A stretch of DNA of 64,000 nucleotides. Origin: Clostridium sp. Marseille-P2415. GTDB taxonomy: Bacteria; Bacillota; Clostridia; Lachnospirales; Lachnospiraceae. The notes beneath the pieces were generated by a model. The model was not told the DNA's origin and made no database searches. It worked only from the letters and a program-made list of their open reading frames with translations. Position numbers and translations under genes: made by a program. The first letter of the stretch is position 1. Every line of letters begins with the position of its first letter. Below, in pieces: positions 1 through 64,000 of this stretch. The stretch is from NCBI RefSeq assembly GCF_900155545.1, contig NZ_LT732526.1, positions 3,744,286 through 3,808,285 on the forward strand, written 5' to 3'.

Positions 1-389
1 TGCTGGCCTGGCTGGTATTTTATCAATGCGATCTGCTCTCCCTAAGTGACCGGACCGCAAGGGGACTGGGAGTAAATGTGACTGCGGTCAGGATCGGGGT
101 ATCCCTAATTGCAGTGGTCCTTGCCTCCATATCAACTGCAGAGGTGGGGGTAGTATCCTTTATCGGCCTGATCGTACCTCATATTGCCCGGATACTGATC
201 GGTTCCGGCCATAAGGCGCTGATCCCATTTTCCATGATCGGAGGAGCTTTTTTGATGCTCTTAGCGGATACCCTGGGGCGGACCATAGCGGCCCCTTATG
301 AAATTTCAGCTTCCATCCTGCTGTCCATTGTAGGCGGACCGATGCTGATCATCCTGCTTCGAAGGAGTGAAAAGACTTATGGCGTATGA
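1..389 (+). CDS. FecCD-family iron/heme ABC transporter permease (C-terminal part, start outside window)
   Basis: The reading frame is open from base 3 and ends at the TGA at 387-389; the N-terminus lies upstream of the window. The visible part has the FecCD/BtuC permease signature, including the 'DRTARGLGVNV' stretch, the conserved 'IGLIVPHIAR' loop that contacts the ATPase, and the closing 'ISASILLSIVGGP' membrane helix. Members form the membrane channel that imports ferric siderophores, heme or cobalamin from a lipoprotein receptor. The ATPase gene overlaps its 3' end, so the two are translationally coupled. The substrate cannot be told from this part alone; the NEAT protein downstream points to heme or iron. 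Confidence 0.9.
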   Translation, partial: LAWLVFYQCDLLSLSDRTARGLGVNVTAVRIGVSLIAVVLASISTAEVGVVSFIGLIVPHIARILIGSGHKALIPFSMIGGAFLMLLADTLGRTIAAPYEISASILLSIVGGPMLIILLRRSEKTYGV

Positions 390-1269
390 GAATAACCGCC
401 GTACTCCCCGCATGAAGAATGTAAGGGGCCTTGAGCTGGTACGGACAGTGAGGCAAGAAAGGCATGAGGATGCCGGGAATGGAAACAGAATGCCGGAGGC
501 GGTCATGAAGACGGAAGGACTTACCTTTTCTTATGACGGAACCGCCAATGTGCTGGAAAATTTCAATCTGGGAATACAAAAGGGAAAGATAACGGTGCTC
601 ATGGGAGCAAACGGCTGCGGAAAAAGCACCCTGTTCAATCTGATGACAAGGAACCTGTATCCGGATGAAGGAACCGTCCTCTTAAGGGGCAGGAATGCCG
701 ATGATATGAATCGGAAGGAATTTGCCCGGAATGTGGCGATCGTCCATCAGAACAATACTGCTCCGCCGGACCTCACGGTAGAAACACTGATCGGCTATGG
801 CAGGACCCCCTATCTGGCACCCTTTCAGACGGCAGGGGATATGGAAGATAAGAAAGCGGTGGAATGGGCCATGGAAGTGACTCACGTTGATCCGATCCGG
901 AATAAATACGTGTCGGAGCTGTCCGGGGGACAGCGGCAGAGGGTATGGATCGCCATGAGCCTTGCACAGATGACGGATGTGCTGTTTTTGGATGAGCCGA
1001 CCACCTATCTGGATATCCGGTATCAGATCGAGATACTGAAGCTGGTGAGGCGTTTGAACCGGGAATACGGGATCACCATTGTCATGGTACTCCATGATAT
1101 CAACCAGGCCATGGAATACGGAGATGTGTTCATCGGTATGAAGGATGGCGAAATTGTAACGGAAGGCGATCCGAAAGAGGTGGTGGATGCGGAGGTGCTT
1201 TATAAGCTTTACGGCATCCGGCTTCCAGTGGCGGAGACAGAGGGGAGAAGGTACGTGCTGACCGTTTAG
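379..1269 (+). CDS. FecE/FepC-like iron-complex ABC transporter ATPase
   Basis: Cytoplasmic ATPase partner of the preceding FecCD permease. It shows Walker A 'GANGCGKST' (about residues 76-84), a Q-loop 'VHQNN', the ABC signature 'LSGGQRQRVWIAM', Walker B 'VLFLDEPT' and the H-loop 'VLHD', in the order usual for FecE/FhuC/BtuD proteins. I chose the ATG at 379 because the AAGGAG at 362-367 lies 11 bases before it; a GTG at 367 is in frame but sits on that ribosome site. It overlaps the permease by 11 bases. About 45 residues precede the first strand of the ABC domain, longer than usual, so an internal ATG near 490-505 is a possible alternative. Confidence 0.92.
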   Translation: MAYENNRRTPRMKNVRGLELVRTVRQERHEDAGNGNRMPEAVMKTEGLTFSYDGTANVLENFNLGIQKGKITVLMGANGCGKSTLFNLMTRNLYPDEGTVLLRGRNADDMNRKEFARNVAIVHQNNTAPPDLTVETLIGYGRTPYLAPFQTAGDMEDKKAVEWAMEVTHVDPIRNKYVSELSGGQRQRVWIAMSLAQMTDVLFLDEPTTYLDIRYQIEILKLVRRLNREYGITIVMVLHDINQAMEYGDVFIGMKDGEIVTEGDPKEVVDAEVLYKLYGIRLPVAETEGRRYVLTV

Positions 1270-1270
1270 T

Positions 1271-1301
1271 CATGCCCCTTTCTTGAGGGGAAAGGGGCAT
1301 G
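1271..1301. terminator. Perfect 12-bp hairpin after the ABC ATPase gene
   Basis: CATGCCCCTTTC (1271-1282) pairs perfectly with GAAAGGGGCATG (1290-1301) around a 7-base loop, two bases after the ATPase stop codon. No T-run follows on either strand, so it may slow polymerase or protect the 3' end of the importer mRNA rather than act as a standard intrinsic terminator. Confidence 0.4.
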
Positions 1302-1418
1302 CTGCAAAAAAGCAAGACTCTTAATTCTGTTGTATCGCACACAATATGCGGATTAAGGTAGATGGGATTTAAAAGTCCTGAAACAACAAAATACCTCATT
1401 TTGAAAGGAGAATCTTTT

Positions 1419-1835
1419 ATGAAAAAAATTGCAACAATGGCTGCTGCTATGGCAATGTCCGCAATGATGGCGATGTCCGCATTTGCGTCAAATTATTCGG
1501 GAACTTATTTCTATTTTGATGCCGGACAGACACAGAAGGCCCCGGCCCATGCACAGACTACGGTAACGGGAATAGAAACAGCGGATGGCGACGAAGCAGG
1601 AACTACAGATATCGTCATTTATGTGCAGGAAATTGAGCACAGCGGAGTGGTCGGAGAGATCCAGTCCATTACGATTGATGGACAAACCGTGTATTCCGAT
1701 GGCAGTTCGATTGCATTTTATGGTGTAGATAACGATTTGATCAACGCCAAAGGCTTAATAAATGCATCAGTTACAATAACCAATGACGGTCATCCGGTGG
1801 ATCTTTCAGATATCTATCTGGATGTAGAACAGTAA
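1419..1835 (+). CDS. Small secreted protein of unknown function in the iron/heme locus
   Basis: The gene encodes 138 residues. The ATG at 1419 follows GAAAGGAG (1403-1410) and opens a clear signal peptide: a lysine pair, an Ala/Met-rich core and a cleavage-like 'SAFA' before 'SNYSG' (about residue 25). The mature part of about 113 residues looks beta-rich, acidic and cysteine-free, with one candidate domain and no membrane anchor, so it is probably released or bound to another surface protein. An in-frame ATG at 1362 would hide the signal peptide and is rejected. It lies between the ABC importer and the giant NEAT protein, suggesting a role in substrate capture, but I do not recognise the family. 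Confidence 0.75.
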   Translation: MKKIATMAAAMAMSAMMAMSAFASNYSGTYFYFDAGQTQKAPAHAQTTVTGIETADGDEAGTTDIVIYVQEIEHSGVVGEIQSITIDGQTVYSDGSSIAFYGVDNDLINAKGLINASVTITNDGHPVDLSDIYLDVEQ

Positions 1836-1860
1836 TGCTGTGACAAAAGTCAGGTGATTT

Positions 1861-1912
1861 TAAGATACAGCCTTCCGATATATGTGTGCTGAGGATGGCT
1901 GTATCTTATTAT
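1861..1912 (+). terminator. Hairpin between the small secreted protein and the giant surface protein
   Basis: TAAGATACAGCC (1861-1872) pairs perfectly with GGCTGTATCTTA (1897-1908) around a 24-base loop and is followed by a short weak T stretch. It lies 25 bases after the stop at 1835 and directly before the ribosome site of the next gene, so it may attenuate rather than stop transcription into the giant gene. Confidence 0.45.
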
Positions 1913-1928
1913 AGCAGAGGAGGAGAAA

Positions 1929-4900
1929 ATGAAAAGCAAGTGCCTGATGAAGGGGAAAATAAAATCGGTCATATTTCTGTTTTTTTGTCTGTCTTTGGCG
2001 CTCTTTAACACATGGGTCATCAGGGCCTGGGCGGATTATGAGACAGGCGTAACCTATATCGTTCCCATAGAATTCTACCAATCCAATGAGTGGGATTCAA
2101 CTGTATTAAAGGGAGTGGCTTCCAATATGCGGGTCCAGATGCAGGATAATGCGCTTGTAAAAAAGACAGAAGACGGGAAATATGAGGTTACCGTTTTTTA
2201 CCATGGATCCAGTTTTGAAGATATGCTTCAGATCATGGATAATTCCAGACTGCCAGAACTGAAGGAATTATATAAGAGTCCTGACCGTGTTCCCATGGGA
2301 ACTTTTAATGCACCGGAGGAATACCGGAATCCGGAATATGTTGAAACACTGAAAAATACAGGGAAAATAGATCCGGAAATGGATCCGTATTATAGAAAAG
2401 ATATAACATTTGCTTTAGTTGATAAAAACATGGATATTGGAAAAATGGTTTTTACAATGGACCGTTTATCAGACGGGGTCTATGTGAAAAATTGTTATAC
2501 GCCTGGGAAGGCGAACTCGATCGGGACCCAATGTGTAAGATTTGTGGAGGAAAAAAAGGAAATCCCCCTGACTTATAACGAAGGAAGCTATCGTTTGGGA
2601 TATGGCTGGTATAATTATGGGGAAGTAAAGAGCACAGACTATTCCCGGAAATATACGGAACAGAGCGTTGCCATGTATGAGAAATTAAGTGATTTATTTG
2701 AAAAGACTGTTCCGGTTTCCGTTGAAGGGGATGGAAAGATCAAGGCGGAATTTAAAATAAAAGATTCCGGTGACATACATACGATAGAAATTGCCACAAA
2801 GAAAAACGTGGATTTCAATACATTGACATCAACTCAGAAAACTTCACTTCAACAGGAATTTGTTGCGGCTGAATATGAAACGGTTTGGAACAGTGATACG
2901 GGTGGGGAGACCATTGAATTAGACTTCAACGATATACTTGACGGTTATTATCTTCGCATTATGACAAATGAATTAGAAGCATATAATGCGGATAAAACAG
3001 AAACAAACCAAAAGGGCTGGTATGCCTGCTTAAAGCTGGAGTCTGCCCCGGGCGAGGAGACGGAGGATTTAATCCTAACAAGCGGGGCAGCCAGGCTGAA
3101 AGCCAGGAGCGATGCCGTTCCGGCTGACAGTGAATTTATCTTCAGACAGCTTTCCCCAGAGGAAACCCCGGAGAATGTGATCAAATATACCGTTGATGGC
3201 TTAAGGCGGTTCTCTAAGGATGAGGACTCCTGTCTGGTGTATGACGGTTCTCTGGAAAGCGGGGGGACCCGTGTAGAGAAATTGAACGGCAATGTGACCC
3301 TGGAGGTGGCTCTTCCCGAGGGGTTTCATATGGATACAACTGCAGTCGCAGCATTTACCAGTGACGGCAGAAGCTTACTAAACCAGATGAACCAGTACAT
3401 AGATAAGGAAACCCGAACCTTTCGGTATACCACGACTCAGAGTTCTGAGATCAATGCGACCTACGTATTTTTTGACCGGGGAAATGTTTTGGACCCCTTG
3501 GAAATGGAGCAGCTGGAGGAGGGCGTATATGAAGTAGACTTAACCATTGCCCATGCCACTTACCGGTTCCGTCCGTCTATGGCCAACAGTTCTATTATGG
3601 ATAACAAGGGCGTATTGGAGGTCAGGGCCGGAGAAGACGGGAAGAAAACCTATCAGCTTTACTACGGGATGGAGCCTGTTTATGTCGGCCCTATTATAGG
3701 CTACATGACAGGAGAGGCCTACTGTAAGGGAAGCAGCAGAACTGACATCACGCCTGTTACGGTCCTGGAATACTATGCAAAGGAAGACGGAAATCTGGAC
3801 TATGATGCCTGGGCCGAAGAATTCCATTTCCAATACTTAAAACGTCTGACCTTCCCGCTGGAATCCCCGCAGGAAGACGGCACATATTTGCTTCAATTTG
3901 CTGTTCCTGCCATGGATGCAGAGCTTGGAGACGGAAGCGGGATCCAGTATGCCGCCCTTCGTGTCCGGAATCCCCAAAAAACAGGGGAAAACCGGCTGGC
4001 AGGATATGAAAAATCGGTTTTACAGGCAGTGATCGACCGGGCCGGACGTTATCTGGAGACCCTGGAATCGGGCAGCGAAGCCTATAACACCTTAAAGGAA
4101 GCCATTGATGCAGCCCGGGAAAGCAATAACAGTCCGGATGAAGAAACCATTGTCAGCGAAACGGAAAAGCTGCAGGCGGCTTTAAAGGCTGTCGGCGGTG
4201 ATTCAGAAGGAGTTAAGCTGTCCGACGGAACCTATGAACTGCCATTTGAGATCCAAAATTCATCGCAATCGGGGCAGTCGGATTTTCAGAAGTATTTCGA
4301 TACTTCAAAAATGGAGCTTAAAATCCAGGATGGCCGGATGACCCTGACACTTAAGGGCGTAAAACAGGGAGAGGATTATGTGACCTCTTTTCAATATGAC
4401 AATGGGGGAGCCGAAGCAGAGGACGGAGTGATCATAAACGGAGAGGATGGGCTTCCGGTCTCCTATGCATTTACGAGAGCGTACACGGAAGACCCCATTG
4501 AGATCAAACTGAGATCCGTTACCCAAAATGCTTTTGATTATGTCTGTTACCTGACCATGGATATTTCCGGAGCAGCCAGAAAGAAAGCAACAGAGGAAGA
4601 AATAAATGCATTGAGCAATAAGGTCCTGGAGGCCCGGAAATTACTTGAAGAGGACTATACCCGGAATTCCTATGAGGCATTGAAGGGGGCAATTGAGAAG
4701 GCTGAAACCTACCTGACGGTGGAGGAACCTTCCTATGATATCATATCCGGACAGACAACTGCACTGGCCGGGGCCTTTCATGATCTGGTTTCTCTGGTGG
4801 ATTTAAAAGCCAAAATCAAAGAAGCTTCCGAATATAAGAGCAGTGGTTATACGGAAGAAAGCTATCAGGCCCTTGCATTGGAGCTGGCAAATGCCAGAAA

Positions 4901-7900
4901 TATCCTGGTAAAGGCAGATGCGTCCGGCGAAGAGGTGAGCGTCCGGACCAGCAGGCTGCAGGAAGCGATTCAGGATCTCGTTCCGGCAGGAGAAGAACCG
5001 GGGGAATCGGGTCTGAAGGATGGAACCTATGAGATTCCCATGGGCTTATACAATACAGGAACGGAAAATGTCCATATGGACAGTCCGTATTACCGGTCGG
5101 CAGAATTGACAGTCAGTGAAGCGGGAAGCCAGATGGGCGTGAAGCTGAACATGCAGGCCAACGGGGAAAGCTGGATAACGGTTCTGAAATACAGCACAGA
5201 CGGAGGGGAGACTAAGACCGAGGTTACGGATATGGAAAAGGATGAAGCAGGAAATATCACAGCCTTCCGTTTATCTCTGCCCTATACGGAGGAGAGGATC
5301 ACGCTGTATGCGAGAAGCACAGCAAAGCCTTATTATGATACAAAGTCTGATCTGGTACTGGATTTTGCCGGAGCGGTAAAAAAACAGGAACCAGAAGTAC
5401 CGGTGGCTGATAAATCAAAGCTGGAATCACTCCTGTCTGAAACAGAAAGCATTTCAAAGGATCCTTATACAACAGACAGTTATGAGAAGCTTGAGGAGGC
5501 ACGTTCCGGTGCCAATGTGGTAAATTCGGATCAGAATGCCACCCAGACAGAAGTTGATGATTGTGTCAAATCCCTTCAGGAAGCTTACGATGCTCTGGAA
5601 TCCAGGGGGGATCTTACTTATGTAAATGAAATTATCTCCAAAGCAGAGCTGGCAACAGGAGAAGACCAGGGGAAGTATACGGCCGAATCTGTGCAGGCAC
5701 TTAAGGAGGTTCTTGACCGTGTTAAGGAAAAACTGGAAGCAGACAGCCATAATATGAATCAGGAGCAGGTAGACCGGCAGAAAGAGCTTCTAGAAGATGC
5801 ATACGGCGCGCTGGAAGAAAGCAGGATTCCTGAATTAAAGGAAGAATTAAAGGAATTGATACTTTCCTGTGAGAATTATTTACAGGAAGATTATACGGAA
5901 GAGAGCTGGGCAGCCCTGGAAGCGGCCCTCAAGACAGCCCGGAATCTGGAGGAAGAAGAAAGTACGTCGGAAGAGGAGTGTCAGGATGCAATCGCCCGCC
6001 TGACCATGGCAATCCAGGCGCTTGAGGAGAAAGATGAAACAGAGGATCTGTCCGGAATTTTGTTGACACTGCAGGAGCTGGCGGACAAAATGACCGGGGA
6101 AGTGCAGGATTCGGCAGATGAGATGGAGCCCACCAGCTATGCAGCTTATATGGCATCTGTAAATATGGCGGACAGCAGCAATTCTTATGCTCTTACGAAA
6201 GATCAGATTCAGGCACAGATTGACTGGATGAACGCAGAGAGCCATGCTTTGGTCCGGAATAATGAGCTTGAGGAATCTTATAATGTGATGTTTTTTGATG
6301 AATTATTTGACGCTGAATTACCGGAAGAGGAATTGATCGAAGAAAAAGCGGTAAACGAGGAATTACAGGAGGAACAGAAAGCCGAAACAAAGGCTGTTGG
6401 GAACATAGAGGAAGAGCCGGAAGCGGAAACAGGGAAAGAGCCGATAGCGGAAACAGAGGAAGAGTCGGAAGCAGAAACAAAGGAAAGCACGGAGGCCGAA
6501 ACAGAGGAAAGCGCGGAAGCGGAAACAGAGGAAAGTACGGAACCGGTAACAGAGAAGGAGACGGAGTCCGATATGGAAGAGGAGAAAGAAAAAGATGGAA
6601 CTCCCCAGCTTTCCATATCCCGTTCTACGTTGTCCATGTTCCGTTTGGGTGAATCTGCATCCACACCAAGCAGTGCAAAGCAGGATAAGAAAAAGCAGGC
6701 AAGCGCTGCTTTGGCAGCAAGCAAAGCAGTCAGCACCCTTCCCCGGGATGGAACTTACTCCATTAATTATGCCTTGTGGAAATATGATTTAAATGCAGCC
6801 TCTATGGGAAATCCTTCCTTTATTAAACCAGGGACGCTCATTATCGATGATGGGAAGGCCTCCATCTATATGAAGATGCAGGGAATGAACTACAGCGGTC
6901 TTTATGGGCATCTTAAAAGCATTTATCTTATGAAAAACATAAAAGAAACCTCTGACGGCCTGGATTACACCACGCAGGCTCCGTCTTACATCAAATATTC
7001 ACAGGAATCGGATGATTATGGCCCGGCTGGAAGCTATCCGTCTGTGGCTGGCTTCCCTGTGACCCTGTACCAGGAATACACGCCTGTAGAGGTGGATGTA
7101 CCTGTTATGGGAGAGGTGGGAAGGACTCAGGTTGCCCGTCTGCGCCTCTATTGGGATAGTCTTACATATGTAAATTCCTCGACGGATTATGAGAATAGCC
7201 AGACAGAGGAACCGGGCGGGAAGGAGATTGATACCGAAGATTTGAAAAAGGCGGTCACCGAGTTTGAGACTATGACAAAAGACTCATCCAAATTCATAAG
7301 CAAGTCCTATTATGCGGTTCTTAAGAGCGTGGCAGCAGGAGAGACACTGCTGGATCAGCCCGGAGTTTCTCAGGAAATGGCAGATAATCGGGCGGCTGCG
7401 ATCCGGGCAGGCATGAATGCGCTGATCCCGGCGGCTGCCAGCGGGGAGAAGGCAGAACTAAAGACATTGATCGAAAAAGCTGAGGCAGAGTATAAAATAA
7501 GTGATTATACGGAAGCATCCTATAAGGTATTGACCGCTGCCATTATTACAGCCGAAAAAACGGTCAGCAGTACGGACGTAACTCCCGGAATGGTAAACAG
7601 AGATATGAAAATGGTAAATATGGCCATCAGACAGCTGGTCAAGGATACATCGGATGATGTGAAAAGATCAGAACTGGAGCAGTGGATCACCACGGCGAAA
7701 GAGTATATAAAGTCCGATGAGTATACCGCAGCCAGCAAGGCGGCGTTAGTGGAGGTTTTATATGATGCCATGATGGTCGCAGGAAAGGAAAAGGCCACCC
7801 AGAAGGAAGTGGATGACCAGACCTCTGCCATAAAAGCTGCGGTCAGCAGGCTGGAAGGGATCGTGGATAAAACAGAATTGTATGAACTTTTGGAAAAAAC

Positions 7901-9458
7901 AAAAAAATACAACAAGTCGGATTATACGGAAGCTTCTTATGATGAACTGGTAAACGCGGTTGCGGCAGGTACCTTTGTATATAAGGACCAGACAGCAACT
8001 GCATCAACAGTCAGGGAAGCGTCTAATGCAATCAAGCGTGCCATCAACGGGCTTTCGGCAGCGGATGGCGGCGGCCAGACCGGAGGACTGGAGACGGCGA
8101 ACCAGACTCTGCTTTCGTGGATCCAGATGGCCGGCAGCTACGGCTCCAACGGTTATACGGCATCCTCTTATCAGACACTGGCCGTGGCACTTTCCAGCGC
8201 AAGAGAAGTCTATGCAAGCAGCACGGCATCTGCAGCCGAAAGATTGGCAGCGGCCGGAATCCTGCAGACAGCCGTCAATAATCTGGTCACGGATTCCGAC
8301 AGCGGCAGCAGCGGAGGTTCCGGCAAGAGCGATGAGGATGACGGCTGCTATAAGGTAAATGTACGTCTCTGGCACGCAACCATGAACAAAGCATCCATGG
8401 GAGACAGTGCTGTGGAAAAAAAGGCATATGTCCAGATTGAAGACGGCGATGTGACCATGCGCCTTGTAACCAAAAAGATGACGGTCAGCGGTATCACCGC
8501 ACATCTCCATGATTTCTGGATTTACGACGGCGGGGATTATGAAACGGCAGACCTGGTATCTACGGAAAACAGCAAATGGATTTTTGAATTTAATCTGCCG
8601 AATGACAGCTCCCAGTATTATAAGTGCAAGGTGGACCCGCAGGTAGATGTTATGGGAGACGACCCGGTAAAGGCAAGGCTCAAGGTGGACTGGAGCTCCT
8701 TAAAGGAAGTGGATGAGGATGACTGGGATGAGCTGACCGGGGACGTTGACGACGATGATGATGATACCACAACTATCAGCTCCGGCAGCGGTTCGGCAGA
8801 GCTTATCAGCTCTGAGACCGGAATCCGGGTCAAGGGAAACGCAGGCGGTCCAGGGGTCACTGTGGAAGTGAGCAAAAAAGACAGCGGCGCAGACTATGAC
8901 AAGGCCATCAATGCGTTAAGCAGTACTGCCGGCCGGTTCGTTCTTTACGACATCAAGCTGAAATCAGGCACGGAGTATGTACAGCCCAGGGAATCCGTGA
9001 CCCTCCGCATTCCGGTTCCTGCCGGATATGATACCGGCAGGCTGGTCCTGTACCGGATCAATGATGACGGAGAAAGAGAGGAAATAAGCGGCAGGCTGAA
9101 CGGAAGCTATTTTGAAGCAAACGTAAACCATTTCAGCCTGTACGCACTGGCGGAAAGCAATCAGGCCCACGCTTTGGCAAAGACCGCCGATAGCTTGGAA
9201 AACAAAAAAACAATAACCTTATCAAAGGCAGGATCTACAGGCAAAACAGGCTCCGGGGCAGGTCCAAAGACCGGAAGAGATACGGAAACTGTGCAGGGAG
9301 GCACCGGTAAATCTTCGGAACAGATGGCAGCCGGACGTGTGATCCCCTACACCGGAGACAGGACTCCTGTTAAAGAACTGATGGGTGTGGGAACCCTGGC
9401 TTTGCTTCTGGGCTTTGGGATGGCATTTACCGGAAAGGATCCGGAAAAAAGGAAATAA
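1929..9458 (+). CDS. Giant NEAT-module / FIVAR-repeat cell-surface protein, probable heme or iron capture
   Basis: A 2509-residue surface protein. Residues 1-36 are a signal peptide. NEAT-like beta modules occur near residues 38-130 (weak), 530-682 (weak), 764-883, 1030-1149, 1606-1750 and 2137-2261; the last two carry the NEAT-like pattern 'DGTYSINY...' to 'VDVPVMG'. Between them lie about eleven FIVAR-type helical repeats ('YTEESYQALAL', 'YTTDSYEKLEEA'), and residues 1461-1558 are a Glu-rich tandem repeat. A C-terminal beta domain (2281-2411) is followed by an 'IPYTGD' sortase-like motif (2473), a hydrophobic helix and a KRK tail, suggesting wall attachment. NEAT domains bind heme or hemoproteins in Gram-positive bacteria; here the YxxxY heme tyrosines are not obvious, so heme binding is inferred. 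ATG 1929 follows AGAGGAGGAG. Confidence 0.85.
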   Translation: MKSKCLMKGKIKSVIFLFFCLSLALFNTWVIRAWADYETGVTYIVPIEFYQSNEWDSTVLKGVASNMRVQMQDNALVKKTEDGKYEVTVFYHGSSFEDMLQIMDNSRLPELKELYKSPDRVPMGTFNAPEEYRNPEYVETLKNTGKIDPEMDPYYRKDITFALVDKNMDIGKMVFTMDRLSDGVYVKNCYTPGKANSIGTQCVRFVEEKKEIPLTYNEGSYRLGYGWYNYGEVKSTDYSRKYTEQSVAMYEKLSDLFEKTVPVSVEGDGKIKAEFKIKDSGDIHTIEIATKKNVDFNTLTSTQKTSLQQEFVAAEYETVWNSDTGGETIELDFNDILDGYYLRIMTNELEAYNADKTETNQKGWYACLKLESAPGEETEDLILTSGAARLKARSDAVPADSEFIFRQLSPEETPENVIKYTVDGLRRFSKDEDSCLVYDGSLESGGTRVEKLNGNVTLEVALPEGFHMDTTAVAAFTSDGRSLLNQMNQYIDKETRTFRYTTTQSSEINATYVFFDRGNVLDPLEMEQLEEGVYEVDLTIAHATYRFRPSMANSSIMDNKGVLEVRAGEDGKKTYQLYYGMEPVYVGPIIGYMTGEAYCKGSSRTDITPVTVLEYYAKEDGNLDYDAWAEEFHFQYLKRLTFPLESPQEDGTYLLQFAVPAMDAELGDGSGIQYAALRVRNPQKTGENRLAGYEKSVLQAVIDRAGRYLETLESGSEAYNTLKEAIDAARESNNSPDEETIVSETEKLQAALKAVGGDSEGVKLSDGTYELPFEIQNSSQSGQSDFQKYFDTSKMELKIQDGRMTLTLKGVKQGEDYVTSFQYDNGGAEAEDGVIINGEDGLPVSYAFTRAYTEDPIEIKLRSVTQNAFDYVCYLTMDISGAARKKATEEEINALSNKVLEARKLLEEDYTRNSYEALKGAIEKAETYLTVEEPSYDIISGQTTALAGAFHDLVSLVDLKAKIKEASEYKSSGYTEESYQALALELANARNILVKADASGEEVSVRTSRLQEAIQDLVPAGEEPGESGLKDGTYEIPMGLYNTGTENVHMDSPYYRSAELTVSEAGSQMGVKLNMQANGESWITVLKYSTDGGETKTEVTDMEKDEAGNITAFRLSLPYTEERITLYARSTAKPYYDTKSDLVLDFAGAVKKQEPEVPVADKSKLESLLSETESISKDPYTTDSYEKLEEARSGANVVNSDQNATQTEVDDCVKSLQEAYDALESRGDLTYVNEIISKAELATGEDQGKYTAESVQALKEVLDRVKEKLEADSHNMNQEQVDRQKELLEDAYGALEESRIPELKEELKELILSCENYLQEDYTEESWAALEAALKTARNLEEEESTSEEECQDAIARLTMAIQALEEKDETEDLSGILLTLQELADKMTGEVQDSADEMEPTSYAAYMASVNMADSSNSYALTKDQIQAQIDWMNAESHALVRNNELEESYNVMFFDELFDAELPEEELIEEKAVNEELQEEQKAETKAVGNIEEEPEAETGKEPIAETEEESEAETKESTEAETEESAEAETEESTEPVTEKETESDMEEEKEKDGTPQLSISRSTLSMFRLGESASTPSSAKQDKKKQASAALAASKAVSTLPRDGTYSINYALWKYDLNAASMGNPSFIKPGTLIIDDGKASIYMKMQGMNYSGLYGHLKSIYLMKNIKETSDGLDYTTQAPSYIKYSQESDDYGPAGSYPSVAGFPVTLYQEYTPVEVDVPVMGEVGRTQVARLRLYWDSLTYVNSSTDYENSQTEEPGGKEIDTEDLKKAVTEFETMTKDSSKFISKSYYAVLKSVAAGETLLDQPGVSQEMADNRAAAIRAGMNALIPAAASGEKAELKTLIEKAEAEYKISDYTEASYKVLTAAIITAEKTVSSTDVTPGMVNRDMKMVNMAIRQLVKDTSDDVKRSELEQWITTAKEYIKSDEYTAASKAALVEVLYDAMMVAGKEKATQKEVDDQTSAIKAAVSRLEGIVDKTELYELLEKTKKYNKSDYTEASYDELVNAVAAGTFVYKDQTATASTVREASNAIKRAINGLSAADGGGQTGGLETANQTLLSWIQMAGSYGSNGYTASSYQTLAVALSSAREVYASSTASAAERLAAAGILQTAVNNLVTDSDSGSSGGSGKSDEDDGCYKVNVRLWHATMNKASMGDSAVEKKAYVQIEDGDVTMRLVTKKMTVSGITAHLHDFWIYDGGDYETADLVSTENSKWIFEFNLPNDSSQYYKCKVDPQVDVMGDDPVKARLKVDWSSLKEVDEDDWDELTGDVDDDDDDTTTISSGSGSAELISSETGIRVKGNAGGPGVTVEVSKKDSGADYDKAINALSSTAGRFVLYDIKLKSGTEYVQPRESVTLRIPVPAGYDTGRLVLYRINDDGEREEISGRLNGSYFEANVNHFSLYALAESNQAHALAKTADSLENKKTITLSKAGSTGKTGSGAGPKTGRDTETVQGGTGKSSEQMAAGRVIPYTGDRTPVKELMGVGTLALLLGFGMAFTGKDPEKRK

Positions 9459-9514
9459 TATAAACGGGCGGCAGGGAGGTTCTCCCGCCGTCCCCAGGAA
9501 AGGGGATTCTTATC

Positions 9515-9925
9515 TTGAAAAAACTAATGAATACTGCTTGTGTGGCAATGGGATTTGTGTGCATAGGAGTCGGCTGCATAGGGATCGTGCTTCCCATTCT
9601 TCCGACCACTCCGTTTCTGCTTCTGGCGCTGGTACTGTTTGCCAAAGGTTCTGTCCGGTTCCACAGATGGTTTCTGTCTACAAAACTGTATAAAAAGTAT
9701 CTGGAAGATTTTGTTGTAACAAAGTCCATGACAAAAGGGATGAAAATCAGAGTCCTTGTTATTGTGACCTTGCTCCTTGCTGCCGGATTTTGGTTTTCCC
9801 CGGTTTTTGCAAAGGTCATCATTGTTATTGTAGCAGCGTTTCATTACGTATATTTCATCTTTGGCATAAAAACCACAGAGGAGAAAAAGATGATTCCGGG
9901 AGAAGGAAAAAGGGGAGTGTCATGA
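9515..9925 (+). CDS. DUF454 (YbaN-like) small membrane protein
   Basis: The 136-residue protein has the DUF454/YbaN pattern: an N-terminal helix, the motif 'GIVLPILPTTPFLLLAL', an amphipathic 'CF/FAKGSVRFHRW' segment and two closely spaced C-terminal membrane helices. The start is TTG at 9515, preceded by AGGAAAGGGG at 9496-9505. Its function is not established; YbaN homologues are often found next to heme or respiratory transport genes. Its stop overlaps the ATG of the CydD-like gene (ATGA at 9922), so the two are co-translated and probably work together. Confidence 0.85.
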   Translation: MKKLMNTACVAMGFVCIGVGCIGIVLPILPTTPFLLLALVLFAKGSVRFHRWFLSTKLYKKYLEDFVVTKSMTKGMKIRVLVIVTLLLAAGFWFSPVFAKVIIVIVAAFHYVYFIFGIKTTEEKKMIPGEGKRGVS

Positions 9926-11754
9926 TTAAAAAAAACCTGATCTGCCTTATGTCGGATTCCAAAAAGTATATTGTCCATAATGTCCTGTGGCAGTGGCTGG
10001 CCCTTTGGGCCTCGATTGCCGTCATGACGGCAGCGGGACGGCTTTTTGAGAAGGGTTACGGGGGACAGCTGACAGAAGGAAGCGTGGCGGTATCCGCAGG
10101 GGTGATCCTGCTGGCGGTCCTCGGGCGCATGGTCTGCAGCCGGAGGGCGGCCCTGGCTTCTGATCTGGCGGGAAGTGACATAAAACGGGAATTAAGAAAG
10201 CGGCTGTATGAAAAACTGATGGTTTTGGGAGCTGCTTATCACGAAAAGGTCCCTACGGCCGAGGCCGTACAGGTGGCAGTGGAGGGAGTGGAGCAGCTGG
10301 AAGTCTATTTTGGCAGGTATCTTCCCCAGCTTTTTTACAGTCTACTGGCCCCTCTCACGTTGTTTTTTGTCCTGTCTTTTATTAGCTTTAAAGCCAGTTT
10401 GGTTCTGCTCCTCTGTGTTCCGTTAATCCCTCTGACGATCATAGCAGTGCAAAAGGCTGCAAAGAAGCTGCTGAACAAATACTGGGGAATTTACACAGAA
10501 CTGGGAGACAGTTTTCTGGAGAATCTACAGGGGCTTACCACGCTTAAGATTTATCAGGCAGACGGGGATAAGGCAGCGAAGATGGATGAAGAGGCGGAGC
10601 ATTTCCGGAAAATCACCATGAAGGTCCTGATGATGCAGCTTAATTCCATTATTGTCATGGATGTGGTGGCCTACGGCGGGGCGGCCATCGGCATGATAGT
10701 CACGGTCCGGGAATATCTGGCAGGAAGTCTGGGGCTGGGAGGTGCTATGACCATTATTCTGCTGTCTTCCGAATTTTTTATCCCGATGCGCCTTCTGGGG
10801 TCATTTTTCCATATTGCCATGAACGGCATAGCTGCATCGGACAAGCTCTTTGGGATATTGGACATACCGGTTGAAAAAAGAGGGGAAAAGGAGCTGGAAA
10901 ACGGGCCGGTGGAAATCACCATGCGTTCTGTAGAATTTTCCTATGTACCGGAACGAAAGGTTTTAGATAAGGTGTCCCTGAAGCTTCCGGAGCAGGGCAT
11001 GGTATCTCTGGCGGGGCTTTCCGGCTGCGGAAAAAGCACCGTCGCTTCTCTGCTGACAGGCAAGAACAGGAATTACCGGGGAGAGATCCGGTTAAATGGC
11101 CTGGAGCTGTCAGATATCTCAGAAGAAAGCCTCATGTCCCATGTGACGCTGGTCAGCCATAACAGCTATATTTTTAAGGGAACTGTGGAGGACAATTTAA
11201 GGATGGCGGCACCGGAGGCGGGAAAAGAAGAGATGGAGGAGGTTTTAAAGGAAGTGAAGCTTTATGATTTTCTGATGGAGCAGAAGGGCCTTAAGACAGA
11301 GCTTGGGGAACGGGGCTCCAACTTATCAGGAGGCCAGAGCCAGAGACTTGCCCTGGCCAGGGCGCTGCTTCACGATACGCCGGTATACATATTTGATGAA
11401 GCCACCTCAAACATAGACGCAGAAAGCGAAAACCAGATCATGGCGGTAATCAAAAAGCTGGCCGGCCGGCGGAATGTTCTGCTGATTTCCCACCGCCTTG
11501 CAAATGTGGTTGATTCCGGCAGGATATATGTTTTAGAGGAAGGCAGGATTGCGGAAGAGGGGAATCATGAGGAGCTGCTTAAGAGAAACGGTGTATATGC
11601 AGGACTCTATCTGGGGCAGAAAGCGCTGGAGGAGTATGCTTCGGGAACTGATCTGGAGCAGGAGAAGCCGGATTGCTTGACCGACGGACGAAAGGGCAGG
11701 GAACGGAAAATAACACGGAAACCTGCGGAAAAAGGGGGAGTGCGGTATGCATAG
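9922..11754 (+). CDS. CydD-like ABC exporter, fused membrane and ATPase domains
   Basis: A 610-residue half-transporter: six membrane helices (residues about 20-330), then an ATPase domain with Walker A 'GLSGCGKST', signature 'NLSGGQSQRLALARAL' and Walker B 'VYIFDEAT'. The membrane part resembles CydD, including 'YFGRYLPQL' and the 'EFFIPMRLLGSFFH' helix. CydDC was described as a cysteine/glutathione exporter needed for cytochrome bd assembly and, from later structural work, as a heme transporter. The start is the ATG at 9922 that overlaps the DUF454 stop; an upstream in-frame ATG at 9790 only reads through that gene. It overlaps the next gene by 8 bases. No cytochrome bd gene is in the window, so I avoid a firm cydD symbol. 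Confidence 0.85.
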   Translation: MIKKNLICLMSDSKKYIVHNVLWQWLALWASIAVMTAAGRLFEKGYGGQLTEGSVAVSAGVILLAVLGRMVCSRRAALASDLAGSDIKRELRKRLYEKLMVLGAAYHEKVPTAEAVQVAVEGVEQLEVYFGRYLPQLFYSLLAPLTLFFVLSFISFKASLVLLLCVPLIPLTIIAVQKAAKKLLNKYWGIYTELGDSFLENLQGLTTLKIYQADGDKAAKMDEEAEHFRKITMKVLMMQLNSIIVMDVVAYGGAAIGMIVTVREYLAGSLGLGGAMTIILLSSEFFIPMRLLGSFFHIAMNGIAASDKLFGILDIPVEKRGEKELENGPVEITMRSVEFSYVPERKVLDKVSLKLPEQGMVSLAGLSGCGKSTVASLLTGKNRNYRGEIRLNGLELSDISEESLMSHVTLVSHNSYIFKGTVEDNLRMAAPEAGKEEMEEVLKEVKLYDFLMEQKGLKTELGERGSNLSGGQSQRLALARALLHDTPVYIFDEATSNIDAESENQIMAVIKKLAGRRNVLLISHRLANVVDSGRIYVLEEGRIAEEGNHEELLKRNGVYAGLYLGQKALEEYASGTDLEQEKPDCLTDGRKGRERKITRKPAEKGGVRYA

Positions 11755-13420
11755 CCGAAGATCAGGGATCCGGATTATGGCGCAGTTAATGAGGCTGGTA
11801 AAGCCGCTTCTGCTGATCGTTGGGCTGGCGGTCACCCTGGGAGTCCTGGGATATTTATGTGCCATCTTCCTGACCATATCGGCCGTTGCCGGAATCCTTA
11901 CAGTTCTTGGATTTTCTCCGCCTCCCGTATTTCCGGGTTCCTTAAAGCAGATCTTTATGATGATGGCAGTTCTGGCAGTACTCAGGGGCGCGTTCCACTA
12001 TGGGGAGCAGGAGTGCAACCATTATATTGCATTCAAACTGCTGGCGGTCCTTCGCCACCGGGTCTTTGAGGCTCTGCGCAGACTTTGCCCTGCAAAGCTG
12101 GAAGGGCGGGACAGGGGAAATTTGATTTCCATTATTACCAGTGATATAGAGCTTTTAGAGGTGTTCTACGCCCATACCATTTCCCCGGTCTGCATTGCAT
12201 TTGTTACCAGCCTTATTATGGTGATTTTTATGGGCAGCTTCCATCCTGTCTGCGGCCTGGCGGCATTGGCGGGCTATGTAACGGTTGGGGTGATCCTTCC
12301 TGTCTGGAATTCCCGGAAAGGGGCAAAGACCGGTATGGAGTATCGGGATCAGTTCGGAAGGATGAACAGCTTTATTCTGGACAGCCTCCGGGGACTGGGG
12401 GAAACCATACAGTACGGCCAGGGAAGCAGACGCCTGTCTCAGCTTAAAGAGGGATCGTACCATCTGTCTGAGCGTCAAAAGCGGTTAAAGGAACTGGAAG
12501 GCAGCTCCGGGGCAGTTACAGGAGCCTGCATTACCCTGTTTTCCTTTTTTATGCTGTTTTTGACCCTGTGGCTGTATGAGAACAATGTCCTGGAGTTTGA
12601 CGGCGCGGTGCTGGTGACCGTTGCCATGATGGGATCCTTCGGACCGGTAACAGCTCTATCCAGCTTATCCAACAATTTAAACCAGACTTTGGCCTGCGGG
12701 GAGCGGGTCTTATCCGTTTTGGAGGAGGAGCCTCAGGTAAAGGAGGTATACGGGAAGGCGGAAAGCACATTTTCCGGGGCAGCCTTTGTAGATGTGACCT
12801 TTGCTTACGGGGCTGAAACGGTTTTAAAGGGGATTTCCATGGAGCTCCCTGAGAACCAGATCATCGGAATCCACGGAAAAAGCGGTTCCGGGAAATCCAC
12901 GCTGTTAAAGCTTTTGATGAGATTCTGGGATGTACAGAAAGGAGCTGTTCTCGTCTCCGGACGGGATGTGCGGAACATCAACACCGTTGATTTAAGAAAA
13001 ATGGAAAGCTTTGTGACCCAGGATACGGTATTGTTTCACGATACCATTGCAAATAATATCGCAGTTGGAAAACCCGGGGCTTCCAGGGAGGAAATCATGG
13101 AAGCGGCAAAGAAAGCCTCCATCCATGATTTCATAGAGGCTTTGCCCGGCGGGTATGATACCGAAGTGGGAGAGCTGGGAGACCGCTTATCCGGAGGGGA
13201 ACGCCAGAGGATCGGGCTTGCAAGAGCGTTCCTTCACGATTCCCCCCTGCTTTTGTTAGATGAGCCTACCAGCAATCTGGACAGTCTCAATGAGGGAATT
13301 ATTTTAAAATCCTTAAAGGAAGAAAGGAAAGACCGGACAGTGGTTTTGGTATCCCACAGGAGGTCCACAATGAGTATCGCAGAAAAGGTCTGGAAAATGA
13401 CTGGGGACCGGGGATCCTGA
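11747..13420 (+). CDS. CydC-like ABC exporter, partner of the preceding gene
   Basis: A 557-residue half-transporter whose membrane part has the CydC landmarks: 'RGAFHYGEQECNHYIAFKLLA', 'LRHRVFEALRRLCPA' and 'GNLISIITSDIELLE'. The ATPase domain shows Walker A 'GKSGSGKST', signature 'LSGGERQRIGLARAF' and Walker B 'LLLLDEPTSNLD'. It starts at ATG 11747, overlapping the upstream gene by 8 bases, so the two probably assemble as a CydDC-like heterodimer. Placement directly downstream of a NEAT receptor and a FecCD importer makes heme, or a thiol that keeps heme reduced, a reasonable substrate; this is inference from context. Confidence 0.85.
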   Translation: MHSRRSGIRIMAQLMRLVKPLLLIVGLAVTLGVLGYLCAIFLTISAVAGILTVLGFSPPPVFPGSLKQIFMMMAVLAVLRGAFHYGEQECNHYIAFKLLAVLRHRVFEALRRLCPAKLEGRDRGNLISIITSDIELLEVFYAHTISPVCIAFVTSLIMVIFMGSFHPVCGLAALAGYVTVGVILPVWNSRKGAKTGMEYRDQFGRMNSFILDSLRGLGETIQYGQGSRRLSQLKEGSYHLSERQKRLKELEGSSGAVTGACITLFSFFMLFLTLWLYENNVLEFDGAVLVTVAMMGSFGPVTALSSLSNNLNQTLACGERVLSVLEEEPQVKEVYGKAESTFSGAAFVDVTFAYGAETVLKGISMELPENQIIGIHGKSGSGKSTLLKLLMRFWDVQKGAVLVSGRDVRNINTVDLRKMESFVTQDTVLFHDTIANNIAVGKPGASREEIMEAAKKASIHDFIEALPGGYDTEVGELGDRLSGGERQRIGLARAFLHDSPLLLLDEPTSNLDSLNEGIILKSLKEERKDRTVVLVSHRRSTMSIAEKVWKMTGDRGS

Positions 13421-13504
13421 GGGATGACCGGAGTAAAATCCCGGACAGATATGTGCCGCTTTGTGATAAAATTTTTCATTAGCTTATATATTTTCTTGGC
13501 CCAA

Positions 13505-13563
13505 TTGACTTGTGAGGATTGCAGTAGTAGTATAAAAACAGCAAAAAGTTAGCACAAACTAAC
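13505..13563 (+). promoter_or_regulatory. Promoter with a downstream GTTAG-N6-CTAAC operator-like repeat
   Basis: TTGACT (13505-13510), a 17-base spacer and TAGTAT (13528-13533) form a good vegetative promoter for the methyltransferase gene, with a start near 13540. An inverted repeat GTTAG-N6-CTAAC (13548-13563) lies at about +9 to +24, and a third GGTTAG occurs at 13574-13579. This is where a repressor could bind. No matching regulator is encoded next to it. Confidence 0.5.
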
Positions 13564-13595
13564 CAAAAAGTGAGGTTAGAAGGGAGCGGTAAGTT

Positions 13596-14402
13596 ATGAT
13601 GATGAATCTGGGAGATGTTCAGGAAACCATGCTGATTCCGCTGGCTGTCAAAGCGAATGAAACGCTTCGTCCCAATGCCAGGATCCACGATGATAAAGCA
13701 TTGCATATTATTAAGTCTCTGGGCATTGATACTTCAAAGTATGATAAATTTATGAGTCACGAAGGCGTTGTGGCAAGAACGATAATGTTTGATAAGGAGG
13801 TTAAGTCATATCTGGACCAGTATCCGTATGCCGTATGCATTAATCTGGGATGCGGCCTGGATGATCGTTTTTCCAGGGTCGATAATGGAAAACTTTTGTG
13901 GTATGACCTCGATCTTCCGGACTCCATTCAGGTCCGCAGCCGTTTTTTTGAAGATAATAAGAGGGTGACAATGATCGCCGGTTCTGTTTTGGAGCCTGGC
14001 TGGGCCGGTCAGGTGGAAAAGGGGAGAAAAGCGATTATTATTGCGGAAGGTTTGCTGATGTATTTTAAACAGGAAGATGTAAAAAAGCTGCTTTCCATTA
14101 TAACGGAACATTTCCTGGACTTTGTGATAATCGCCGAGTTAATGCATCCGTTTGCGGCAAAAGGCAGTAAGCATCACGATACGGTGAAAAATACAAAGGC
14201 TACGTTTAAGTGGGGAACCAAAACCGGGCATGAGCTGGAGAAACTGTGTCCGGGTCTTAAATTGGTTAAAGAAGACAGCTTTAATGTTGTTATGAAAACA
14301 TTTACTTTCCGGGGACGGTTATTTTCCTTAATTCCGGGCGTAAAAGACTGCAATGACCGTCTGGCAGTCTTTGAATGGGGAAACAGCCGGCAGCCTCTTT
14401 AA
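13596..14402 (+). CDS. LCM-family (Tcmp/PPM1-like) SAM-dependent methyltransferase
   Basis: The 268-residue protein fits the leucine carboxyl methyltransferase-like family (PF04072). It has the SAM-binding 'NLGCGLDDRF' (residues 83-92), 'LWYDLDLPDSIQVR' with the acidic residue that binds the SAM ribose, and 'IIAEGLLMYFKQEDV', typical of the family. In bacteria these enzymes methylate small-molecule hydroxyl or carboxyl groups, often in secondary metabolism; the substrate here is unknown. ATG 13596 follows AGGGAG (13581-13586). It has its own promoter and shares a convergent terminator with fprA, so it is probably monocistronic. Confidence 0.8.
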   Translation: MMMNLGDVQETMLIPLAVKANETLRPNARIHDDKALHIIKSLGIDTSKYDKFMSHEGVVARTIMFDKEVKSYLDQYPYAVCINLGCGLDDRFSRVDNGKLLWYDLDLPDSIQVRSRFFEDNKRVTMIAGSVLEPGWAGQVEKGRKAIIIAEGLLMYFKQEDVKKLLSIITEHFLDFVIIAELMHPFAAKGSKHHDTVKNTKATFKWGTKTGHELEKLCPGLKLVKEDSFNVVMKTFTFRGRLFSLIPGVKDCNDRLAVFEWGNSRQPL

Positions 14403-14494
14403 ACTGCAGACACAAAGATCTGACGGTCAGCTTTGTGGCTTAACTGCAAAAAGGGGCTGGTCAGTACCGGGCTGGGGATCCGTTATAAACAGGA

Positions 14495-14532
14495 AAACAG
14501 GCCTATGGAACATGAGTTTCATAGGCCTGTTT
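14495..14532. terminator. Bidirectional terminator between the methyltransferase and fprA
   Basis: AAACAGGCCTATG (14495-14507) pairs perfectly over 13 bp with CATAGGCCTGTTT (14520-14532). The A-run on the left and T-run on the right allow termination in both directions. It lies between the convergent methyltransferase (+) and flavodiiron (-) genes. Confidence 0.8.
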
Positions 14533-14533
14533 A

Positions 14534-15721
14534 CTATTCACAAAGCGCCTTTGCTATCTCTGCAGCCTTATTAAAATCTTCCTCTTCCGGATTCCACAAG
14601 CACTTAGCTTCCTCCTCAATCACTGCAAATCCTGCATCGGTCAGCCTTTCCCGAAGAACCTTTGTACCCTCTCCGCTCCATCCATAGCAACCGAATACGG
14701 CAGCCCTCTTGCCCTTAAATCTCAGTTCCTTTAAGAAATCAAGCCATCCCCCTACGGAAGAAAGCACGCTTCCTCCAACGGTCGGAGAGCCTAAAGCAAT
14801 CGCCTTGGATTTAAACACCTCCGTCATGATGTCATTCTTATTTGTTTTAGAAATATTATAGATCATCACTCTTGTATCTGGTGAAATCTGTGCGATTTCG
14901 GCACTGATCTTGTGAGCAAGTTGTTTTGTCCCCTCCCACATGGTATCATAAACAATGGTGATCTGATCTTCCTGATAGTTCTGTGACCATTCATAATATT
15001 TTTCCACAATCTGCAGGGGATTATCTCTCCAGATTGAGCCGTGGCTGGTAGCGATGATGTCAATGGGCAGGTTCAGTCCTTTTATTTCCTCAATTTTCTT
15101 TTTAACAAGAGTTGAAAACGGAGTTAATATATTGGCATAATACTTCAAAGCCTCTTCCCAGAGCCGGCACTGGTCGGCTTTATCATTGAATAATTCTTCC
15201 ACAGCAAAATGCTGTCCAAAAGCATCATTGGAAAAGAGTATGTTATCTCCCGTCATATAAGTAGCCATGCTGTCCGGCCAGTGAAGCATTTTCATCTCAA
15301 CAAAGATAAGCTTCTTGCCATTTCCGATATCAATGGAATCCCCTGTTTTCACAACTTTATAATTCCACTCCGGGTGATGATATTGTCCGGTAAGTGATTT
15401 TACTCCGTTTGCCGTACAATAGATAGGAGCATCGGGTATTTTTTCCATCAGTTCCGGAAGAGAACCGCTATGGTCGATCTCCCCATGATTTGCAACAATA
15501 AAATCAATCTCTTTTAAGTCGATTTCTTTTTCCAGATTGTCTATAAACTCTGTGGAATGCGGCTTCCAGACGGTATCGATCAGGACAGTCTTTTCTTCTT
15601 TAATTAAATAAGCGTTCTGGCTCGAACCGTGATTAATGGAATAGTCTGCCCCATGGAAGGATTCCAGTTCCCAATCCATAATTCCAACCCAGTAAACATT
15701 ATTTTTCACAAGTTTCTTCAT
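14534..15721 (-). CDS. fprA: Flavodiiron protein (O2/NO reductase)
   Basis: A 395-residue type A flavodiiron protein. An N-terminal metallo-beta-lactamase domain (1-245) holds the diiron ligands H79-x-E81-x-D83-H84 in 'NHGEIDHSG', with further ligands in 'LHWPDS' and 'SNDAFGQHF'. A C-terminal flavodoxin domain (from about 255) begins 'ITIVYDTMWEGT'. The protein reduces O2 to water and/or NO to N2O in the cytoplasm of anaerobes, with electrons usually delivered by rubredoxin. There is no fused rubredoxin domain. It starts 2 bases after the ric stop, so both lie in one operon behind the Fnr-type promoter at 16.48-16.53 kb. Confidence 0.93.
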   Translation of the reverse strand: MKKLVKNNVYWVGIMDWELESFHGADYSINHGSSQNAYLIKEEKTVLIDTVWKPHSTEFIDNLEKEIDLKEIDFIVANHGEIDHSGSLPELMEKIPDAPIYCTANGVKSLTGQYHHPEWNYKVVKTGDSIDIGNGKKLIFVEMKMLHWPDSMATYMTGDNILFSNDAFGQHFAVEELFNDKADQCRLWEEALKYYANILTPFSTLVKKKIEEIKGLNLPIDIIATSHGSIWRDNPLQIVEKYYEWSQNYQEDQITIVYDTMWEGTKQLAHKISAEIAQISPDTRVMIYNISKTNKNDIMTEVFKSKAIALGSPTVGGSVLSSVGGWLDFLKELRFKGKRAAVFGCYGWSGEGTKVLRERLTDAGFAVIEEEAKCLWNPEEEDFNKAAEIAKALCE

Positions 15722-15723
15722 AA

Positions 15724-16422
15724 TTATATTCCTCCTTCATATTTTTGAAATAGCAATGAGTTTTCTGTAAATATGTGAATATAAATGTCCTTGATCAATT
15801 CCTGAAGCTTTTGAAAGACCAGATGGTAAGAGGCACAGCCGTCCTCCGGCACTGTAAAATCATTGGTGCGGAACGCGATTTCTTTTATCAGATTTCCGGC
15901 CGCTTCATGTTCATCTTCCAGCTCTTTCACATATCCGCCGTCACTTTTCCCGGAGAAACTTTTTTTCATATAGGGGAAAATCAGTTTTTCTTCCTTGGCA
16001 AAATGCTCCTGAAGTTCTTTTCTCAGATCCGAAAAAAGTCCATGGAGGGGAACCAGCTGCTTATGATGGTGCTCATAATGAGCAAGCAGGACTTTATTGA
16101 TCAATTCATCGATTTCCGTAAGAAGTATTCTCTCTTTTGCATGATGAGTAGCAATGATATAATCAATAAGGTCAGGAACCGCCATCTCTGTTAACCGTTC
16201 TATGGCCAGTACCTGTCCGCTGTCTGGTTCGTGAACTGCTTTCACAAGCTTTTTATTTAACAGTTCGATAAAGCTTTTTGAGTCAATACCAAGTTCTCGT
16301 ACCGCGTCTTCTAAAATATCTTTTCCGCCGCAGCAATAATCAATGTGAAAATCATTAAAAATATCAACTGCTCTTGGATATGCCTTAATCACATCGGTTA
16401 TCTTCATTTTATTTGTAATCAT
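15724..16422 (-). CDS. ric: RIC iron-sulfur cluster repair diiron protein (ScdA/YtfE family)
   Basis: A 232-residue RIC protein. The N-terminal domain (about 1-65) contains the signature 'FNDFHIDYCCGG'. The hemerythrin-like four-helix domain carries the histidine ligands in 'YIIATHHAKE', 'HYEHHHKQL', 'LQEHFAKEE' and 'LEDEHEAAG'. RIC proteins repair Fe-S clusters damaged by NO or oxidants. Pairing with flavodiiron fprA directly downstream gives a simple NO/O2 defence operon. Expression is probably under the Crp/Fnr-type site just upstream. Confidence 0.93.
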   Translation of the reverse strand: MITNKMKITDVIKAYPRAVDIFNDFHIDYCCGGKDILEDAVRELGIDSKSFIELLNKKLVKAVHEPDSGQVLAIERLTEMAVPDLIDYIIATHHAKERILLTEIDELINKVLLAHYEHHHKQLVPLHGLFSDLRKELQEHFAKEEKLIFPYMKKSFSGKSDGGYVKELEDEHEAAGNLIKEIAFRTNDFTVPEDGCASYHLVFQKLQELIKDIYIHIFTENSLLFQKYEGGI

Positions 16423-16478
16423 ATTTGACCTCCCTTTCTCTGAGCTCTTCGTTTTTTCGAAACCAGATGTTCTTTTTG

Positions 16479-16526
16479 TAAGGCTAGTATAACCAGGAAA
16501 GAGAAAGAAAAATGTGATTTAAATCA
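16479..16526 (-). promoter_or_regulatory. ric-fprA promoter with Fnr/Crp-type palindrome centred at -41.5
   Basis: On the minus strand TATACT lies at 16491-16486, predicting a start near 16479. The perfect palindrome TGATTTAAATCA (16515-16526) is centred between 16520 and 16521, exactly -41.5 from that start. This is the position of a class II Crp/Fnr activator site, and there is no good -35 box, as expected for an activated promoter. The half-site TGATT matches Fnr-type targets. The candidate activator is the Crp/Fnr gene directly upstream. The start site is predicted, not mapped. Confidence 0.7.
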
Positions 16527-16544
16527 TTATTTGAATGTTTTTTA

Positions 16545-17234
16545 TTAATTTCCGTTTTCAAAAACATCTCTTAAAATATCTTTGTTCCGGATGAGGACCT
16601 TTCGGTTCCCCTCCAGTCCAATGGCCCCCTCCATGCGAAGCTCCCCCAGCTTTCTGCTGATGGTCTCCCTTCTGACGTTTATATATGCAGATATATCATC
16701 TCTGGTCAATTCAATGGTTTTACTTTTAATTCTATTGCTTCTAAATAAAAGAAAACCGGCGACCCTTGCTTTGGCATCGTTTACGGATAATAATTGCACC
16801 AGCTCATTGGCTAATGACAGTTTCTGCCCTACTACGTTTAATATTTTAATTCCTATTTCAGGCCTTTTTAAAATCAGATTCTGGATGTCTGCCAAAGAAA
16901 TCAGACATACCCCGCTTTCCTCCAAGGCAATGGCATTTGCTTCAAACGCTTTTCCTCCGAATATATTCTGCTCTCCATAGATTTCGCCTTCTCCCAGTAT
17001 ATCGAGAACATACTCTTTTCCTTCAAAGGAATAGTGGTTAATCTTTATTTTTCCATAGCGGATAACCAGTATTTTATCCGCCGGGTCATACTCATGAAAA
17101 ACTGTTTCTCCTTTTTTGTAATCCAGATGCTGCGTTTTTGATATCAGTTCCTTTTGTTCTTCTAAAGAGAGAGACTGAAAAAGGGGGATTTTGGAAGTAC
17201 ATAATTTGCTGCAGCAATTGCATTGATGTTCCAT
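16545..17234 (-). CDS. Crp/Fnr-family regulator with N-terminal cysteine cluster
   Basis: A 229-residue Crp/Fnr regulator. Residues 5-12 form a C-x-C-C-x3-C cluster, suited to an Fe-S or metal sensor. A cyclic-nucleotide-binding fold (about 18-110) contains 'GEGEIYGEQNIFGG', followed by a long dimer helix and a C-terminal winged helix with 'ISAYINVRRETISRKLGEL' as recognition region. Fnr-type proteins sense O2 or NO through Fe-S clusters; the sensed signal here is inferred from the cysteines and from the neighbouring ric and fprA. It starts 21 bases after the araC-like gene, so these may be co-transcribed, and it ends just before the palindrome that it probably binds. Confidence 0.85.
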   Translation of the reverse strand: MEHQCNCCSKLCTSKIPLFQSLSLEEQKELISKTQHLDYKKGETVFHEYDPADKILVIRYGKIKINHYSFEGKEYVLDILGEGEIYGEQNIFGGKAFEANAIALEESGVCLISLADIQNLILKRPEIGIKILNVVGQKLSLANELVQLLSVNDAKARVAGFLLFRSNRIKSKTIELTRDDISAYINVRRETISRKLGELRMEGAIGLEGNRKVLIRNKDILRDVFENGN

Positions 17235-17255
17235 ACCGTTCTCCTTTCGGACGTT

Positions 17256-18086
17256 TCATTGTCTTACTTTTTTTCGATATTCAGAGGGGGTCATTCCAGT
17301 AATTTTTTTGAAGACCCGGTTGAAGTTTGTCAGATTAGTAAATCCGGTACGCTGGGCAACTTGGGTAACGTTAAGTTTTGTTTCCATGAATAGACGCTGA
17401 GCATTGATGATGCGTGTATTACTAATATAAGTACCGATTGAGCGGTTCGTATACTTTTTGAACTCATGGCACAGATAGTATTCGTTTATATAGAATCGTG
17501 ATGCAAGATCCCTTAGAGTTATTTCTGATGCATATGCAACATTTATATAGCGTATGATACGGCTTATACGGTCAGATGTATCGTTAATCTGCTTTACCTG
17601 GCTCATGCGTGTGATTTCAAACAGCATCATGTTAAGCAGAGTCTGGATATAGTTATCATGTAGCTGGCCAGGAACTGACTGCTCCTCTAGCATTTCAAAG
17701 ATGTATCGTCTCATTATATGAAGTGTACGTTTGTCAGGCCGGTACATGCCAGTGCTGTTAAAAAGCACATTACTAAGATCAGGATACAGGACTTTCTCTG
17801 GTGTAAAATAGATAACTGTACGGGAGAAAGATACATCCGTATCGCCGTAAGATCTATGTAGTGTCAGGGGTGTAAAAAGCATGAAGTCCCCCGATAATGT
17901 CTTATAAATGCTATCGTCAATAATGTGATACCGTTCACCGTTTTCGAGAAAATATAGTTCAAAATATTCATGATAATGTGACTTTGACATATTATCGTTG
18001 ACACCGGTAATCTGTTCCACTGCGATTTCGGCTGCTTGCCCCATTTGAACTTGTGCGGTATCAATCATTTTTGTATTAACCTCCAT
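17256..18086 (-). CDS. AraC-family regulator with cupin sensor, divergent from the glycosidase cassette
   Basis: A 276-residue regulator. The N-terminal half has the AraC cupin pattern ('SKSHYHEYFELYFLENG'), and the C-terminal 95 residues hold the two helix-turn-helix motifs, including 'FYINEYYLCHEFKKYT' and the family signature 'VAQRTGFTNLTNFNRVFKK'. It is transcribed away from the GH31-esterase-GPH operon across a 245-bp region, the usual layout for a sugar-responsive activator of that operon. The 21-base gap to the downstream Fnr-like gene suggests read-through, possibly incidental. Confidence 0.87.
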   Translation of the reverse strand: MEVNTKMIDTAQVQMGQAAEIAVEQITGVNDNMSKSHYHEYFELYFLENGERYHIIDDSIYKTLSGDFMLFTPLTLHRSYGDTDVSFSRTVIYFTPEKVLYPDLSNVLFNSTGMYRPDKRTLHIMRRYIFEMLEEQSVPGQLHDNYIQTLLNMMLFEITRMSQVKQINDTSDRISRIIRYINVAYASEITLRDLASRFYINEYYLCHEFKKYTNRSIGTYISNTRIINAQRLFMETKLNVTQVAQRTGFTNLTNFNRVFKKITGMTPSEYRKKVRQ

Positions 18087-18331
18087 AAATTGTTGATTGA
18101 GATGTAATTATTTCACTTTTAAATTATAGTGTTACTTTAAATTTATATATCAGTCAGATGGTTGTAACTGGGCTTTACCATTTCCACTTTAACTGCACTG
18201 ATTTCATTCAAGCCCTAATAAGAATAGATCAAGATTTGTAAAATTTCAAGTTATTTACAGCAATATTCGTCTAGAACTTAATATCTTCAATAGATAAAAT
18301 ATGAAATGAGGAAAGAAATGGAGGTAACAAG
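18087..18331. promoter_or_regulatory. Divergent control region between the AraC regulator and the GH31 operon
   Basis: A 245-bp AT-rich region without a coding frame. No strong promoter stands out for the rightward operon; TTTACA near 18252 with an AT-rich -10 about 18 bases on is the best candidate, consistent with activator dependence. GGAGGT at 18320-18325 is the ribosome site of the GH31 gene. No clear AraC half-site pair could be picked by eye. Confidence 0.45.
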
Positions 18332-20833
18332 ATGAAGGTGTGTCACAAAGCCGAGATGGTTACTGGTTGTCACGGTTATTTCTCTGTACAGACTAACTGC
18401 ATTGAAATCAGAATTATGTTCCTGGCAGATGATATCATACGGATCAGGGCCGGGTTTGATGGTGACTGGGATGAAGCAAGTTACAGTCTGGTTATGACAG
18501 CATGGAAATCCAGAACGGACGAGCTGATGAAGAATTGTCGAAGGCAAATTGAACCATCATCGGCGGAACTGAGAGATAGCGGTGACAGGGTGGTGATTCA
18601 AGGAAGAAGGCTGCGCATTGAGGTGCAGAAGGATCCATTCCTTATTCGTGTTTATGATAAAAATGGATCTTTATTGCATGAAGATATACCTGATTTAGCC
18701 TATCGGGAGGATTCCAATCATAGAAGGCTGCATACCAGCCGGATAGAGGCAGATGACTTTTTTTATGGATTTGGTGAGAAGTCAGGTGAAATCAATAAGG
18801 CGGAAAAATTCATGAACATGGCTCCGGGTGATGCTATGGGATATAACCCGAAGGAGACGGATTCACTATACAAGCATATTCCGTTCTATATTAAGCTTTC
18901 AGGGACATCCAGAGAAGCAGTCGGATATTTTTACCATAATACGGCCGAATGTTCTTTTAATATGGGCCGGGAAAAAAGGAATTACTGGCATCGCCATTCA
19001 ACATACTGTACGGATGCAGGTGATATCGATCTGTTCTTGATTGCAGGTCCGTCTATCAGGGAAATTATCGAACGTTATACGGATCTTACCGGAAAATCGG
19101 TTATGCTGCCAAAAACAGCGCTGGGATATCTTGGTTCGTCTATGTATTATCCGGAACTTCCTGCAGACTCTGATGATTCCATACTTGAGTTCATCGATAC
19201 AACGAAGGAAGAGGAAATCCCCATTGACGGATTCCAGCTTTCTTCCGGATACTGTGCAGTTGAGACTGAAGAAGGAATAAAACGATGTACTTTTACATGG
19301 AACAAAAAGCGTTTTAAAAATCCTAAACAGTGGTTTGCAGAAATGAAAAGGCGAGGCATTGTTGTTTCACCGAATATAAAGCCTGGAATGCTGCTTGTAC
19401 ACCCGATGCTGAAAGAGATGAAGGAAAAGGACATGTTTGTCAAAGCATCTGATTCAGATGAACCGGGAGTTGGCACCTGGTGGGGTGGCAAAGGCATATT
19501 TGTCGATTTTACTAAGGAATCCGTAAGACAGAACTGGAAGAGCTATATTACTGAGAATCTGCTGCAGTACGGCTGTGAGTCTATTTGGAACGATAACTGC
19601 GAATATGACAGTATAGTGGATAAGGACGTGCGCGTATATTTCGAAGGAAAGGGAGATACAATTGGCAACCTCAAACCGGTAATGTCAAATCTGATGTGCC
19701 AGCTTTCCAATGAGGCTATTGTGGAATATGACAGCCATGTGCGGCCTTTTTCAGTCTGCCGGTCCGGACATGCCGGTATCCAGCGTTATGCACAGGTCTG
19801 GGCAGGCGACAACCTTACATGCTGGGAGGCTTTGAAGTACAATATTGCAACGATGCTTGGTATGAGCCTGTCCGGCGTAGCGAATCAGGGCTGTGATGTC
19901 GGAGGATTTTATGGTATCGCTCCGGAACCGGAATTGCTTGTACGGTGGGTACAGAATGGCATTTTTATGCCAAGGTTCTCAATACACTCTACAAATACGG
20001 ATAACACGGTCACCGAGCCATGGATGTACAGTAATATGAAGAAGTACATCAGGGATGCGATATGGCTGCGCTATAGTCTGATTCCTTATCTGTATTCTCT
20101 TATGGAACGGGCTCATGAGAGCGGGCTGCCAATTTTGGAGCCTGTATTATCAGCTTTCCAGAATGATTCAAAAACCTATAATGAAGGTGTAGACTTCATG
20201 TTCGGTGATTCCATACTCGTTGCGAATGTTGTTGAAAAGGGAGCCGCAGTACGCAAGGTCTATTTGCCGGAAGGCGCATTTTTCTATGATTTCGAAACGC
20301 GTCAGTCATATAAAGGCGGACAGGAAATAGAGGTTCCGGTGGATATCTCCAGTATTCCGATGTTTGTTCGGAGCGGCGCGATTATTCCGATGTCAGGAAA
20401 TCGTCTGATGAATTTGATGACTGAAAAGACGACCAGCCTGAATATTCTGTTAGCTCCGGATGTGAACAGTGAATTTACATTATATGAAGATGATGGGATC
20501 TCAAATGATTATCTTCAGGGTTTGTATTTAAAGACACAGATTACTGTGGAGGCTGGTACACAGACATTGATTAAATTTACGAATCAAGGGAGTTATAAGA
20601 CAGATGTAGAATCGATTTTTCTCGATGTGATCCATCGCGAAAAGGCGCCGTTCTATGTTCTGGCTGATAAGAAGGAAATCCATCATTTTCTGCACAGGAA
20701 AAAATTTGAGGAGGCAGAATGCGGCTGGTATTACAGCCAGCGGCTGAAATCTGTACAGATCAAATATCCGAATCCGAAGAAAAATCATGAAGTATTAATC
20801 TCATTTGAGCAGTTTGATCTGATTGGAATGTAG
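18332..20833 (+). CDS. Glycoside hydrolase family 31 (alpha-glucosidase/alpha-xylosidase type)
   Basis: An 833-residue GH31 enzyme without a signal peptide, so cytoplasmic. An N-terminal beta-sandwich precedes the (beta/alpha)8 barrel. The nucleophile motif 'SIWNDNCEY' places Asp at residue 421, and the acid/base motif 'VWAGDN' places Asp at residue 493, followed by the family hallmark 'GCDVGGFYG'. C-terminal beta domains follow (DUF5110-like). GH31 enzymes remove alpha-linked glucose, xylose or sulfoquinovose. I cannot settle the substrate; with two esterases and a GPH symporter, an acylated plant oligosaccharide is likely. It heads a four-gene operon. Confidence 0.9.
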   Translation: MKVCHKAEMVTGCHGYFSVQTNCIEIRIMFLADDIIRIRAGFDGDWDEASYSLVMTAWKSRTDELMKNCRRQIEPSSAELRDSGDRVVIQGRRLRIEVQKDPFLIRVYDKNGSLLHEDIPDLAYREDSNHRRLHTSRIEADDFFYGFGEKSGEINKAEKFMNMAPGDAMGYNPKETDSLYKHIPFYIKLSGTSREAVGYFYHNTAECSFNMGREKRNYWHRHSTYCTDAGDIDLFLIAGPSIREIIERYTDLTGKSVMLPKTALGYLGSSMYYPELPADSDDSILEFIDTTKEEEIPIDGFQLSSGYCAVETEEGIKRCTFTWNKKRFKNPKQWFAEMKRRGIVVSPNIKPGMLLVHPMLKEMKEKDMFVKASDSDEPGVGTWWGGKGIFVDFTKESVRQNWKSYITENLLQYGCESIWNDNCEYDSIVDKDVRVYFEGKGDTIGNLKPVMSNLMCQLSNEAIVEYDSHVRPFSVCRSGHAGIQRYAQVWAGDNLTCWEALKYNIATMLGMSLSGVANQGCDVGGFYGIAPEPELLVRWVQNGIFMPRFSIHSTNTDNTVTEPWMYSNMKKYIRDAIWLRYSLIPYLYSLMERAHESGLPILEPVLSAFQNDSKTYNEGVDFMFGDSILVANVVEKGAAVRKVYLPEGAFFYDFETRQSYKGGQEIEVPVDISSIPMFVRSGAIIPMSGNRLMNLMTEKTTSLNILLAPDVNSEFTLYEDDGISNDYLQGLYLKTQITVEAGTQTLIKFTNQGSYKTDVESIFLDVIHREKAPFYVLADKKEIHHFLHRKKFEEAECGWYYSQRLKSVQIKYPNPKKNHEVLISFEQFDLIGM

Positions 20834-20845
20834 GAGGTCAGAGAT

Positions 20846-21850
20846 ATGGATGTTAATGAAGATATGACAATTGGTGATTTGGTGAAGAGTGGCGTATATG
20901 GTCAGTTTTCAGACTATATATTCACATATATGACGCCGGATCACTGGAATTTAAAACTGAAGGAATATGGTTTTGAAAAGGTTGGATTTTTGCCGGCGCT
21001 TCATAGAATGGAAGAACTGGAAAAAACAGAGAGATGTTATGTTTACGATATCTATTCTGAGGAAACAAAATTGAGTGAGTGGGACAAGGCATATGCAAAG
21101 TTCTTACATTTTCCAGGTCCGTTCAGCAATAGGCCGTATGCAGTTGTAATTCCCGGCGGTGGTTTTAACAGACAGTGGGGTTTAATAGAAGGACTTGCGA
21201 TTGCGGCCAAACTTAACGAATTGGGATATACAGCCTTTGTGCTGTTTTATCGTACCAAGCAGGAACCACTGATGCCAAAACCGCTTGAGGATATGTATGG
21301 CTGTATCCGGTACATCGAGGAACATGCGGAAGAATTCGGCGTTCAGGCAGGGCATTATTTTATTGGTGGCTTTTCCGCAGGAGCAACAATTGCGGGAGAA
21401 ATCGGTTCCAGTAATTTGGGGTGGAAGAACGCCGGTGTGCCGAAGCCGGAAATGATTTTTCTGGGATATACTGCCATACAAATGGATGTGTTTTATAGAA
21501 TATATACAGATTATGCCAAAGGTCATCCTCTGCGCGAAGGCATTGCGCCTTTTCTGCGGCGTGTTGGCGGCCCGGATTTTACGCCGGCAGACCTTGAACC
21601 ATACAATCTTACGCACTATATGGATGATTCCTATCCGCCAGTATATATTACTGCAAATGAGGATGACGGGACGGTCCCTGTGGAAAACAGCCATACTATG
21701 GTCAAAACCTGTGAGAAACTGGGTATTCCATATAAATCACGAATTGGAAGTACCGGAGGACATAGCTTTGGACTTGGCATTGGGCTGGAGGTGGAAGGGT
21801 GGCTTGAAGAAGCTGTATCCTTTTGGAAACAGTGTGCAGGCAGAGAGTAA
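20846..21850 (+). CDS. Alpha/beta-hydrolase esterase (acetyl-esterase/HSL-like)
   Basis: A 334-residue alpha/beta hydrolase. 'VVIPGGGFNRQWG' matches the HGGG-type oxyanion loop, 'GGFSAGATIAGE' is the G-x-S-x-G nucleophile elbow, and 'TANEDDGTVPVENS' and 'GGHSFGLGIG' supply the expected Asp and His. No signal peptide is present. It starts 12 bases after the GH31 stop with GGAGGT before the ATG. By context it would deacylate sugars released by the operon; the exact ester is unknown. Confidence 0.82.
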   Translation: MDVNEDMTIGDLVKSGVYGQFSDYIFTYMTPDHWNLKLKEYGFEKVGFLPALHRMEELEKTERCYVYDIYSEETKLSEWDKAYAKFLHFPGPFSNRPYAVVIPGGGFNRQWGLIEGLAIAAKLNELGYTAFVLFYRTKQEPLMPKPLEDMYGCIRYIEEHAEEFGVQAGHYFIGGFSAGATIAGEIGSSNLGWKNAGVPKPEMIFLGYTAIQMDVFYRIYTDYAKGHPLREGIAPFLRRVGGPDFTPADLEPYNLTHYMDDSYPPVYITANEDDGTVPVENSHTMVKTCEKLGIPYKSRIGSTGGHSFGLGIGLEVEGWLEEAVSFWKQCAGRE

Positions 21851-21936
21851 GATTTGAAGAAGATGATATATTGAGTGAAATTCGCAATGAATTGAGCTTT
21901 GTAAAAATGTCATAATTAGAAGAGGAGAAAAAAGCA

Positions 21937-22737
21937 ATGGCTTTGATGGAAACTCATTATTACAGCTTTTCAATGCGGAGCAATATCACATTGAACGTAT
22001 TTATTCCGACGCCTGGCAGCAGTGAGCAGATTGTGGAGATAAACCACAGCGAGAAATACGACTATGAATCGGGGCTGCCGGTCGTCTATCTGCTGCATGG
22101 TGCTTATGGTGACGCATTCAGCTGGATACGATATAGTAATATAGACCGATATGCGCAGGAGCGTGGAGTTGCTGTCGTAATGGCGTCAGCAGGTAATTCC
22201 TTTTATCAGGATTTAAAGAGCGGTAATAGATACAAGACATTTTTTACAGAGGAACTCCCGGCTTTTATCCAGAACGTTTTTCCGGTAACGAAGGATAGAG
22301 AAAAGACCTTTATTGCCGGGTTTTCTATGGGGGGATACGGAGCCTGGTTTCTCGGCCTTTCCAGACCGGATCTCTACAGTAGGGCTGCCAGTCTGTCTGG
22401 TGCACTGGACATTGCAAGCTTGTATCGTACAGCTGAGGGCGGTGTAATTGATAATAATCCATTCAACTGGGAAGATTCGTTCGGTGATCCTAAGCTGCTG
22501 GAGGGAAGTGAGTATGATCTGTTTTCTCTTTATGACAGAGATATAGCCGCAGGCCAGGTTCCAAAGCTATACCAGGCTGTGGGGTATAGTGATTTCCTGT
22601 ACAAGTCTAACATTCATGTAAAAGAACAAATGGAGAGACGAGAGGCCGATTTGGTCTTTGAAGAAGGAGAAGGCGGACACGACTGGATATTTTGGGATAC
22701 TTATATACAGCACATCTTGGATTGGATGCTAAACTAA
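21937..22737 (+). CDS. Esterase D / CE1-like esterase (tributyrin esterase family)
   Basis: A 266-residue cytoplasmic esterase of the PF00756 family. It has 'PVVYLLHGAYGD' at the oxyanion strand, the nucleophile elbow 'AGFSMGGYGAWF', and a final 'GGHDWIFWDTYI' carrying the catalytic His. The family includes acetyl-xylan and feruloyl esterases. It is preceded by GAGGAG and lies 86 bases after the other esterase. Having two unrelated esterases next to GH31 suggests use of acetylated or feruloylated hemicellulose fragments. Confidence 0.85.
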   Translation: MALMETHYYSFSMRSNITLNVFIPTPGSSEQIVEINHSEKYDYESGLPVVYLLHGAYGDAFSWIRYSNIDRYAQERGVAVVMASAGNSFYQDLKSGNRYKTFFTEELPAFIQNVFPVTKDREKTFIAGFSMGGYGAWFLGLSRPDLYSRAASLSGALDIASLYRTAEGGVIDNNPFNWEDSFGDPKLLEGSEYDLFSLYDRDIAAGQVPKLYQAVGYSDFLYKSNIHVKEQMERREADLVFEEGEGGHDWIFWDTYIQHILDWMLN

Positions 22738-22756
22738 TAATTGGAGGGTTACAATT

Positions 22757-24187
22757 ATGGGTAATACTAAAGAAAATATAAATATTATGGCTGAATTTGA
22801 GAAGAATGCACAACGTCCTTTCGGGATGAGAGATAAGATCGGTTATGCGGCCGGTGACTTTGCCAATGATCTGACATTCGTTATTGCTTCGTTGTTTATG
22901 ATGAAATTTTACACGGATGTCATGGGCGTTAGTGCTGCTCTGGTGGGACTTCTGATGATGGTAGCGAAAGTCGTTGATGCCTTTACGGATGTTGCTATGG
23001 GACAGATTGTTGACCGCAGTCCCTATAGGGCGAAGGGGAAATTTGCTCCGTGGATTCGCCGTTTTGCTGGTCCGGTCGCCGTTGCAAGCTTTTTGATTTT
23101 TGCACCATACTTTGCTGATAAGCCAATGGGCTTTAAAGTATTCTGGATGTTTTTTACATATCTCCTATGGGGATCTGTATGCTATACAGGTGTAAATATC
23201 CCATATGGTTCCATGGTGTCTGCAATGTCCGATGTGCCGGAAGAAAGGCAAATGCTTTCAACATGGAGAAATATTGGAGCCACGGTAGCTCAGATCGTAA
23301 TTGCTGTCATCCTGCCACTGGTCGTATATGTGACTGATGCAGAAGGGCACCGGGTATTAGGCGGTAACCGGCTGATGATAGCTTCTGGAATATGCTCGCT
23401 TCTAGCTGTCGTTGTTTATATGATCTGCTACAGCCTTTCTACGGAACGCGTGCAATTTGTCAATGACAAGAAGAATCAGAAGAATGTTGGACAATTGTTT
23501 AAAATTCTGTTTACCAGCCGCGCGTTCATCGGTATCATAGTTTCTGCGCTCCTTCTGCTTCTTGTCCAGCTGACTCTGACCGGCATGGGAAATTATATAT
23601 ATCCAAATTATTTTAATAATACAACGATGCTTTCACTCAGCTCATTCCTTGGGTGTGCGGTCGTTCTGCTTCTTTCAACATTTGTTACGAAGCTTTCAGA
23701 TCGTATCGGTAAAAAGGAACTTTCAGGCGTGGGTGCATGCATCGGTGCAGCGGCTTTGTTTGTTGCATATATTATTCATACCGATAATGTCGTTGTGTGG
23801 ATTATCCTCTATACGATCGCATATATGGGGCTGGCATTTTTTAACCTGATGTGCTGGGCTATGATTGTCGATGTTATTGATGATATTCAGGTGAAGAATA
23901 ATGTTCGCTCCGATGGCACGGTTTACTCTGTATATTCCTTTGCCCGTAAGCTTGGACAGGCAGGTTCTTCAGGACTGATAGGTCTTCTTCTTACCATAAT
24001 TGGTTATACGGAGTCAACGGCTTTTGATACAGAGGTGGTAAATGGCATTTACGATGTAACAGCTATTGTACCTGCAATCGGTTTTGCGCTGATGGCTCTT
24101 TCATTGCTTTTCCTGTATCCGTTATCTAAGAAGAAGGTACAGGAAAATGTTGAGGCATTAAGGTTGAAAAAAGAGGATCATAAGTAA
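22757..24187 (+). CDS. GPH-family (MelB/XylP-like) glycoside-cation symporter
   Basis: A 476-residue protein with about twelve membrane helices. It shows the GPH landmarks 'GYAAGDFANDLTF' at the N-terminus, 'AFTDVAMGQIVDRS' in loop 2-3 with the cation-site aspartates, and 'GVNIPYGSMVSAMS' in helix 4-5. The family imports glycosides, pentosides or hexuronides with Na+ or H+. It closes the GH31-esterase operon and is the likely uptake route for the oligosaccharide. A terminator follows 50 bases later. Confidence 0.9.
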   Translation: MGNTKENINIMAEFEKNAQRPFGMRDKIGYAAGDFANDLTFVIASLFMMKFYTDVMGVSAALVGLLMMVAKVVDAFTDVAMGQIVDRSPYRAKGKFAPWIRRFAGPVAVASFLIFAPYFADKPMGFKVFWMFFTYLLWGSVCYTGVNIPYGSMVSAMSDVPEERQMLSTWRNIGATVAQIVIAVILPLVVYVTDAEGHRVLGGNRLMIASGICSLLAVVVYMICYSLSTERVQFVNDKKNQKNVGQLFKILFTSRAFIGIIVSALLLLLVQLTLTGMGNYIYPNYFNNTTMLSLSSFLGCAVVLLLSTFVTKLSDRIGKKELSGVGACIGAAALFVAYIIHTDNVVVWIILYTIAYMGLAFFNLMCWAMIVDVIDDIQVKNNVRSDGTVYSVYSFARKLGQAGSSGLIGLLLTIIGYTESTAFDTEVVNGIYDVTAIVPAIGFALMALSLLFLYPLSKKKVQENVEALRLKKEDHK

Positions 24188-24237
24188 GACGAATTCCCCG
24201 CCAAGAGGACAATAAAATATTTAAATTTTAAGTTATG

Positions 24238-24271
24238 TACCTGCTAAGTTTTCGGCAGGTATATTTCTTTT
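24238..24271 (+). terminator. Terminator of the GH31-esterase-GPH operon
   Basis: TACCTGC (24238-24244) pairs with GCAGGTA (24255-24261), followed by a T-rich tract TATTTCTTTT. It sits 50 bases after the transporter stop and abuts the left edge of the hicA remnant. Confidence 0.7.
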
Positions 24272-24272
24272 A

Positions 24273-24410
24273 TGCAGCAGTCATTATACATTTCGTAAGT
24301 CAGGCTGTATGCCAATTACTATACCAAAACATGAGCCTATTAAAAAGGTGTACGTGCAAATGGTAAGAGAGATTGTGGAAAGTGAGGTGCAGGAAAATGA
24401 GAACAGTTGA
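24273..24410 (+). pseudogene. HicA-type toxin remnant (C-terminal half)
   Basis: One frame without its own start encodes 'SHYTFRKSG', 'PITIPKHEPIKKVYVQM' and a helical tail, ending TGA at 24408-24410. This matches the C-terminal half of HicA mRNA interferases, including the region after the catalytic His. The N-terminal half is missing: just upstream is the terminator of the transporter operon. It overlaps the hicB start by 14 bases, as in intact hicAB pairs. Probably inactive. Confidence 0.6.
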
Positions 24411-24755
24411 TGAATACATGGATCTACCCTATAGAATGGAAATTGTAGAGGACCCTGACGAGGGGGGTATGTTGTATCATTCCCGGACTTAAGAGGTTGC
24501 ATAACCTGTGCAGATACGATTGAAAAAGCCATTGCTAATGTAAAGGATGCCAAAAGGGCGTGGTTGGAAGCCGCAACGGAAGAAGGTTGTGAAATACCAG
24601 AACCAGATGATTTGGATAAATATTCCGGACAGTTTAAATTAAGAATACCCAAATCGTTACACCGCCGGTTAGCAGAACATTCTAAGCAGGAAGGGATTAG
24701 CATGAACCAATATTGTTTGTATCTTCTTGCCCGGAATGATAGTTCACGAAATTGA
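24397..24755 (+). pseudogene. HicB-type antitoxin, frameshifted at a G6 tract
   Basis: From ATG 24397 the frame encodes a HicB N-terminus ('MRTVDEYMDLPYRMEI') and stops at 24490. Adding one base to the G6 run at 24462-24467 restores 'DEGGYVVSFPDLRGCITC', the HicB partial RNase-H fold, continuing through 'FKLRIPKSLHRRLAEHSKQ' and 'GISMNQYCLYLLA', the ribbon-helix-helix DNA-binding end. The lesion is either slippage in the G tract, a real pseudogene, or a sequencing error. With hicA truncated, loss of the antitoxin frame would be harmless. Confidence 0.75.
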
Positions 24756-25108
24756 ATATATAATAGTTCATGCTATAAATGACCTGACGTGAAGCCGGGA
24801 GGTATTACAAACTCCTGGTTTAATAGTCTATAGTATCCCCCGTAATATTTATATGAGTTTACTGTGATTTATCTCTTTCAGGGCTTAATTTGATCCCATT
24901 CATTGACCATATCATCATTGGAGATTGTGGGCATATTCAGTCAACTCTGTCGGATGATGCGCCATAAACACCGGGGAGTGATGTTTCTTAGAATTTAATC
25001 TGTAAAAATGTTGTAAGAGGTTTGGAGATAGAATATAATAAGAACAGGTATGGGAAGGATATATGCAATTCGGTCGTTTTTCATTATTCTTAGAGAGGAC
25101 GTGGTATT
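24756..25108. other. Non-coding stretch between hicB and the MNT/HEPN pair
   Basis: No intact gene. A hairpin CCGGGAG (24795-24801) / CTCCTGG (24812-24818) may end hicB transcripts. TTACAA (24805-24810) and TATAGT (24829-24834) with an 18-base spacer could be a promoter. On the minus strand short fragments around 24985-24880 read like peptide remnants ('MAHHPTELTEYAHNLQ') that I cannot assign. A ribosome site GAGAGGA precedes the nucleotidyltransferase ATG. Confidence 0.4.
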
Positions 25109-25447
25109 ATGCTGGGTCAGGTACGGAATTTACTTTTACAGTATGTGAATCAGGTACATGAAATATATGGCAATGAGTTAAAAGCAGTTATTTTATATGG
25201 TTCCTATGCCCGTGGTGATTATAACGCCTCCTCTGATGTGGATATTATGATTCTGGTAGATGCCACAGAAGAGACCATTAAGGAGAAAGGACGTATTCTT
25301 TCTGATTTAACGTTTGATTTTAACCTGGATTACGATATGATGATCATGCCGATTGTGAAAGATATCAACCACTTTCAGTATTGGCTGCAGGCAGATCCCT
25401 TTTATAGAAATGTAAAGAATGAGGGAGTTGAATTATATGTTGCATAA
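25109..25447 (+). CDS. MntA-like nucleotidyltransferase (antitoxin of MNT/HEPN pair)
   Basis: A 112-residue minimal nucleotidyltransferase. 'YGSYARGDYNASSDVDIM' has the full G-S-x10-D-x-D active site (G31, S32, D43, D45). In MntA/HepT systems the MNT protein neutralises the HEPN RNase by adding AMP to it. The gene overlaps the HEPN gene by 11 bases, the usual arrangement of such pairs. It looks intact, unlike the neighbouring hicAB remnant. Confidence 0.85.
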   Translation: MLGQVRNLLLQYVNQVHEIYGNELKAVILYGSYARGDYNASSDVDIMILVDATEETIKEKGRILSDLTFDFNLDYDMMIMPIVKDINHFQYWLQADPFYRNVKNEGVELYVA

Positions 25448-25844
25448 TGAAAGAAACGTTGGAAGTCCGATGGGTCTTGCCATACATCGGCTTAAAGTTG
25501 CAAGAGAAGATTTGGAAACGGCAAAGGATGACTTTTCCGGAGATCATTTCAGAGCTGCAAATAACAGAGCATATTATGCGATATATCATACAATTACGGC
25601 TGTGCTGGCGCTGGAACAGGCCGCATTCAAAAGGCATAAAGATACAATCACATATTTTAATAAAGAATATATTAAAACGGAGAAATTTCCCCGGATACTT
25701 GGCCGACAAATTAGCAGGGCGCAAGAAATCCGTCATGCCAGTGATTATGATGAGTTTTATATTGCGTCGAATGAAGAAGCGCAGGAGCAGATAGATACGG
25801 CGGAAGCACTATGGAATGCAGTAAATCAATATATAAAAAGTTAA
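25437..25844 (+). CDS. HEPN-domain protein (HepT-like toxin)
   Basis: A 135-residue helical protein. I chose ATG 25437, which has GAGGGA 10 bases upstream inside mntA; an ATG at 25419 is in frame but lacks a ribosome site. The HEPN signature is 'NNRAYYAIYHT', giving an R44-x6-H51 RNase-type motif. HEPN proteins paired with MNT proteins cleave RNA or tRNA when not modified. It could also act as an abortive-infection toxin. A terminator follows 26 bases after the stop. Confidence 0.82.
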   Translation: MLHNERNVGSPMGLAIHRLKVAREDLETAKDDFSGDHFRAANNRAYYAIYHTITAVLALEQAAFKRHKDTITYFNKEYIKTEKFPRILGRQISRAQEIRHASDYDEFYIASNEEAQEQIDTAEALWNAVNQYIKS

Positions 25845-25870
25845 ATAAAATTGTTATAATGTTAAACAGG

Positions 25871-25897
25871 GAGCACAACTTATGTGCTCTCTATTTT
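25871..25897 (+). terminator. Terminator after the MNT/HEPN pair
   Basis: GAGCACA (25871-25877) pairs with TGTGCTC (25883-25889) around a 5-base loop, followed by CTATTTTTA. It lies 26 bases past the HEPN stop codon. Confidence 0.7.
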
Positions 25898-26122
25898 TAC
25901 GTCAAAGGAGGAGGTTATAAAACAGACAAAGAACATGACCATATGAGCTTTTGAAGCTCGGCATCTGTCATGGGATTCATCAGGTGGCCATGAGAGTTTT
26001 AATTCTCTTGCACGTTTCTGAACCTTGATGACAGTTTTTTGTGCGATACCACAGCTTGCCATGATATTGCGTTGTGAGAATCCTAAGCCAGTAAGGCGAA
26101 TGATTTCTCTGTATTTGGTCAT
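25880..26122 (-). pseudogene. IS21-family istA transposase remnant, N-terminal HTH only
   Basis: The minus-strand frame begins 'MTKYREIIRLTGLGFSQR' and 'NIMASCGIAQKTVIKVQK', the N-terminal helix-turn-helix of IS21 IstA transposases. After 'LSWPPDES' the original continuation 'MTDAELQKL' lies one base out of frame, so a one-base insertion has broken it, and about 90% of the transposase plus istB are absent. This is a short IS scar beside the toxin genes. Confidence 0.65.
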
Positions 26123-26133
26123 GCTCGTGACCT

Positions 26134-26179
26134 CCTTATAATGTATTTACACCAAAGGGTGCATAACATCATTATAAGG
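26134..26179. repeat. 10-bp inverted repeat at the IS21 remnant edge
   Basis: CCTTATAATG (26134-26143) and CATTATAAGG (26170-26179) are perfect inverted copies with 26 bases between them. The left copy includes the ribosome site of the istA remnant on the minus strand. It may be part of an IS end or an operator. Confidence 0.45.
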
Positions 26180-26193
26180 TTTTTATAGGCAAA

Positions 26194-26262
26194 GCGATTT
26201 CCTTTTCGTCGGAATCGCGATTTCCACAAAAACGGATTTGTGATTTCCATACGCCGGACAGG
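26194..26262. repeat. Three tandem 23-bp iteron-like repeats
   Basis: The units begin at 26194, 26217 and 26240, exactly 23 bases apart. Each starts G(C/T)GATTTCC and carries CGGA 16-17 bases from the start. Such spaced direct repeats resemble iterons or transposase/relaxase binding sites of mobile elements. No replication gene is intact nearby. Confidence 0.5.
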
Positions 26263-26367
26263 TGATGGATTTCAAGGCTACTGCATTTTGTGGTAGCCCT
26301 GTAAGTTGATATTAACGAACGGTAAATTTTTCTATTCGCTATTTTATTGATGCCGTAGAAATGGAAT

Positions 26368-26414
26368 GTTGTACAACAATCAGATAACGTTGCACAACAA
26401 AGAAAGTACAACAA
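26368..26414. repeat. Cluster of TTG(T/C)ACAACAA motifs
   Basis: GTTGTACAACAA (26368-26379) and GTTGCACAACAA (26389-26400) are 21 bases apart, and a third partial copy GTACAACAA lies at 26406-26414. Each of the first two contains a near-palindromic core TTGNACAA. They could be operator sites controlling the excisionase-like gene that starts at 26592. Confidence 0.4.
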
Positions 26415-26490
26415 AATAAGGCAGAAAAAAATCGGTAGCGGAAGAATCTGCGTTTGTAGTTGCCTGTGACTTTCCAATGTTCCGATTGGT

Positions 26491-26574
26491 GATATACTGA
26501 AACAGGAACAGGAGTGACAGGCCCAGGAAAATGCCGAATTTAGAGAAATGGTAATAAAATACGGGGCCGCATAA
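26491..26574 (+). pseudogene. C-terminal remnant of an unrecognised mobile-element protein
   Basis: The frame reads 'DILKQEQE', an in-frame TGA at 26515, then 'QAQENAEFREMVIKYGAA' and TAA at 26572-26574. The helical Glu/Gln-rich tail and its position just before the excisionase-like gene suggest the end of a conserved accessory protein; the TGA may replace a former TGG. I cannot name the family. Confidence 0.3.
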
Positions 26575-26591
26575 GAAGGAGGAAAAAGTTA

Positions 26592-26795
26592 ATGAGTAAA
26601 TACTTGATGACCCCTGACGAGGTTGCGGAAGCAATGGATATCAGCGTCAGCCATAGTAACGTTGTTATTCGAAAATTAAATGCAGAGCTGGCGTCAAAAG
26701 GATATTTGACGAGAGCCGGAAGAATCCCACGCAAATACTTTTTTGAGCGGACCGGATTAGGACCGGAATCATGTTTTGATAAGGAAGCACCCTAG
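26592..26795 (+). CDS. Excisionase-like helix-turn-helix protein of an integrative element
   Basis: A 67-residue protein with 'MSKYLMTPDEVAEAMDIS', 'VIRKLNAELASKGYLT' and 'AGRIPRKYFFER', the pattern of small MerR-like excisionase or DNA-binding proteins in Tn916/Tn1549-type conjugative elements. AAGGAGG (26576-26582) precedes the ATG. The tail after 'ERTG' differs from the usual end, so the gene may be trimmed. No integrase or relaxase accompanies it, so the element has largely gone. Confidence 0.6.
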   Translation: MSKYLMTPDEVAEAMDISVSHSNVVIRKLNAELASKGYLTRAGRIPRKYFFERTGLGPESCFDKEAP

Positions 26796-27121
26796 GAAAT
26801 CCTAGGATATCATGCATTATCACGCCCCCCAGAAGACAGGAAATTGTATGCAAAAGCCTGCACACAAAACTGCACACAAACCCCTTGTAAATCCTTGTAT
26901 GTCCCTGGTAAAGAAGTGTTTCGTCGGGGGAGGGTTCGACACTGATGTCGCGATCTACGACGTTAGGTACTCATCAATAGAGTTGGATAAGGGGTAACGA
27001 AATGTGACACCCTTCCGCTCGTACCGGAGGGCGAGCTGAGAATTCAACCGGTGGGGGCCGTAGGTTTTCATCAAGAGGGAAAAAAGGCAGCAGGGACAAT
27101 TGTGACCTGCTGCCGGGAAAA
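26796..27121. other. Non-coding stretch after the excisionase-like gene
   Basis: No gene is seen. It contains CCTAGG-AAAT-CCTAGG-type short repeats near 26790-26806, two copies of TGCACACAAA (26859-26868 and 26871-26880), and a GC-rich patch with several short inverted repeats around 26930-27060 that could be an old attachment or transfer site. The only confident element is the minus-strand terminator at 27080-27114. Confidence 0.4.
27080..27114 (-). terminator. Intrinsic terminator of the antisense RNA
   Basis: GGCAGCAGG (27086-27094) pairs with CCTGCTGCC (27106-27114). Read on the minus strand the stem is followed by TTTTTTCCC, a proper terminator. It lies opposite the promoter side of the small toxin gene and would end a minus-strand transcript starting near 27433. 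Confidence 0.75.
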
Positions 27122-27125
27122 GTAA

Positions 27126-27154
27126 TTGCACATTGAAATGGGATATGTTACCAT
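27126..27154 (+). promoter_or_regulatory. Candidate toxin promoter
   Basis: TTGCAC (27126-27131), 17 bases, then TACCAT (27149-27154), predicting a start near 27161 and a leader of about 65 bases before the toxin ATG. The -10 box is weak. Confidence 0.4.
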
Positions 27155-27192
27155 AGTGACATGGAGCAATCGTGTTACTGCAAGGGTGTTGG

Positions 27193-27217
27193 CCTCCCAT
27201 TATACATAGTTGGGAGG
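27193..27217 (+). promoter_or_regulatory. Hairpin that hides the toxin ribosome site
   Basis: CCTCCCA (27193-27199) pairs perfectly with TGGGAGG (27211-27217), which is the toxin Shine-Dalgarno sequence, 8 bases before the ATG at 27226. Sequestration of the ribosome site in the toxin mRNA is a known feature of type I toxins. Confidence 0.6.
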
Positions 27218-27225
27218 TGATGCGG

Positions 27226-27309
27226 ATGAAATATGACTTTAAAGACCTTATGGCCTTTGGAACTTTTATCATCGCATTGCTTACCTTTATTTTTTATAAT
27301 TGTAAGTAG
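27226..27309 (+). CDS. 27-residue hydrophobic peptide, putative holin-like type I toxin
   Basis: The peptide starts 'MKYDFKDLMAFGTFIIAL' and ends with the aromatic stretch 'LTFIFYNCK'. 'LMAFGTFIIALLTFIF' matches the putative holin-like toxin family (Hol_Tox, TxpA/BsrG-like): an acidic start, then one membrane helix. GGGAGG (27212-27217) is the ribosome site; an ATG at 27220 is in frame but too close to it. Such peptides damage the membrane when the antisense RNA is lost. The family match is by pattern only, but promoter, hairpin and antisense elements agree. Confidence 0.7.
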   Translation: MKYDFKDLMAFGTFIIALLTFIFYNCK

Positions 27310-27439
27310 CGTTTTTCTATAAAGGCCTGGAAACAGGCAATAGAAAACCACCCTTGTAAACTTTGAGCGGTTGAAAGGATGGCATTTCTATCTTTTTACT
27401 GGTCAACCCCTTGTGGGCGGTTGTTCCTTTTGTAATTCT

Positions 27440-27468
27440 AATATAGCATATCCGGAACGGCATTTCAA
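27440..27468 (-). promoter_or_regulatory. Antisense RNA promoter
   Basis: On the minus strand TTGAAA (27468-27463), a 17-base spacer and TATATT (27445-27440), close to the vegetative consensus, predicting a start near 27433. It faces the toxin gene from its 3' side. Confidence 0.65.
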
Positions 27469-27616
27469 GCCTATTCTTCCTCGCCAGATATATATTCCAA
27501 ACACAGGGGCTAATAAAAAAATCAAACCCGATCACACACCAATGCAAAGGGGATATTCTGATTATAATATAGATTTATCCCTTTGCAAACCGAAATGTAA
27601 AGGAGAGTATTTTAAA

Positions 27617-27890
27617 ATGGCAAGAGAAACAGAGATTGATGAAAAAATCACAAATATTGAGACATTGGTAAAAAAAAACTCAAGTTATGATTAGTGATTT
27701 GTATGAAAGTTATTTTTGTGAAGAAGTTAAATCGGAAATGGATACCTGGAAAATCTTGTCTCATTATTATGGCAATCCTGATGGGGTAAAAATGGGGTAC
27801 GCTCTTGATTTTTCCCTTCCATTATGTTATAGTATCCCCCATAATAAGGCCGTGAAACCCTTGATTTTAAAGGAAATTTCACAACAATGA
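27617..27890 (+). pseudogene. Small ORF pair, possibly one gene frameshifted at an A9 run
   Basis: ATG 27617, with AAAGGAGAG upstream, opens 'MARETEIDEKITNIETLVKK' and ends at 27692-27694. In the next frame an ATG at 27687 continues 'MISDLYESYFCEEVKSE' to a stop at 27888-27890. The switch occurs at a run of nine A bases, so a one-base change there would join them into one protein of about 90 residues. The second half also overlaps the queT promoter. Function unknown. Confidence 0.3.
27805..27833 (+). promoter_or_regulatory. queT promoter
   Basis: TTGATT (27805-27810), 17 bases, then TATAGT (27828-27833). The predicted start near 27840 gives a leader of about 100 bases. A stem GTGAAA (27852-27857) / TTTCAC (27877-27882) lies before the riboswitch. 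Confidence 0.65.
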
Positions 27891-27892
27891 CC

Positions 27893-27934
27893 GGTGTGTT
27901 CGAGACCTTCCACACCTAAAACAAAACTAAAGGA
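27893..27934 (+). promoter_or_regulatory. PreQ1-I riboswitch
   Basis: Stem P1 is GGTGTG (27893-27898) with CACACC (27911-27916). The loop starts with the diagnostic GTTCNAG-type sequence and the tail is A-rich and ends AAAACTAA, as in preQ1-I aptamers, where the tail pairs back into the loop. The AAGGAG ribosome site of queT follows directly in the tail, so preQ1 binding should block translation. The downstream gene is a queuosine-precursor transporter, which fits. Confidence 0.85.
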
Positions 27935-27943
27935 GAATTGAAT

Positions 27944-28447
27944 ATGAGTAACAAAACATCAGAAAGGACCTATTTTATGGTCTATTCGGCAGTGATTGCT
28001 GCAATCTACACCGTTCTGACTATTATTTTTGCGCCTGTCAGCTTCGGTCCGGTCCAGTTCAGGATCTCAGAAATCCTTTGCATACTCCCGTTTTTTACGC
28101 CGGCAGCAATTCCAGGATTGTTTATTGGCTGTTTGTTGTCCAATTTTCTGTGCGGTGCCGCCACACTGGATGTTATTTTCGGCAGCCTGGCAACCTTAAT
28201 CGGAGCGGTCGGTTCCTATAAGCTTCGCAAGACCAAATGGCTGGTATGCGTACCGCCGATTCTGGCAAACACCATTATCATCCCGTGGGTGCTTAAGTAT
28301 GCTTACGGCTCTGAGGATTTCATCTGGTATGCGATGATCACGGTTGGAATCGGTGAAATACTTGCAATTGGCGTGCTGGGAAATCTGCTGCTTGGTATTT
28401 TAAACTGCTATAAGCATATCGTATTCAGACGTTTTTTGTCTAAATAA
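27944..28447 (+). CDS. queT: Queuosine precursor transporter QueT
   Basis: A 167-residue integral membrane protein of the QueT family (ECF-type S component). Landmarks are 'AAIYTVLTIIFAPVSFGP', 'QFRISEILCILPFF' and 'GLFIGCLLSNFLCGA', with about five membrane helices. It imports preQ0/preQ1 or queuine for tRNA modification. ATG 27944 is chosen over TTG 27938 because AGGAG (27931-27935) is at the right distance. It is controlled by the preQ1-I riboswitch in its leader. Confidence 0.92.
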   Translation: MSNKTSERTYFMVYSAVIAAIYTVLTIIFAPVSFGPVQFRISEILCILPFFTPAAIPGLFIGCLLSNFLCGAATLDVIFGSLATLIGAVGSYKLRKTKWLVCVPPILANTIIIPWVLKYAYGSEDFIWYAMITVGIGEILAIGVLGNLLLGILNCYKHIVFRRFLSK

Positions 28448-28569
28448 TGATCGTTCCATAATATCCGGAAAATTCCTGACTATCATAGACAATTCATAAG
28501 CTTTTTCGCCAGCATTTTACAAGTTCCATAATAAGTTACATTTAAAAAAATAAATTTAAACGGATTTTG

Positions 28570-28606
28570 AAAATGTAACCAAAATGTAACCGGTATCGTT
28601 TATAAT
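28570..28606 (+). promoter_or_regulatory. Promoter with tandem 11-bp repeats in place of a -35 box
   Basis: AAAATGTAACC occurs twice in tandem (28570-28580 and 28581-28591), followed by TATAAT at 28601-28606. There is no consensus -35. An inverted copy (GTTACATTT) lies near 28532-28541. Direct repeats with an 11-bp period at this position are typical of OmpR/PhoB-type response regulators; read on the other strand the repeat is GGTTACATTTT, similar to Pho boxes. Confidence 0.55.
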
Positions 28607-28629
28607 AGTGACATAATAAAAGGACAGTG

Positions 28630-29529
28630 GTGAAGAATATGGCAATAGGAAGAATGAGCGTGGTTCGTAATGCCGATCGTTATTTCACGGTAGCAGTAGA
28701 CGAATGCAAGGATTGGGGTATAAAAGGAGTAATGTTTCATGGTAATGATTCTCAGGGCATCTGTTACAACAGCCTGTTGGAGATGATTATGAATATGGAC
28801 CGTATCTTCGATGATATTGGGAGTCCCAAGCAAACATTTCAAATGCGGTGCTTTCCCGGTGCGAAGCCTCCGGCTTTTGTGACACGAAGGTGCGAAGAGG
28901 AACAACGGGAGGGGAAAGAGGCAACCTTCTTTATTTACGTGCAGTACCGTTACCATGCAAGCTTGCAGGGGACAATCAGCTGGCAGGGAGGAGAACGCAC
29001 GGAGGCGTTTGAAAGTGAGCTGCAGTTGATCCTGTTGATTGATGAGATTTTAAACGGGCGTTTTCCGGAGAGTCAGGAAGGAAAATCTTTAAACTCCTGC
29101 CACGTATCCATTGACGTTTATAATTCCGGCCGGATTGTAGGAAATTATCAAAATATACCTGCGGAAAAGGTGGAGCAGTTTAGCGTTCCGGTTGATTTGG
29201 CAGGCAGCCTTTGTAATTTTATGGAAATTGGAATTTCAGAGGATGAAACTTTGAAATACGGACTTAATTATGGACAGCTGATATCCAGTGAGGCCTGTTC
29301 CATGTGCAGGAAGGGCGGGCAAAAGGCATCCTTTTCAATTAAAGTAATGTTCCAGGAGTATTCTACCTGGCAGGGCATTATTTACTGGCGGGAAGGAAGA
29401 GTGCAGCTGCCGTTTCGGAGTTTTAAGGAGATGCTTTACATGATTGCTTCCGCAGCGGAAGCAGCCACTGCCAATGATGGGGACAGGGACTACGGGGAAG
29501 AGGCACCTTCTTTTGCCATAGGGTCTTAA
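28630..29529 (+). CDS. Conserved unknown protein with an internal duplicated domain
   Basis: About 299 residues, cytoplasmic, no signal or membrane segment. Two related segments of about 50 residues occur: 'ATFFIYVQYRYHASLQGTI' with 'SWQGG' and a Phe/Leu-Ile helix, and again 'ASFSIKVMFQEYSTWQGII' with 'YWREG' and 'FRSFKEMLYMI'. The shared pattern is F-x-I-x-V-x6-WQG-x-I-x-W-x2-G followed by a helix. I do not recognise a named family. Start: AAAGGA (28617-28622) favours GTG 28630 or GTG 28627; ATG 28639 is too far. It has its own tandem-repeat promoter and terminator, so it is monocistronic and probably two-component regulated. Confidence 0.75.
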   Translation: MKNMAIGRMSVVRNADRYFTVAVDECKDWGIKGVMFHGNDSQGICYNSLLEMIMNMDRIFDDIGSPKQTFQMRCFPGAKPPAFVTRRCEEEQREGKEATFFIYVQYRYHASLQGTISWQGGERTEAFESELQLILLIDEILNGRFPESQEGKSLNSCHVSIDVYNSGRIVGNYQNIPAEKVEQFSVPVDLAGSLCNFMEIGISEDETLKYGLNYGQLISSEACSMCRKGGQKASFSIKVMFQEYSTWQGIIYWREGRVQLPFRSFKEMLYMIASAAEAATANDGDRDYGEEAPSFAIGS

Positions 29530-29547
29530 GAAGTAGTGGTATAAAGT

Positions 29548-29586
29548 GCACTTTACAGGTCATAAAATCTGTAAGGTGCCTTTTTC
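29548..29586 (+). terminator. Terminator of the duplicated-domain gene
   Basis: GCACTTTACAG (29548-29558) pairs with CTGTAAGGTGC (29569-29579, one G-T pair), followed by CTTTTTC. Confidence 0.78.
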
Positions 29587-29614
29587 AATATAAGATTATA
29601 TTGTAGATTTTCTG

Positions 29615-29647
29615 ACTGCTTTCTTATATAATGGATAAGAAAGCAGT
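29615..29647. promoter_or_regulatory. Perfect 13-bp dyad over the murC -10 region
   Basis: ACTGCTTTCTTAT (29615-29627) and ATAAGAAAGCAGT (29635-29647) are perfect inverted copies with a 7-base centre. TATAAT at 29627-29632 lies at that centre, so a protein bound there would occupy the probable murC promoter. No T-run follows, so it is not a terminator. Confidence 0.55.
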
Positions 29648-29727
29648 TGACTTTACAAAAGAAAAGCAGTAAAAGTAAGAGGAAGTATCAGTCATCATAG
29701 AAAAACAAAATTAAGGATGGAAAAAAC

Positions 29728-31107
29728 ATGTATCAAATTGATTTTCATAAACCAGAAGCAATTCATTTTATTGGAATAGGCGGAATCAGCATGAGCGGTT
29801 TGGCGGAAATTCTTATTGATGAGGGATTTACTGTTACGGGTTCCGATTCTCATGAATCAGAGCTGACGCAACATTTGGAGGCAAAGGGAGCAAAAATCGC
29901 ATACGGACAGCGGCCGGAGAATATCACTGAGGGGATCGATGTGGTCGTCTATACGGCGGCAGTGCATCCGGATAATCCGGAGTTTATAGAAGCCAGGGAA
30001 AAACAGCTTCCGATTCTCAGCCGGGCAGAGCTGCTGGGCCAGATGATGGCAAACTATCAGAACTCCATAGCTGTTTCCGGAACTCACGGCAAGACCACGA
30101 CCACATCCATGATAACAGAGGTCCTTTTATCGGCGGACACAGACCCCACCATATCGGTTGGAGGAATCTTAAATTCCATCGGCGGTAATATCCGGGTGGG
30201 CGGTCCGGAAATGTTTGTAACAGAAGCCTGCGAATATACCAACAGCTTCTTATCCTTTTTCCCGACCATGGAAGTGATTTTAAACATAGAGGCAGACCAT
30301 CTGGACTTTTTTAAAGATATAAAGGATATACGGCACTCCTTCCGCCTTTTCGCTGAAAAGCTTCCGGAGGACGGATTGCTGGTGATCAACAATGACATAG
30401 AGAACAGGGAGAACATAACGGCTGGCCTTCCGTGCAAAGTGATCACGTTTGGTAAGAGGCCGGGAAGCAGATACCAGGCCGATGGGATCCGGTTTGATGA
30501 ATTGGCGAGGGCTACTTATGATCTGAAGATAGACGGAAAAATTGTAGATACGGTTGCCCTTGGCGTTCCGGGTGAGCATAACGTATACAATTCCCTGGCA
30601 GCAGCAGCAGTCTGCACGGAACTTGGGATATCCATGGATCTGATTAAAAAGGGGCTTAAACGCTTTACGGGAACCAACCGGCGTTTCGAGAAGAAGGGAG
30701 TTTTATCCGGTGTGACCATCATCGATGATTACGCCCATCATCCCCAGGAAATAAAGGCCACCCTGGAAACGGCAAAGCATTATCCTCATGAAAAGCTGTG
30801 GGTAGTGTTCCAGCCTCATACCTATACCAGAACAAAAGCATTTCTGGACGAATTTGCAGAGGCTTTGTCTCTGGCTGATGAGGTAATACTGGCGGATATC
30901 TATGCGGCCCGCGAAACTGACAATCTTGGAATCAGTTCCGGGGATATCGCGGATCGGATCGAAAAAAAAGGCGTGAAAGCGCATTACATACCGTCGTTTG
31001 ATGAAATTGAAACATTTATTTTGGAAAATTGTATACACGGTGATTTGTTGATAACTATGGGAGCCGGAGATATTGTAAAAGTGGGAGAAAAGCTGTTGGG
31101 CTTATAG
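29728..31107 (+). CDS. murC: UDP-N-acetylmuramate--L-alanine ligase
   Basis: A 459-residue Mur ligase. 'HFIGIGGISMSGLAEIL' is the MurC N-terminal nucleotide fold, 'AVSGTHGKTTTTSMI' the ATP loop, 'NIEADHLDFF' the central motif, and 'IDDYAHHPQEIKATL' and 'FQPHTYTRTKAF' the C-terminal domain. It adds L-alanine to UDP-MurNAc, the first step of the peptide stem, in the cytoplasm. murC stands alone here, away from other mur genes, behind a dyad-marked promoter. A terminator with DnaA boxes follows. Confidence 0.96.
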   Translation: MYQIDFHKPEAIHFIGIGGISMSGLAEILIDEGFTVTGSDSHESELTQHLEAKGAKIAYGQRPENITEGIDVVVYTAAVHPDNPEFIEAREKQLPILSRAELLGQMMANYQNSIAVSGTHGKTTTTSMITEVLLSADTDPTISVGGILNSIGGNIRVGGPEMFVTEACEYTNSFLSFFPTMEVILNIEADHLDFFKDIKDIRHSFRLFAEKLPEDGLLVINNDIENRENITAGLPCKVITFGKRPGSRYQADGIRFDELARATYDLKIDGKIVDTVALGVPGEHNVYNSLAAAAVCTELGISMDLIKKGLKRFTGTNRRFEKKGVLSGVTIIDDYAHHPQEIKATLETAKHYPHEKLWVVFQPHTYTRTKAFLDEFAEALSLADEVILADIYAARETDNLGISSGDIADRIEKKGVKAHYIPSFDEIETFILENCIHGDLLITMGAGDIVKVGEKLLGL

Positions 31108-31306
31108 TTATCCACATTATCCACATAGTTTTCAACATTTTATGTTAAGAAGCTATGTGGATTTTTTAATTTACATAATTTATAGTCTTACAATTTACAA
31201 AATCTCGGTTTTATCAGCAAATCGACACGATTCGGAGGAGAACTCCAAATTATGTATACCTGATTTCCACATTATCCACAGTTTCCACAATTCATTTAGT
31301 GGATAA
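31108..31306. promoter_or_regulatory. DnaA-box cluster upstream of dnaD
   Basis: Perfect TTATCCACA boxes lie at 31108-31116, 31117-31125 (head to tail, no gap) and 31272-31280. A fourth box with one mismatch, reversed (TTATCCACT), lies at 31298-31306. The cluster fills the gap between murC and dnaD, two genes for which DnaA control is plausible. This is not oriC by gene content, because dnaA, dnaN and gyrB are absent. Confidence 0.75.
31119..31168 (+). terminator. murC terminator overlapping a DnaA box
   Basis: ATCCACATAG (31119-31128) pairs with CTATGTGGAT (31153-31162), followed by a T6 run. The left arm shares seven bases with the second DnaA box, so DnaA binding and termination use the same DNA. 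Confidence 0.7.
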
Positions 31307-31369
31307 CTGCGCCTATTTTCTTTTGCAAAGACCTGTGGTATGATAAGAGCATGATAAAAAGGTGAGGTT

Positions 31370-32434
31370 ATGGCAGTGAATTTTAAGAGCAGTTTCAAGG
31401 TAAATGCGACGGTGATATCCAATGCTTTCATTGATGAGCATATGGCAGGAGCCAATGGAGAGTACATAAAGGAATATTTATATTTGATGCGCCATGAAGG
31501 AGAAGAGGTGACCGTTTCCATGATAGCGGATGCCTTAAACCATACGGAGGCGGATGTGGCGCGTGCGTTGTCTTACTGGAAGAAGGCAGGAGTCCTGGCG
31601 GAAGACGTTCCGGCCAGACGGGAAGTGTCTCCGGCAGTATCTGAGACAGCCTGTACCGGAAGTGCCGCAGCAGAGTCCGGGAAACCGGACGTGCCGCAGA
31701 AACGACCGGTCTATTCTCCTGAGAAAATAAGCGGCCTTGCCGGGGATGAGGACTTTTCCCAGCTCCTTTATATCGCACAGAAATATATGAATAAGGTATT
31801 TACCCAGAGAGAATGCGAGGTGTTCGCCTATCTCTATGACGGTCTTCATATGACGGCGGAACTGCTGGAATATGTGGTGGAATACTGTGTTCAGGGCGGG
31901 CACAGCAGCATCCGTTATATTGAAACAGTGGCCATCAGCTGGCATGAAAAAGGATTTCGGACCATTGAGGATGCAAAGAATCATGCGTTTTCCTTTTCCA
32001 AGGACTCCTTTGCTGTCATGAGGGCTTTTGGGTTAAATGACAGAAAGCCGGGAGATTTGGAACGGGATTTTATGGACCGCTGGTTCCGGGCCTATGGATT
32101 TGCCAGGGAGCTGGTGATCGAGGCATGCAACCGTACGTTATCTGCCACTCATGCACCCAGCTTCCAGTATGCGGATAAGATATTGGAAGGCTGGAAAAAA
32201 GCAGGGGTCCGCTCCATGGAAGAGGTCAGGAGACTGGACGAGCAGCATGCGGACCGGATAAAGAACGGCGGGAACAAGACAGGAAAGAATTCGGCTGCTG
32301 ATGGAAAGAACGGAGAATATAAGCAGGTTCCGGCCACAAAGGGGAGAAGCGGACAGAATCAGTTTCAGAATTTCCCTCAAAGAGAGATTGATTATGATGC
32401 CCTTGTCTTAAAGCAGCTGACAGAGCAGCAGTAG
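31370..32434 (+). CDS. DnaD-domain replication initiation protein
   Basis: A 354-residue DnaD/DnaB-like protein. An N-terminal winged-helix domain (about 1-85) has 'GEEVTVSMIADALNHTEADV'. After a low-complexity linker come two DnaD C-terminal domains (PF07261), each ending in a 'YxxxILxxW'-like helix: 'SIRYIETVAISWHEKG' and 'FQYADKILEGWKKAG'. DnaD proteins remodel the origin and help load the replicative helicase. It is followed after 35 bases by the helicase-loader gene, and the DnaA boxes upstream suggest coordinated control. Confidence 0.88.
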   Translation: MAVNFKSSFKVNATVISNAFIDEHMAGANGEYIKEYLYLMRHEGEEVTVSMIADALNHTEADVARALSYWKKAGVLAEDVPARREVSPAVSETACTGSAAAESGKPDVPQKRPVYSPEKISGLAGDEDFSQLLYIAQKYMNKVFTQRECEVFAYLYDGLHMTAELLEYVVEYCVQGGHSSIRYIETVAISWHEKGFRTIEDAKNHAFSFSKDSFAVMRAFGLNDRKPGDLERDFMDRWFRAYGFARELVIEACNRTLSATHAPSFQYADKILEGWKKAGVRSMEEVRRLDEQHADRIKNGGNKTGKNSAADGKNGEYKQVPATKGRSGQNQFQNFPQREIDYDALVLKQLTEQQ

Positions 32435-32469
32435 GATTTACGTAAGGCAGTATAAGAATGGAGGTAACT

Positions 32470-33465
32470 ATGGCGCTGAGCAATTCACAGTATAACGCCA
32501 TCATGCGGGCTTATGGGCAGCAGCAGTTTAAGAACCGCCATGAACAGGAAGAAAGGATTGCAGAGGTATATAAAAGGATTCCCGTTATCAAAGAGCTGGA
32601 TGATTCCATCAGCACCAGAGCGGTGGCTTGTGCGCGCAGACTTCTTGATGGGGATCAGGAAGCTCTTAAGGAGCTGCGCAGTGAAATCGCAGACTTGAGA
32701 GAACAGAAAAGCGTACTTTTAAAGGCAGCCGGGTTTTCTGCGGATTATATGGAGATGCGGCACCGGTGTCCGGATTGTAAGGATACCGGGTATGCGGATG
32801 GAGCGAAGTGCCACTGTTTCCGTCAGTCTGAGATGAAATATCTGTATGCCCAGTCCAATATTGAGGAGATTGTTGCGGTAGAAAATTTTGATACATTCTC
32901 CTATGAATATTTTGATGATACCAGGGTGATTTCGGTTTTGAACCGTACCGTAAAACAATATATGGGACAGGTCATGGAAACCTGCAGGAATTTTGTGAAG
33001 GGATTTTCCGCGGAGCATGGAAACCTGTTATTTACAGGGCCTACCGGAGTCGGCAAGACGTTTCTGACCAACTGCATTGCCAAGGAGCTGATTGACCGGT
33101 ATTATTCCGTCATTTACCTGTCCGCCAATGATTTATTTGAGGTGTTTTCCAAGAACCGGTTTGATTATCAGGATGAAGAAGACATGAAGGGCATGTATCA
33201 GTATATTCTGGACTGCGATCTTCTGATCATTGATGACCTGGGAACAGAGCTTAATAACAGCTTTACTTCTTCTGAGTTATTTTACTGCATCAATGAACGG
33301 CTTAATTCTTCTAAGTCCACCATTATTTCTACCAATCATCCCATGAACGAGCTGAGGGACCGGTATACGGAGCGTGTAACGTCCAGGCTGATCAGCCGGT
33401 ATACGGTGATTCCGCTTTACGGGGACGACATCCGTATTCGAAAGAAGGCAGGACGTACCGATTAA
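32470..33465 (+). CDS. DnaC/DnaI-like helicase loader ATPase
   Basis: A 331-residue AAA+ protein. An N-terminal zinc-binding segment 'CPDCKDTGYADGAKCHC' precedes the ATPase core with Walker A 'FTGPTGVGKTF', Walker B 'LLIIDDLGTE' and the sensor region 'IISTNHP'. DnaC/DnaI proteins load the replicative helicase onto single-stranded DNA. ATG 32470 is preceded by GGAGGT (32460-32465); an ATG at 32458 is upstream of that site and rejected. It pairs with dnaD as a primosome operon. Confidence 0.9.
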   Translation: MALSNSQYNAIMRAYGQQQFKNRHEQEERIAEVYKRIPVIKELDDSISTRAVACARRLLDGDQEALKELRSEIADLREQKSVLLKAAGFSADYMEMRHRCPDCKDTGYADGAKCHCFRQSEMKYLYAQSNIEEIVAVENFDTFSYEYFDDTRVISVLNRTVKQYMGQVMETCRNFVKGFSAEHGNLLFTGPTGVGKTFLTNCIAKELIDRYYSVIYLSANDLFEVFSKNRFDYQDEEDMKGMYQYILDCDLLIIDDLGTELNNSFTSSELFYCINERLNSSKSTIISTNHPMNELRDRYTERVTSRLISRYTVIPLYGDDIRIRKKAGRTD

Positions 33466-33538
33466 CTTGACTATTTTCGCACATAATGATATAAAAGAAC
33501 CGTTGCATAGCAATAAGATATGTTGAAGGAGAGAAGAA

Positions 33539-34717
33539 ATGCTTTACGAAGAGAAAACGATAGAAACCATTCCGGTAGGGCCGCTGGGTTTAATTCCGCT
33601 TAAAAGCTGCAGGGATTTAGGGGATAAAGTCAATGATTACCTGGTGGCATGGAGACAGGAACGGGAGAGTGAGCATAAATCTACCATCGCTTTTGCGGGT
33701 TATCAGAGAGAGTCCTATATCATCGGGGGGAATACCCCAAGATTCGGAAGCGGCGAAGCTAAGGGGACTCTGCAGGAATCCGTACGCGGTGATGACCTTT
33801 ATTTCATGGTAGATGTGTGTAATTACAGCCTTACCTATTCCCTGTGCGGAATGACCAATCACATGTCCCCGGATGACCATTTCCAGGATTTGAAGCGCCT
33901 CATCGCAGCGTCTGCAGGAAAAGCCCGCCGCATCAATGTGATCATGCCCTTCTTATATGAGAGCAGACAGCACAAAAGATCAAGCAGAGAGTCTTTAGAC
34001 TGTGCCCTGGCCCTGCAGGAACTGGTGAATATGGGGGTTGAGAACATCATTACGTTTGATGCTCATGACCCGAGAGTGCAGAATGCCATTCCGTTAAAGG
34101 GATTTGAGACCGTTCAGCCTATTTACCAGTTTATCAAGTACTTATTAAAGGAAGAAAAGGAACTGGATATTGACAGCGAAAATATGATGGTCGTCAGTCC
34201 GGATGAAGGCGGTATGGGACGTGCTGTGTTTTTTGCAAATGTTCTGGGCCTTGATATGGGTATGTTCTACAAGCGCCGTGATTATACCCAGATCGTCAAC
34301 GGACGTAACCCGATCGTTGCCCATGAATTCCTGGGGAGCAGCGTAGAAGGAAAGGATGTGATCATTGTTGATGACATGATCTCATCCGGCGAGAGCATGC
34401 TGGATGTTGCGAAAGAACTGAAAAGAAGAAAAGCCAGGAAGGTATTCGTATGTGCAACATTTGGTCTTTTTACCAACGGCCTTGCAAAGTTCGATGAATA
34501 TTATGAGAATGGCTTTATCGATCGGATTCTCACTACCAACCTGGTATATCAGACCCCGGATCTTCTCTCCAGGCCATATTACATTAATGTTGATATGAGT
34601 AAATACATCGCGTTGATCGTGGATAATCTGAACCATGATGCATCCTTAAGCGGCCTGTTGAATCCGACTACCAGGATTAACCGGCTTCTGGAGCGTTACC
34701 GAGCAGGAGACAGGTAA
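33539..34717 (+). CDS. prs: Ribose-phosphate pyrophosphokinase (long clostridial type)
   Basis: A 392-residue PRPP synthase. 'ITFDAHDPRVQNA' is the flag/metal region and 'VIIVDDMISSGESMLDVA' the PRPP-binding loop. It makes PRPP from ribose 5-phosphate and ATP for nucleotide, His and Trp synthesis. It is about 75 residues longer than the common 315-residue form and has an N-terminal extension and a different start of the flexible loop, a form I recognise from Lachnospiraceae. Most such genomes have a second, standard prs; that is not visible here. Confidence 0.88.
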   Translation: MLYEEKTIETIPVGPLGLIPLKSCRDLGDKVNDYLVAWRQERESEHKSTIAFAGYQRESYIIGGNTPRFGSGEAKGTLQESVRGDDLYFMVDVCNYSLTYSLCGMTNHMSPDDHFQDLKRLIAASAGKARRINVIMPFLYESRQHKRSSRESLDCALALQELVNMGVENIITFDAHDPRVQNAIPLKGFETVQPIYQFIKYLLKEEKELDIDSENMMVVSPDEGGMGRAVFFANVLGLDMGMFYKRRDYTQIVNGRNPIVAHEFLGSSVEGKDVIIVDDMISSGESMLDVAKELKRRKARKVFVCATFGLFTNGLAKFDEYYENGFIDRILTTNLVYQTPDLLSRPYYINVDMSKYIALIVDNLNHDASLSGLLNPTTRINRLLERYRAGDR

Positions 34718-34729
34718 ATTGGGGGCTAT

Positions 34730-36037
34730 ATGGAAAAATTATCAACACAAAAACTCGTTTTAGCAGGTCTTACACTTTTCTCCATGTTTTTTGGGGCGGG
34801 AAATCTTATCTTTCCGCCCTTTTTAGGTGCATCGGCAGGGACCAATACCTGGACCGCCATGGCCGGTTTTGCGGTGACGGCAATTGGATTTCCGGTCCTT
34901 GGAGTCATTGCCGTGGCTCAGTCCGGCGGCCTTGATAAGCTTGCAGGCCATGTCCACTCTAAATTTGCGTTTATCTTTACACTGCTTATCTATTTGTCCA
35001 TCGGACCGTGCCTTGCGATCCCGAGAACCGCCAGCACATCGTTTGAGATGGCTGTGGTTCCGTTTTTAAGGGAGGAAAGCTCCGGTGTGCTGACTCAGTT
35101 TCTATATTCCGCCGTGTTTTTTACCATCGCTTTTGTGGTGGCATTAAAGCCGGATAAACTGACAGACCGGTTAGGGAAGGTTCTGACTCCCTGCCTTCTG
35201 ACGCTGATCGTGGTGATATTTGCAGGCTGCATGATTCATCCCCCGGGTTCCTATGGGGTACCGGCGAAAGCCTATGAGTCCAATCCTTTCACAGAAGGGT
35301 TTCTTGAGGGGTATATGACCATGGATACCATTGCTGCCCTGAATTTCGGGATCATCATATCTCTGAATATCAGGACCATGGGGATCAGTAAGGAATCCGG
35401 CCTGGTCCGGGAGACCATCAAAGCAGGACTTATTGCGGGAGGCCTTCTCCTTGGGGTGTACAGCGCTCTGGCTCATGTAGGAGCCATCACAGGAGGAGCA
35501 TTTGGACTTGCGGAAAACGGAGCCCGGACATTAAATCAGACAGTGCGTTTTTTATACGGTAATGCAGGGCTTGTAATGCTGGCTGCCATATTCTTTATTG
35601 CCTGTTTAAATACCTGCATTGGCTTGATCAGCTGCTGCAGCAAATATTTCTGTACTATTGTTCCGAAAATCGGATACCGAACCTGGGCTTTTATTTTTGC
35701 ATTGGTCAGCCTGATCATTTCCAATATTGGCCTTAACAGGATACTGGAGGTTTCCGTACCGGTGTTAAATGCCATCTATCCGGTGGCTATTGTTCTGATT
35801 CTCCTTTCTTTTGGATTCCGGGACGGCAGGAAGTGGAAGGCAGTTTATGTCTGTTCCATTGCTTTCACCGGGATCACCAGTGTGCTGCTGTCCTTAGAAC
35901 AGGCAGGCCTTGGATTTTTAAATGCCGGACTTTCCCTGCTCCCCCTTTATGAAGTGGAGCTTGGCTGGATCGGACCGGCTTTATTGGGAATTCTGGCCGG
36001 TGTTACAGCAGGTATCGCTCGAAATAAGAGTACATAA
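34730..36037 (+). CDS. brnQ: Branched-chain amino acid carrier BrnQ
   Basis: A 435-residue secondary transporter with about twelve membrane helices. The family signature is 'MFFGAGNLIFPPFLG' near the N-terminus, with 'SIGPCLAIPRTASTSFEM' in the third helix region. It imports leucine, isoleucine or valine with Na+ or H+. It starts 12 bases after prs and probably shares its transcript; a strong terminator ends both. Confidence 0.93.
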   Translation: MEKLSTQKLVLAGLTLFSMFFGAGNLIFPPFLGASAGTNTWTAMAGFAVTAIGFPVLGVIAVAQSGGLDKLAGHVHSKFAFIFTLLIYLSIGPCLAIPRTASTSFEMAVVPFLREESSGVLTQFLYSAVFFTIAFVVALKPDKLTDRLGKVLTPCLLTLIVVIFAGCMIHPPGSYGVPAKAYESNPFTEGFLEGYMTMDTIAALNFGIIISLNIRTMGISKESGLVRETIKAGLIAGGLLLGVYSALAHVGAITGGAFGLAENGARTLNQTVRFLYGNAGLVMLAAIFFIACLNTCIGLISCCSKYFCTIVPKIGYRTWAFIFALVSLIISNIGLNRILEVSVPVLNAIYPVAIVLILLSFGFRDGRKWKAVYVCSIAFTGITSVLLSLEQAGLGFLNAGLSLLPLYEVELGWIGPALLGILAGVTAGIARNKST

Positions 36038-36040
36038 AAG

Positions 36041-36090
36041 TAAGACTGTAATACGGCCGTGAGAATATCCGTATTACAGTCTTATTTTTA
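36041..36090. terminator. Strong bidirectional terminator after brnQ
   Basis: TAAGACTGTAATACGG (36041-36056) pairs perfectly over 16 bp with CCGTATTACAGTCTTA (36069-36084), followed by TTTTTAT. It lies between brnQ (+) and the yhaN-like gene (-), and the A-run on the left gives weak activity in the other direction. Confidence 0.88.
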
Positions 36091-36109
36091 TAGAATGTGC
36101 TATCCATGA

Positions 36110-37972
36110 TTATATTTCCACTAAATGATAAGGAATCAGGTTGGCGGTCAGCATCTGCGCTTCCCTCTGATGGCAGGTGAAAATAATGACCTGGTCCGAA
36201 TAGGCGCCCACCAGCCACTTTAAGGCGGTACGAAGCCTGTCATCATCATATAATACAAAGCTGTCGTCAAATATGAATGGCATCCGTTCCGTGCCTTCCT
36301 GGATTAAAGTAGCAGCTGCCAGCCGGAGCGCTAAATATACCTGGTCCATAGTTCCGCTGCTGACCTGCTCTAAGGGGACCAGCTTGGTTTTCGTATTTAA
36401 AAAGACATTGAGGTTTTCATCCACGCTCATGCTGGTATAAATTCCTCCTGTAATTCCGGCGATGAGGTCAGAGGCCGTCTTATTTAAATATAAGCCAAAG
36501 GAATCCCGGATGGAGGATGAGAGGCTGGTCATGGTTTCCAAAGCAAGGTCAATGGCTGATATCTCTTCCCGGATGCGGTCATTCTCCGCCAGAATGTGCT
36601 TAAGCCCTTCTGCCTGTGTTTTGCAGTTTGACAGATGTTCCAGCTTTTTCTCCAGTTCCCACTGGCTTTTCTGCTGTTTTTCAATGGATTCTCCGCAGCC
36701 TTCCTGCTTTTTCTGAAGCTCTTCGATCTCAGCCGCCTTCTGTGCAATGGCAGCTTCAGACCTGGTGACAGCAGAGCATAAACGGGTAAATTCCGCCATT
36801 CTGGTCTGGAAAGCCTGGATAGCCTTTGTGGAAATATCTGTGTTACCTAAATGCCTGGAGAGAATTTCCTGCAGGATCTTGGCACTCATTTCCATATCCT
36901 TCTGGCTGTGTCTCAGGCGCAAAAAGAGGATCAGACCGATCAGGTAGAAAATAATGGCGGCACCGATGAAAACGCCAAGTAAAAGGATCAGATCCAGTCC
37001 ATAGTAAGCGGTAAAATAGTTGGATTCCCCCAGGTAGTAAAGCACTCCGGTGCTGCATAAAAGCACAGTAGCAATGATCAGGGAAAGAACGGAGCATATT
37101 TTCCGCGGCTTTTTCCCGCAGGCAGTCCTGGCTTCCGTGTATTCGTCAAACGTCTCCTGAGCCTTCCCGGAATAGACGTTTATGGACTCCTGATCGGAAA
37201 ACTGGTTGCTGCTTAATACCTGCCTGCCCCTTGCGGCCTTTTGAAGAAGTTCCTCTTTTTCTTTTTGGAGTTCCTCCAAAGTATTTTTAACCTCTGAGCG
37301 CAGCTTCTGGTATGCCTGTATCTGATTTTCGTATTCCGGGGATGCGATATCCTTTTCCGTATTGCGGATCTCACTTAATAAAGAAGTATAAGTACGGGCG
37401 GCTTCCGGAACCATTTGGGATTCCAGTTCCTTTCTCTGGGATTTTAAAAAGGCCGCGGCCTTTGTGATATTAAGTGCCAGGTTCCCTGTTGTATTTAGGT
37501 TGGCTATGTAATTTTTTAATTCGGAAACCATGCCTTCATCGGTAGCACTTTTCAGCTGTCCGATGCTGACCGTATTGATATAGGCGGCTTCGCTTAAGCC
37601 GCATAATAAGTCATCCAGAAATGCCTTGGTAGGCTCCACTTCCCGTCCGGCGGTCTCATCTACGATCTTAAATTCCTTTTTATTCTTATGGAAGGTACGT
37701 TCGATCCGGTAGATGTGATCCTTATGCTCCAGGCGTACCTGACCTTCGTAGGTACCGCTGTTTTCCCAGGGTTCATATTTGGTATAAAGATCATTCCTTG
37801 AGGCCCGTCCCCGCTGGCGTTCTATGCCGAAAAGCATGCCCCGGATGAAGGTGTGGATGGTGGATTTTCCGGCCTCATTCTTGCCATATACAATGTTAAG
37901 CCCATCCCGGAAGGATAGATTTCTGTCATGGAATTTTCCGAAGCCGTTGATATAAATATCCAGTATTTTCAT
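36110..37972 (-). CDS. SbcC/YhaN-like SMC-type ATPase
   Basis: A 620-residue ATPase. It starts 'MKILDIYINGFGKFHDRN' with Walker A 'YGKNEAGKST', a long coiled coil (about 180-480) interrupted by two hydrophobic segments near 290-350, and a C-terminal half with the ABC signature region 'EQVSSGTMDQVYLALRLA' and Walker B 'PFIFDDSF'. It pairs with the SbcD-like nuclease upstream (4-base gap) as in yhaO-yhaN. Such pairs process DNA ends. The two membrane-helix-like segments inside the coiled coil match YhaN rather than SbcC. Confidence 0.83.
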   Translation of the reverse strand: MKILDIYINGFGKFHDRNLSFRDGLNIVYGKNEAGKSTIHTFIRGMLFGIERQRGRASRNDLYTKYEPWENSGTYEGQVRLEHKDHIYRIERTFHKNKKEFKIVDETAGREVEPTKAFLDDLLCGLSEAAYINTVSIGQLKSATDEGMVSELKNYIANLNTTGNLALNITKAAAFLKSQRKELESQMVPEAARTYTSLLSEIRNTEKDIASPEYENQIQAYQKLRSEVKNTLEELQKEKEELLQKAARGRQVLSSNQFSDQESINVYSGKAQETFDEYTEARTACGKKPRKICSVLSLIIATVLLCSTGVLYYLGESNYFTAYYGLDLILLLGVFIGAAIIFYLIGLILFLRLRHSQKDMEMSAKILQEILSRHLGNTDISTKAIQAFQTRMAEFTRLCSAVTRSEAAIAQKAAEIEELQKKQEGCGESIEKQQKSQWELEKKLEHLSNCKTQAEGLKHILAENDRIREEISAIDLALETMTSLSSSIRDSFGLYLNKTASDLIAGITGGIYTSMSVDENLNVFLNTKTKLVPLEQVSSGTMDQVYLALRLAAATLIQEGTERMPFIFDDSFVLYDDDRLRTALKWLVGAYSDQVIIFTCHQREAQMLTANLIPYHLVEI

Positions 37973-37976
37973 TGGG

Positions 37977-39047
37977 TCAGCTCCTTTCGTCCGTTGTACG
38001 AAGCAATGCGTTGATGCCGTAGTAGAGGGCCTTTTTCTCCACAGGGCTCATCTCCGGTTTCTGAAGGGCCTGGATAAAAAATCCGATCATATCACTGGGG
38101 TGTTCGGCGAACAATGCCGGGAAGTCATATTGCGGTTCGGATTCATCGATGATCTCCATGATCTTAAACCGGGTGGAAAGCATTTCCAGATCAAAGGAAA
38201 TCTCCGGGTCTCTCATGCCGCGGATGCGGAACCGGAATATGTTTTCCGGTCCCCGGTTCTGGATTTCCTGAGTGATTTTCATGGCCAGTTCGGTATTGGT
38301 AGTGGCAGTGGTCACATTGACAGCCAGGGAGATGTACTGAAGCCTTGCTAACGGGATGAACTTTAAGGAGGCCACCATACGGGTCACTTCATTGATCTCC
38401 CCGGCCATCATGCCGTGCGGCCCTGATTCCGTCTTGTCCAAAGGCTCCAGGGAACCGGCAAATGCCATGCGGTTTTCCAAAAGGATCTCCGGCCGGTGGA
38501 TGTGTCCCATGGCAATATAGGAAAAATCCAGATTGGCCATGGCACCCTTGTCAAAGGGAATGTGGTTGGCGTCGCCGCCATGGCCTAAGAGGATATGGAT
38601 GCGTCCGTTATTAGGCACCTTTAAATGGTCAAGGCGGTTTTCCGGGATCTCAGATGAATGATAGCTGAAACCATAAACTTCCGTATTGATATCCTTAAAG
38701 TAAACACTCTCCAGCTCCTCCCCCATCAGGTAAGACACGTTGGACGCCCAGTTGAAGCTTAAAAGGGCGGAGTTGTTCCGGATGCGGTCATGGTTGCCGG
38801 CGATCATGACCACATGAACGTCCGGAATGGTGGAAAACAGATAGTTTACTTCTTTTAAATCCCTTGCAAGAGGCTGCCGGTGAAATAAGTCACCGGATAT
38901 AAAAAGGCAGTCGGCTTCCAGCACTTTTGCCTGATTTACCGCCTTTGCAAAGGTGTCTTTGATATCCTGGCACCGCTCCTTGCTCCACGGCTTGTCGCTG
39001 TCCGGGCTCATGCCCCAGTGAACATCTGAAATATGTATGAATTTCAT
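37977..39047 (-). CDS. YhaO/SbcD-like metallophosphoesterase (DNA repair exonuclease)
   Basis: A 356-residue nuclease of the Mre11/SbcD type. Metal-binding motifs are in order: 'HISDVHWG', 'ISGDLFH', 'AGNHDR', 'LLGHGG' and 'AMGHIHRP'. The C-terminal capping domain is present. I chose the ATG at 39047 ('MKFIHISDVHWG') with GAGGT upstream; a longer in-frame start at 39170 runs back into non-conserved sequence. It forms an operon with the SMC-like ATPase downstream and probably acts in double-strand break or stalled fork processing. Confidence 0.87.
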   Translation of the reverse strand: MKFIHISDVHWGMSPDSDKPWSKERCQDIKDTFAKAVNQAKVLEADCLFISGDLFHRQPLARDLKEVNYLFSTIPDVHVVMIAGNHDRIRNNSALLSFNWASNVSYLMGEELESVYFKDINTEVYGFSYHSSEIPENRLDHLKVPNNGRIHILLGHGGDANHIPFDKGAMANLDFSYIAMGHIHRPEILLENRMAFAGSLEPLDKTESGPHGMMAGEINEVTRMVASLKFIPLARLQYISLAVNVTTATTNTELAMKITQEIQNRGPENIFRFRIRGMRDPEISFDLEMLSTRFKIMEIIDESEPQYDFPALFAEHPSDMIGFFIQALQKPEMSPVEKKALYYGINALLRTTDERS

Positions 39048-39126
39048 TATCATTACCTCGCTGGTCCTCTGTATATACATACCACAAATTCCCTGCCGGT
39101 CAGGGAAGGGAATTTGCGGCACAGGT

Positions 39127-40518
39127 TTAAAGTTCGCAGTTGCCCGCAGTTCTCGGGAACGGGACCACATCGCGGATATTGGCCATTCCGGTTAAATACA
39201 TCACGCAGCGCTCAAACCCTAAGCCAAAGCCTGCATGGCGGGTGGAACCGTATTTTCTCAAGTCAAGGTAGAACTCGTAATCCTCTTTCTTAAGGCCAAG
39301 CTCATCCATACGTGCGGTCAGCTTGCCGTAATCGTCCTCTCTCTGACTTCCGCCGATGATCTCACCGATTCCGGGAACCAGGCAGTCCACAGCGGCCACA
39401 GTTTTGTTATCCGGGTTCATCTTCATGTAAAAGGCTTTGATCTCCTTCGGATAATCCGTTACGAATACAGGCTTTTTATAAAGCTGCTCAGTTAAATAGC
39501 GTTCATGCTCGGTCTGTAAGTCACAGCCCCAGAACACTTTATAGTCAAATTCATCGTTGTGCTTTTCCAAAAGCTCTATGGCATCGGTATACGTCACATG
39601 AGCGAATTCAGAATTTAAAACATGGTTCAGACGGTTTAATAATTCCTTATCCACAAACTGGTTGAAGAAATTCATCTCTTCCGGCGCATGCTCCAGGACG
39701 AACCGGATGACATATTTCAACATGGATTCTGCCAGCTCCATATCGTCATTTAAATCCGCAAAGGCCATCTCCGGCTCAATCATCCAGAATTCCGCCGCAT
39801 GGCGTGTGGTGTTGGAATTCTCGGCACGGAATGTAGGTCCGAAGGTATAAACATTGCGGAATGCCATGGCATAAGTCTCTGCATTCAGCTGGCCGCTTAC
39901 GGTTAAGTTGGTAGGCTTTCCAAAGAAATCCTGACTAAAATCGACGGCACCTTCCCCGGTCTTCGGAACGTTTGTCAGATCCAGTGTGGTGACCTGGAAC
40001 ATCTCACCGGCCCCTTCGCAGTCGCTTCCGGTGATGAGCGGGGTGTGTACATAAACGAAATCCCTCTCCTGGAAGAACTGGTGGATGGCATAGGCGATCA
40101 GGGAGCGGACACGGAAAACTGCCTGGAATGTATTAGTTCTGGGACGCAGGTGGGAAATGGTCCTTAAATACTCAAAGGAATGACGCTTTTTCTGAAGAGG
40201 ATAATCCGGTGTAGAGGTACCCTCTACTAAGATTTCCGTTGCCTGGATCTCAAATGGCTGTTTTGCCTCCGGTGTGGCAACCAGGGTTCCGGTAACAATG
40301 ACTGAGGTGCCTACATTCAGCCTGGATATTTCGGAGAAATTCTCCATGGTATCATGATAGACGGCCTGAAGTGTTTCAAAATAGGTTCCATCGTTTAAAA
40401 CAATGAATCCAAAGGCTTTGGAGTCCCTTAAGCTTCTCACCCAGCCCCCGACCGTAATCTGGGTGTTAAGAAACGATTCTTTGTTTTTATATATTTGTCT
40501 TACTGTTATTAAGTCCAT
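39127..40518 (-). CDS. asnS: Asparaginyl-tRNA synthetase
   Basis: A 463-residue class IIb synthetase. An N-terminal OB-fold ('[16 protein letters not shown]') binds the anticodon. The catalytic core has motif 2 '[21 protein letters not shown]', read in parts, and motif 3 '[15 protein letters not shown]'. The '[17 protein letters not shown]' segment is typical of AsnS rather than AspS. It charges tRNA-Asn in the cytoplasm. No T-box leader could be recognised upstream. It is divergent from glgC. Confidence 0.95.
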
Positions 40519-40697
40519 AATGGCTTCTCCTTCTATATGTTCGCATACTTATTAAGATTATACTGTATTTCCAGTTTCGATTCAAGGGGGATAGTGGGTA
40601 AAAACGTCGGATATGGAATAAAATGTAAAAGATAGGGAAAAAGCATGAAAAATGTCGGAAAATGCACAAAAAATCATTGTAATAATTTAAAAATTTG

Positions 40698-40726
40698 TTC
40701 ACTATTCTATAAATGTGTGTTATAAT
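40698..40726 (+). promoter_or_regulatory. glgCD promoter with extended -10
   Basis: TATAAT at 40721-40726 with a TG two bases upstream (TGTTATAAT) and TTCACT at 40698-40703, 17 bases away. The gene starts 38 bases after the -10. The extended -10 makes up for the poor -35. Confidence 0.5.
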
Positions 40727-40764
40727 GCTAGTACAATAAAATTACAACAGCAAGAGGTGATAAC

Positions 40765-42039
40765 GTGATTAAGAAAGAAATGATTGCCATGCTTTTGGCA
40801 GGCGGCCAGGGAAGCCGTTTAGGCGTGCTGACGCAAAAGGTGGCCAAACCAGCAGTATCATTTGGCGGCAAATACCGGATCATAGATTTCCCGCTTAGCA
40901 ACTGCATCAATTCAGGAGTGGATACAGTAGGAGTTTTGACCCAGTATCAGCCATTACGTTTGAACACCCATATCGGGATCGGCATCCCGTGGGATCTGGA
41001 CCGCAATGTTGGTGGCGTTACGATCCTTCCGCCTTATGAGAGGAGCAAGGGCAGTGACTGGTATACCGGAACGGCAAATGCCATTTATCAGAACCTCGAG
41101 TACATGGAGACTTACAATCCGGACTATGTCTTAATATTGTCGGGCGACCATATTTATAAGATGGATTATGAGGTTATGCTGGAATATCATAAGGCGAATA
41201 ATGCTGATATCACCATTGCTGCCATGCCGGTGCCGATCGAGGAAGCCAGCCGGTTCGGGATTCTCATTACCGATGAGAATAACCGGATTACGGAATTTGA
41301 GGAGAAACCGGCGAACCCCAGAAGCAACCTGGCTTCTATGGGGATTTACATATTCAGCTGGAAGGTATTAAAAGAAGCACTTATAAAGATGTCGGAAGTT
41401 CCGGGATGTGACTTTGGCAAACACATCATTCCGCATTGCTTCGAATCCGGAAACCGGGTGTTCGCCTATGAATACAATGGCTACTGGAAGGATGTAGGTA
41501 CTCTGGGATCTTACTGGGAAGCCAATATGGAATTGATTGATATCATTCCTGAATTTAATCTTTACGAGGAATACTGGAAAATTTATACCAAGAGCGACAT
41601 CATTCCGCCCCAGTACGTGGCGGAGGATGCGGTCATAGACAGAAGCATCATCGGAGAAGGATCGGAAATCTATGGGGAAGTCCATAATTCCGTCATCGGT
41701 GCGGGCGTTGTCATAAAGAAAGGTGCTGTGGTCCGGGATTCCATTGTCATGAGGGAATGCATCATAGGGGAGAACGCTAAGATCCATAAAGCCATTATTG
41801 CTGAGAATGTAAGGATCGGTGCCAGTGCCGAGCTTGGGATCGGGGATTTTGTTCCGAGCAAATATGATCCCAAGGTGTATCAGTTTGATCTGGTAACGGT
41901 TGGTGAGAATTCAAACATTCCGGAGAATGTGAAGGTGGGTAAGAATACGGCAATTGTCGGGGAGACAATATTAGAGGATTATGCGGACGGAGAACTGGCC
42001 GGCGGAGACTACATCATAAAGGCAGGTGGCATGCGATGA
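40765..42039 (+). CDS. glgC: Glucose-1-phosphate adenylyltransferase, catalytic subunit
   Basis: A 424-residue ADP-glucose pyrophosphorylase. '[16 protein letters not shown]' is the nucleotide loop; '[12 protein letters not shown]', '[12 protein letters not shown]' and 'FEEKP' are catalytic and sugar-binding motifs; a left-handed beta-helix of hexapeptide repeats forms the C-terminus. It makes ADP-glucose from glucose 1-phosphate and ATP for glycogen. It overlaps glgD by 4 bases (ATGA) and forms a mixed tetramer with it in clostridia. Confidence 0.95.
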
Positions 42040-43157
42040 GAGCGATAGGGATTGTATTAGCAGGCGGAAACAGTAAGAGAATGCGGGATCTATCCAATAA
42101 AAGGGCGATCGCAGCCATGCCGATTGCAGGCAGCTACCGCAGCATTGATTTTGCCCTCAGCAATATGACGAATTCCCATATTCAGAACGTGGCGGTTCTG
42201 ACCCAGTATAATTCCAGGTCTCTTCATCTGCATTTGAGTTCTTCCAAATGGTGGGATTTCGGAAGAAAGCAGGGAGGATTATTCGTATTTACCCCAACCA
42301 TTACTGCGGATAGCAGTGACTGGTACCGGGGAACCGCGGATGCGCTTTATCAGAATCTGACATTTTTAAAGAACAGCCATGAACCCTATGTGGTCATTGC
42401 GGCAGGCGACGGCATCTATAAGCTGGATTATGGAAAGGTTCTGGAATATCACATTGAAAGAAAGGCGGATATCACCGTTGTGTGTACGGAGCTTCCAAAG
42501 GGAGAGGATGTCACCCGCTTCGGACTTGTTAAGTCCAATGAAGACGGAAGGATAACGGATTTTGAAGAAAAACCCATGGTAGCTTCTTCAAACACGGTTT
42601 CCTGCGGGATCTATGTGATACGGAGGCGGCAGCTGATCGAACTGATCGAGCGCTGCGCCATGGAGGACCGTTATGATTTTGTAAGCGACATTCTGGTGCG
42701 CTACCGGAATTTAAAGAGAATTTATGCTTATAAGATGAACACTTACTGGAGGAATATCGCTTCTGTGGAATCTTACTATAAGACCAATATGGATTTCTTA
42801 AAACCGGAAGTAAGGGATTATTTTTTCCGCCAGTATCCGGATGTTTATTCCAAAATAGATGATTTGCCTCCGGCCAAGTACAATCCGGGCGCGGTGGTGA
42901 AGAACAGCCTGATATCCAGCGGCAGCATTGTCAATGGAGTGGTAGAGAATTCGGTTCTCTTTAAGAAGGCCTATATCGGCAACAACTGTGTTATAAAGAA
43001 TTCCATCATCTTAAATGATGTATATATAGGTGATAATACGGTCATTGAAAATTGTATTGTGGAAAGCCGGGATACCATCCGGGCGAATACCACCTATATT
43101 GGAACACCGGACAATATAAAAGTTGTCCTGGAAAAAAACGAAAGATACACATTATAA
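42036..43157 (+). CDS. glgD: Glucose-1-phosphate adenylyltransferase, GlgD regulatory subunit
   Basis: A 373-residue GlgC paralogue of the GlgD type. '[20 protein letters not shown]' replaces the catalytic loop of GlgC, and '[10 protein letters not shown]' replaces '[10 protein letters not shown]', with the catalytic Asp context altered as expected for a regulatory subunit. The beta-helix is kept. Translation is coupled to glgC by an ATGA overlap. Confidence 0.93.
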
Positions 43158-43183
43158 AGAAATGTGACGGGAAGGGGTTTAAC

Positions 43184-43468
43184 ATGCAGATTACAGACGT
43201 GAGAGTAAGACGGATCGAAAAAGAAGGAAAGATGAAGGCGATTGTATCCATTACACTGGATAACGAATTCGTGATTCATGACATCAAGGTGATTGAAGGG
43301 GAGAAGGGGCTGTTCATCGCCATGCCAAGCCGCAAGGCAGCTGATGGGGAATACCGGGATATCGCTCATCCCATTAATTCCGGCACGCGTGATATGATCC
43401 AGAAGGTGATTCTGGACAAATATGAGACTACAACGCTGGATATGCCGGATGTGGCAGCATTAGCATAA
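43184..43468 (+). CDS. spoVG: Septation/sporulation regulator SpoVG
   Basis: A 94-residue SpoVG protein starting '[20 protein letters not shown]' and containing the diagnostic 'FIAMPSRK' and 'DIAHPINS'. SpoVG binds nucleic acids and affects cell division and sporulation genes. It begins 26 bases after glgD with GAAGGGG upstream, so it probably shares the glgCD transcript, which is unusual because spoVG is often next to purR or glmU. In-frame codons upstream read into the glgD end and are not used. Confidence 0.95.
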
Positions 43469-43478
43469 GGCGAATTTT

Positions 43479-43611
43479 AGGGACTGTCGCAAAATTATTC
43501 ACAAAAAATGCGTCTTGATTGGGCTTTTAAAAGCCGTTTCAAGGCGCATTTCCATGCTGTTAATACGGTTCTTTTGTATAAATTGCTATCTCAGATTTTG
43601 CGACGGCCCCT
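43479..43611. mobile_element. 133-bp MITE-like element with IS1182-type terminal inverted repeats
   Basis: The ends AGGGACTGTCGCAAAAT (43479-43495) and, reversed, AGGGGCCGTCGCAAAAT (43595-43611) match at 15 of 17 positions and resemble IS1182-family termini. Inside, AAATGCGTCTTGA (43506-43518) pairs with TCAAGGCGCATTT (43539-43551) around GGCTTTTAAAAGCC. There is no coding frame. The strong fold may also stop transcription after spoVG. It was probably mobilised by a transposase elsewhere in the genome. Confidence 0.7.
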
Positions 43612-43704
43612 TTGTATGCAAAACTCTTTGCAATACAGGATTTACACCGGGCTCTTTTTCGGGTTATAATAAAAATTAATAATTTTGGAAAGGTAGATGA
43701 AAAC

Positions 43705-44691
43705 ATGACGATTAAAATAGGTATCGCAGGCTATGGAAATCTGGGAAAGGGAGTGGAATGCGCCATCCGTCATAATCCGGATATGGAGCTTGCCGCGGTA
43801 TTTACCAGAAGAAATCCGGAATCCTTAAGGATTTTAACTCCGGGTGTAAAGGTGTATCCCTATGAGGAGGCCATTTCAAAAAAGGATTCCATTGATGTGC
43901 TGATCCTGTGCGGGGGGAGCGCAACGGATCTTCCGGTACAGACGAAACAGCTTGCAAGACATTTCAATGTGGTTGACAGCTTTGATACCCATGCCAGAAT
44001 TCCGCAGCATTTTGAAGCTGTTGATGCGGCGGCAAAAGAGGGAAATAAGGTGGGAATCATATCCGTAGGCTGGGATCCGGGCATGTTTTCCTTAAACCGC
44101 TTGTATGCGGGTGCCATTCTGCCGGGCGGCCATGATTATACATTCTGGGGCAAAGGTGTGAGCCAGGGGCATTCCGATGCAATCCGCAGGATTTCCGGCG
44201 TAAAGGATGCCAGACAGTATACCGTTCCGGTCGGGGAAGCCTTAGAGTCGGTCCGGAGCGGTAATAATCCCGAACTGACTGCCAAAGAGAAGCACACCCG
44301 TGAATGCTTTGTTGTGGCGGAAGAGGGGGCTGATTTAGACAGGATCAGAGAGGAAATCGTGACCATGCCCAATTATTTTGCAGATTATAATACCACAGTC
44401 CATTTTATCACGGAGGAAGAACTTATTCGGGAGCATAAAGGAATTCCTCATGGCGGGTTCGTCATCAGGACCGGAACAACAGGCTGGGAGGATGAGAACA
44501 GCCATGTAATGGAATACAGCCTGAAACTGGATTCCAACCCGGAATTTACCGCTTCTGTCCTGACCGCTTATGCAAGAGCTGCCTGCCGTTTGAATCAGGA
44601 AGGCCAGTGCGGCTGTAAGACCGTATTTGACATAGCCCCGGCGTATTTAAGTTCCTTAAGCGGGGAAGAATTGAGAGGACATCTGTTATAA
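43705..44691 (+). CDS. ddh: meso-Diaminopimelate dehydrogenase
   Basis: A 328-residue NADPH-dependent enzyme that makes meso-DAP in one step from tetrahydrodipicolinate, bypassing the acylation branch. 'IGIAGYGNLGKGVECAI' is the NADP fold, 'CGGSATDLPVQ' and 'VDSFDTHARIP' are substrate-site segments, and 'SVGWDPGMFSLNR' and 'FWGKGVSQGHSDAIRR' are strongly conserved in DapDH. ATG 43705 follows GGAAAGG; upstream in-frame codons lie partly in the MITE end. It supplies meso-DAP for peptidoglycan and lysine. Confidence 0.93.
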   Translation: MTIKIGIAGYGNLGKGVECAIRHNPDMELAAVFTRRNPESLRILTPGVKVYPYEEAISKKDSIDVLILCGGSATDLPVQTKQLARHFNVVDSFDTHARIPQHFEAVDAAAKEGNKVGIISVGWDPGMFSLNRLYAGAILPGGHDYTFWGKGVSQGHSDAIRRISGVKDARQYTVPVGEALESVRSGNNPELTAKEKHTRECFVVAEEGADLDRIREEIVTMPNYFADYNTTVHFITEEELIREHKGIPHGGFVIRTGTTGWEDENSHVMEYSLKLDSNPEFTASVLTAYARAACRLNQEGQCGCKTVFDIAPAYLSSLSGEELRGHLL

Positions 44692-44714
44692 AACGGCGGC
44701 AGGAGGGATAGAGA

Positions 44715-45128
44715 ATGGCAGTCATGAAAGAAATAGTCTTATATTATCAGCCGGAGAAGGACAGGCAGAGCGGAAATGATACGAAAGCCGCCAGGCTAAA
44801 GGCTGTTCTGGTCCGTATGGGGATACGGATTAAGAATATTTCCCCGGACCAGCTTAGCCAGACTGTGGGATATCTGGCAGGCTTTGACGGATTTCTTGAG
44901 CAGGAGCAGGAGGAATGTCCGGCTGTGGAGGAGGAAATTCTGGTTATGAAGAATTTCTCCAACCGCCGGTTAGACGAGTTACTCATGAACTTAAAGCGGG
45001 CAGGAGTCCCGAAGATCGCTTTAAAGGCGGTGATAACCGATACCAATTGCAAGTGGAAATTCTATGACCTGTATCAGGAGCTTAAAAAAGAACATGATAC
45101 GATGTCCGGGGAAGATGAGACATTATAA
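44715..45128 (+). CDS. DUF3783-family protein
   Basis: A 137-residue cytoplasmic protein with the DUF3783 pattern: a Rossmann-like start 'EIVLYYQPEKD', 'IKNISPDQLSQTVGYLAG' and the C-terminal 'IALKAVITDTNCKWKFYDLY', highly conserved in clostridia. Function unknown. ATG 44715 has GGAGG 9 bases upstream. It follows ddh by 23 bases, so the two are probably co-transcribed. Confidence 0.8.
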   Translation: MAVMKEIVLYYQPEKDRQSGNDTKAARLKAVLVRMGIRIKNISPDQLSQTVGYLAGFDGFLEQEQEECPAVEEEILVMKNFSNRRLDELLMNLKRAGVPKIALKAVITDTNCKWKFYDLYQELKKEHDTMSGEDETL

Positions 45129-45162
45129 TGGATTACGCGGGGAATACGGTGCCAGCCGTTCA

Positions 45163-45190
45163 GAGAGAAGGAGCTCCTGCTCCTTCTCTC
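45163..45190. terminator. Perfect 12-bp hairpin between convergent genes
   Basis: GAGAGAAGGAGC (45163-45174) pairs with GCTCCTTCTCTC (45179-45190) around a TCCT tetraloop. It lies between the DUF3783 gene and the convergent kinase gene. No T-run follows on either strand, so it may be a barrier hairpin rather than a standard terminator. Confidence 0.45.
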
Positions 45191-45232
45191 AGCCCCACTG
45201 CGTCCCCGCTTTCCCTACACTCAATCTCCTCC

Positions 45233-45982
45233 CTACTGATAATCACAAACATTCGCCCATTTATGCAGCAATTCCGCCTCTTCCGGCCTCTTTTTAGACA
45301 ACTGTGCGGCCGCAACGACGGACAGCCACGACTGCACATATTTCTTCGCCGTCCCGGTTTTTTTACAGAACAAATCCATATACATATCCGCCTTTTTCTG
45401 ATCCTGCAGGCAGAACAGCAGATAAGTCCTTGCAACATCCGCACTGGCATTCCCCTGGGTCGCGTGCACCCAGTCCAGAACAAACATAGTCCCGTCATCC
45501 TTCACGATAATATTGCTGGGGTTAAAATCTCCGTGGCATAGCTTGGTATGCTTCGGCATACTGTCCAGCTGTGTCCGCATATCGTACCTGGTCACATCAC
45601 CTAATTCTTCAATATCCAGGATCTGCCGTGACATCTTATCCTTTAACTTGTTAAGAAGCGGGCACTGTTTTGCCATAATGCTCAAATGAAGGTCAACCAT
45701 CTTTTCCATGTATTCCGGCAGCTTTTCCGGGTTTTCATCCATGAGCTGTTGGAGAGTCTTGCCCTCAATGAAATCAAAGGTTATGGACCACTTGCCTTCA
45801 TAAACACCAACTTCTAAAACCTTTGGAACATTGATTCCGCCGACTTCCTCTACGCGCGCGGAAATCAATGCTTCATTTAGGACATCTGCCTTTGGGAAAT
45901 CAGCGTTGAAAACCTTGATCGCCTTATTTCCATCACGAAAGACCTTTTTTGTTGCAGTTGTAGCTATTAATTCTGCTGCCAT
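45233..45982 (-). CDS. APH-fold kinase (TIGR02172-like)
   Basis: A 249-residue phosphotransferase of the aminoglycoside/choline kinase fold. 'KLCHGDFNPSNIIV' is the catalytic loop with the Asp base, and 'FVLDWVHATQGN' the metal-binding Asp segment. 'DGNKAIKVF' is the N-lobe lysine strand. The substrate is unknown; resistance is not implied, as this subgroup is widespread in gut clostridia. ATG 45982 follows GAAGGAGA; ATG 46000 upstream is before that site. A 10-bp dyad lies upstream at 46017-46053. Confidence 0.75.
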   Translation of the reverse strand: MAAELIATTATKKVFRDGNKAIKVFNADFPKADVLNEALISARVEEVGGINVPKVLEVGVYEGKWSITFDFIEGKTLQQLMDENPEKLPEYMEKMVDLHLSIMAKQCPLLNKLKDKMSRQILDIEELGDVTRYDMRTQLDSMPKHTKLCHGDFNPSNIIVKDDGTMFVLDWVHATQGNASADVARTYLLFCLQDQKKADMYMDLFCKKTGTAKKYVQSWLSVVAAAQLSKKRPEEAELLHKWANVCDYQ

Positions 45983-46016
45983 AAAAACTTCTCCTTCCAT
46001 CCATGAATCTAAATCA

Positions 46017-46053
46017 TTTTGTAGTAGATTTGTACCTATATTTTACTACAAAA
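46017..46053. promoter_or_regulatory. 10-bp dyad upstream of the APH-fold kinase gene
   Basis: TTTTGTAGTA (46017-46026) and TACTACAAAA (46044-46053) are perfect inverted copies with a 17-base centre, about 35-70 bases upstream of the kinase ATG. It fits an operator or a leader hairpin. Confidence 0.4.
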
Positions 46054-46083
46054 TCCATAAAAAGTATAGCTGAAAATGCAATA

Positions 46084-46105
46084 AATTCGGAAATATTACC
46101 GAATT
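46084..46105 (-). terminator. Weak terminator after glgB
   Basis: AATTCGG (46084-46090) pairs with CCGAATT (46099-46105). On the minus strand it is followed by TATTGCATTTT, a broken T tract, 11 bases past the glgB stop. Confidence 0.4.
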
Positions 46106-46116
46106 ATCCCATTAAA

Positions 46117-48027
46117 CTAGAAACGAAAAACTGCCGCTCCATAAGCTGGAAGAGGATAGGCGAAGGAATATTCCTGACCATCCCATTCCACCTTTGCAGG
46201 ACGGAAGGAAGGTGCCTTTTCCCCCCGTTTGTACAACCCGTGGCTCTCATCCAGAACAAGGGTATAGTTCCCCCGTTTTGGAACCCCGACCCGGTAATCC
46301 GGACGTTCTACCGGCGTGAAGCTTATAACAAACAGCAGGCTGTGCTTATGGTCTTCGCTGTAGCGGATGAAACTGAAAATGCTGCGTTCCCGGTCATTGG
46401 CATTGATCCAGAAAAAACCTTCCCAGTCATAATCCTTTTCATAAAGCGCCGGGTACTTCTTATACAGGTGCAGAAGATCGCGGACATAATCCTTAAGCCC
46501 CTTGCCTAAGGGTTCATCGGACAGATACCAGTCCAGAGCTGTCTTTTCATCCCACTCGTGGAACTGCCCAAAGTCCTGCCCCATAAACAGCAGTTTCTTG
46601 CCCGGGTGTCCCAGCATATATGTATATCCTGACTTTAAATTTGCAAATTTATCCTCTAAAAGCCCTGGCATTTTGTTTATCATGGAACATTTTAAATGCA
46701 CCACCTCATCATGGGACAATACCAGTATATATTTCTCACTGGTAAAATATGAAAGTCCGAAGGTCATTTTATCGTGATTGTATTTGCGGAAATAAGGATC
46801 CAGCTTCATATATTCAAGAAAATCATGCATCCAACCCATGTTCCATTTAAAGGTAAACCCAAGACTTCCCTGCTCCGGATCACCGGTGACCCTGGGCCAG
46901 GCGGTGGATTCCTCTGCGATGACCATAGCCCCGTTTCCCCGTTTTTTTAAGACACTGTTTAAATGCTTAAAAAATTCAATGGCTTCCAGGTTCTCATTTC
47001 CCCCATTCCGGTTAGGGACCCAATCCCCATTGTTTCTGCCATAGTCCAGATAAAGCATGGAAGCTACTGCATCGACCCGCAATCCGTCGACATGGAATTT
47101 TTCAACCCAGTAAAGGGCATTGGCGATGAGAAAGTTATCCACCTCGTATTTACTGTAATCAAAGACCTTGGTCCCCCAGTCCGGATGCTCTCCTTTTCTG
47201 GGGTCCGCGTATTCATAGCAGGGTTCCCCGTCAAAGTCTGCCAGCCCATGGGCATCCCTTGGAAAATGGGCCGGAACCCAGTCCAATATGACCCCGATTC
47301 CCTTTCTGTGCATATAGTCAACAAAATACATAAACTCTTCCGGAGTCCCATAACGGGACGTCGGGGCAAAATAGCCGGTCACCTGGTAGCCCCAGGAGCC
47401 ATCATAGGGATGTTCTGCAATTCCTAAAAGCTCGACATGGGTATACCCCATTTCCAGTATGTAATCTGCCAGTTCATGAGCGGCCTCGATATAAGTGTAA
47501 AAGCCATCTTTATTATCCCTGTTTTTCCTTCTCCAGGACCCCAGATGTACCTCATAGATGCTCACAGGTCCGTTCATAGGATCCCTATTCCTTTGCTTCT
47601 CCATCCACGGGAGGTCTTTCCATTTGAACCCGGATAAATCCGCTGTAACAGAAGCGGTCCCGGGTCGGTATTCCGCGTGAAAAGCATAGGGGTCCGCTTT
47701 AAAGAGAATCTTGCCGCTCTTTGTGGAAATGGCGAATTTATACAATTCTCCCACACCGACACCGGGAACAAACGCTTCCCAGATTCCCGAATCAGCAAGC
47801 AGAGTCATGGGATTGGCATCCGGATTCCAACCGTTAAAATCCCCTGCCACTCCAATCTGCTCTGCGTGAGGTGCCCAGACTGCGAAATACATCCCATCCC
47901 TTCCCTCGAATTTTTTCGGATGGGCTCCCAGTTTTTCGTAGATTTCGTAATGCCTGCCATTGTTGTAGAGGTACCGGTCCACCTCTGTGATAAAACCTGT
48001 TCCAATTTCCTTTCCGCTTTCTGTCAT
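46117..48027 (-). CDS. glgB: 1,4-alpha-glucan branching enzyme
   Basis: A 636-residue GH13 branching enzyme. An N-terminal CBM48 domain ('YFAVWAPHAEQIGVAGDFNG') precedes the barrel with 'LDWVPAHFPRD', 'GLRVDAVASMLYLDY' (nucleophile Asp), 'IAEESTAWP' (acid Glu) and 'LSHDEVVH'. The 'GNGAMVIAEEST' and 'GRNNGDWVPN' segments are typical of GlgB. It forms alpha-1,6 branches in glycogen. It lies 3 kb from glgCD on the other strand, so regulation may differ. Its ATG overlaps the stop of a small upstream frame (ATGA). Confidence 0.95.
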   Translation of the reverse strand: MTESGKEIGTGFITEVDRYLYNNGRHYEIYEKLGAHPKKFEGRDGMYFAVWAPHAEQIGVAGDFNGWNPDANPMTLLADSGIWEAFVPGVGVGELYKFAISTKSGKILFKADPYAFHAEYRPGTASVTADLSGFKWKDLPWMEKQRNRDPMNGPVSIYEVHLGSWRRKNRDNKDGFYTYIEAAHELADYILEMGYTHVELLGIAEHPYDGSWGYQVTGYFAPTSRYGTPEEFMYFVDYMHRKGIGVILDWVPAHFPRDAHGLADFDGEPCYEYADPRKGEHPDWGTKVFDYSKYEVDNFLIANALYWVEKFHVDGLRVDAVASMLYLDYGRNNGDWVPNRNGGNENLEAIEFFKHLNSVLKKRGNGAMVIAEESTAWPRVTGDPEQGSLGFTFKWNMGWMHDFLEYMKLDPYFRKYNHDKMTFGLSYFTSEKYILVLSHDEVVHLKCSMINKMPGLLEDKFANLKSGYTYMLGHPGKKLLFMGQDFGQFHEWDEKTALDWYLSDEPLGKGLKDYVRDLLHLYKKYPALYEKDYDWEGFFWINANDRERSIFSFIRYSEDHKHSLLFVISFTPVERPDYRVGVPKRGNYTLVLDESHGLYKRGEKAPSFRPAKVEWDGQEYSFAYPLPAYGAAVFRF

Positions 48028-48395
48028 TTACTCACCCCTCCATAATCTTTTCTATAACGCTCCGGTCTTCGCCGTGATTGTACACAAACGCATAAAGCCG
48101 CAAACCAATGGATCCCAGCCTTGTACAATTTCAAAATAATTATGGTCATTATAATCGGAATAACTGCTTTTATGTAATTCATAGCTGGTGACGGAGTGAA
48201 GCATGGTTTCATGATCCGTCTGCCATCAGTGTCAAAGGTATCGGCAGGCAACCGTATGATATCAAATAAATATTGCCTTATAAGTGGATTAAAAAGACCG
48301 AGGCAAGGAAATTCAGAATATCCTTGCCGCGTATTGTTTCCCAAAGAATAGCCGGGAGAGCTGTTACTGCAGAAATCCTCACACCACCTGCTCAT
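48024..48395 (-). CDS. Hypothetical small protein translationally coupled to glgB
   Basis: A 123-residue frame with a good GGAGG ribosome site 9 bases before its ATG, ending in an ATGA overlap with glgB. It contains 'CSNSSPGYSLGNNTRQGY', a hydrophobic helix 'AVIPIIMTIIILKLY' and a basic tail. I do not recognise a family. In relatives the gene after DUF2508 is often bofA, but this protein does not look like BofA. The composition is slightly odd, so it may be a chance frame filling a 394-base gap; the coupling and ribosome site are the arguments for it. Confidence 0.35.
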   Translation of the reverse strand: MSRWCEDFCSNSSPGYSLGNNTRQGYSEFPCLGLFNPLIRQYLFDIIRLPADTFDTDGRRIMKPCFTPSPAMNYIKAVIPIIMTIIILKLYKAGIHWFAALCVCVQSRRRPERYRKDYGGVSK

Positions 48396-48421
48396 ATACT
48401 TCTCCTCCAGCTTTTAGTATT

Positions 48422-48640
48422 TTATACCTCCCGGCTTTTAAAGCGGCGCAAGAGGAACTGATAACGCAGCTGTGCTGCGTTAAGTTCGTAGATATAACAA
48501 TCGATAAGCGTCGGGTCAACCACTTGTTCAAAGTGGTTTCTGGCGGCATCGATGGCAGTTTTGGAACGCTCGATCTCACGTCTTAAATTCCGTTCCTCTT
48601 CTGATGGAGCCAGATGTTTTTTTAAAAGCACATTTTTCAT
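48422..48640 (-). CDS. DUF2508 (YaaL-like) protein
   Basis: A 72-residue helical protein with the YaaL/DUF2508 pattern: 'LRREIERSKTAIDAARNHFE', 'VDPTLIDCYIYELNAAQLRY' and 'FLLRRFK'. In bacilli and clostridia it lies by recR and bofA; here it stands before the small coupled frame and glgB. Function unknown, conserved in spore-formers. Confidence 0.8.
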   Translation of the reverse strand: MKNVLLKKHLAPSEEERNLRREIERSKTAIDAARNHFEQVVDPTLIDCYIYELNAAQLRYQFLLRRFKSREV

Positions 48641-48744
48641 TTTACCATCTCCAGATTTATAGTCTTATACCAAATGCTCTATAGAATTCAGTATATCTGG
48701 AAAATGCCACTTTATTCATAAATTACCTGTATAACTTTTAATAT

Positions 48745-49125
48745 TTATGAAATCTGATTGAAAAAGCCCTGTAAATGTTGTCCAAGGGAACAAAGTTTTT
48801 TCGTGCTGTCACCAATGGTCAGATAATAATAATTGGCCGTTCCCTCCTGCCGGACATTTATAAGACCTGCCTCTTTTAGGATCTTTAAATGATGGGAGAC
48901 CGCAGGACGGGATAAGCTGGTCTGCTCCGTGATTTCCTTAACATTCATTCCCTGTTTTTGCGGTGCAGGGCAGCCTTCGGTTATACCGGCTACATCGTTT
49001 CCCATGTCATCGTACAGGCCTGTACGTGCAAGAACCTCAATAATGGCCAGCCGGACTTCATCCCCCAGAGCGATAAAAAGCGGCATGCAATTCTGGAAAA
49101 GCTTGTGAAACTCTTCGGCTTCCAC
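48745..49125 (-). CDS. ArsR-family transcriptional regulator
   Basis: A 126-residue winged-helix repressor. 'FIALGDEVRLAIIEVLA' is the ArsR N-terminal helix, 'TSLSRPAVSHHLKILKEAGL' the recognition helix, and 'VRQEGTANYYYLTI' the wing. The metal-binding ELCV-C-DL motif is absent, and a Cys at 'EGCPAPQKQG' sits in an extended loop between helices 2 and 3, so the effector is not clearly a metal. It is divergent from the tad operon across a 409-base region and could affect it. Confidence 0.85.
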   Translation of the reverse strand: MEAEEFHKLFQNCMPLFIALGDEVRLAIIEVLARTGLYDDMGNDVAGITEGCPAPQKQGMNVKEITEQTSLSRPAVSHHLKILKEAGLINVRQEGTANYYYLTIGDSTKKLCSLGQHLQGFFNQIS

Positions 49126-49345
49126 CGGTGAATTCCTCCTTTGGTTTAAAAAAATAAACTAATAATATCATATCATCCGAATCAGGGTAAGTCAATGTTT
49201 TACTGTAAAAACTTTGTGACATATGCTGCGAAAAACGTCGAAAACAATGGGAAAATGTATAAAATAACAAAAAGTGGAAGATGGAATATGGAAATGTCTC
49301 AGATACAATCGAAATGAATGTATACAATATTTCTTAAAAAAACTG
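49126..49345. promoter_or_regulatory. Divergent region between arsR and the tad operon
   Basis: No coding frame is supported here. On the minus strand TTGACT (49195-49190), 17 bases and TATGAT (49172-49167) form a strong arsR promoter, start near 49160. AT-rich inverted repeats around 49140-49170 lie over its start and could be the ArsR operator. The tad promoter begins at 49346. Confidence 0.6.
49167..49195 (-). promoter_or_regulatory. arsR promoter
   Basis: TTGACT-17-TATGAT on the minus strand, close to the vegetative consensus; about 35 bases separate the predicted start from the arsR ATG. Confidence 0.65.
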
Positions 49346-49374
49346 TTGACATTCGCTCTTGTCTTGTGCATAAT
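49346..49374 (+). promoter_or_regulatory. tad operon promoter
   Basis: TTGACA (49346-49351), 17 bases, CATAAT (49369-49374); -35 is perfect and -10 has one mismatch. Predicted start near 49381. All tad genes down to the FHA gene run in the same direction with tiny gaps, so this is probably the main operon promoter. Confidence 0.7.
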
Positions 49375-49380
49375 AAAGTC

Positions 49381-49512
49381 ACATTCATGTATGCGTTCCG
49401 CGTACAGTCTATCAAATGATTTTTCAGAGAATTATGGATCTATGTTTCCATAATCTCAAAGCTGATATTCCAGCAAGAATTCCAGGATCAATTTTTTAAG
49501 GAAAGAGGGGGA
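49381..49512 (+). other. tad operon 5' leader with hairpin
   Basis: About 130 bases of untranslated leader. GAGAATTATGGA (49427-49438) pairs with TCCATAATCTC (49447-49457) with one bulge. No known riboswitch class is recognised. The GAAAGAGGGGG ribosome site (49501-49511) ends it. Confidence 0.4.
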
Positions 49513-49534
49513 TTGTATCGTTCGATATTTTATT

Positions 49535-50053
49535 TTGCTGTTTATTTTAGGGGCGGGAGCCTATTATGATGTCCGGGAACACCGGATTCCCAACTGGTGG
49601 GTGCTCTTAGGAATGGTAACCGGCATTCTGCTTGGCATTCTCGAATCAGAAAGGTCTGCAGGAGGTGCAGTTTTTCTGGAAGTTTCATTCCGTTTCTTTC
49701 TGAGGTTTGCAGTTGTGGCTGCGGTTTTTTTCGCATTATTCGTGTGTCGGATGATTGGTGCCGGAGATATTAAGCTGGCCGGACTGATATGCGGTTATCT
49801 GGGGCTTAGGGCGGGTGCTCTGGCCGTTGGATTTGGTTTTCTTATCGGGGCTTTCTGGTCCTTTATCAAAATGGCAGTAAAAGGCAGCCTTCTAAAACGC
49901 CTTTCCTGTCTTCTGGCCTATATCAGGCGTGTATTCCATACTGGAAAACTTACAGCTTATTACAATCCTGTCCGGGATGGGTATGAAGTGGTAATACCCT
50001 TGGGCATATGTTTGTTTTTAGGAACATTCGTTTACATAATACTATTACAATAG
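49535..50053 (+). CDS. Prepilin peptidase TadV/CpaA (A24 family), first copy
   Basis: About 172 residues, membrane protein with six helices. 'YYDVREHRIPN' and 'MIGAGDIKLAG' give the two catalytic aspartates of type IV prepilin peptidases. It removes the Flp pilin leader. The true start is uncertain: the conserved N-terminus ('RYFILLFILGAGA') reaches back to about 49517, where only ATC or GTT codons lie near the ribosome site at 49505-49511, so a non-standard start or a one-base error is likely; TTG 49535 is the first standard start. Confidence 0.8.
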   Translation: MLFILGAGAYYDVREHRIPNWWVLLGMVTGILLGILESERSAGGAVFLEVSFRFFLRFAVVAAVFFALFVCRMIGAGDIKLAGLICGYLGLRAGALAVGFGFLIGAFWSFIKMAVKGSLLKRLSCLLAYIRRVFHTGKLTAYYNPVRDGYEVVIPLGICLFLGTFVYIILLQ

Positions 50054-50070
50054 AAAAAGGAGGTTCTGTT

Positions 50071-51072
50071 TTGGCAAAAAGAGTGATGGCGGTCTATGAT
50101 GTGGATCCTTTGTATGCGGAGAGGTTCGCGGAATTTGTTAATCACAGGGAGCAGATTTCGTTTTCCGTTATGGCATTTACAACTTTGGAACGGCTGAAGG
50201 CTTATGCGGCGGACCATGGGATAGAGCTTTTACTTATCAATTCCTCCGTATCACAGGAGGAGATTGGTAAAATAGGGGCCTCCCGGGTGGTTACGCTGGC
50301 CGATGGAGAAGTAGTTCCTCTGGAAGAGCAGTATCCAAGCGTTTATAAATATCAGGCTGCAGATAACATTATGCGTGAGGTGATGGCCTGCTACTGTTCT
50401 GATCCGGAAGATTCGGGTTTTACCATGGTTTCAAAGGTGAGCCGGATAACCGGAATATATTCGCCTGTAAACCGGTGTTTAAAGACCTCTCTTGCCCTTA
50501 CCATGGGGCAGCTGCTGGCCCGGGATTTAAAGGTGCTGTATTTAAATTTAGAGGATTGTTCCGGATTCGGACGTCTGATCGGAGAAGAATACAGAGGGGG
50601 CCTCTCAGAGCTTTTATATTATTACAGCCAGGATGGCTTTAGCTGGGTGCGGCTTGGTTCCATGGTCTATACCTGGGGAGACTTAGATTATGTACCGCCG
50701 GTGCGCTACCCTGAGGATCTCTGTCAGGTAACGGCACAGGCGATGGCGGACCTGGTGAGCTGTATAGCCAGAGAAAGCGCTTATGAAGTCCTCATCCTGG
50801 ACCTGGGGCAGTTTGGTAAAAAAGCCACGGAAGTGTTGGAGATCTGTGATGTAGTATACATGCCGGTAAAGGATGACTGTGTATCAGCAGCGAAGGTAGA
50901 AGAATTTGAGGAATATCTGGTCTCCTCCGGTCATGAACCTCTTAAGAACCGGATTCAAAAGCTGAAGCTTCCTTATCACTGCAGTTTCGGGCGGAGAGAC
51001 AACTATCTGGAACAGCTTTTATGGGGAGAATTGGGAGACTATACAAGGCAGCTATTAAGGAAGCAGCCATAG
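50071..51072 (+). CDS. TadZ/CpaE-like pilus localisation ATPase-fold protein
   Basis: A 333-residue protein with a receiver-like N-terminal part and a MinD/ParA-like domain ('VSRITGIYSPVNRCLKTS', 'LKVLYLNLEDCSG'). The Walker lysine context is changed, as in other TadZ proteins of this group. It places the Tad machine at the cell pole. TTG 50071 with AAAGGAGG (50056-50063) is chosen over an ATG at 50008 that lies inside the peptidase gene. Confidence 0.8.
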   Translation: MAKRVMAVYDVDPLYAERFAEFVNHREQISFSVMAFTTLERLKAYAADHGIELLLINSSVSQEEIGKIGASRVVTLADGEVVPLEEQYPSVYKYQAADNIMREVMACYCSDPEDSGFTMVSKVSRITGIYSPVNRCLKTSLALTMGQLLARDLKVLYLNLEDCSGFGRLIGEEYRGGLSELLYYYSQDGFSWVRLGSMVYTWGDLDYVPPVRYPEDLCQVTAQAMADLVSCIARESAYEVLILDLGQFGKKATEVLEICDVVYMPVKDDCVSAAKVEEFEEYLVSSGHEPLKNRIQKLKLPYHCSFGRRDNYLEQLLWGELGDYTRQLLRKQP

Positions 51073-51084
51073 GGAGGAATGGTT

Positions 51085-52308
51085 ATGGACGATGAGCAGC
51101 GGAGGAAGATGCGGGAAGAGATCATGAGAGAGCTGGATGAACAGCAGCAGGTTACGGATGAAGAGCTTTACACCATCATAGACCGGAGAATACTGGAATA
51201 TGGGCAAGACAGCTTCCTGCCGTTAAAAGATAAGATTGAGCTTCGGGGCCGGCTTTTCGATTCTTTCCGTCGTCTGGGAGCCCTCCAGGTACTGGTGGAT
51301 GACAGGGAAGTGTCTGAGATCATGGTAAATGGAGCAGACCGCATCTTTGTAGAGCGGAACGGACGTATGGAGCAGTGCGGTAAAACCTTTGACAGTCAGG
51401 AACAGCTGGAGGATACCATACAGCAGATCGTCAGCAGGGTAAACCGTACGGTAAATGTATCAAGGCCCATTGCGGATGCCAGGCTGCCCGATGGTTCCAG
51501 GGTACATGTAGTGCTGCCTCCCATTGCCTTAGATGGCCCTGCAGTTACCATACGGAAGTTTCCGGAGCCGATTACCATGGCAAAACTATTAAAGCTTGGT
51601 TCCGTTACAGAAGAAACGGCCGATTTTTTAAAATGCCTGGTAGAAGCAGGGTATAACATTTTTATCAGCGGAGGAACCAATTCAGGAAAAAGTACCTTTC
51701 TCAATGCACTGTCCGCTTATATACCGCGGGATGAACGGATTGTGACCATAGAGGATTCCGCAGAGCTTAAGATCGCTCATATCCCCAATCTGGTAAGGCT
51801 TGAGACACGGGGGGCCAATGGGGAGGGAGAAGGGGAGATAACCATCGGGGATTTAATTAAAGCGGCCTTGCGGATGAATCCAAGCAGAATAATAATTGGA
51901 GAGGTAAGAGGGAAAGAAGCGCTGGACATGATATCAGCGATGAATACAGGACATGACGGAAGCCTTAGCACCGGACATGGTAACAGCCCCAAAGACATGC
52001 TCTCCAGGCTGGAAACCATGGTACTGATGGGGGCAGATATCCCCCTGCCGGCGGTCCGCAGCCAGGTGGCGGCGGCAATTGATATTCTGATACATCTGGG
52101 ACGTCTGAGAGACAAGAGCAGGCGGGTTCTGTCCATTGTGGAGGTAGTTGGCTATGAGAACGGAGAAATCAGGCTTAATCCATTATACCGGTTTGAGGAA
52201 GATTATGAAGACCGGGAGAGCGGGAAAAACGTGCGGGGAAGCCTTAAAAAGGTGGGGAACCTTCAAAACACCGAAAAGCTTAAAACCGCAGGCATTGAGA
52301 TACGATGA
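51085..52308 (+). CDS. tadA: TadA/CpaF pilus assembly ATPase
   Basis: A 407-residue secretion ATPase. An N-terminal helical region leads to 'REVSEIMVNGADRIFVE', then Walker A 'ISGGTNSGKSTFL', the Asp box 'RIVTIEDSAEL', Walker B 'RIIIGEVRGKEALDMISA' and the His box 'STGHGNSP'. It powers Flp pilus assembly. ATG 51085 is used because GGGAGG (51072-51077) is too near to the ATG at 51079. Its 3' end overlaps tadB. Confidence 0.92.
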   Translation: MDDEQRRKMREEIMRELDEQQQVTDEELYTIIDRRILEYGQDSFLPLKDKIELRGRLFDSFRRLGALQVLVDDREVSEIMVNGADRIFVERNGRMEQCGKTFDSQEQLEDTIQQIVSRVNRTVNVSRPIADARLPDGSRVHVVLPPIALDGPAVTIRKFPEPITMAKLLKLGSVTEETADFLKCLVEAGYNIFISGGTNSGKSTFLNALSAYIPRDERIVTIEDSAELKIAHIPNLVRLETRGANGEGEGEITIGDLIKAALRMNPSRIIIGEVRGKEALDMISAMNTGHDGSLSTGHGNSPKDMLSRLETMVLMGADIPLPAVRSQVAAAIDILIHLGRLRDKSRRVLSIVEVVGYENGEIRLNPLYRFEEDYEDRESGKNVRGSLKKVGNLQNTEKLKTAGIEIR

Positions 52309-53032
52309 ATATATTTTGACACCAGTCCAGTGGTGCTTATACGGACTTCAGGGCCTGGCCATAGGAGGGCTCTTCGCATATGTCTTTTACCGCAGCATTG
52401 TAGCATTTCTGATATTCATTCCCTTAGGTTTTATTTTTCCCGTTATGAAAAGAAAAGAACTGAAAGAAAAGCGGCTTGAACAGCTGAATTTGGAATTCAA
52501 GGAAGGAATTCTATTATTATCCTCCTTTTTAAGTGCCGGGTACTCGGTAGAGAATTCATTTTCCGCTTCGGTCAGGGAATTGAATTTGCTGTATGGAGAG
52601 GAGGGACTGATTTCAAAGGAGTTCAGCCATATTGTAAGCCAGATCCGGATGAACCGTTCGGTGGAACAGGCACTTTCCGAATTTGCCGGCCGCAGCGGCC
52701 TTGATGATGTTAAAAATTTCACGGAGGTATTTGCTGCTGCAAAACGCAGCGGAGGAGAATTGGTTTCAGTCATCAGCCATACGGCGGATGTGATACGGGA
52801 TAAAGTACAGGTAAGGCAGGAGATCCGAACTATGACAGCTTCGAAACAATTTGAACAAAAGATTATGAATATGATTCCATTTTTTATAGTTCTCTATATC
52901 GATATGACTTCACCAGGTTTTTTCGACATCATGTACAGCACAGGAATCGGGAAAATCCTCATGACCATATGCATGGCCATATACATAACCGCATTCGCGG
53001 CCGCAAAGAAGATCATGGAAATTGAGATATAG
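52295..53032 (+). CDS. tadB: TadB-like type II secretion F-domain inner membrane protein
   Basis: About 245 residues. Two N-terminal membrane helices, then the T2SSF domain ('GILLLSSFLSAGYSVENSF', 'FAAAKRSGGELVSVI') and a C-terminal helix. It forms the membrane platform with TadC. The start is set at TTG 52295, which matches family length ('RYDEYILTPVQWCLYGLQG') and overlaps tadA by 14 bases; an ATG at 52205 with GAGGAAG would add 30 non-conserved residues over the tadA end. Confidence 0.82.
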   Translation: MRYDEYILTPVQWCLYGLQGLAIGGLFAYVFYRSIVAFLIFIPLGFIFPVMKRKELKEKRLEQLNLEFKEGILLLSSFLSAGYSVENSFSASVRELNLLYGEEGLISKEFSHIVSQIRMNRSVEQALSEFAGRSGLDDVKNFTEVFAAAKRSGGELVSVISHTADVIRDKVQVRQEIRTMTASKQFEQKIMNMIPFFIVLYIDMTSPGFFDIMYSTGIGKILMTICMAIYITAFAAAKKIMEIEI

Positions 53033-53045
53033 ACAGGGAGGTAAT

Positions 53046-54308
53046 ATGTCGGAAAAAAGCATAAAAAAGCGGAAACTGCCTTTTACGAAGGCCCAGGCTG
53101 CCTGCGTGGCAGGAGGAATTATTTTGTATGCGGTGATGGAGCTGGCTCCCGGAGTGGGGGGGCAGGCATTGTATGAAGTGGAAGGACTGAAGCGGGCCGG
53201 ACCGGGGCAGGGGGAGACCTCTTATGAAATCCAGGTGTCGGGACTTGACCGGGAGAATGGAAGCAGGAGGATAACGGTGGAGATACCTGTGAGAGAAAGG
53301 AAGTATTCGGATGAAGAGGCTAAGGATCTGTTTGAAAGGATCCAGCCTGAATTGAAAGAGCAGATGCTGGGGGAAAATGACACTCTGGAGGAGGTGAGAG
53401 TAAATTTAAATTTAAAAAGCAGCCTTAAAGACTATGGGTTTAAAATTACCTGGGAATCCGATAATCCCGAGCTGATCGATTCCTTTGGAACCGTTCATAA
53501 TGAAGAGATTCCGGAAGAAGGGGAGTCTGTCTGGTTAAGCGCCAGAGTGACGGACGGGAGCCACGAGCGGAGATATGAGTATAAGGTAACCGTTTACCCG
53601 CCCATCCGTACTCCGGAAGAAAAGATAGCTGATGCCTTTAAAAAATGGGCCGGTAAAGCAGACCTTCAGCAGCAGACAGAGGACAGACTGTTGCTTCCGT
53701 CGGTGTATGACGGGCATAAGCTTTCTTATTGCCTGCCAAAGGAGGGGGATTACCGGATATTTCCCGTTCTTGGGATTTTGCTGGCAGTCCTGTTGCATGT
53801 GAAGGAAGGAGTTGATAAACAAAAACAGGCAAAGAAACGGGAACAGCAACTGCTTTTTGATTACTCTGAGGTAGTTTCCAAGCTTGTGGTCTACATAGGG
53901 GCAGGGCTTACGGTGCGGGGGGCATGGGAGAGGATTGCAGCAGGTTATGAAGAGGCTGTAAAACGTGGGAAAAGAAGCATACGCCCTGCCTATGAGGAGA
54001 TGGTGAAAACCGTGGGGCAGCTTAGCAGCGGGCAGGCGGAAGGGCGGGCCTATAGCGAATTTGGGAGGCGCTGCGGCATACAATCTTATCTAAAGCTTTC
54101 CGCTCTTCTGGAGCAGAGCCAAAAAAATGGGAGCCGGCAGCTTCGTCCGGCTTTGGAGCTTGAGATGGTTTCTGCCTTTGAGCAGAGAAAAAACCTGGCG
54201 AAAAAGCTGGGAGAGGAGGCGGGGACCAAGCTTTTGCTTCCACTGCTTTTGATGCTGGGAGTGGTCATGGTCATGATTGTAGTTCCGGCGTTCCTTGCAT
54301 TTTATTAG
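53046..54308 (+). CDS. TadC-like platform protein with an inserted extracytoplasmic Ig-like domain
   Basis: A 420-residue protein. The C-terminal 190 residues are the T2SSF domain ('SKLVVYIGAGLTVRGAWERI', 'LLEQSQKNGSRQL', final membrane helix). Unlike a standard TadC of about 300 residues, the N-terminal helix is followed by about 180 extra residues with an Ig-like pattern, 'FKITWESDNPELIDSFG' to 'YEYKVTVYPP', on the outer face. ATG 53046 follows GGGAGGT. The added domain could contact the pilus or the wall. Confidence 0.82.
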   Translation: MSEKSIKKRKLPFTKAQAACVAGGIILYAVMELAPGVGGQALYEVEGLKRAGPGQGETSYEIQVSGLDRENGSRRITVEIPVRERKYSDEEAKDLFERIQPELKEQMLGENDTLEEVRVNLNLKSSLKDYGFKITWESDNPELIDSFGTVHNEEIPEEGESVWLSARVTDGSHERRYEYKVTVYPPIRTPEEKIADAFKKWAGKADLQQQTEDRLLLPSVYDGHKLSYCLPKEGDYRIFPVLGILLAVLLHVKEGVDKQKQAKKREQQLLFDYSEVVSKLVVYIGAGLTVRGAWERIAAGYEEAVKRGKRSIRPAYEEMVKTVGQLSSGQAEGRAYSEFGRRCGIQSYLKLSALLEQSQKNGSRQLRPALELEMVSAFEQRKNLAKKLGEEAGTKLLLPLLLMLGVVMVMIVVPAFLAFY

Positions 54309-54322
54309 AAGGAGGTGAAACA

Positions 54323-54508
54323 ATGGGAATATTTTTAAAAAGACAAGTGATGGATTTTATTAAGGAAGAAGATGGGGTAGGTGTCATTGAAGTCGTGTTG
54401 ATTTTAGTGGTTTTAATAGGCCTTGTCATCATTTTTAAAAAACAGATAACAACGCTTCTTGAAAACATTTTCAAGGAAATTAACAGCCAGTCTAAAGAGG
54501 TGTACTAA
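54323..54508 (+). CDS. Flp-family type IVb pilin
   Basis: A 61-residue prepilin. A basic leader is followed by 'EEDGVGVIEVVLILVVLIGL', with the cleavage Gly and the conserved Glu at +5 and a hydrophobic helix, then a short polar tail. It is the main subunit of the tad pilus. AAGGAGGTG precedes the ATG. It overlaps the next start by 1 base. Confidence 0.88.
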   Translation: MGIFLKRQVMDFIKEEDGVGVIEVVLILVVLIGLVIIFKKQITTLLENIFKEINSQSKEVY

Positions 54509-56388
54509 TGCGCAAAAGCGGTCAGATAACAGTGTTTTTCGCTCTGGTCCTTATGTGCATATTCAGTCTCATGTGCGGACTTTTAGAGTCCGCACGGACT
54601 GCCGGGGCCAGATATTACTTAAAGCTGGCAGCGGATTCCGCCATGGACTCTGTATTCAGCAGGTATCACAGAGAGGTCTGGGAGAAATACCGGCTCTTCC
54701 TTTTGGAATGTGGGGATGAAGAAGAACTTAAGAATACCTGGAAAGACTTTATGGAGCCCTATATGGAAAGCTCAGGCTGGTATTCCATGGATGTGGAAGA
54801 CGCAGATATCATGCAGCTTTTTCGCATTACCGATCGCGGTGGAGACTATCTGAAACAGGAAATCCTTGACTATATGAAATACGGGGTCTTTGAGGACATT
54901 CCCGATGAGAGCGGGGCCGAAGTCCTGCTTCGGAATTTAAAGGAAGCGGGTGCTGTAAAAAAACTATCGGGAGCCTATAGCGGGCATACACGGGAAGCAG
55001 TCCGGCTGGAAAAGGCCTTGCAGGATATAAATGATTCTTTGAACAGGCAAAAAGATTACTGGCAGAACGCTTATGACAGGATAGGTGATTATGACGGTTC
55101 GGGATTTCGAAGAGAGGCGGCAGGGCTTGAGGATGAAATGGAGCGGATACCATCCCTGGTAAAGGCTTATGGAAAAAGGGCGGATGAACTGAAAAAGAGC
55201 CTGAAGGAAACAAATACTGAGCTGTCAGCGGTTCAGGGAGAGTTAAGCCAGGGAGTCCGTGAGGCCCTTGATGAGGACACCGCCTGCTATGAATCTTATG
55301 TAAATAAGGAAGGAGGGCGAAGGATGAAAATCGAAGCTCTGCCGGAAAAGATGATACAGATAAAACAGGTCATGGAACGGGCTGAGGAGCGTTCCTATGA
55401 GGTAGAGGAAATCATCTCGGACTGGGATGATGAAGATGATGAAGGCCCGGATGAGTCCGCATTGTGGGATTCCGTAAGGGAGATATGGTATGAGGCAGAT
55501 ATTCCGGTGCTCTCTTATTCCAGTGGTGTCAGAGATCCGGAAAAACAAAGGATTCTGGAACAGGTAGGGGACTTTGTACAAAAGGGGCTTTTAGACCTGG
55601 TCCTTCCGGAGGGGAGTGAAATATCCAAAGGGGTTTTGGATCATACTGATCTTCCTTCTGCTTCTTATGAAGAGGGACAGGGACAGACGGCCGGCCTCAT
55701 GGACCGGATCTGGTTTCAGGAATATTGCGGCCGCTTTCTTACCTGTATTCTCTCGGAAGAAGATAAGGAGGTAAAGTATGAGTTAGAGTATCTGGTTTCA
55801 GGAAAAAACACAGATGAGGAAAACCTAAAGCAGGCAGTTGCGGATGTTCTGGCGGTCAGGGAAGGAATGAACTTAATTCATATCCTTTCGGACAGCCGGA
55901 AGCGGGAGGAAGCAAAAGCCCTTGCCGGCGTGATTACCGGTGTTGCAGGTTTGATTCCCCTTACCGGAGTTGTAGCATTTTTTGTAATGAGTATCTGGGC
56001 TTTGGGAGAAGCGGTTGTAGACGTAAGAATGCTTCTGGAAGGGAAAAAGGCAGTCTTCGTGAAATCAGGGGATACCTGGAATTTATCTCTGGATAACCTT
56101 CTGGAATTAGGAAGAACGGGAGTGTACGCCGGAGGAAAGGAGGATGAGAAAGGAATCGATTATACAGGTTACTTGAAACTTATTCTTTTTACAGGCAGGG
56201 CTGAGCGCCAATACTATCGCCTGATGGATATTATTCAGATGAATATATGCCGAAAGCAGGAAGATTTCCGCATGGTGCATTGCGTTTATCAGGCAGAAGT
56301 CCGGGGAACTGTGAAGTCAAGGCATATGTTCTTCGGAGGAAGTAACCCTTTCTATCCGGTGGAAGTCCGGACAGAGAAAGCTTATTAG
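54508..56388 (+). CDS. DUF5702/TadG-like large pseudopilin
   Basis: A 626-residue protein beginning 'MRKSGQITVFFALVLMCIFS', a TadG-type N-terminal helix. 'SARTAGARYYLKLAADSAMDS' is the family motif that follows. A large coiled-coil and acidic exterior domain (200-450) and a second hydrophobic hairpin near 470-510 come next. It probably sits at the membrane with its body outside and joins the pilus tip or base. It starts at the ATG that shares one base with the pilin stop. Confidence 0.78.
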   Translation: MRKSGQITVFFALVLMCIFSLMCGLLESARTAGARYYLKLAADSAMDSVFSRYHREVWEKYRLFLLECGDEEELKNTWKDFMEPYMESSGWYSMDVEDADIMQLFRITDRGGDYLKQEILDYMKYGVFEDIPDESGAEVLLRNLKEAGAVKKLSGAYSGHTREAVRLEKALQDINDSLNRQKDYWQNAYDRIGDYDGSGFRREAAGLEDEMERIPSLVKAYGKRADELKKSLKETNTELSAVQGELSQGVREALDEDTACYESYVNKEGGRRMKIEALPEKMIQIKQVMERAEERSYEVEEIISDWDDEDDEGPDESALWDSVREIWYEADIPVLSYSSGVRDPEKQRILEQVGDFVQKGLLDLVLPEGSEISKGVLDHTDLPSASYEEGQGQTAGLMDRIWFQEYCGRFLTCILSEEDKEVKYELEYLVSGKNTDEENLKQAVADVLAVREGMNLIHILSDSRKREEAKALAGVITGVAGLIPLTGVVAFFVMSIWALGEAVVDVRMLLEGKKAVFVKSGDTWNLSLDNLLELGRTGVYAGGKEDEKGIDYTGYLKLILFTGRAERQYYRLMDIIQMNICRKQEDFRMVHCVYQAEVRGTVKSRHMFFGGSNPFYPVEVRTEKAY

Positions 56389-56401
56389 GGGAAGGAGGCG
56401 G

Positions 56402-57331
56402 ATGATGATGCCCTTTTTCAAGGAGTTTTTAAAGAAAGATGATAAAAAAAATGTTACTCTCCAGGTACAGATCCCCTTCATGAAACATAGATTCCTTGTA
56501 AAAAGGGTATTATCATCCGCCTCCGGCCTCCGGAGAAAGGGGAGTCTGACCATAGAGGCAGCCATAGTTCTGCCGCTTTTCCTGTTTTTTATGATAATTT
56601 TGATGCTGCCCATGCGATTGATGAATGAGGGAAGGCGTATTCAGACGGCCCTGGAAACGGAAGGCGAAGAGGTGAGCCAGTATGCTTACGTTATGGATCA
56701 GCTTAAACTGGGAGAAACGTTTAAAGCCGCCGGATCAGATGGTATCCCGGAGGAATTTCCGGAAGGTCTGACGGAGCAGGGGATTTTGCTCTATGTGAGA
56801 AAGCGAATGGAGGGGCGGGTGGATTTTAGATCGCTTGGATCGGTATCCTTTGCGCAGTCTTCTGTTTTAAGAGATGGAGAAACCATAGATTTGATCATGA
56901 ATTACCAGGTGAAGCTCCCTTTTCCAGTCTTCGGATTGTACAGCATGCCCATGACAGCCAGAAGCTGCCGTAGGGCATGGATCGGCCGGGCTGGGGGAAA
57001 TAAAAGAGGAGCCGGTGAAGAAGAGGAGCTGGTTTATGTCGGGAAGAGCAGCACCAGATATCACAGGAAGCGGACCTGCCATTATCTGTATAATGATATA
57101 CAGCAGATTCCTTTTAAAGAATTGGAAAGCGCACGCAATACATCCGGAGGGAAGTACCGGCCTTGCAGCAGATGCGGCAGGTTTGCAGGGGAAAACAGCA
57201 GCGTTTACATCATGCCGGGAGGAGAACGGTATCACAGCGATCCATACTGCTCTTCCATCACCGCTTATGTAGAAGCCGTTCCTTTATCTCAAGTCCGTCA
57301 TCTGGGAGCATGTTCTTATTGCTCACAATAG
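56402..57331 (+). CDS. TadE-like pseudopilin with duplicated cysteine-rich C-terminal tail
   Basis: A 309-residue protein. After a 45-residue cytoplasmic start comes 'GSLTIEAAIVLPLFLFF', the TadE helix with its Glu. The C-terminal 100 residues hold two related units: 'VYVGKSSTRYHRKRTCHYL' ending 'YRPCSRCG', and 'VYIMPGGERYHSDPYCSSI' ending 'GACSYC'. Each has Tyr-His-x-Cys followed by Cys-x2-Cys, suited to bind zinc or to form disulfides. This tail is unusual for a pilus minor subunit. The start is one of three ATGs in a row (56402, 56405, 56408). Confidence 0.8.
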   Translation: MMMPFFKEFLKKDDKKNVTLQVQIPFMKHRFLVKRVLSSASGLRRKGSLTIEAAIVLPLFLFFMIILMLPMRLMNEGRRIQTALETEGEEVSQYAYVMDQLKLGETFKAAGSDGIPEEFPEGLTEQGILLYVRKRMEGRVDFRSLGSVSFAQSSVLRDGETIDLIMNYQVKLPFPVFGLYSMPMTARSCRRAWIGRAGGNKRGAGEEEELVYVGKSSTRYHRKRTCHYLYNDIQQIPFKELESARNTSGGKYRPCSRCGRFAGENSSVYIMPGGERYHSDPYCSSITAYVEAVPLSQVRHLGACSYCSQ

Positions 57332-57343
57332 GGAGGTGGCTTT

Positions 57344-57778
57344 ATGTTTGAAAACATAAACAGAATTGTATTTGGTATGTTTCTTTTGACCGCGGCCTGG
57401 CAGGATGGAAGAGAGAAAAGCATAAGCGTATGGCTTTTCGCAGCAGCAGGCATAGCGGGCACCTTTCTTTCTCTTTTGCAGGGGAGATTTGGAATAGAAC
57501 GGTTGTTAAGCTGTCTGATCGGGGTTGTGCTCCTTTTTATCAGCCGCTTGACGGATGAGGCAATCGGTGCAGGAGATGGCTGCTTTTTTGTGGTCAGCGG
57601 TCTTTTTTTGAGTACGATTTTGAACCTTAAGCTATTGATCTACGGGACGTTCTTCAATGGACTTATATGCAGCGGAATTTACTTTTACTGCCGGGTGCGG
57701 GGAAAAGATATCAAAAAGAAATCAATACCGTTTCTGCCGGTCTTAGTTCCCGTATGGATCGGACTGGTGATGCTATGA
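57344..57778 (+). CDS. Second prepilin peptidase-like protein (A24 family)
   Basis: A 144-residue membrane protein. 'TAAWQDGREKSIS' and 'EAIGAGDGCFFVV' keep both catalytic aspartates in A24 contexts. It is short and has fewer helices than the copy at 49.5 kb. A tad operon with two peptidases suggests division of labour between pilin and pseudopilins. It overlaps the next gene by 4 bases. Confidence 0.8.
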   Translation: MFENINRIVFGMFLLTAAWQDGREKSISVWLFAAAGIAGTFLSLLQGRFGIERLLSCLIGVVLLFISRLTDEAIGAGDGCFFVVSGLFLSTILNLKLLIYGTFFNGLICSGIYFYCRVRGKDIKKKSIPFLPVLVPVWIGLVML

Positions 57779-58164
57779 AAGGAAAGCTGAGAGGAAGCTA
57801 TACCATAGAAGCTGCCTTTGTTATGGCAATTGTCTTATGGGCCCTGTTATTTTCCATTCAGGCAGCATACCGCCTGCGTGATGAGGTTGTGGGAGCTTTG
57901 GCTCTGGAAGAGTCCGCGGAACGGCTCCGCCACAATGAAACGGAACAACCGGAAGATGCGGCTTTGTGGGCGTCTCGAAGGGCCGGCCGGCCTTTTTCAT
58001 GGAAACAATATGAGTTTCAGGTTCGTTTATCCGGCGCCTCTGTAACAGGAAAGAAAGTGAAAGCAATGGGAGCGGGCGGAAGCTGGAAGCTTGAACTGGA
58101 ACGGAGTGTGTTTGACCCGGAAAATTTTTTACGGCTGTTATCTCTGATCAATCAGGAGGAATGA
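57775..58164 (+). CDS. TadE-like minor pseudopilin
   Basis: A 129-residue protein: 'LRGSYTIEAAFVMAIVLWAL' is a TadE-type cleavage and helix region with the conserved Glu; the rest is a small polar domain. ATG 57775 overlaps the peptidase stop; an in-frame ATG at 57667 would lie inside that gene. Confidence 0.8.
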   Translation: MKGKLRGSYTIEAAFVMAIVLWALLFSIQAAYRLRDEVVGALALEESAERLRHNETEQPEDAALWASRRAGRPFSWKQYEFQVRLSGASVTGKKVKAMGAGGSWKLELERSVFDPENFLRLLSLINQEE

Positions 58165-58165
58165 G

Positions 58166-59476
58166 TTGAAGATTACATACAGGCGGGAAATGAAACATAA
58201 TTATCTGATAATAGAACCGGATGAAGCCGGTTATGACAGCTATGAGATGTATATGATGGCTGCCAACGGGATAGAGGGGCTGCTGAAATTTCGTATAAAA
58301 TTGGTGGATAACCGTAAATATTATTACTATGAAATTACATCTAAGCAGCCACTTAACCGGGTTTTGGAATTTCACAGCCTGGGGCAAGAGGAACTGAAAA
58401 AGCTAATTGGTGGAATTGCACAGACCTTGGGGCGGCTGGAGATTTATCTGTTACAGGAAAAACAGATTCTTCTGGAACCCGAATATATTTATGTAGAACC
58501 GGAGAGATTTACGGTTTTTCTTTGCCTTGTGCCCGGAAGGCAGGGCGGATTTCCGGAGGAGATGACCGGATTATTACGGTATCTTCTGGGGAAGATTAAC
58601 CATCAGGATAAGGAATGTGTGGTAATGGCATATGGGCTGTATCAGGAAAGTCTGAAAGAAAATTACGGGGTGAATGATTTGCTTGAGGTCATTGGAAAGA
58701 ATTCTGCGAACACAGAAAAAAATGATGACAAAACACGGAAGCTGGAGGATGACCGTGAGCTGGAAGGCAGCCATGCCGCAGATATGCCTTATCCCTTCCG
58801 GAAAGAAATGGATGAGAAGGGCCCTGATCCCGTCTGGGATGAAAAAAAGAAGGTATCAGAATTATCCTGTATTGGGCGGATGGCCCTTACTTCGATTTCG
58901 ATTCTGTTCGGGGCTTCGGCCGTATTGTGGCTGAGTTTTGGTATGGGAGGGATCCGGAAATTCTGGTATGTAATCGCAGCAGCCGGGGTCCTATCCGTTT
59001 TTGCGGTCCGGATAGGTTCGGGAAAGGGATCACGGCTGCAAAAGGAACCGATTCAAATCCATAAAAAGGAGGAATGCCATGAATGGCAGATGACATTTGA
59101 GGATGGGATAAATGAGAAAGAACCGGAGGCAGAAGAAGAGGAGATTCTTCAGACGGTTCTTCTAACGGATACAGCGGAAGATAAAAATATCAGATATCTG
59201 CGTGCGGTTGGGCCGGATATGGAAGATATTGCTATCACGTACGTTCCGTTTTTAATCGGGAAACAGGAAGGGCTGGTGGATTATGTCCTGGACAGAGAAG
59301 CAATAAGCAGGATTCATGCCAGAATAGACAGAGAGGGTGAGGAGTATCGGGTCAGCGATTTAAATTCCACTAACGGGACGACTGTAAACGGGAGGATACT
59401 GGAAACAAATGAGACTGTTGCATTAAAAAAGGGAGATGAAGTTTTTATCGCAAATTTCGCGTTTATATTTACATAA
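58166..59476 (+). CDS. DUF6382 and FHA-domain membrane protein
   Basis: A 436-residue protein. Residues 1-170 are DUF6382-like ('YRREMKHNYLIIEPDEAGY', 'FHSLGQEELKKLIGGIAQTL'). After an acidic linker come two membrane helices (about 235-280). The last 95 residues are an FHA domain: 'PFLIGKQEGLVDYVLD', 'ISRIHARI' and 'DLNSTNGTTVNG'. FHA domains bind phosphothreonine, so the pilus machine may be controlled by a Ser/Thr kinase. TTG 58166 follows AGGAGG. It is the last tad-operon gene. Confidence 0.85.
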   Translation: MKITYRREMKHNYLIIEPDEAGYDSYEMYMMAANGIEGLLKFRIKLVDNRKYYYYEITSKQPLNRVLEFHSLGQEELKKLIGGIAQTLGRLEIYLLQEKQILLEPEYIYVEPERFTVFLCLVPGRQGGFPEEMTGLLRYLLGKINHQDKECVVMAYGLYQESLKENYGVNDLLEVIGKNSANTEKNDDKTRKLEDDRELEGSHAADMPYPFRKEMDEKGPDPVWDEKKKVSELSCIGRMALTSISILFGASAVLWLSFGMGGIRKFWYVIAAAGVLSVFAVRIGSGKGSRLQKEPIQIHKKEECHEWQMTFEDGINEKEPEAEEEEILQTVLLTDTAEDKNIRYLRAVGPDMEDIAITYVPFLIGKQEGLVDYVLDREAISRIHARIDREGEEYRVSDLNSTNGTTVNGRILETNETVALKKGDEVFIANFAFIFT

Positions 59477-59526
59477 TCTGTCAGTTTGTGCTAAAATAAA
59501 CATATTATTTGTGAAGGAGAGCGGTA

Positions 59527-60147
59527 ATGGAGGACTTAAAAAGGCAAAAAAAGGCATATGTGAATATCGGTTTAATCGCTGTAAATGTCATCTATTTTCT
59601 TTATTTAGAAATGACAGGTTCTACCGATAATACGAAATTCATGGTGTCCCATGGAGCCATGTATGCTCCTCTCGTTTTTGAAGGAAGGGAATATTTCCGG
59701 CTGCTTACTTCGATTTTTATGCATTTTGGCATTAATCACATTATGAATAATATGCTCATTTTGTTTATTTTGGGAGATAATCTGGAGAGAGCTTTGGGGC
59801 ATATAAAGTACCTGTTTTTCTACCTGTTTTGTGGAGTGGGTGCCAATGTGGTATCTATGATGGTGAACCTGGGAGAATACCGGAATGTAGTCTCAGCAGG
59901 TGCCTCAGGTGCCATATTCGGCGTGATTGGCGGTCTTTTGTATGCGGTAGCCATCAATCGTGGCCAACTGGAGGATTTAAGTACACGGCAGCTGGTTGTT
60001 ATTATTGCATGTTCCCTGTATTTTGGGTTTACCAGCACAGGTGTAGATAATACTGCACATATTGCGGGGCTGCTTATTGGTATTGTAATGGGAGTTCTCC
60101 TGTACCGTAAGCCGAAGAAGCGCCGCAATATGGAAATATGGGGATAA
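59527..60147 (+). CDS. Rhomboid-family intramembrane serine protease
   Basis: A 206-residue protein with six membrane helices. 'GINHIMNNM' holds the HxxxN motif, 'SAGASGAIFGVIGG' the catalytic Ser127, and 'DNTAHIAGLLIG' the His178. It cleaves membrane proteins within the bilayer; targets are unknown, but tad pilus or surface proteins are nearby candidates. GGAG precedes the ATG. It stands 50 bases after the tad operon. Confidence 0.9.
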   Translation: MEDLKRQKKAYVNIGLIAVNVIYFLYLEMTGSTDNTKFMVSHGAMYAPLVFEGREYFRLLTSIFMHFGINHIMNNMLILFILGDNLERALGHIKYLFFYLFCGVGANVVSMMVNLGEYRNVVSAGASGAIFGVIGGLLYAVAINRGQLEDLSTRQLVVIIACSLYFGFTSTGVDNTAHIAGLLIGIVMGVLLYRKPKKRRNMEIWG

Positions 60148-60170
60148 TCTATTTGGAAGGAGGTGAGCGT

Positions 60171-60587
60171 GTGAGAGAAGATGATTGTATTTTCTGCAAA
60201 ATAGCAAATGGCGAGATACCTTCTGAGACATTATACGAGGATGATACATTTCGTGTAATTATGGATTTAGGACCAGCTTCCAAAGGGCATGCCCTGATTC
60301 TTCCAAAACAGCATTACAGAGACATCTGTGAGCTTGATGGAGAAACAGCAGCGAAGGTCCTTCCATTAGCAGCTAAAGTTGGGGACGCCATGAAAAAGTC
60401 ATTAGGCTGCGCCGGATTTAATGTTGTGCAGAATAATGGGAAAGAAGCAGGCCAGACGGTTTTTCATTTTCACGTGCATTTAATTCCTCGTTATGAGGGA
60501 GGCCCTGTTATGGTTTCATGGGTGCCGGGTAAAGCAAGTCCGGAAGAATTAACACAGACAGGAGCCGCTATAAGGAGCGCCCTGTAA
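60171..60587 (+). CDS. HIT-family nucleotide hydrolase
   Basis: A 138-residue HIT protein. 'DDCIFCKIANGEIPSE' is the N-terminal zinc-type CxxC region, and 'FHFHVHLIPRY' the His-x-His-x-His triad of the HINT/Hnt group. It hydrolyses AMP-linked adducts. GTG 60171 with AAGGAGGTGA upstream is chosen over an ATG at 60138 that lies in the rhomboid end. Confidence 0.9.
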   Translation: MREDDCIFCKIANGEIPSETLYEDDTFRVIMDLGPASKGHALILPKQHYRDICELDGETAAKVLPLAAKVGDAMKKSLGCAGFNVVQNNGKEAGQTVFHFHVHLIPRYEGGPVMVSWVPGKASPEELTQTGAAIRSAL

Positions 60588-60604
60588 TCAGAGGGGCATA
60601 ATAA

Positions 60605-61147
60605 ATGAGCATACATGAAGATGAAAATTTGCTGCTGCAGTCCATATATGGAGAATACCAGGGACTGCTCCGCCGGATAGCGAAAACACTCAATGTACCA
60701 GATATGGAACTGGATGATGTGGTACAGGAAACTTTTATTGCATATTTTGAGAATTATTCATTATCATGGACAGAAACACGAAAGAAAAGCATGCTGATTA
60801 AGATTTTAAAGCGCAAATCCATTGACTGCCTTCGTAAAAACGGCCATTATGAAAAAGTGAGCTTAGATGAGGAAGACGCAGTAAATGAAGTGGCGATGCT
60901 GGCGAGATTTGTGGTTACTGATCCTTTGGATGTAATCCTTGGAGAAGAGGCACTTTTAAGAATAACCAAGGAAATTTCCAATATGAGGGAGGAGTGGAAG
61001 GAAATGGCTGTTCTTTATTTTCTGGAGCAGCTTACGATCCCTGAAATTTGTGAAATGTTGGAGATTCCGGGAACAGTGTGCCGTTCCCGGATATATCGGA
61101 CAAGAGTTTGCTTAAAAAAGATTCTTGGTCCTAATTATGATATTTAA
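60605..61147 (+). CDS. ECF-like sigma-70 family RNA polymerase sigma factor
   Basis: A 180-residue sigma factor. Region 2 contains 'LDDVVQETFIAYFENY' and 'KSIDCLRKNG'; region 4 has the helix-turn-helix 'LEQLTIPEICEMLEIPGTVC' and 'SRIYRTRVCLKKIL'. No region 3 is present, so it is ECF class. It lies 17 bases after the HIT gene. The gene at 62332 could encode its anti-sigma partner, with murG inserted in the opposite direction between them. Confidence 0.85.
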   Translation: MSIHEDENLLLQSIYGEYQGLLRRIAKTLNVPDMELDDVVQETFIAYFENYSLSWTETRKKSMLIKILKRKSIDCLRKNGHYEKVSLDEEDAVNEVAMLARFVVTDPLDVILGEEALLRITKEISNMREEWKEMAVLYFLEQLTIPEICEMLEIPGTVCRSRIYRTRVCLKKILGPNYDI

Positions 61148-61152
61148 TAAGA

Positions 61153-62220
61153 TTAACCGTGAACCAGAGATTCGATCATATCAATGATGGTATCAACTGC
61201 ATTCAGCAGTTCGCTTTGCTCCATTTTTGAGATAAAGATCTGACGGTTCGCAAATGTTTCGGTGATGGCCTGTAAGAGGGAATCCCCGGATAAGTTTTCT
61301 TCTTCCAGAAGACAGCTGAATCCTTGTTTTGCAAAGGATCTGGCGTTTAAAATCTGATCTCCTCTGCTGGCAGCAGCGGAAAGCGGAATCAGGATATTTG
61401 GTTTTCTAAGCGCAAGAATTTCACAGATGGAGTTCGCTCCAGCCCTGGAAATCATAAGATCAGCAGCAGCAAAAAGATGTTTTAAAGGGGCATCAACATA
61501 TTCGTATTGTACATATCCTTCGGTACCTATGAGGCTTTCATCCAGATTGCCCTTACCGCAGATATGTATTACCTGGTAGTTTTTGAGCAGTTTCGGGAGG
61601 ATGCCCCGTACAGCAGTATTGACTGTAACGGAACCGAGACTGCCGCCGATAATCAGGATAACAGGTCGGTTTGCAGATAATTGTGCATATTTTAATCCGG
61701 TCAGCCGGTCGCCTTTTAAAAGTTCTTTCCTTATGGGAGAGCCCGTGAGTACAGCCTTATCTTTTGGAAGGTAGGCCAGTGTTTCCGGAAAGTTGCAGCA
61801 CACATTCGCAGCTGCCGGGATACATAGCTTATTGGCAAGTCCGGGAGTCATATCCGATTCGTGTATGATAACAGGGACTTTGCGGTGTTTTGCGGCTAAT
61901 ACCACAGGAACGGCTACAAAACCTCCTTTTGAGAATACCACATCCGGCTTGTAATTTTTTATCAGCTTTAAAGCCTCCCCATATCCTTTTAATACACGGA
62001 ATGGGTCAGAAAAATTTTTTAAGTCAAAGTACCGGCGGAATTTTCCGGAAGATATGCCGTTGTAGGGGATACCAGCTCCTTCAATGAGTTTCCGTTCGAT
62101 TCCCTGGTACGAGCCTATATAGTGAATATCGTAGTTCCGCTCTTTTAAAGAGGGAATCAGAGCCAGGTTTGGAGTAACATGGCCAGCAGTACCGCCGCCG
62201 GTTAAGATGATTTTTTTCAT
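61153..62220 (-). CDS. murG: UDP-GlcNAc--lipid I N-acetylglucosamine transferase
   Basis: A 355-residue GT28 enzyme. 'IILTGGGTAGHVTPNLAL' is the N-terminal glycine loop; 'VVFSKGGFVAVPVVLAAK', 'HESDMTPGLANKL' and 'ISRAGANSICEIL' are the membrane and UDP-GlcNAc sites. It makes lipid II at the inner face of the membrane. It ends 5 bases from the sigma gene in convergent orientation, without room for a terminator. Confidence 0.95.
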   Translation of the reverse strand: MKKIILTGGGTAGHVTPNLALIPSLKERNYDIHYIGSYQGIERKLIEGAGIPYNGISSGKFRRYFDLKNFSDPFRVLKGYGEALKLIKNYKPDVVFSKGGFVAVPVVLAAKHRKVPVIIHESDMTPGLANKLCIPAAANVCCNFPETLAYLPKDKAVLTGSPIRKELLKGDRLTGLKYAQLSANRPVILIIGGSLGSVTVNTAVRGILPKLLKNYQVIHICGKGNLDESLIGTEGYVQYEYVDAPLKHLFAAADLMISRAGANSICEILALRKPNILIPLSAAASRGDQILNARSFAKQGFSCLLEEENLSGDSLLQAITETFANRQIFISKMEQSELLNAVDTIIDMIESLVHG

Positions 62221-62249
62221 AAAACGTTGCCTCCCAAATTCGATATACT

Positions 62250-62280
62250 ATTATAGTAAACGTTAGCGATAAAAAGTCAA
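62250..62280 (-). promoter_or_regulatory. murG promoter
   Basis: On the minus strand TTGACT (62280-62275) and TATAAT (62255-62250) with a long 19-base spacer; a TACTAT with a 16-base spacer overlaps it. The start would be about 20 bases before the murG ATG. Confidence 0.5.
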
Positions 62281-62331
62281 CCCCAAAGCTTGTGGGAAGT
62301 TTAGGATAACTTGTATTTAAGAGGTGTAGTC

Positions 62332-63156
62332 GTGGAGCAGGAGAGAAACCGTGAAAAAAAATGTTCCATTTTAAAACGGATAAAATATTATGCGGAGTCG
62401 CAGGAAAAATTAGAGGCCCATTTGCTTGATTATATGCAGAAACACCCGGAATTAACACCTGAGCCGCCATCCCCTCCTCCGGGGGAATTTCAGAAGATAA
62501 TGGCGGAGCTTGACAAACGTGGATCAAGGACGGTTGTAAGGAGGCAGCTAAGGACATTGCATTATGGTCACAGACTTGTTAATTTTCTGCAAAAGCCATT
62601 GATGATCATAATGGTGTTGTTGGTAATCATAACGGTGTCATCAATTGGGATGTCAGCAAGGAAGGCTTACGATTACCGAATGAGAGTCCGTAAGGCAGGG
62701 GAGATCGGAATTATCTGGAATAATAACCCATATGTGCCGGTCAAAGTGGAAAAGATATCCGATGCATATGAAGTAATAAAAGAAAATCTTGACATTAAGC
62801 CATTAATGATAGATGAAATGCCGCTTGAAATGGGGTTTTATGGAATGGATATTGAAGGCGGAAGCGCAACGATAAAATTTTCATATAACGGTCAGGACGT
62901 TTATTTCATTCAGGCTAAAAATCTGATTTCTTCTTCCATTAATATTATTTCGGGTAAAGCTGTATTTAAAAGTGTTTACAACGGAATCATAGATAAGGAT
63001 TTTAATATTGAAAAAAATGATTTGCCTGACGGAACCGCGGAATATAGCACGGGTATTGTAATGAATGGAGCATATTATTATTTGTCTGCTATCATGCCGG
63101 AACAGGATTTCGAAGCTATTGTTAAGAAACTGCACTATTATGAAGACGATAAATAG
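62332..63156 (+). CDS. Single-pass membrane protein, possible anti-sigma factor
   Basis: A 274-residue protein: a cytoplasmic charged N-terminus (1-95), one membrane helix ('PLMIIMVLLVIITVSSIG', about 98-115) and an exterior DUF4367-like domain with 'YEVIKENLDIKPL', 'MGFYGMDIEGG' and 'YYYLSAIMPEQDFEAIVK'. This is the shape of an anti-sigma factor that senses an outside signal. I chose GTG 62332 with AGAGGTG upstream; TTG 62311 lies before it. The sigma gene is 1.2 kb away across murG, so pairing is plausible but not shown. Confidence 0.7.
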   Translation: MEQERNREKKCSILKRIKYYAESQEKLEAHLLDYMQKHPELTPEPPSPPPGEFQKIMAELDKRGSRTVVRRQLRTLHYGHRLVNFLQKPLMIIMVLLVIITVSSIGMSARKAYDYRMRVRKAGEIGIIWNNNPYVPVKVEKISDAYEVIKENLDIKPLMIDEMPLEMGFYGMDIEGGSATIKFSYNGQDVYFIQAKNLISSSINIISGKAVFKSVYNGIIDKDFNIEKNDLPDGTAEYSTGIVMNGAYYYLSAIMPEQDFEAIVKKLHYYEDDK

Positions 63157-63192
63157 AATGAATGCTTCCGCCCGTAGCGGTGGAATCATCTG

Positions 63193-63241
63193 CCTGACGG
63201 AAAGTGACGGATATAAGCCGTTTTTTCCGCCAGGTTTTTTG
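63193..63241 (+). terminator. Terminator after the anti-sigma-like gene
   Basis: CCTGACGGAAAG (63193-63204) pairs with TTTTCCGCCAGG (63223-63234) with one A-C mismatch, followed by T6-7. Confidence 0.75.
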
Positions 63242-63260
63242 TTTCAAAGTCAGAGAGAAG

Positions 63261-63623
63261 CTACTGCATCAATGCTTTCTCCCATTCCTCTTCCTTAAAT
63301 CCCACCAGAACAAAATCTTTTCCGATTATTAACGGACGTTTTACCAGCATCCCGTTTGTTGCAAGCAGATCGATCTGCTCCTTTTCACTCATGCCTGGGA
63401 GAAGGTCCTTTAAATGCTTTTCCTTATAGAGGATACCGCTTGTATTAAAGAAGCGTTTCGCAGGAAGTCCGCTCTTTTCAATCCAGGCGGCAAGCTCGGC
63501 AGAAGTGGGCTTTTCATCTTTGATATTCCTGGAATTGTATGCTGTTTTATGGGCATCCAGCCATTTCTTTGCATTTTTACAGGTGCTGCAGGGCGGGTAT
63601 TGTAAAAATAAAAGATTCATCAT
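63261..63623 (-). CDS. ArsC/Spx-family thioredoxin-fold protein
   Basis: A 120-residue protein of the arsenate reductase/Spx family. 'YPPCSTCKNAKKWLD' has the CxxC of the Spx/YffB group, and 'NGMLVKRPLIIGKDFVLVGF' is the C-terminal signature. No ars genes are near, and the CxxC favours a redox regulator-like or unknown thiol role over arsenate reduction. ATG 63623 follows AAGGAG. Confidence 0.83.
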   Translation of the reverse strand: MMNLLFLQYPPCSTCKNAKKWLDAHKTAYNSRNIKDEKPTSAELAAWIEKSGLPAKRFFNTSGILYKEKHLKDLLPGMSEKEQIDLLATNGMLVKRPLIIGKDFVLVGFKEEEWEKALMQ

Positions 63624-63731
63624 TGTAGATCTCCTTTCTGTTCTTCCTTTCTATTTTACCTTGAAACCAGTTGAATGAAAAGGTAAGAATTTGAATAGAC
63701 TATAACAATTGAGGAATTTTGGGTGTAAACA

Positions 63732-64000
63732 GTGAGATTTTTATTATTTCTGTCAGAGGCAGCGGTACCGCTTATCATCTTTTACATTGTAGGATTTGGG
63801 ATTTTGTCCAAACGGCCGGTTTTTGATGATTTTATAAACGGAGCCAAAGAAGGGATGAAGACAGTAGCAGGGATCATGCCTACGTTAATCGGTCTGATGA
63901 CAGCGGTCGGGGTACTCCGGGCCTCGGGTTTTCTCGATTTTCTGGCAAAATTACTGACAAAGCCGGCTTCCCTTCTCTTCCTTCCCGCTCCGGTCGTTCC
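63732..64000 (+). CDS. spmB: Spore maturation protein SpmB (N-terminal part, runs off the window)
   Basis: Starting at GTG 63732 (a TAA two codons upstream in frame limits the start), the frame encodes 'FLLFLSEAAVPLIIFYIVGF', 'NGAKEGMKTVAGIMPTLIGL' and 'VGVLRASGFLDFL', the Gate/nucleoside-recognition domain of SpmB. SpmA/SpmB help dehydrate the spore core. An spmA gene would normally lie directly upstream, but here the upstream gene is the unrelated, oppositely oriented ArsC/Spx gene. The rest is outside the window. Confidence 0.75.
   Translation, partial: MRFLLFLSEAAVPLIIFYIVGFGILSKRPVFDDFINGAKEGMKTVAGIMPTLIGLMTAVGVLRASGFLDFLAKLLTKPASLLFLPAPVV

What the first reader, a model, noticed from the sequence alone, without database searches (positions are those of the whole stretch)
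1929..9458. 2509-residue surface protein combining several NEAT-like modules with about eleven FIVAR repeats and a wall-anchor-like tail
Seen: NEAT-like modules alternate with three-helix FIVAR-type repeats, a Glu-rich repeat at 6310-6600 and an IPYTGD end. Known: NEAT domains bind heme or hemoproteins, and FIVAR repeats act as spacers or ligand-binding rods. Inference: a long heme or hemoprotein capture fibre feeding the ABC importer next to it. The usual YxxxY heme motif is not clear, so the ligand may be new.
Basis: partly seen in the sequence, partly recalled or inferred. Interest (0 to 1): 0.7.

Follow-up and report, generated by a model that had tools for sequence, protein, structure and literature searches.

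The report
Giant heme-capture surface protein
An unnamed clostridia-like bacterium carries a very long cell-surface protein, built from heme-binding-type and spacer modules, that most likely collects heme and passes it to the importer encoded next to it; the gene cluster also holds an unusual regulator with a similar heme-binding-type domain.

Summary
ORF 1929-9458 (2509 aa) has four Pfam NEAT stretches, a fifth found by profile, and two N-terminal modules whose low-confidence model matches NEAT domains above all else. It has eleven FIVAR repeats, a Glu-rich linker and an IPYTGD tail. Upstream lie a class B sortase, an Shp-like NEAT protein, an IsdE equivalog, FecCD and an ATPase; downstream, a CydDC-like exporter. 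One MAG keeps the order and a homologue (41% in its best segment). The missing YxxxY does not call for a new ligand: three modules keep the two methionines that hold heme iron in Streptococcus pyogenes Shr, and a profile of such modules best matches Shr NEAT2 (E 1.2e-35; IsdX1 7e-9). Best reading: a Shr/Shp/IsdE-like heme relay with FIVAR spacers, a new variant of a known kind; NEAT-FIVAR proteins are common in related genera. The most novel point lies just upstream of the window: a regulator joining a MntR-like DNA-binding half to a NEAT-like domain with the same methionines. Seen without uptake genes in six genomes, it lies by the only CydD orthologue in five. A cytosolic heme sensor is suggested.

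The parts
78..389 (+). C-terminal part of the FecCD permease; the gene begins before the window (L001:15331-16389)
   Evidence: Pfam FecCD 1.5e-27; full gene
367..1269 (+). ABC importer ATPase, FecE type
   Evidence: ABC_tran 1.9e-33; best NCBIfam FecE 251.9 bits, below its cut-off of 375
1362..1835 (+). small secreted protein P0002, no known family; kept in the MAG between ATPase and giant gene
   Evidence: no Pfam match at E<=0.01, no NCBIfam match; 41% identical MAG copy; beta-sandwich model, fold match inconclusive
1929..9458 (+). 2509-aa NEAT/FIVAR surface protein P0001
1929..2036 (+). signal-peptide-like N-terminus (read by eye)
   Evidence: sequence
2034..2564 (+). N-terminal module A (res 36-212), NEAT-like fold; related N-termini in two other giant proteins
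2550..3104 (+). N-terminal module B (res 208-392), NEAT-like fold
3105..3518 (+). unassigned stretch (res 393-530), conserved in the MAG homologue
3513..3965 (+). NEAT module 0 (res 529-679) with Met551 and Met662 at the two axial positions
4011..4190 (+). FIVAR repeat 1
4218..4571 (+). NEAT module 1 (res 764-881), methionine pair absent
4608..4982 (+). FIVAR repeats 2-3
5013..5369 (+). NEAT module 2 (res 1029-1147), second Met absent; three copies in the MAG homologue
5412..6026 (+). FIVAR repeats 4-6
6309..6599 (+). Glu-rich linker, 41% Glu
6747..7163 (+). NEAT module 3 (res 1607-1745), Met1626 and Met1727
7239..8288 (+). FIVAR repeats 7-11
8340..8705 (+). NEAT module 4 (res 2138-2259), Met2157 and Met2242
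   Evidence: best Pfam NEAT stretch
9342..9455 (+). IPYTGD sorting-signal-like tail with hydrophobic stretch and basic end
9515..9925 (+). small membrane-type ORF that looks like L003:15938-16321, which also stands between giant gene and CydD (by eye; the CydD start at 9790 overlaps it and may lie further down)
9790..11754 (+). CydD-like ABC exporter subunit
   Evidence: TIGR02857 393.2 bits, cut-off 435; next own-genome match 207.6 bits
11747..13420 (+). CydC-like ABC exporter subunit
   Evidence: TIGR02868 317.8 bits, cut-off 329.05
13548..13563 (.). GTTAGN6CTAAC iron-box-like palindrome before the methyltransferase gene 13596-14402

Best explanation
P0001 is a wall-anchored receptor for heme or hemoproteins in a Shr/Shp/IsdE-like relay. 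Eleven three-helix FIVAR repeats space at least five NEAT modules, plus two N-terminal NEAT-fold modules, away from the wall. Modules 0, 3 and 4 bind heme iron through two methionines, as Shr does; modules 1 and 2, which lack the pair, act as spacers or hemoprotein contacts. Heme passes to the Shp-like NEAT protein, then to the IsdE-type lipoprotein and the FecCD/ATPase importer. The CydDC-like exporter handles heme inside the cell, and the NEAT-bearing regulator senses it. Shown here: domains, gene order, conserved methionines, family membership of IsdE and sortase. Inferred: heme binding, anchoring, the transfer order, the exporter's substrate, and the sensor role.
For: Pfam NEAT and FIVAR. 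IsdE TIGR03659 and SrtB TIGR03064 above their cut-offs. The IsdE protein aligns to 5joq and 2q8p at 2.5e-75 and 5.2e-63, with a Met (AMGPD) and a His (AAHALPE) kept (that these are the ligands is recalled). A profile of 15 modules, 14 of them with both Met and so not a neutral sample, hits Shr NEAT2 9w5y at 1.2e-35, next IsdX1 at 7e-9; its Met columns fall on chain positions 28 and 138, the spacing of Met997 and Met1107 named as ligands in PMC12796733. A profile of 10 small NEAT proteins has one hit at E<=1, Shp 2q7a at 5e-40, both Met invariant in the 10. Unselected sample: of 94 clusters at 50% identity, Met stands at the first position in 73 and at the second in 55 of the 60 that have a residue there; the next most Met-rich column has 16. 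Same order in L003. IsdE in 16 of 25 regulator-bearing loci. No cytochrome bd subunit I in 12 of 12 genomes tried, found in 10 of 14 controls, so the CydDC-like pair is unlikely to serve that oxidase.
Against: No binding data. Modules 1 and 2 lack the methionine pair. Only 43 of 94 clusters have both Met by the alignment; 25 more have the first Met and a gap at the second. Fold evidence for the N-terminal modules rests on a model of mean pLDDT 45.8, and module B has no sequence support. Both Cyd subunits fall below their NCBIfam cut-offs. The anaerobic heme-degradation family HutW is not reached in the own genome: best 184.8 bits, cut-off 400; other degradation routes were not searched. Inverted repeats lie before P0002 and, read by eye, before the giant gene, so one transcript is not assured. 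Which sortase recognises IPYTGD was not tested.
Confidence: 0.75

Rival explanations
1. Adhesin or host-protein binder in which NEAT modules serve as beta-sandwich binding domains and heme is not the ligand.
For: FIVAR-type repeats occur in enzymes and adhesins of other kinds (lacto-N-biosidase and ZmpB models match residues 1144-1226 and 1840-2042, which hold FIVAR repeats); modules 1 and 2 lack the methionine pair.
Against: Cluster with IsdE, SrtB, FecCD and an Shp-like protein, kept in the MAG; strongly conserved methionine positions.
Confidence: 0.1
2. The receptor takes another tetrapyrrole (chlorophyll derivative, bile pigment, cobamide, or iron-free porphyrin) rather than heme.
For: HutW-type heme degradation not reached; FecCD importers also carry cobamides and siderophores (established knowledge; B12 and siderophore models match too).
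Against: IsdE equivalog above cut-off; two-methionine sites match heme-iron ligation in Shr and Shp; iron-box-like sites at the cluster.
Confidence: 0.1
3. The CydDC-like pair is a thiol or other exporter that only happens to be next to the uptake genes.
For: TIGR02857 and TIGR02868 are named thiol exporters and are not reached; 11 of 25 regulator loci lack CydD and CydC above 500 bits in the stretch held.
Against: 14 of 25 regulator loci hold the pair against 2 of 9 NEAT loci without a regulator in view; 5 of the 6 genomes whose regulator stands without uptake genes have the pair there, and it is the only CydD orthologue found in each; CydDC is reported as a heme transporter (PMC10374445, abstract).
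Confidence: 0.3

Closest known systems
Shr / Shp / SiaABC (HtsABC) system of Streptococcus pyogenes
   Same: NEAT modules with two methionines at the ligand places, Shp-like small NEAT protein, substrate-binding protein of the IsdE kind
   Different: No Pfam match to HID (DUF1533) or leucine-rich parts as in Shr (Shr layout recalled); eleven FIVAR repeats; class B sortase in the cluster; NEAT-bearing regulator; CydDC-like pair
Isd system of Staphylococcus aureus and Bacillus anthracis
   Same: IsdE equivalog, class B sortase, NEAT surface proteins
   Different: Tyr motif YxxxY is rare here: 14 of 154 NEAT stretches have any YxxxY in the last 40 residues, several of them in the strand just before the second Met
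Cht locus of Clostridium perfringens (ChtD, ChtE; PMC5026354, abstract and passages)
   Same: Clostridial NEAT proteins reported to bind heme, with a sortase and an ABC importer in one locus
   Different: The sortase there is class D; sequence comparison with ChtD/ChtE was not made
'Clostridial Group' NEAT domains of PMC4143258 (passages)
   Same: No YXXXY; that paper noted a conserved Met in the beta7-beta8 loop, recalled the two-methionine ligation of Shp, and lists FIVAR among features of NEAT proteins
   Different: In the passages seen it favours Phe as ligand and I saw no Ser-Met / Met pair proposed; the words regulator and helix-turn-helix do not occur in its main text
MntR/DtxR metalloregulators
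   Same: DNA-binding and dimerisation half of the cluster's regulator: 4hx4, 1.3e-11, profile positions 18-129
   Different: NEAT-like C-terminal part; the metal-site region looks unlike MntR (ligand positions recalled)

Membership tests
NEAT domain (PF05031) | score over Pfam cut-off | tested here: met
   97 bits against 32.8 for the protein, 4 stretches; 3 of 4 pass alone
NEAT domain (PF05031) | NEAT fold of modules outside Pfam (res 35-393) | tested here: met
NEAT domain (PF05031) | YxxxY heme motif | tested here: not met
   none of the five P0001 stretches is among the 14 of 154 with YxxxY in the last 40 residues; Shr and Shp do not use it
Two-methionine (Shr/Shp) NEAT type | Met at both axial positions | tested here: met
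   modules 0, 3, 4; not modules 1, 2; alignment to 9w5y
Two-methionine (Shr/Shp) NEAT type | heme bound through both Met | not testable with these tools
   needs spectra or a structure
Shr | HID (DUF1533) and leucine-rich parts (recalled) | tested here: not met
   Pfam at E<=1 lists NEAT, FIVAR, Golvesin_C (0.018) and GCP_C_terminal (0.27) only
FIVAR (PF07554) | score over cut-off | tested here: met
   74 bits against 29.2; 7 Pfam stretches, 11 by own profile
Isd-type importer | IsdE equivalog | tested here: met
   TIGR03659 358.3 against 298.65
Sortase-anchored protein | LPxTG-like motif, hydrophobic stretch, basic tail | tested here: met
   IPYTGD tail, also in L003; cognate sortase not tested
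CydDC | NCBIfam cut-offs of CydD and CydC | tested here: not met
   393.2 against 435; 317.8 against 329.05
DtxR/MntR regulators (upstream gene) | wHTH and dimerisation half | tested here: met
   4hx4 1.3e-11 with the profile of 10 regulators; Pfam lists only weak wHTH families for L001's copy
DtxR/MntR regulators (upstream gene) | metal ligand residues | tested here: inconclusive
   profile alignment shows the region unlike MntR; ligand positions recalled
NEAT domain in the regulator | profile match independent of the regulators | tested here: met
   First half of the domain: Pfam NEAT in 5 of 10 regulators, 15.7-27.9 bits, all below cut-off; profile built with regulators removed: 14 of 26 regulator ORFs at E<=0.001, reversed control none; hhalign 96.9% over NEAT positions 1-77 against 0.7% reversed; 9w5y 2.1e-4
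NEAT domain in the regulator | match over the whole domain, second Met included | tested here: inconclusive
   hhalign 97.8% over NEAT positions 1-132 only; in the cleaner test the match stops at 77; the second Met is invariant in A3 but its equivalence is read by eye
NEAT fold for P0002 | fold match | tested here: inconclusive

The most novel reading that the evidence does not exclude
The cluster's regulator is a new class of cytosolic heme sensor: a MntR/DtxR-type DNA-binding protein whose ligand domain is a NEAT domain, a fold known to me only from outside the cell membrane. It would bind heme through two methionines and control a CydDC-type heme exporter and, where present, the NEAT uptake genes. 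The giant receptor, the Shp-like relay and the regulator would then use one ligation chemistry on both sides of the membrane. (Set at 0.45 rather than 0.5 after re-checking that the regulator-free NEAT profile matches only the first half of the domain.)
Probability: 0.45. Interest if true: 0.8.

Novelty: new variant of a known kind. Interest (0 to 1): 0.6.

Why it matters
The abstract of PMC12796733 calls methionine ligation a characteristic of S. [quoted passage not shown] The same pair of positions is kept widely in this bacterial family, so two-methionine NEAT heme transfer is probably a broader chemistry, and the 'missing YxxxY' of clostridial NEAT domains gets a testable answer. A NEAT domain in a transcription regulator beside a heme-type exporter would be, to my knowledge, the first sign of this fold working inside the cell; the listings (titles and abstract starts) showed no such protein, but those papers were not read for it.

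Tried and rejected
P0002 as a secreted bis-His NEAT hemophore: suggested by a His at places that looked like the two Met, but hhalign gave 2.1%; no NEAT entry stood in the first 50 Foldseek rows, where no match was better than E 0.03; VIA gave a tie of NEAT and fibronectin-type folds. Left open, not claimed.

GTTAGN6CTAAC as the NEAT regulator's own operator: 34 exact copies at spacer 6 in 684 kb, about 1.0 expected from mononucleotide shuffles, one copy at another spacer. But 25 of 25 genomes of the genus, 24 of them without any NEAT hit, hold 9-39 copies against 1-8 for the reversed pattern. So it is read as a general DtxR-type iron box. By eye, 4 of the 8 genus sites whose surroundings were held have a flavodoxin, a FecCD or substrate-binding gene, or a ZIP-like gene beside them; the other 4 do not. 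Rejected as regulator-specific.

I first took the fifth NEAT place for the small NEAT gene; it is the regulator. HutW-type heme degradation: not reached. The first PDB search with module 4 alone found nothing at E<=0.1; only the profile search did. The model of residues 35-393 is poor, and sequence profiles alone would not have called module B a NEAT. The full-length protein search over the family failed on the machine and was not repeated, so P0001 relatives outside the genus are known only from the one named-genome scan (one locus) and from NEAT hits. Phage, plasmid, viral and E. coli collections and Rfam were not searched.

The regulator counts include fragments: L045 is split over two frames, L109 has in-frame stops, L110 repeats L048 and was dropped. 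Both methionine motifs: 17 of 25 loci by regular expression, 18 with L105 read by eye from the printed tail; 7 lack one or both or are fragments. The ten rows of A3 were chosen before, and all ten have both. L105 is a 3,961-base contig and says nothing about neighbours.

Full report
What is there. The ORF 1929-9458 on the + strand is intact, 2509 aa. Pfam finds NEAT (E 1.3e-27, 4 stretches) and FIVAR (E 1.6e-20, 7 stretches). A profile grown from the protein's own NEAT modules over loci of related genomes finds a fifth NEAT at 529-679; hhalign gives it 98.9% against an alignment of 91 NEAT stretches without it. A FIVAR profile from the protein finds exactly 11 repeats here and 11 in the MAG homologue. 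The Glu-rich linker and the IPYTGD tail are as described.

The cluster. Upstream of the window lie a regulator, a class B sortase (TIGR03064, 162.7 against 153.75), an Shp-like NEAT protein, an IsdE equivalog (TIGR03659, 358.3 against 298.65) and FecCD. In the window follow the ATPase, the small secreted P0002, the giant gene, and a CydD/CydC-like pair just below the NCBIfam cut-offs. A MAG contig, L003, has the same order throughout and a 2841-aa homologue, 41% identical in its best segment, with NEAT module 2 present three times.

Spread. In the genus, 1 of 25 genomes, the own, has the protein at E<=1e-10, and 1 of 25, again the own, has any NEAT hit at E<=0.01. In a one-per-genus sample of the family, 42 of 299 have a NEAT hit at E<=0.001 and 19 pass the cut-off. 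The tools name neither genus nor family; I take it for a Lachnospiraceae-like anaerobe from memory only. NEAT with FIVAR is common in the loci held: 22 of 35 NEAT-bearing frames of 450 aa or more (hand count, L110 dropped), with large examples of 1914, 1890, 1735 and 1633 aa. So the giant is an extreme, patchily held member of a wider design.

The ligand. YxxxY is rare: 14 of 154 NEAT stretches have it anywhere in the last 40 residues. Instead a Ser-Met in the first loop and a Met in the beta7-beta8 loop are kept: 73 of 94 clusters, and 55 of the 60 with a residue at the second place, against 16 for the next most Met-rich column and a Met background of 3.7%; both together in 43 of 94, while 25 more have the first Met and a gap at the second. 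A profile of 15 modules, 14 of them with both Met, hits Shr NEAT2 (9w5y) at 1.2e-35, far above IsdX1 at 7e-9, and its Met columns fall on chain positions 28 and 138, the spacing of the ligands Met997 and Met1107 (PMC12796733, abstract and passages). The small NEAT protein's profile has one PDB hit at E<=1, Shp (2q7a, 5e-40), both Met invariant in 10 of 10 rows. In P0001, modules 0, 3 and 4 have the pair; modules 1 and 2 do not. The 'new ligand' is therefore not needed: two-methionine ligation explains the missing YxxxY. PMC4143258 had noted the loop Met in clostridial NEAT domains in 2014 but, in the passages seen, favoured Phe.

The regulator. The fifth NEAT place lies in the upstream regulator (L001:11253-12104, 283 aa, no signal peptide by eye). 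Ten such proteins align; both Met are invariant at 20-26% identity to the first row. Against the PDB their N-terminal half matches MntR (1.3e-11), and their C-terminal part Shr NEAT2 (2.1e-4) and IsdX1 (8.6e-4). Pfam sees NEAT in 5 of the 10, 15.7 to 27.9 bits, always below its cut-off. A NEAT profile built with the regulators removed hits 14 of 26 regulator ORFs at E<=0.001, reversed sequences none; hhalign 96.9% against 0.7% for the reversed alignment. These cleaner matches cover only the first half of the domain; the second half aligned (97.8%, positions 1-132), with a profile whose search had once included regulators, so the place of the second Met is less secure. In the family sample at least 18 of 299 genomes have a match from the start of the model to position 249 or beyond, one of them with two in-frame stops, and three more have parts; the other listed hits are mostly to the DNA-binding half.

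Regulator and CydDC. Of 25 regulator-bearing loci (L110 dropped as a copy of L048; two genomes give two loci each), 14 hold CydD and CydC above 500 bits, against 2 of 9 NEAT loci without a regulator in view. In six genomes the regulator has no IsdE, FecCD or other NEAT gene in the 10-20 kb held (G039, G049, G062, G185, G203 second copy, G287; L099 of G049 has weak ATPase and sortase matches). Five of these six have CydDC beside it, 0.2-1.8 kb away, and a search of those genomes found one CydD orthologue each (709-796 bits, next best at most 219); G062 has none (at most 150 candidates were scored per genome). I fetched these loci for the regulator, not for CydDC; the search was then run on genomes already seen to have the pair, plus G062 and the own. 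Cytochrome bd subunit I is absent from 12 of 12 genomes tried, so the pair is not there for that oxidase; CydDC is reported to move heme (PMC10374445, abstract).

Iron control. GTTAGN6CTAAC palindromes stand before the sortase gene in the own locus and in L003, and before the methyltransferase gene at 13596. They are genus-wide, so they speak for iron control of the cluster by a general regulator, not for the NEAT regulator's own site.

How it most likely works. Under iron shortage the giant is made and wall-anchored; FIVAR rods carry NEAT modules outward; the N-terminal modules and modules 1-2 may hold the hemoprotein while modules 0, 3 and 4 take heme through two methionines; heme passes to the Shp-like protein, IsdE and FecCD/ATPase. 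Inside, the NEAT regulator would sense heme and set CydDC. Binding, transfer, anchoring and sensing are inference; domains, order and conserved residues are shown.

Verdict. The giant is a new variant of a known kind. The most novel reading, a NEAT-based cytosolic heme sensor, is not excluded by anything found here and is directly testable.

Noticed in passing
L001:11253-12104 (about 4 kb upstream of the window): Regulator with MntR/DtxR-type DNA-binding half and a NEAT-like C-terminal part carrying the two methionines.
   Followed up: yes
window 1362-1835; L003:6581-7009: Small secreted protein of unknown family; 2 of 299 family genomes hit, the own and one weakly (7.6e-4), plus the MAG; conserved APxHAQ and GHPV motifs.
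   Followed up: partly
window 13548-13563; L001:12410: GTTAGN6CTAAC palindromes, a genus-wide iron-box-like site, also before the methyltransferase gene at 13596-14402.
   Followed up: partly
window 14534-17234 (and AraC-type gene to 18086): Minus-strand group of an ODP/flavodoxin flavoprotein, a ScdA-type hemerythrin, a Crp-type and an AraC-type regulator, with the look of an oxygen or nitric-oxide defence set.
   Followed up: no
L109:8224-9884: Regulator copy interrupted by in-frame stops in another genome; described only.
   Followed up: no
L003 giant gene, frame residues 1047-1433 (numbering): One NEAT module present in three very similar tandem copies, apparently a recent expansion.
   Followed up: no
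window 1269-1362 and 1836-1928: Inverted repeats before P0002 (script) and before the giant gene (by eye), possible terminators or attenuators.
   Followed up: no

What the first reader, a model, noticed from the sequence alone, without database searches (positions are those of the whole stretch)
1929..9458. 2509-residue surface protein combining several NEAT-like modules with about eleven FIVAR repeats and a wall-anchor-like tail
Seen: NEAT-like modules alternate with three-helix FIVAR-type repeats, a Glu-rich repeat at 6310-6600 and an IPYTGD end. Known: NEAT domains bind heme or hemoproteins, and FIVAR repeats act as spacers or ligand-binding rods. Inference: a long heme or hemoprotein capture fibre feeding the ABC importer next to it. 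The usual YxxxY heme motif is not clear, so the ligand may be new.
Basis: partly seen in the sequence, partly recalled or inferred. Interest (0 to 1): 0.7.

Follow-up and report, generated by a model that had tools for sequence, protein, structure and literature searches.

The report
Wall-anchored heme-capture protein, methionine type
This is a very long cell-wall protein that most likely grabs heme (the iron pigment of blood) with paired methionines and passes it to an importer next door; the same gene cluster also holds an unusual gene switch that appears to carry the same kind of heme-binding domain inside the cell.

Summary
The 2509-aa ORF at 1929-9458 has four Pfam-supported NEAT domains, a fifth by predicted fold (aa 527-684), a possible sixth (aa 39-215), 10-12 FIVAR repeats, a Glu-rich stretch and an IPYTGD wall-anchor tail. 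YxxxY is indeed missing. Instead, three NEATs at fixed positions carry the methionine pair (SM ... PxM/VxVM) that binds heme in Streptococcus pyogenes Shr; the best PDB sequence match is Shr NEAT2. The other two NEATs lack both motifs; their number varies between homologs. Around it lie class B sortase, Shp, an IsdE-type heme lipoprotein, FecCD permease and ATPase, then DUF454 and a CydDC-like pair, much as in the streptococcal sia operon. Best reading: a Shr-like methionine heme receptor on a FIVAR rod, feeding Shp and the importer. It works like Shr but is not a Shr (no HID or LRR found). Just upstream lies the most surprising part: a regulator, cytoplasmic by its sequence, whose predicted fold is a DtxR/MntR half plus a NEAT with the same methionine pair. 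In 18 of 20 sampled genomes its gene sits beside heme-import genes and/or CydDC-like genes. My searches found no report of such a fusion. Heme binding itself was not measured.

The parts
1929..9458 (+). 2509-aa secreted, wall-anchored NEAT/FIVAR protein
2043..2573 (+). aa 39-215: possible NEAT/Shp-like module with a large insert
3507..3980 (+). aa 527-684: NEAT with methionine pair (M551, M662)
4221..4562 (+). aa 765-878: NEAT without SM or PxM
5016..5366 (+). aa 1030-1146: NEAT without SM or PxM
6747..7154 (+). aa 1607-1742: NEAT with methionine pair (M1626, M1727); best match Shr NEAT2
8337..8693 (+). aa 2137-2255: NEAT with methionine pair (M2157, M2242); most conserved module looked at
4023..4181 (+). 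FIVAR-like repeat, weak (aa 699-751)
   Evidence: three-helix fold (658-721 of the model)
4608..4970 (+). FIVAR repeats aa 894-1014 (2)
5421..6236 (+). FIVAR repeats aa 1165-1436 (3 plus 1 weak partial)
7239..8276 (+). FIVAR repeats aa 1771-2116 (5)
6310..6600 (+). Glu-rich stretch
   Evidence: sequence
9342..9455 (+). IPYTGD sorting signal, hydrophobic stretch, basic tail (aa 2472-2509)
   Evidence: sequence; IPYTGD present in 7 of 7 homologs P0003-P0009
78..389 (+). 3' part of the FecCD permease gene that starts before the window (L006:15331)
367..1269 (+). ABC ATPase of the importer
   Evidence: PF00005 E 1.9e-33
1362..1835 (+). 157-aa secreted protein of no Pfam or NCBIfam family; homologs begin at the Met at 1419
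9515..9925 (+). DUF454 protein
   Evidence: NF007818 E 3.8e-22, below its cut-off
9790..13420 (+). CydD-like and CydC-like ABC halves (9790-11754, 11747-13420)
   Evidence: best NCBIfam models CydD 393.2 bits (cut-off 435) and CydC 317.8 (329.05)
13548..13563 (.). GTTAG-N6-CTAAC palindrome, 32 bases before the LCM-type methyltransferase gene at 13596

Best explanation
The protein is a secreted, sortase-anchored heme receptor. Three NEAT domains at fixed places hold heme iron between two methionines, as Shr and Shp of S. pyogenes do. Two further NEATs without these ligands, and perhaps the N-terminal module, more likely touch the hemoprotein or act as spacers. FIVAR repeats and the Glu-rich stretch form the rod that carries them out from the wall. 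Heme would pass from the NEAT nearest the wall to membrane-bound Shp, then to the IsdE-type lipoprotein and in through FecCD/ATPase. Shown here: domains, methionine positions, neighbours, conserved gene order. Inferred: heme binding, direction of transfer, hemoprotein contact, which of the genome's three sortases anchors it. In the same cluster a DtxR-NEAT fusion protein most likely senses cytoplasmic heme and controls the heme genes (inferred).
For: NEAT and FIVAR over Pfam cut-offs. Best PDB sequence match Shr NEAT2, E 0.004, with SM and PxM aligned; these are heme ligands in the crystal structure. In 43 modules of 8 proteins, 23 sit at three fixed places: second Met in 23 of 23, first in 19 of 23. 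Neighbours Shp, IsdE-type lipoprotein, class B sortase, FecCD, ATPase. CydD/CydC genes follow in 5 of 5 named loci. IPYTGD tail in 7 of 7 homologs.
Against: No binding data. PDB sequence match is weak (E 0.004; IsdX1, a Tyr-type NEAT, is close behind at 0.006). First Met is Leu in 4 of 23 modules (P0008, P0009). Two of five NEATs have no recognised ligand. Structures of the two C-terminal methionine NEATs were not predicted. No HID hemoglobin-binding domain. CydD/CydC and DUF454 are below the model cut-offs. Only 1 of 25 genomes of its genus has a NEAT match.
Confidence: 0.8

Rival explanations
1. Mainly an adhesin or hemoprotein-binding rod: FIVARs and methionine-free NEATs bind a host or food protein, and heme uptake is secondary or absent.
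For: 20 of 43 NEATs in the family have neither motif; FIVARs occur in many other surface proteins of other function.
Against: Gene order with Shp, IsdE-type lipoprotein and importer; methionines kept at fixed positions.
Confidence: 0.1
2. The ligand is another tetrapyrrole or iron compound (for example a chlorophyll product, a cobalt porphyrin or a siderophore) rather than heme.
For: FecCD-type importers also carry siderophores and cobalamin (general knowledge); the ligand was not tested; the 2014 NEAT survey raises chlorophyll for some clostridia (PMC4143258 section 8 part 1).
Against: Lipoprotein over the cut-off for IsdE heme lipoprotein; Shp family partner; methionine pair as in heme-bound Shr.
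Confidence: 0.07
3. A decaying or chance repeat protein without present function.
For: Rare in its genus (1 of 25 genomes); two homologous records are split into several frames (L061, L063).
Against: Intact 2509-aa frame; last NEAT 68-87% identical between homologs; methionines kept.
Confidence: 0.03

Closest known systems
Shr of Streptococcus pyogenes (with Shp and HtsABC/SiaABC)
   Same: Methionine-pair NEATs (best PDB match is Shr NEAT2); neighbouring Shp, heme lipoprotein, importer, then ABC genes like siaD/siaE
   Different: FIVAR rod, five or six NEATs, wall-anchor tail; no HID or LRR found. Shr's domain list apart from NEAT1, NEAT2 and linker is partly recalled
Clostridial Group NEAT proteins (2014 survey, PMC4143258)
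   Same: No YxxxY; conserved Met in the beta7-beta8 loop was predicted near heme
   Different: That survey favoured a conserved Phe as axial ligand; here two methionines align with crystallographic Shr ligands. Whether its proteins include this family was not checked
Isd proteins (IsdA/B/H/C)
   Same: NEAT fold, wall anchoring, lipoprotein of IsdE type, class B sortase in the cluster
   Different: Tyr (YxxxY) ligands there; IsdC model reaches 57.9 of 155.85 bits here
DtxR/MntR family regulators incl. MtsR; heme sensors HrtR, PefR, HatR, HsmR (for the regulator upstream)

Membership tests
NEAT domain (PF05031), surface protein | Pfam score over cut-off | tested here: met
   97 bits vs 32.8; 4 stretches, 3 of 4 over cut-off singly
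NEAT domain (PF05031), surface protein | YxxxY heme motif (Isd type) | tested here: not met
   0 of 5 modules of this protein; 3 of 43 in the family have some YxxxY in the last 45 residues
FIVAR (PF07554) | Pfam score over cut-off | tested here: met
   74 bits vs 29.2, 7 stretches
Shr | methionine-pair NEATs | tested here: met
   sequence motifs at three modules; coordination itself not tested
Shr | HID (DUF1533) domains and leucine-rich repeats (recalled) | tested here: not met
   no such family in the Pfam scan up to E 1
Shr | co-encoded Shp and heme ABC importer | tested here: met
Sortase-anchored wall protein | LPxTG-like motif, hydrophobic stretch, basic tail | tested here: met
   IPYTGD at aa 2472, by reading; anchoring itself not tested
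Regulator: NEAT domain | Pfam cut-off | tested here: not met
   22.8 vs 32.8 bits for this member; 8 of 15 homologs carry a precomputed PF05031
Regulator: NEAT domain | NEAT fold | tested here: met
Regulator: DtxR/MntR family | winged helix plus dimerisation helices | tested here: met
Regulator: heme sensor | heme binding changes DNA binding | not testable with these tools
   inferred from methionine pair and gene linkage only

The most novel reading that the evidence does not exclude
The cluster encodes a NEAT domain working inside the cell: a DtxR/MntR-type regulator whose sensor half is a methionine-pair NEAT, so one heme-binding fold captures heme at the wall and also reports it to the promoter. 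The family, spread over several families of the class, would control heme import and a CydDC-like transporter. The surface protein is the receptor of the same methionine relay, with fixed heme-holding NEATs and a variable array of ligand-free NEATs for hemoprotein contact.
Probability: 0.65. Interest if true: 0.78.

Novelty: new variant of a known kind. Interest (0 to 1): 0.66.

Why it matters
It carries the methionine-type Shr/Shp heme relay, which a 2025 structural paper presents as a streptococcal trait not shared by NEATs of other Gram-positive species (abstract), into Clostridia, and gives NEATs without YxxxY, an open question in the 2014 survey, a testable ligand pair. The regulator beside it would be, as far as my searches show, the first described transcription factor with a NEAT domain: a candidate heme sensor linked to heme import.

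Tried and rejected
YxxxY: present elsewhere in the protein (aa 221, 238, 575, 1610, 1655) but not at the C-terminal heme site of its modules. In the family 3 of 43 modules show some YxxxY in the last 45 residues (P0004 twice, P0006 once); not followed.

Rows dropped before the count of 43 modules: P0002 (99% copy), and weak profile matches with E over 0.2 (two in P0001, one each in P0005, P0006, P0007). The N-terminal methionine modules kept are themselves weak by sequence (E 2e-4 to 0.2).

Small secreted gene 1362-1835 as a NEAT: profile comparison gave 0.6% probability with 3 sequences and 17-19% with 9; not claimed.

A genome-contig scan with the regulator alignment confirmed none of 64 pattern matches, so no named organism was found for it there; the genome search did find it. 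In one search, 4 of 10 matching genomes (G519, G600, G787, G804) match only the DNA-binding half at E 1e-4 to 6e-4 and were dropped; G191 (E 5.9e-4, DNA-binding half) was dropped too. Linkage fails in 2 of 20 genomes (G086, G291); in G291 the gene is interrupted by two stops and only its pieces were used. Five other matches are flagged with one stop (G063, G069, G311, G387, G397); my ORF calls give frames of 196-305 aa there, so I take these to be the genes' own ends. In alignment A1, 3 of 15 homologs (P0118, P0128, P0129) lack the HMP end, being truncated or altered. No background rate for CydDC neighbours was measured.

The search for the palindrome with up to 2 mismatches is no richer than its control (6 vs 5 places); only the exact GTTAG-N6-CTAAC pattern is (16 vs 1), and 5 of its 16 places were looked at.

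aa 216-525: no clear match in the fold search, but this part is barely tested. The top Foldseek row 3ecq_B (rmsd 20) says nothing about NEAT.

Horizontal-transfer hint: the cluster has slightly more G+C (0.48-0.51) than its surroundings (0.44-0.45); not pursued.

Literature searches. Seen: PMC12796733 abstract, start of the introduction, section 3 part 1 of 3, sections 6 and 9; PMC4143258 passages and section 8 part 1 of 2; PMC6593403, PMC4837585, PMC12670364, PMC7136413 passages; CydDC papers (PMC10374445 and others) only in the listing. No supplementary file was read. No listed paper describes a NEAT-containing transcription factor, but I did not read whole texts.

Full report

HOMOLOGS. Of 113 proteins returned (only the 7985 candidates sharing most words were scored), eight (P0002-P0009) carry both NEAT and FIVAR labels. 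P0002 is a 99% copy and was left out of counts; P0008 and P0009 are nearly the same, so the independent sample is small. The others carry no NEAT label. NCBI already names some of the eight 'NEAT domain-containing protein', so the architecture as such is in databases; the 2014 NEAT survey lists FIVAR among extra features of NEAT proteins (legend seen). Among 25 genomes of its own genus only this one has a NEAT match (3 of 61 in the whole sample).

THE HEME SITE. What replaces it shows in the best PDB sequence match, Shr NEAT2 of S. pyogenes (9w5y, aa 1606-1746, E 0.004), where SM and PxM of both proteins align. IsdX1, a tyrosine-type NEAT, is close behind (E 0.006), so the score alone does not decide. 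In the Shr crystal structures Met997/Met1107 (NEAT2) and Met390/Met475 (NEAT1) hold the heme iron, and loss of both in NEAT1 abolishes heme binding. I then looked at 43 NEAT modules in this protein and seven homologs. They fall in two classes. 23 sit at three fixed places (N-terminal, penultimate, last; the N-terminal one is missing from the shorter P0004 record): the second methionine is in 23 of 23 (22 by script, P0006's VPYM by reading the sequence it printed), the first in 19 of 23 (Leu at two modules each of P0008 and P0009). The other 20 have neither motif and vary from 1 to 5 per protein. So the methionine NEATs are the constant part and the ligand-free NEATs the variable part. The division of labour, heme holding versus protein contact or spacing, is inference.

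THE NEIGHBOURS. Upstream on the same strand lie, in order: the regulator (below), a class B sortase (TIGR03064, over cut-off), Shp (PF11545, E 8.2e-40; 2q7a E 8.1e-14, with GQGM and MGR aligned, which I recall as the two heme methionines), a lipoprotein over the IsdE cut-off, FecCD permease, ATPase and a 157-aa secreted protein. Downstream: a DUF454 protein, CydD-like and CydC-like ABC halves (best models, all below cut-off) and an LCM-type methyltransferase. In 5 of 5 named loci found with the last NEAT, CydD and CydC genes follow the NEAT gene; FecCD, ATPase and the small secreted gene precede it in the 2 loci that reach that far. A GAS gene list has shp/siaA, siaB and siaC followed by ABC genes siaD and siaE (PMC6593403 passage). 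CydDC has been reported as a heme transporter (PMC10374445 and others, listing only). The genome has three sortases, so which one anchors the protein is open. In other loci the receptor slot holds shorter NEAT proteins: of 8 scanned, 6 are over the NEAT cut-off, 3 have an FMN-binding domain, 1 an fn3, and none shows HID.

IRON BOX. Between regulator and srtB lies the palindrome GTTAGTTATAACTAAC (L006:12410, 40 bases before srtB). GTTAG-N6-CTAAC occurs 16 times in the genome against 1 for the reversed control, though the looser search around the palindrome is no richer than its control (6 vs 5). I looked at 5 of the 16: before srtB; two in an operon that reads as Crp-like regulator, lipoprotein, FecCD and ATPase (L073:3146, 3909); one before a 184-aa gene (L075:3130); one 32 bases before the methyltransferase at window 13596. 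A one-mismatch copy stands before another FecCD-like operon (L074:3365) (gene names there by reading). This looks like an iron-regulator box, so the importer operon may answer to iron as well as to the NEAT regulator. A second motif, GTATGCACACAATG, occurs exactly twice in the genome, both in the same gap (L006:12136, 12247), and is a candidate site for the regulator.

VERDICT. The surface protein is a new variant of a known kind: it works like Shr, is built on a FIVAR rod and anchored like Isd proteins, and fails the Shr membership test (no HID or LRR found). The DtxR-NEAT fusion next to it is the more novel element.

Noticed in passing
L006:11253-12104 (about 3.9 kb before the window; own genome contig C9): 283-aa regulator with a DtxR/MntR-like half and a NEAT half carrying the SM/HMP methionine pair; 17 of 397 family genomes match.
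   Followed up: yes
window 1362-1835; L060:2254-2682; L061:2277-2756: Small secreted protein of no known family. Of 9 aligned members (a 95% copy left out), 7 have both histidines (P-x-HAQ and GH) and 2 have neither, never one alone, as if the two worked as a pair; relation to NEAT not shown.
   Followed up: partly
L040:10859-11332 (-), L042:14934-15464 (-): At a similar place in two other genomes sits a small secreted protein made of one NEAT with SMG and PMG motifs, a possible free heme carrier.
   Followed up: partly
L006:12410, window 13548, L073:3146 and 3909, L075:3130: Palindrome GTTAG-N6-CTAAC, 16 in the genome vs 1 in the control, several before iron-transport-like genes: likely iron-regulator box.
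   Followed up: partly
L006:12136 and 12247: Direct repeat with core GTATGCACACAATG, the only two exact copies in the genome, between the regulator and srtB.
   Followed up: partly
L041:9933-11717 (-), L058:10504-13254 (-), L071:6064-9291 (-): NEAT proteins in the same slot with an FMN-binding domain, in two of the three over or near the NEAT cut-off: possible surface heme reduction.
   Followed up: no
window 14534-17234 (-): Genes that read like a flavodiiron-type protein, a hemerythrin-like RIC/ScdA protein and a Crp/Fnr regulator (names by reading, no family search).
   Followed up: no
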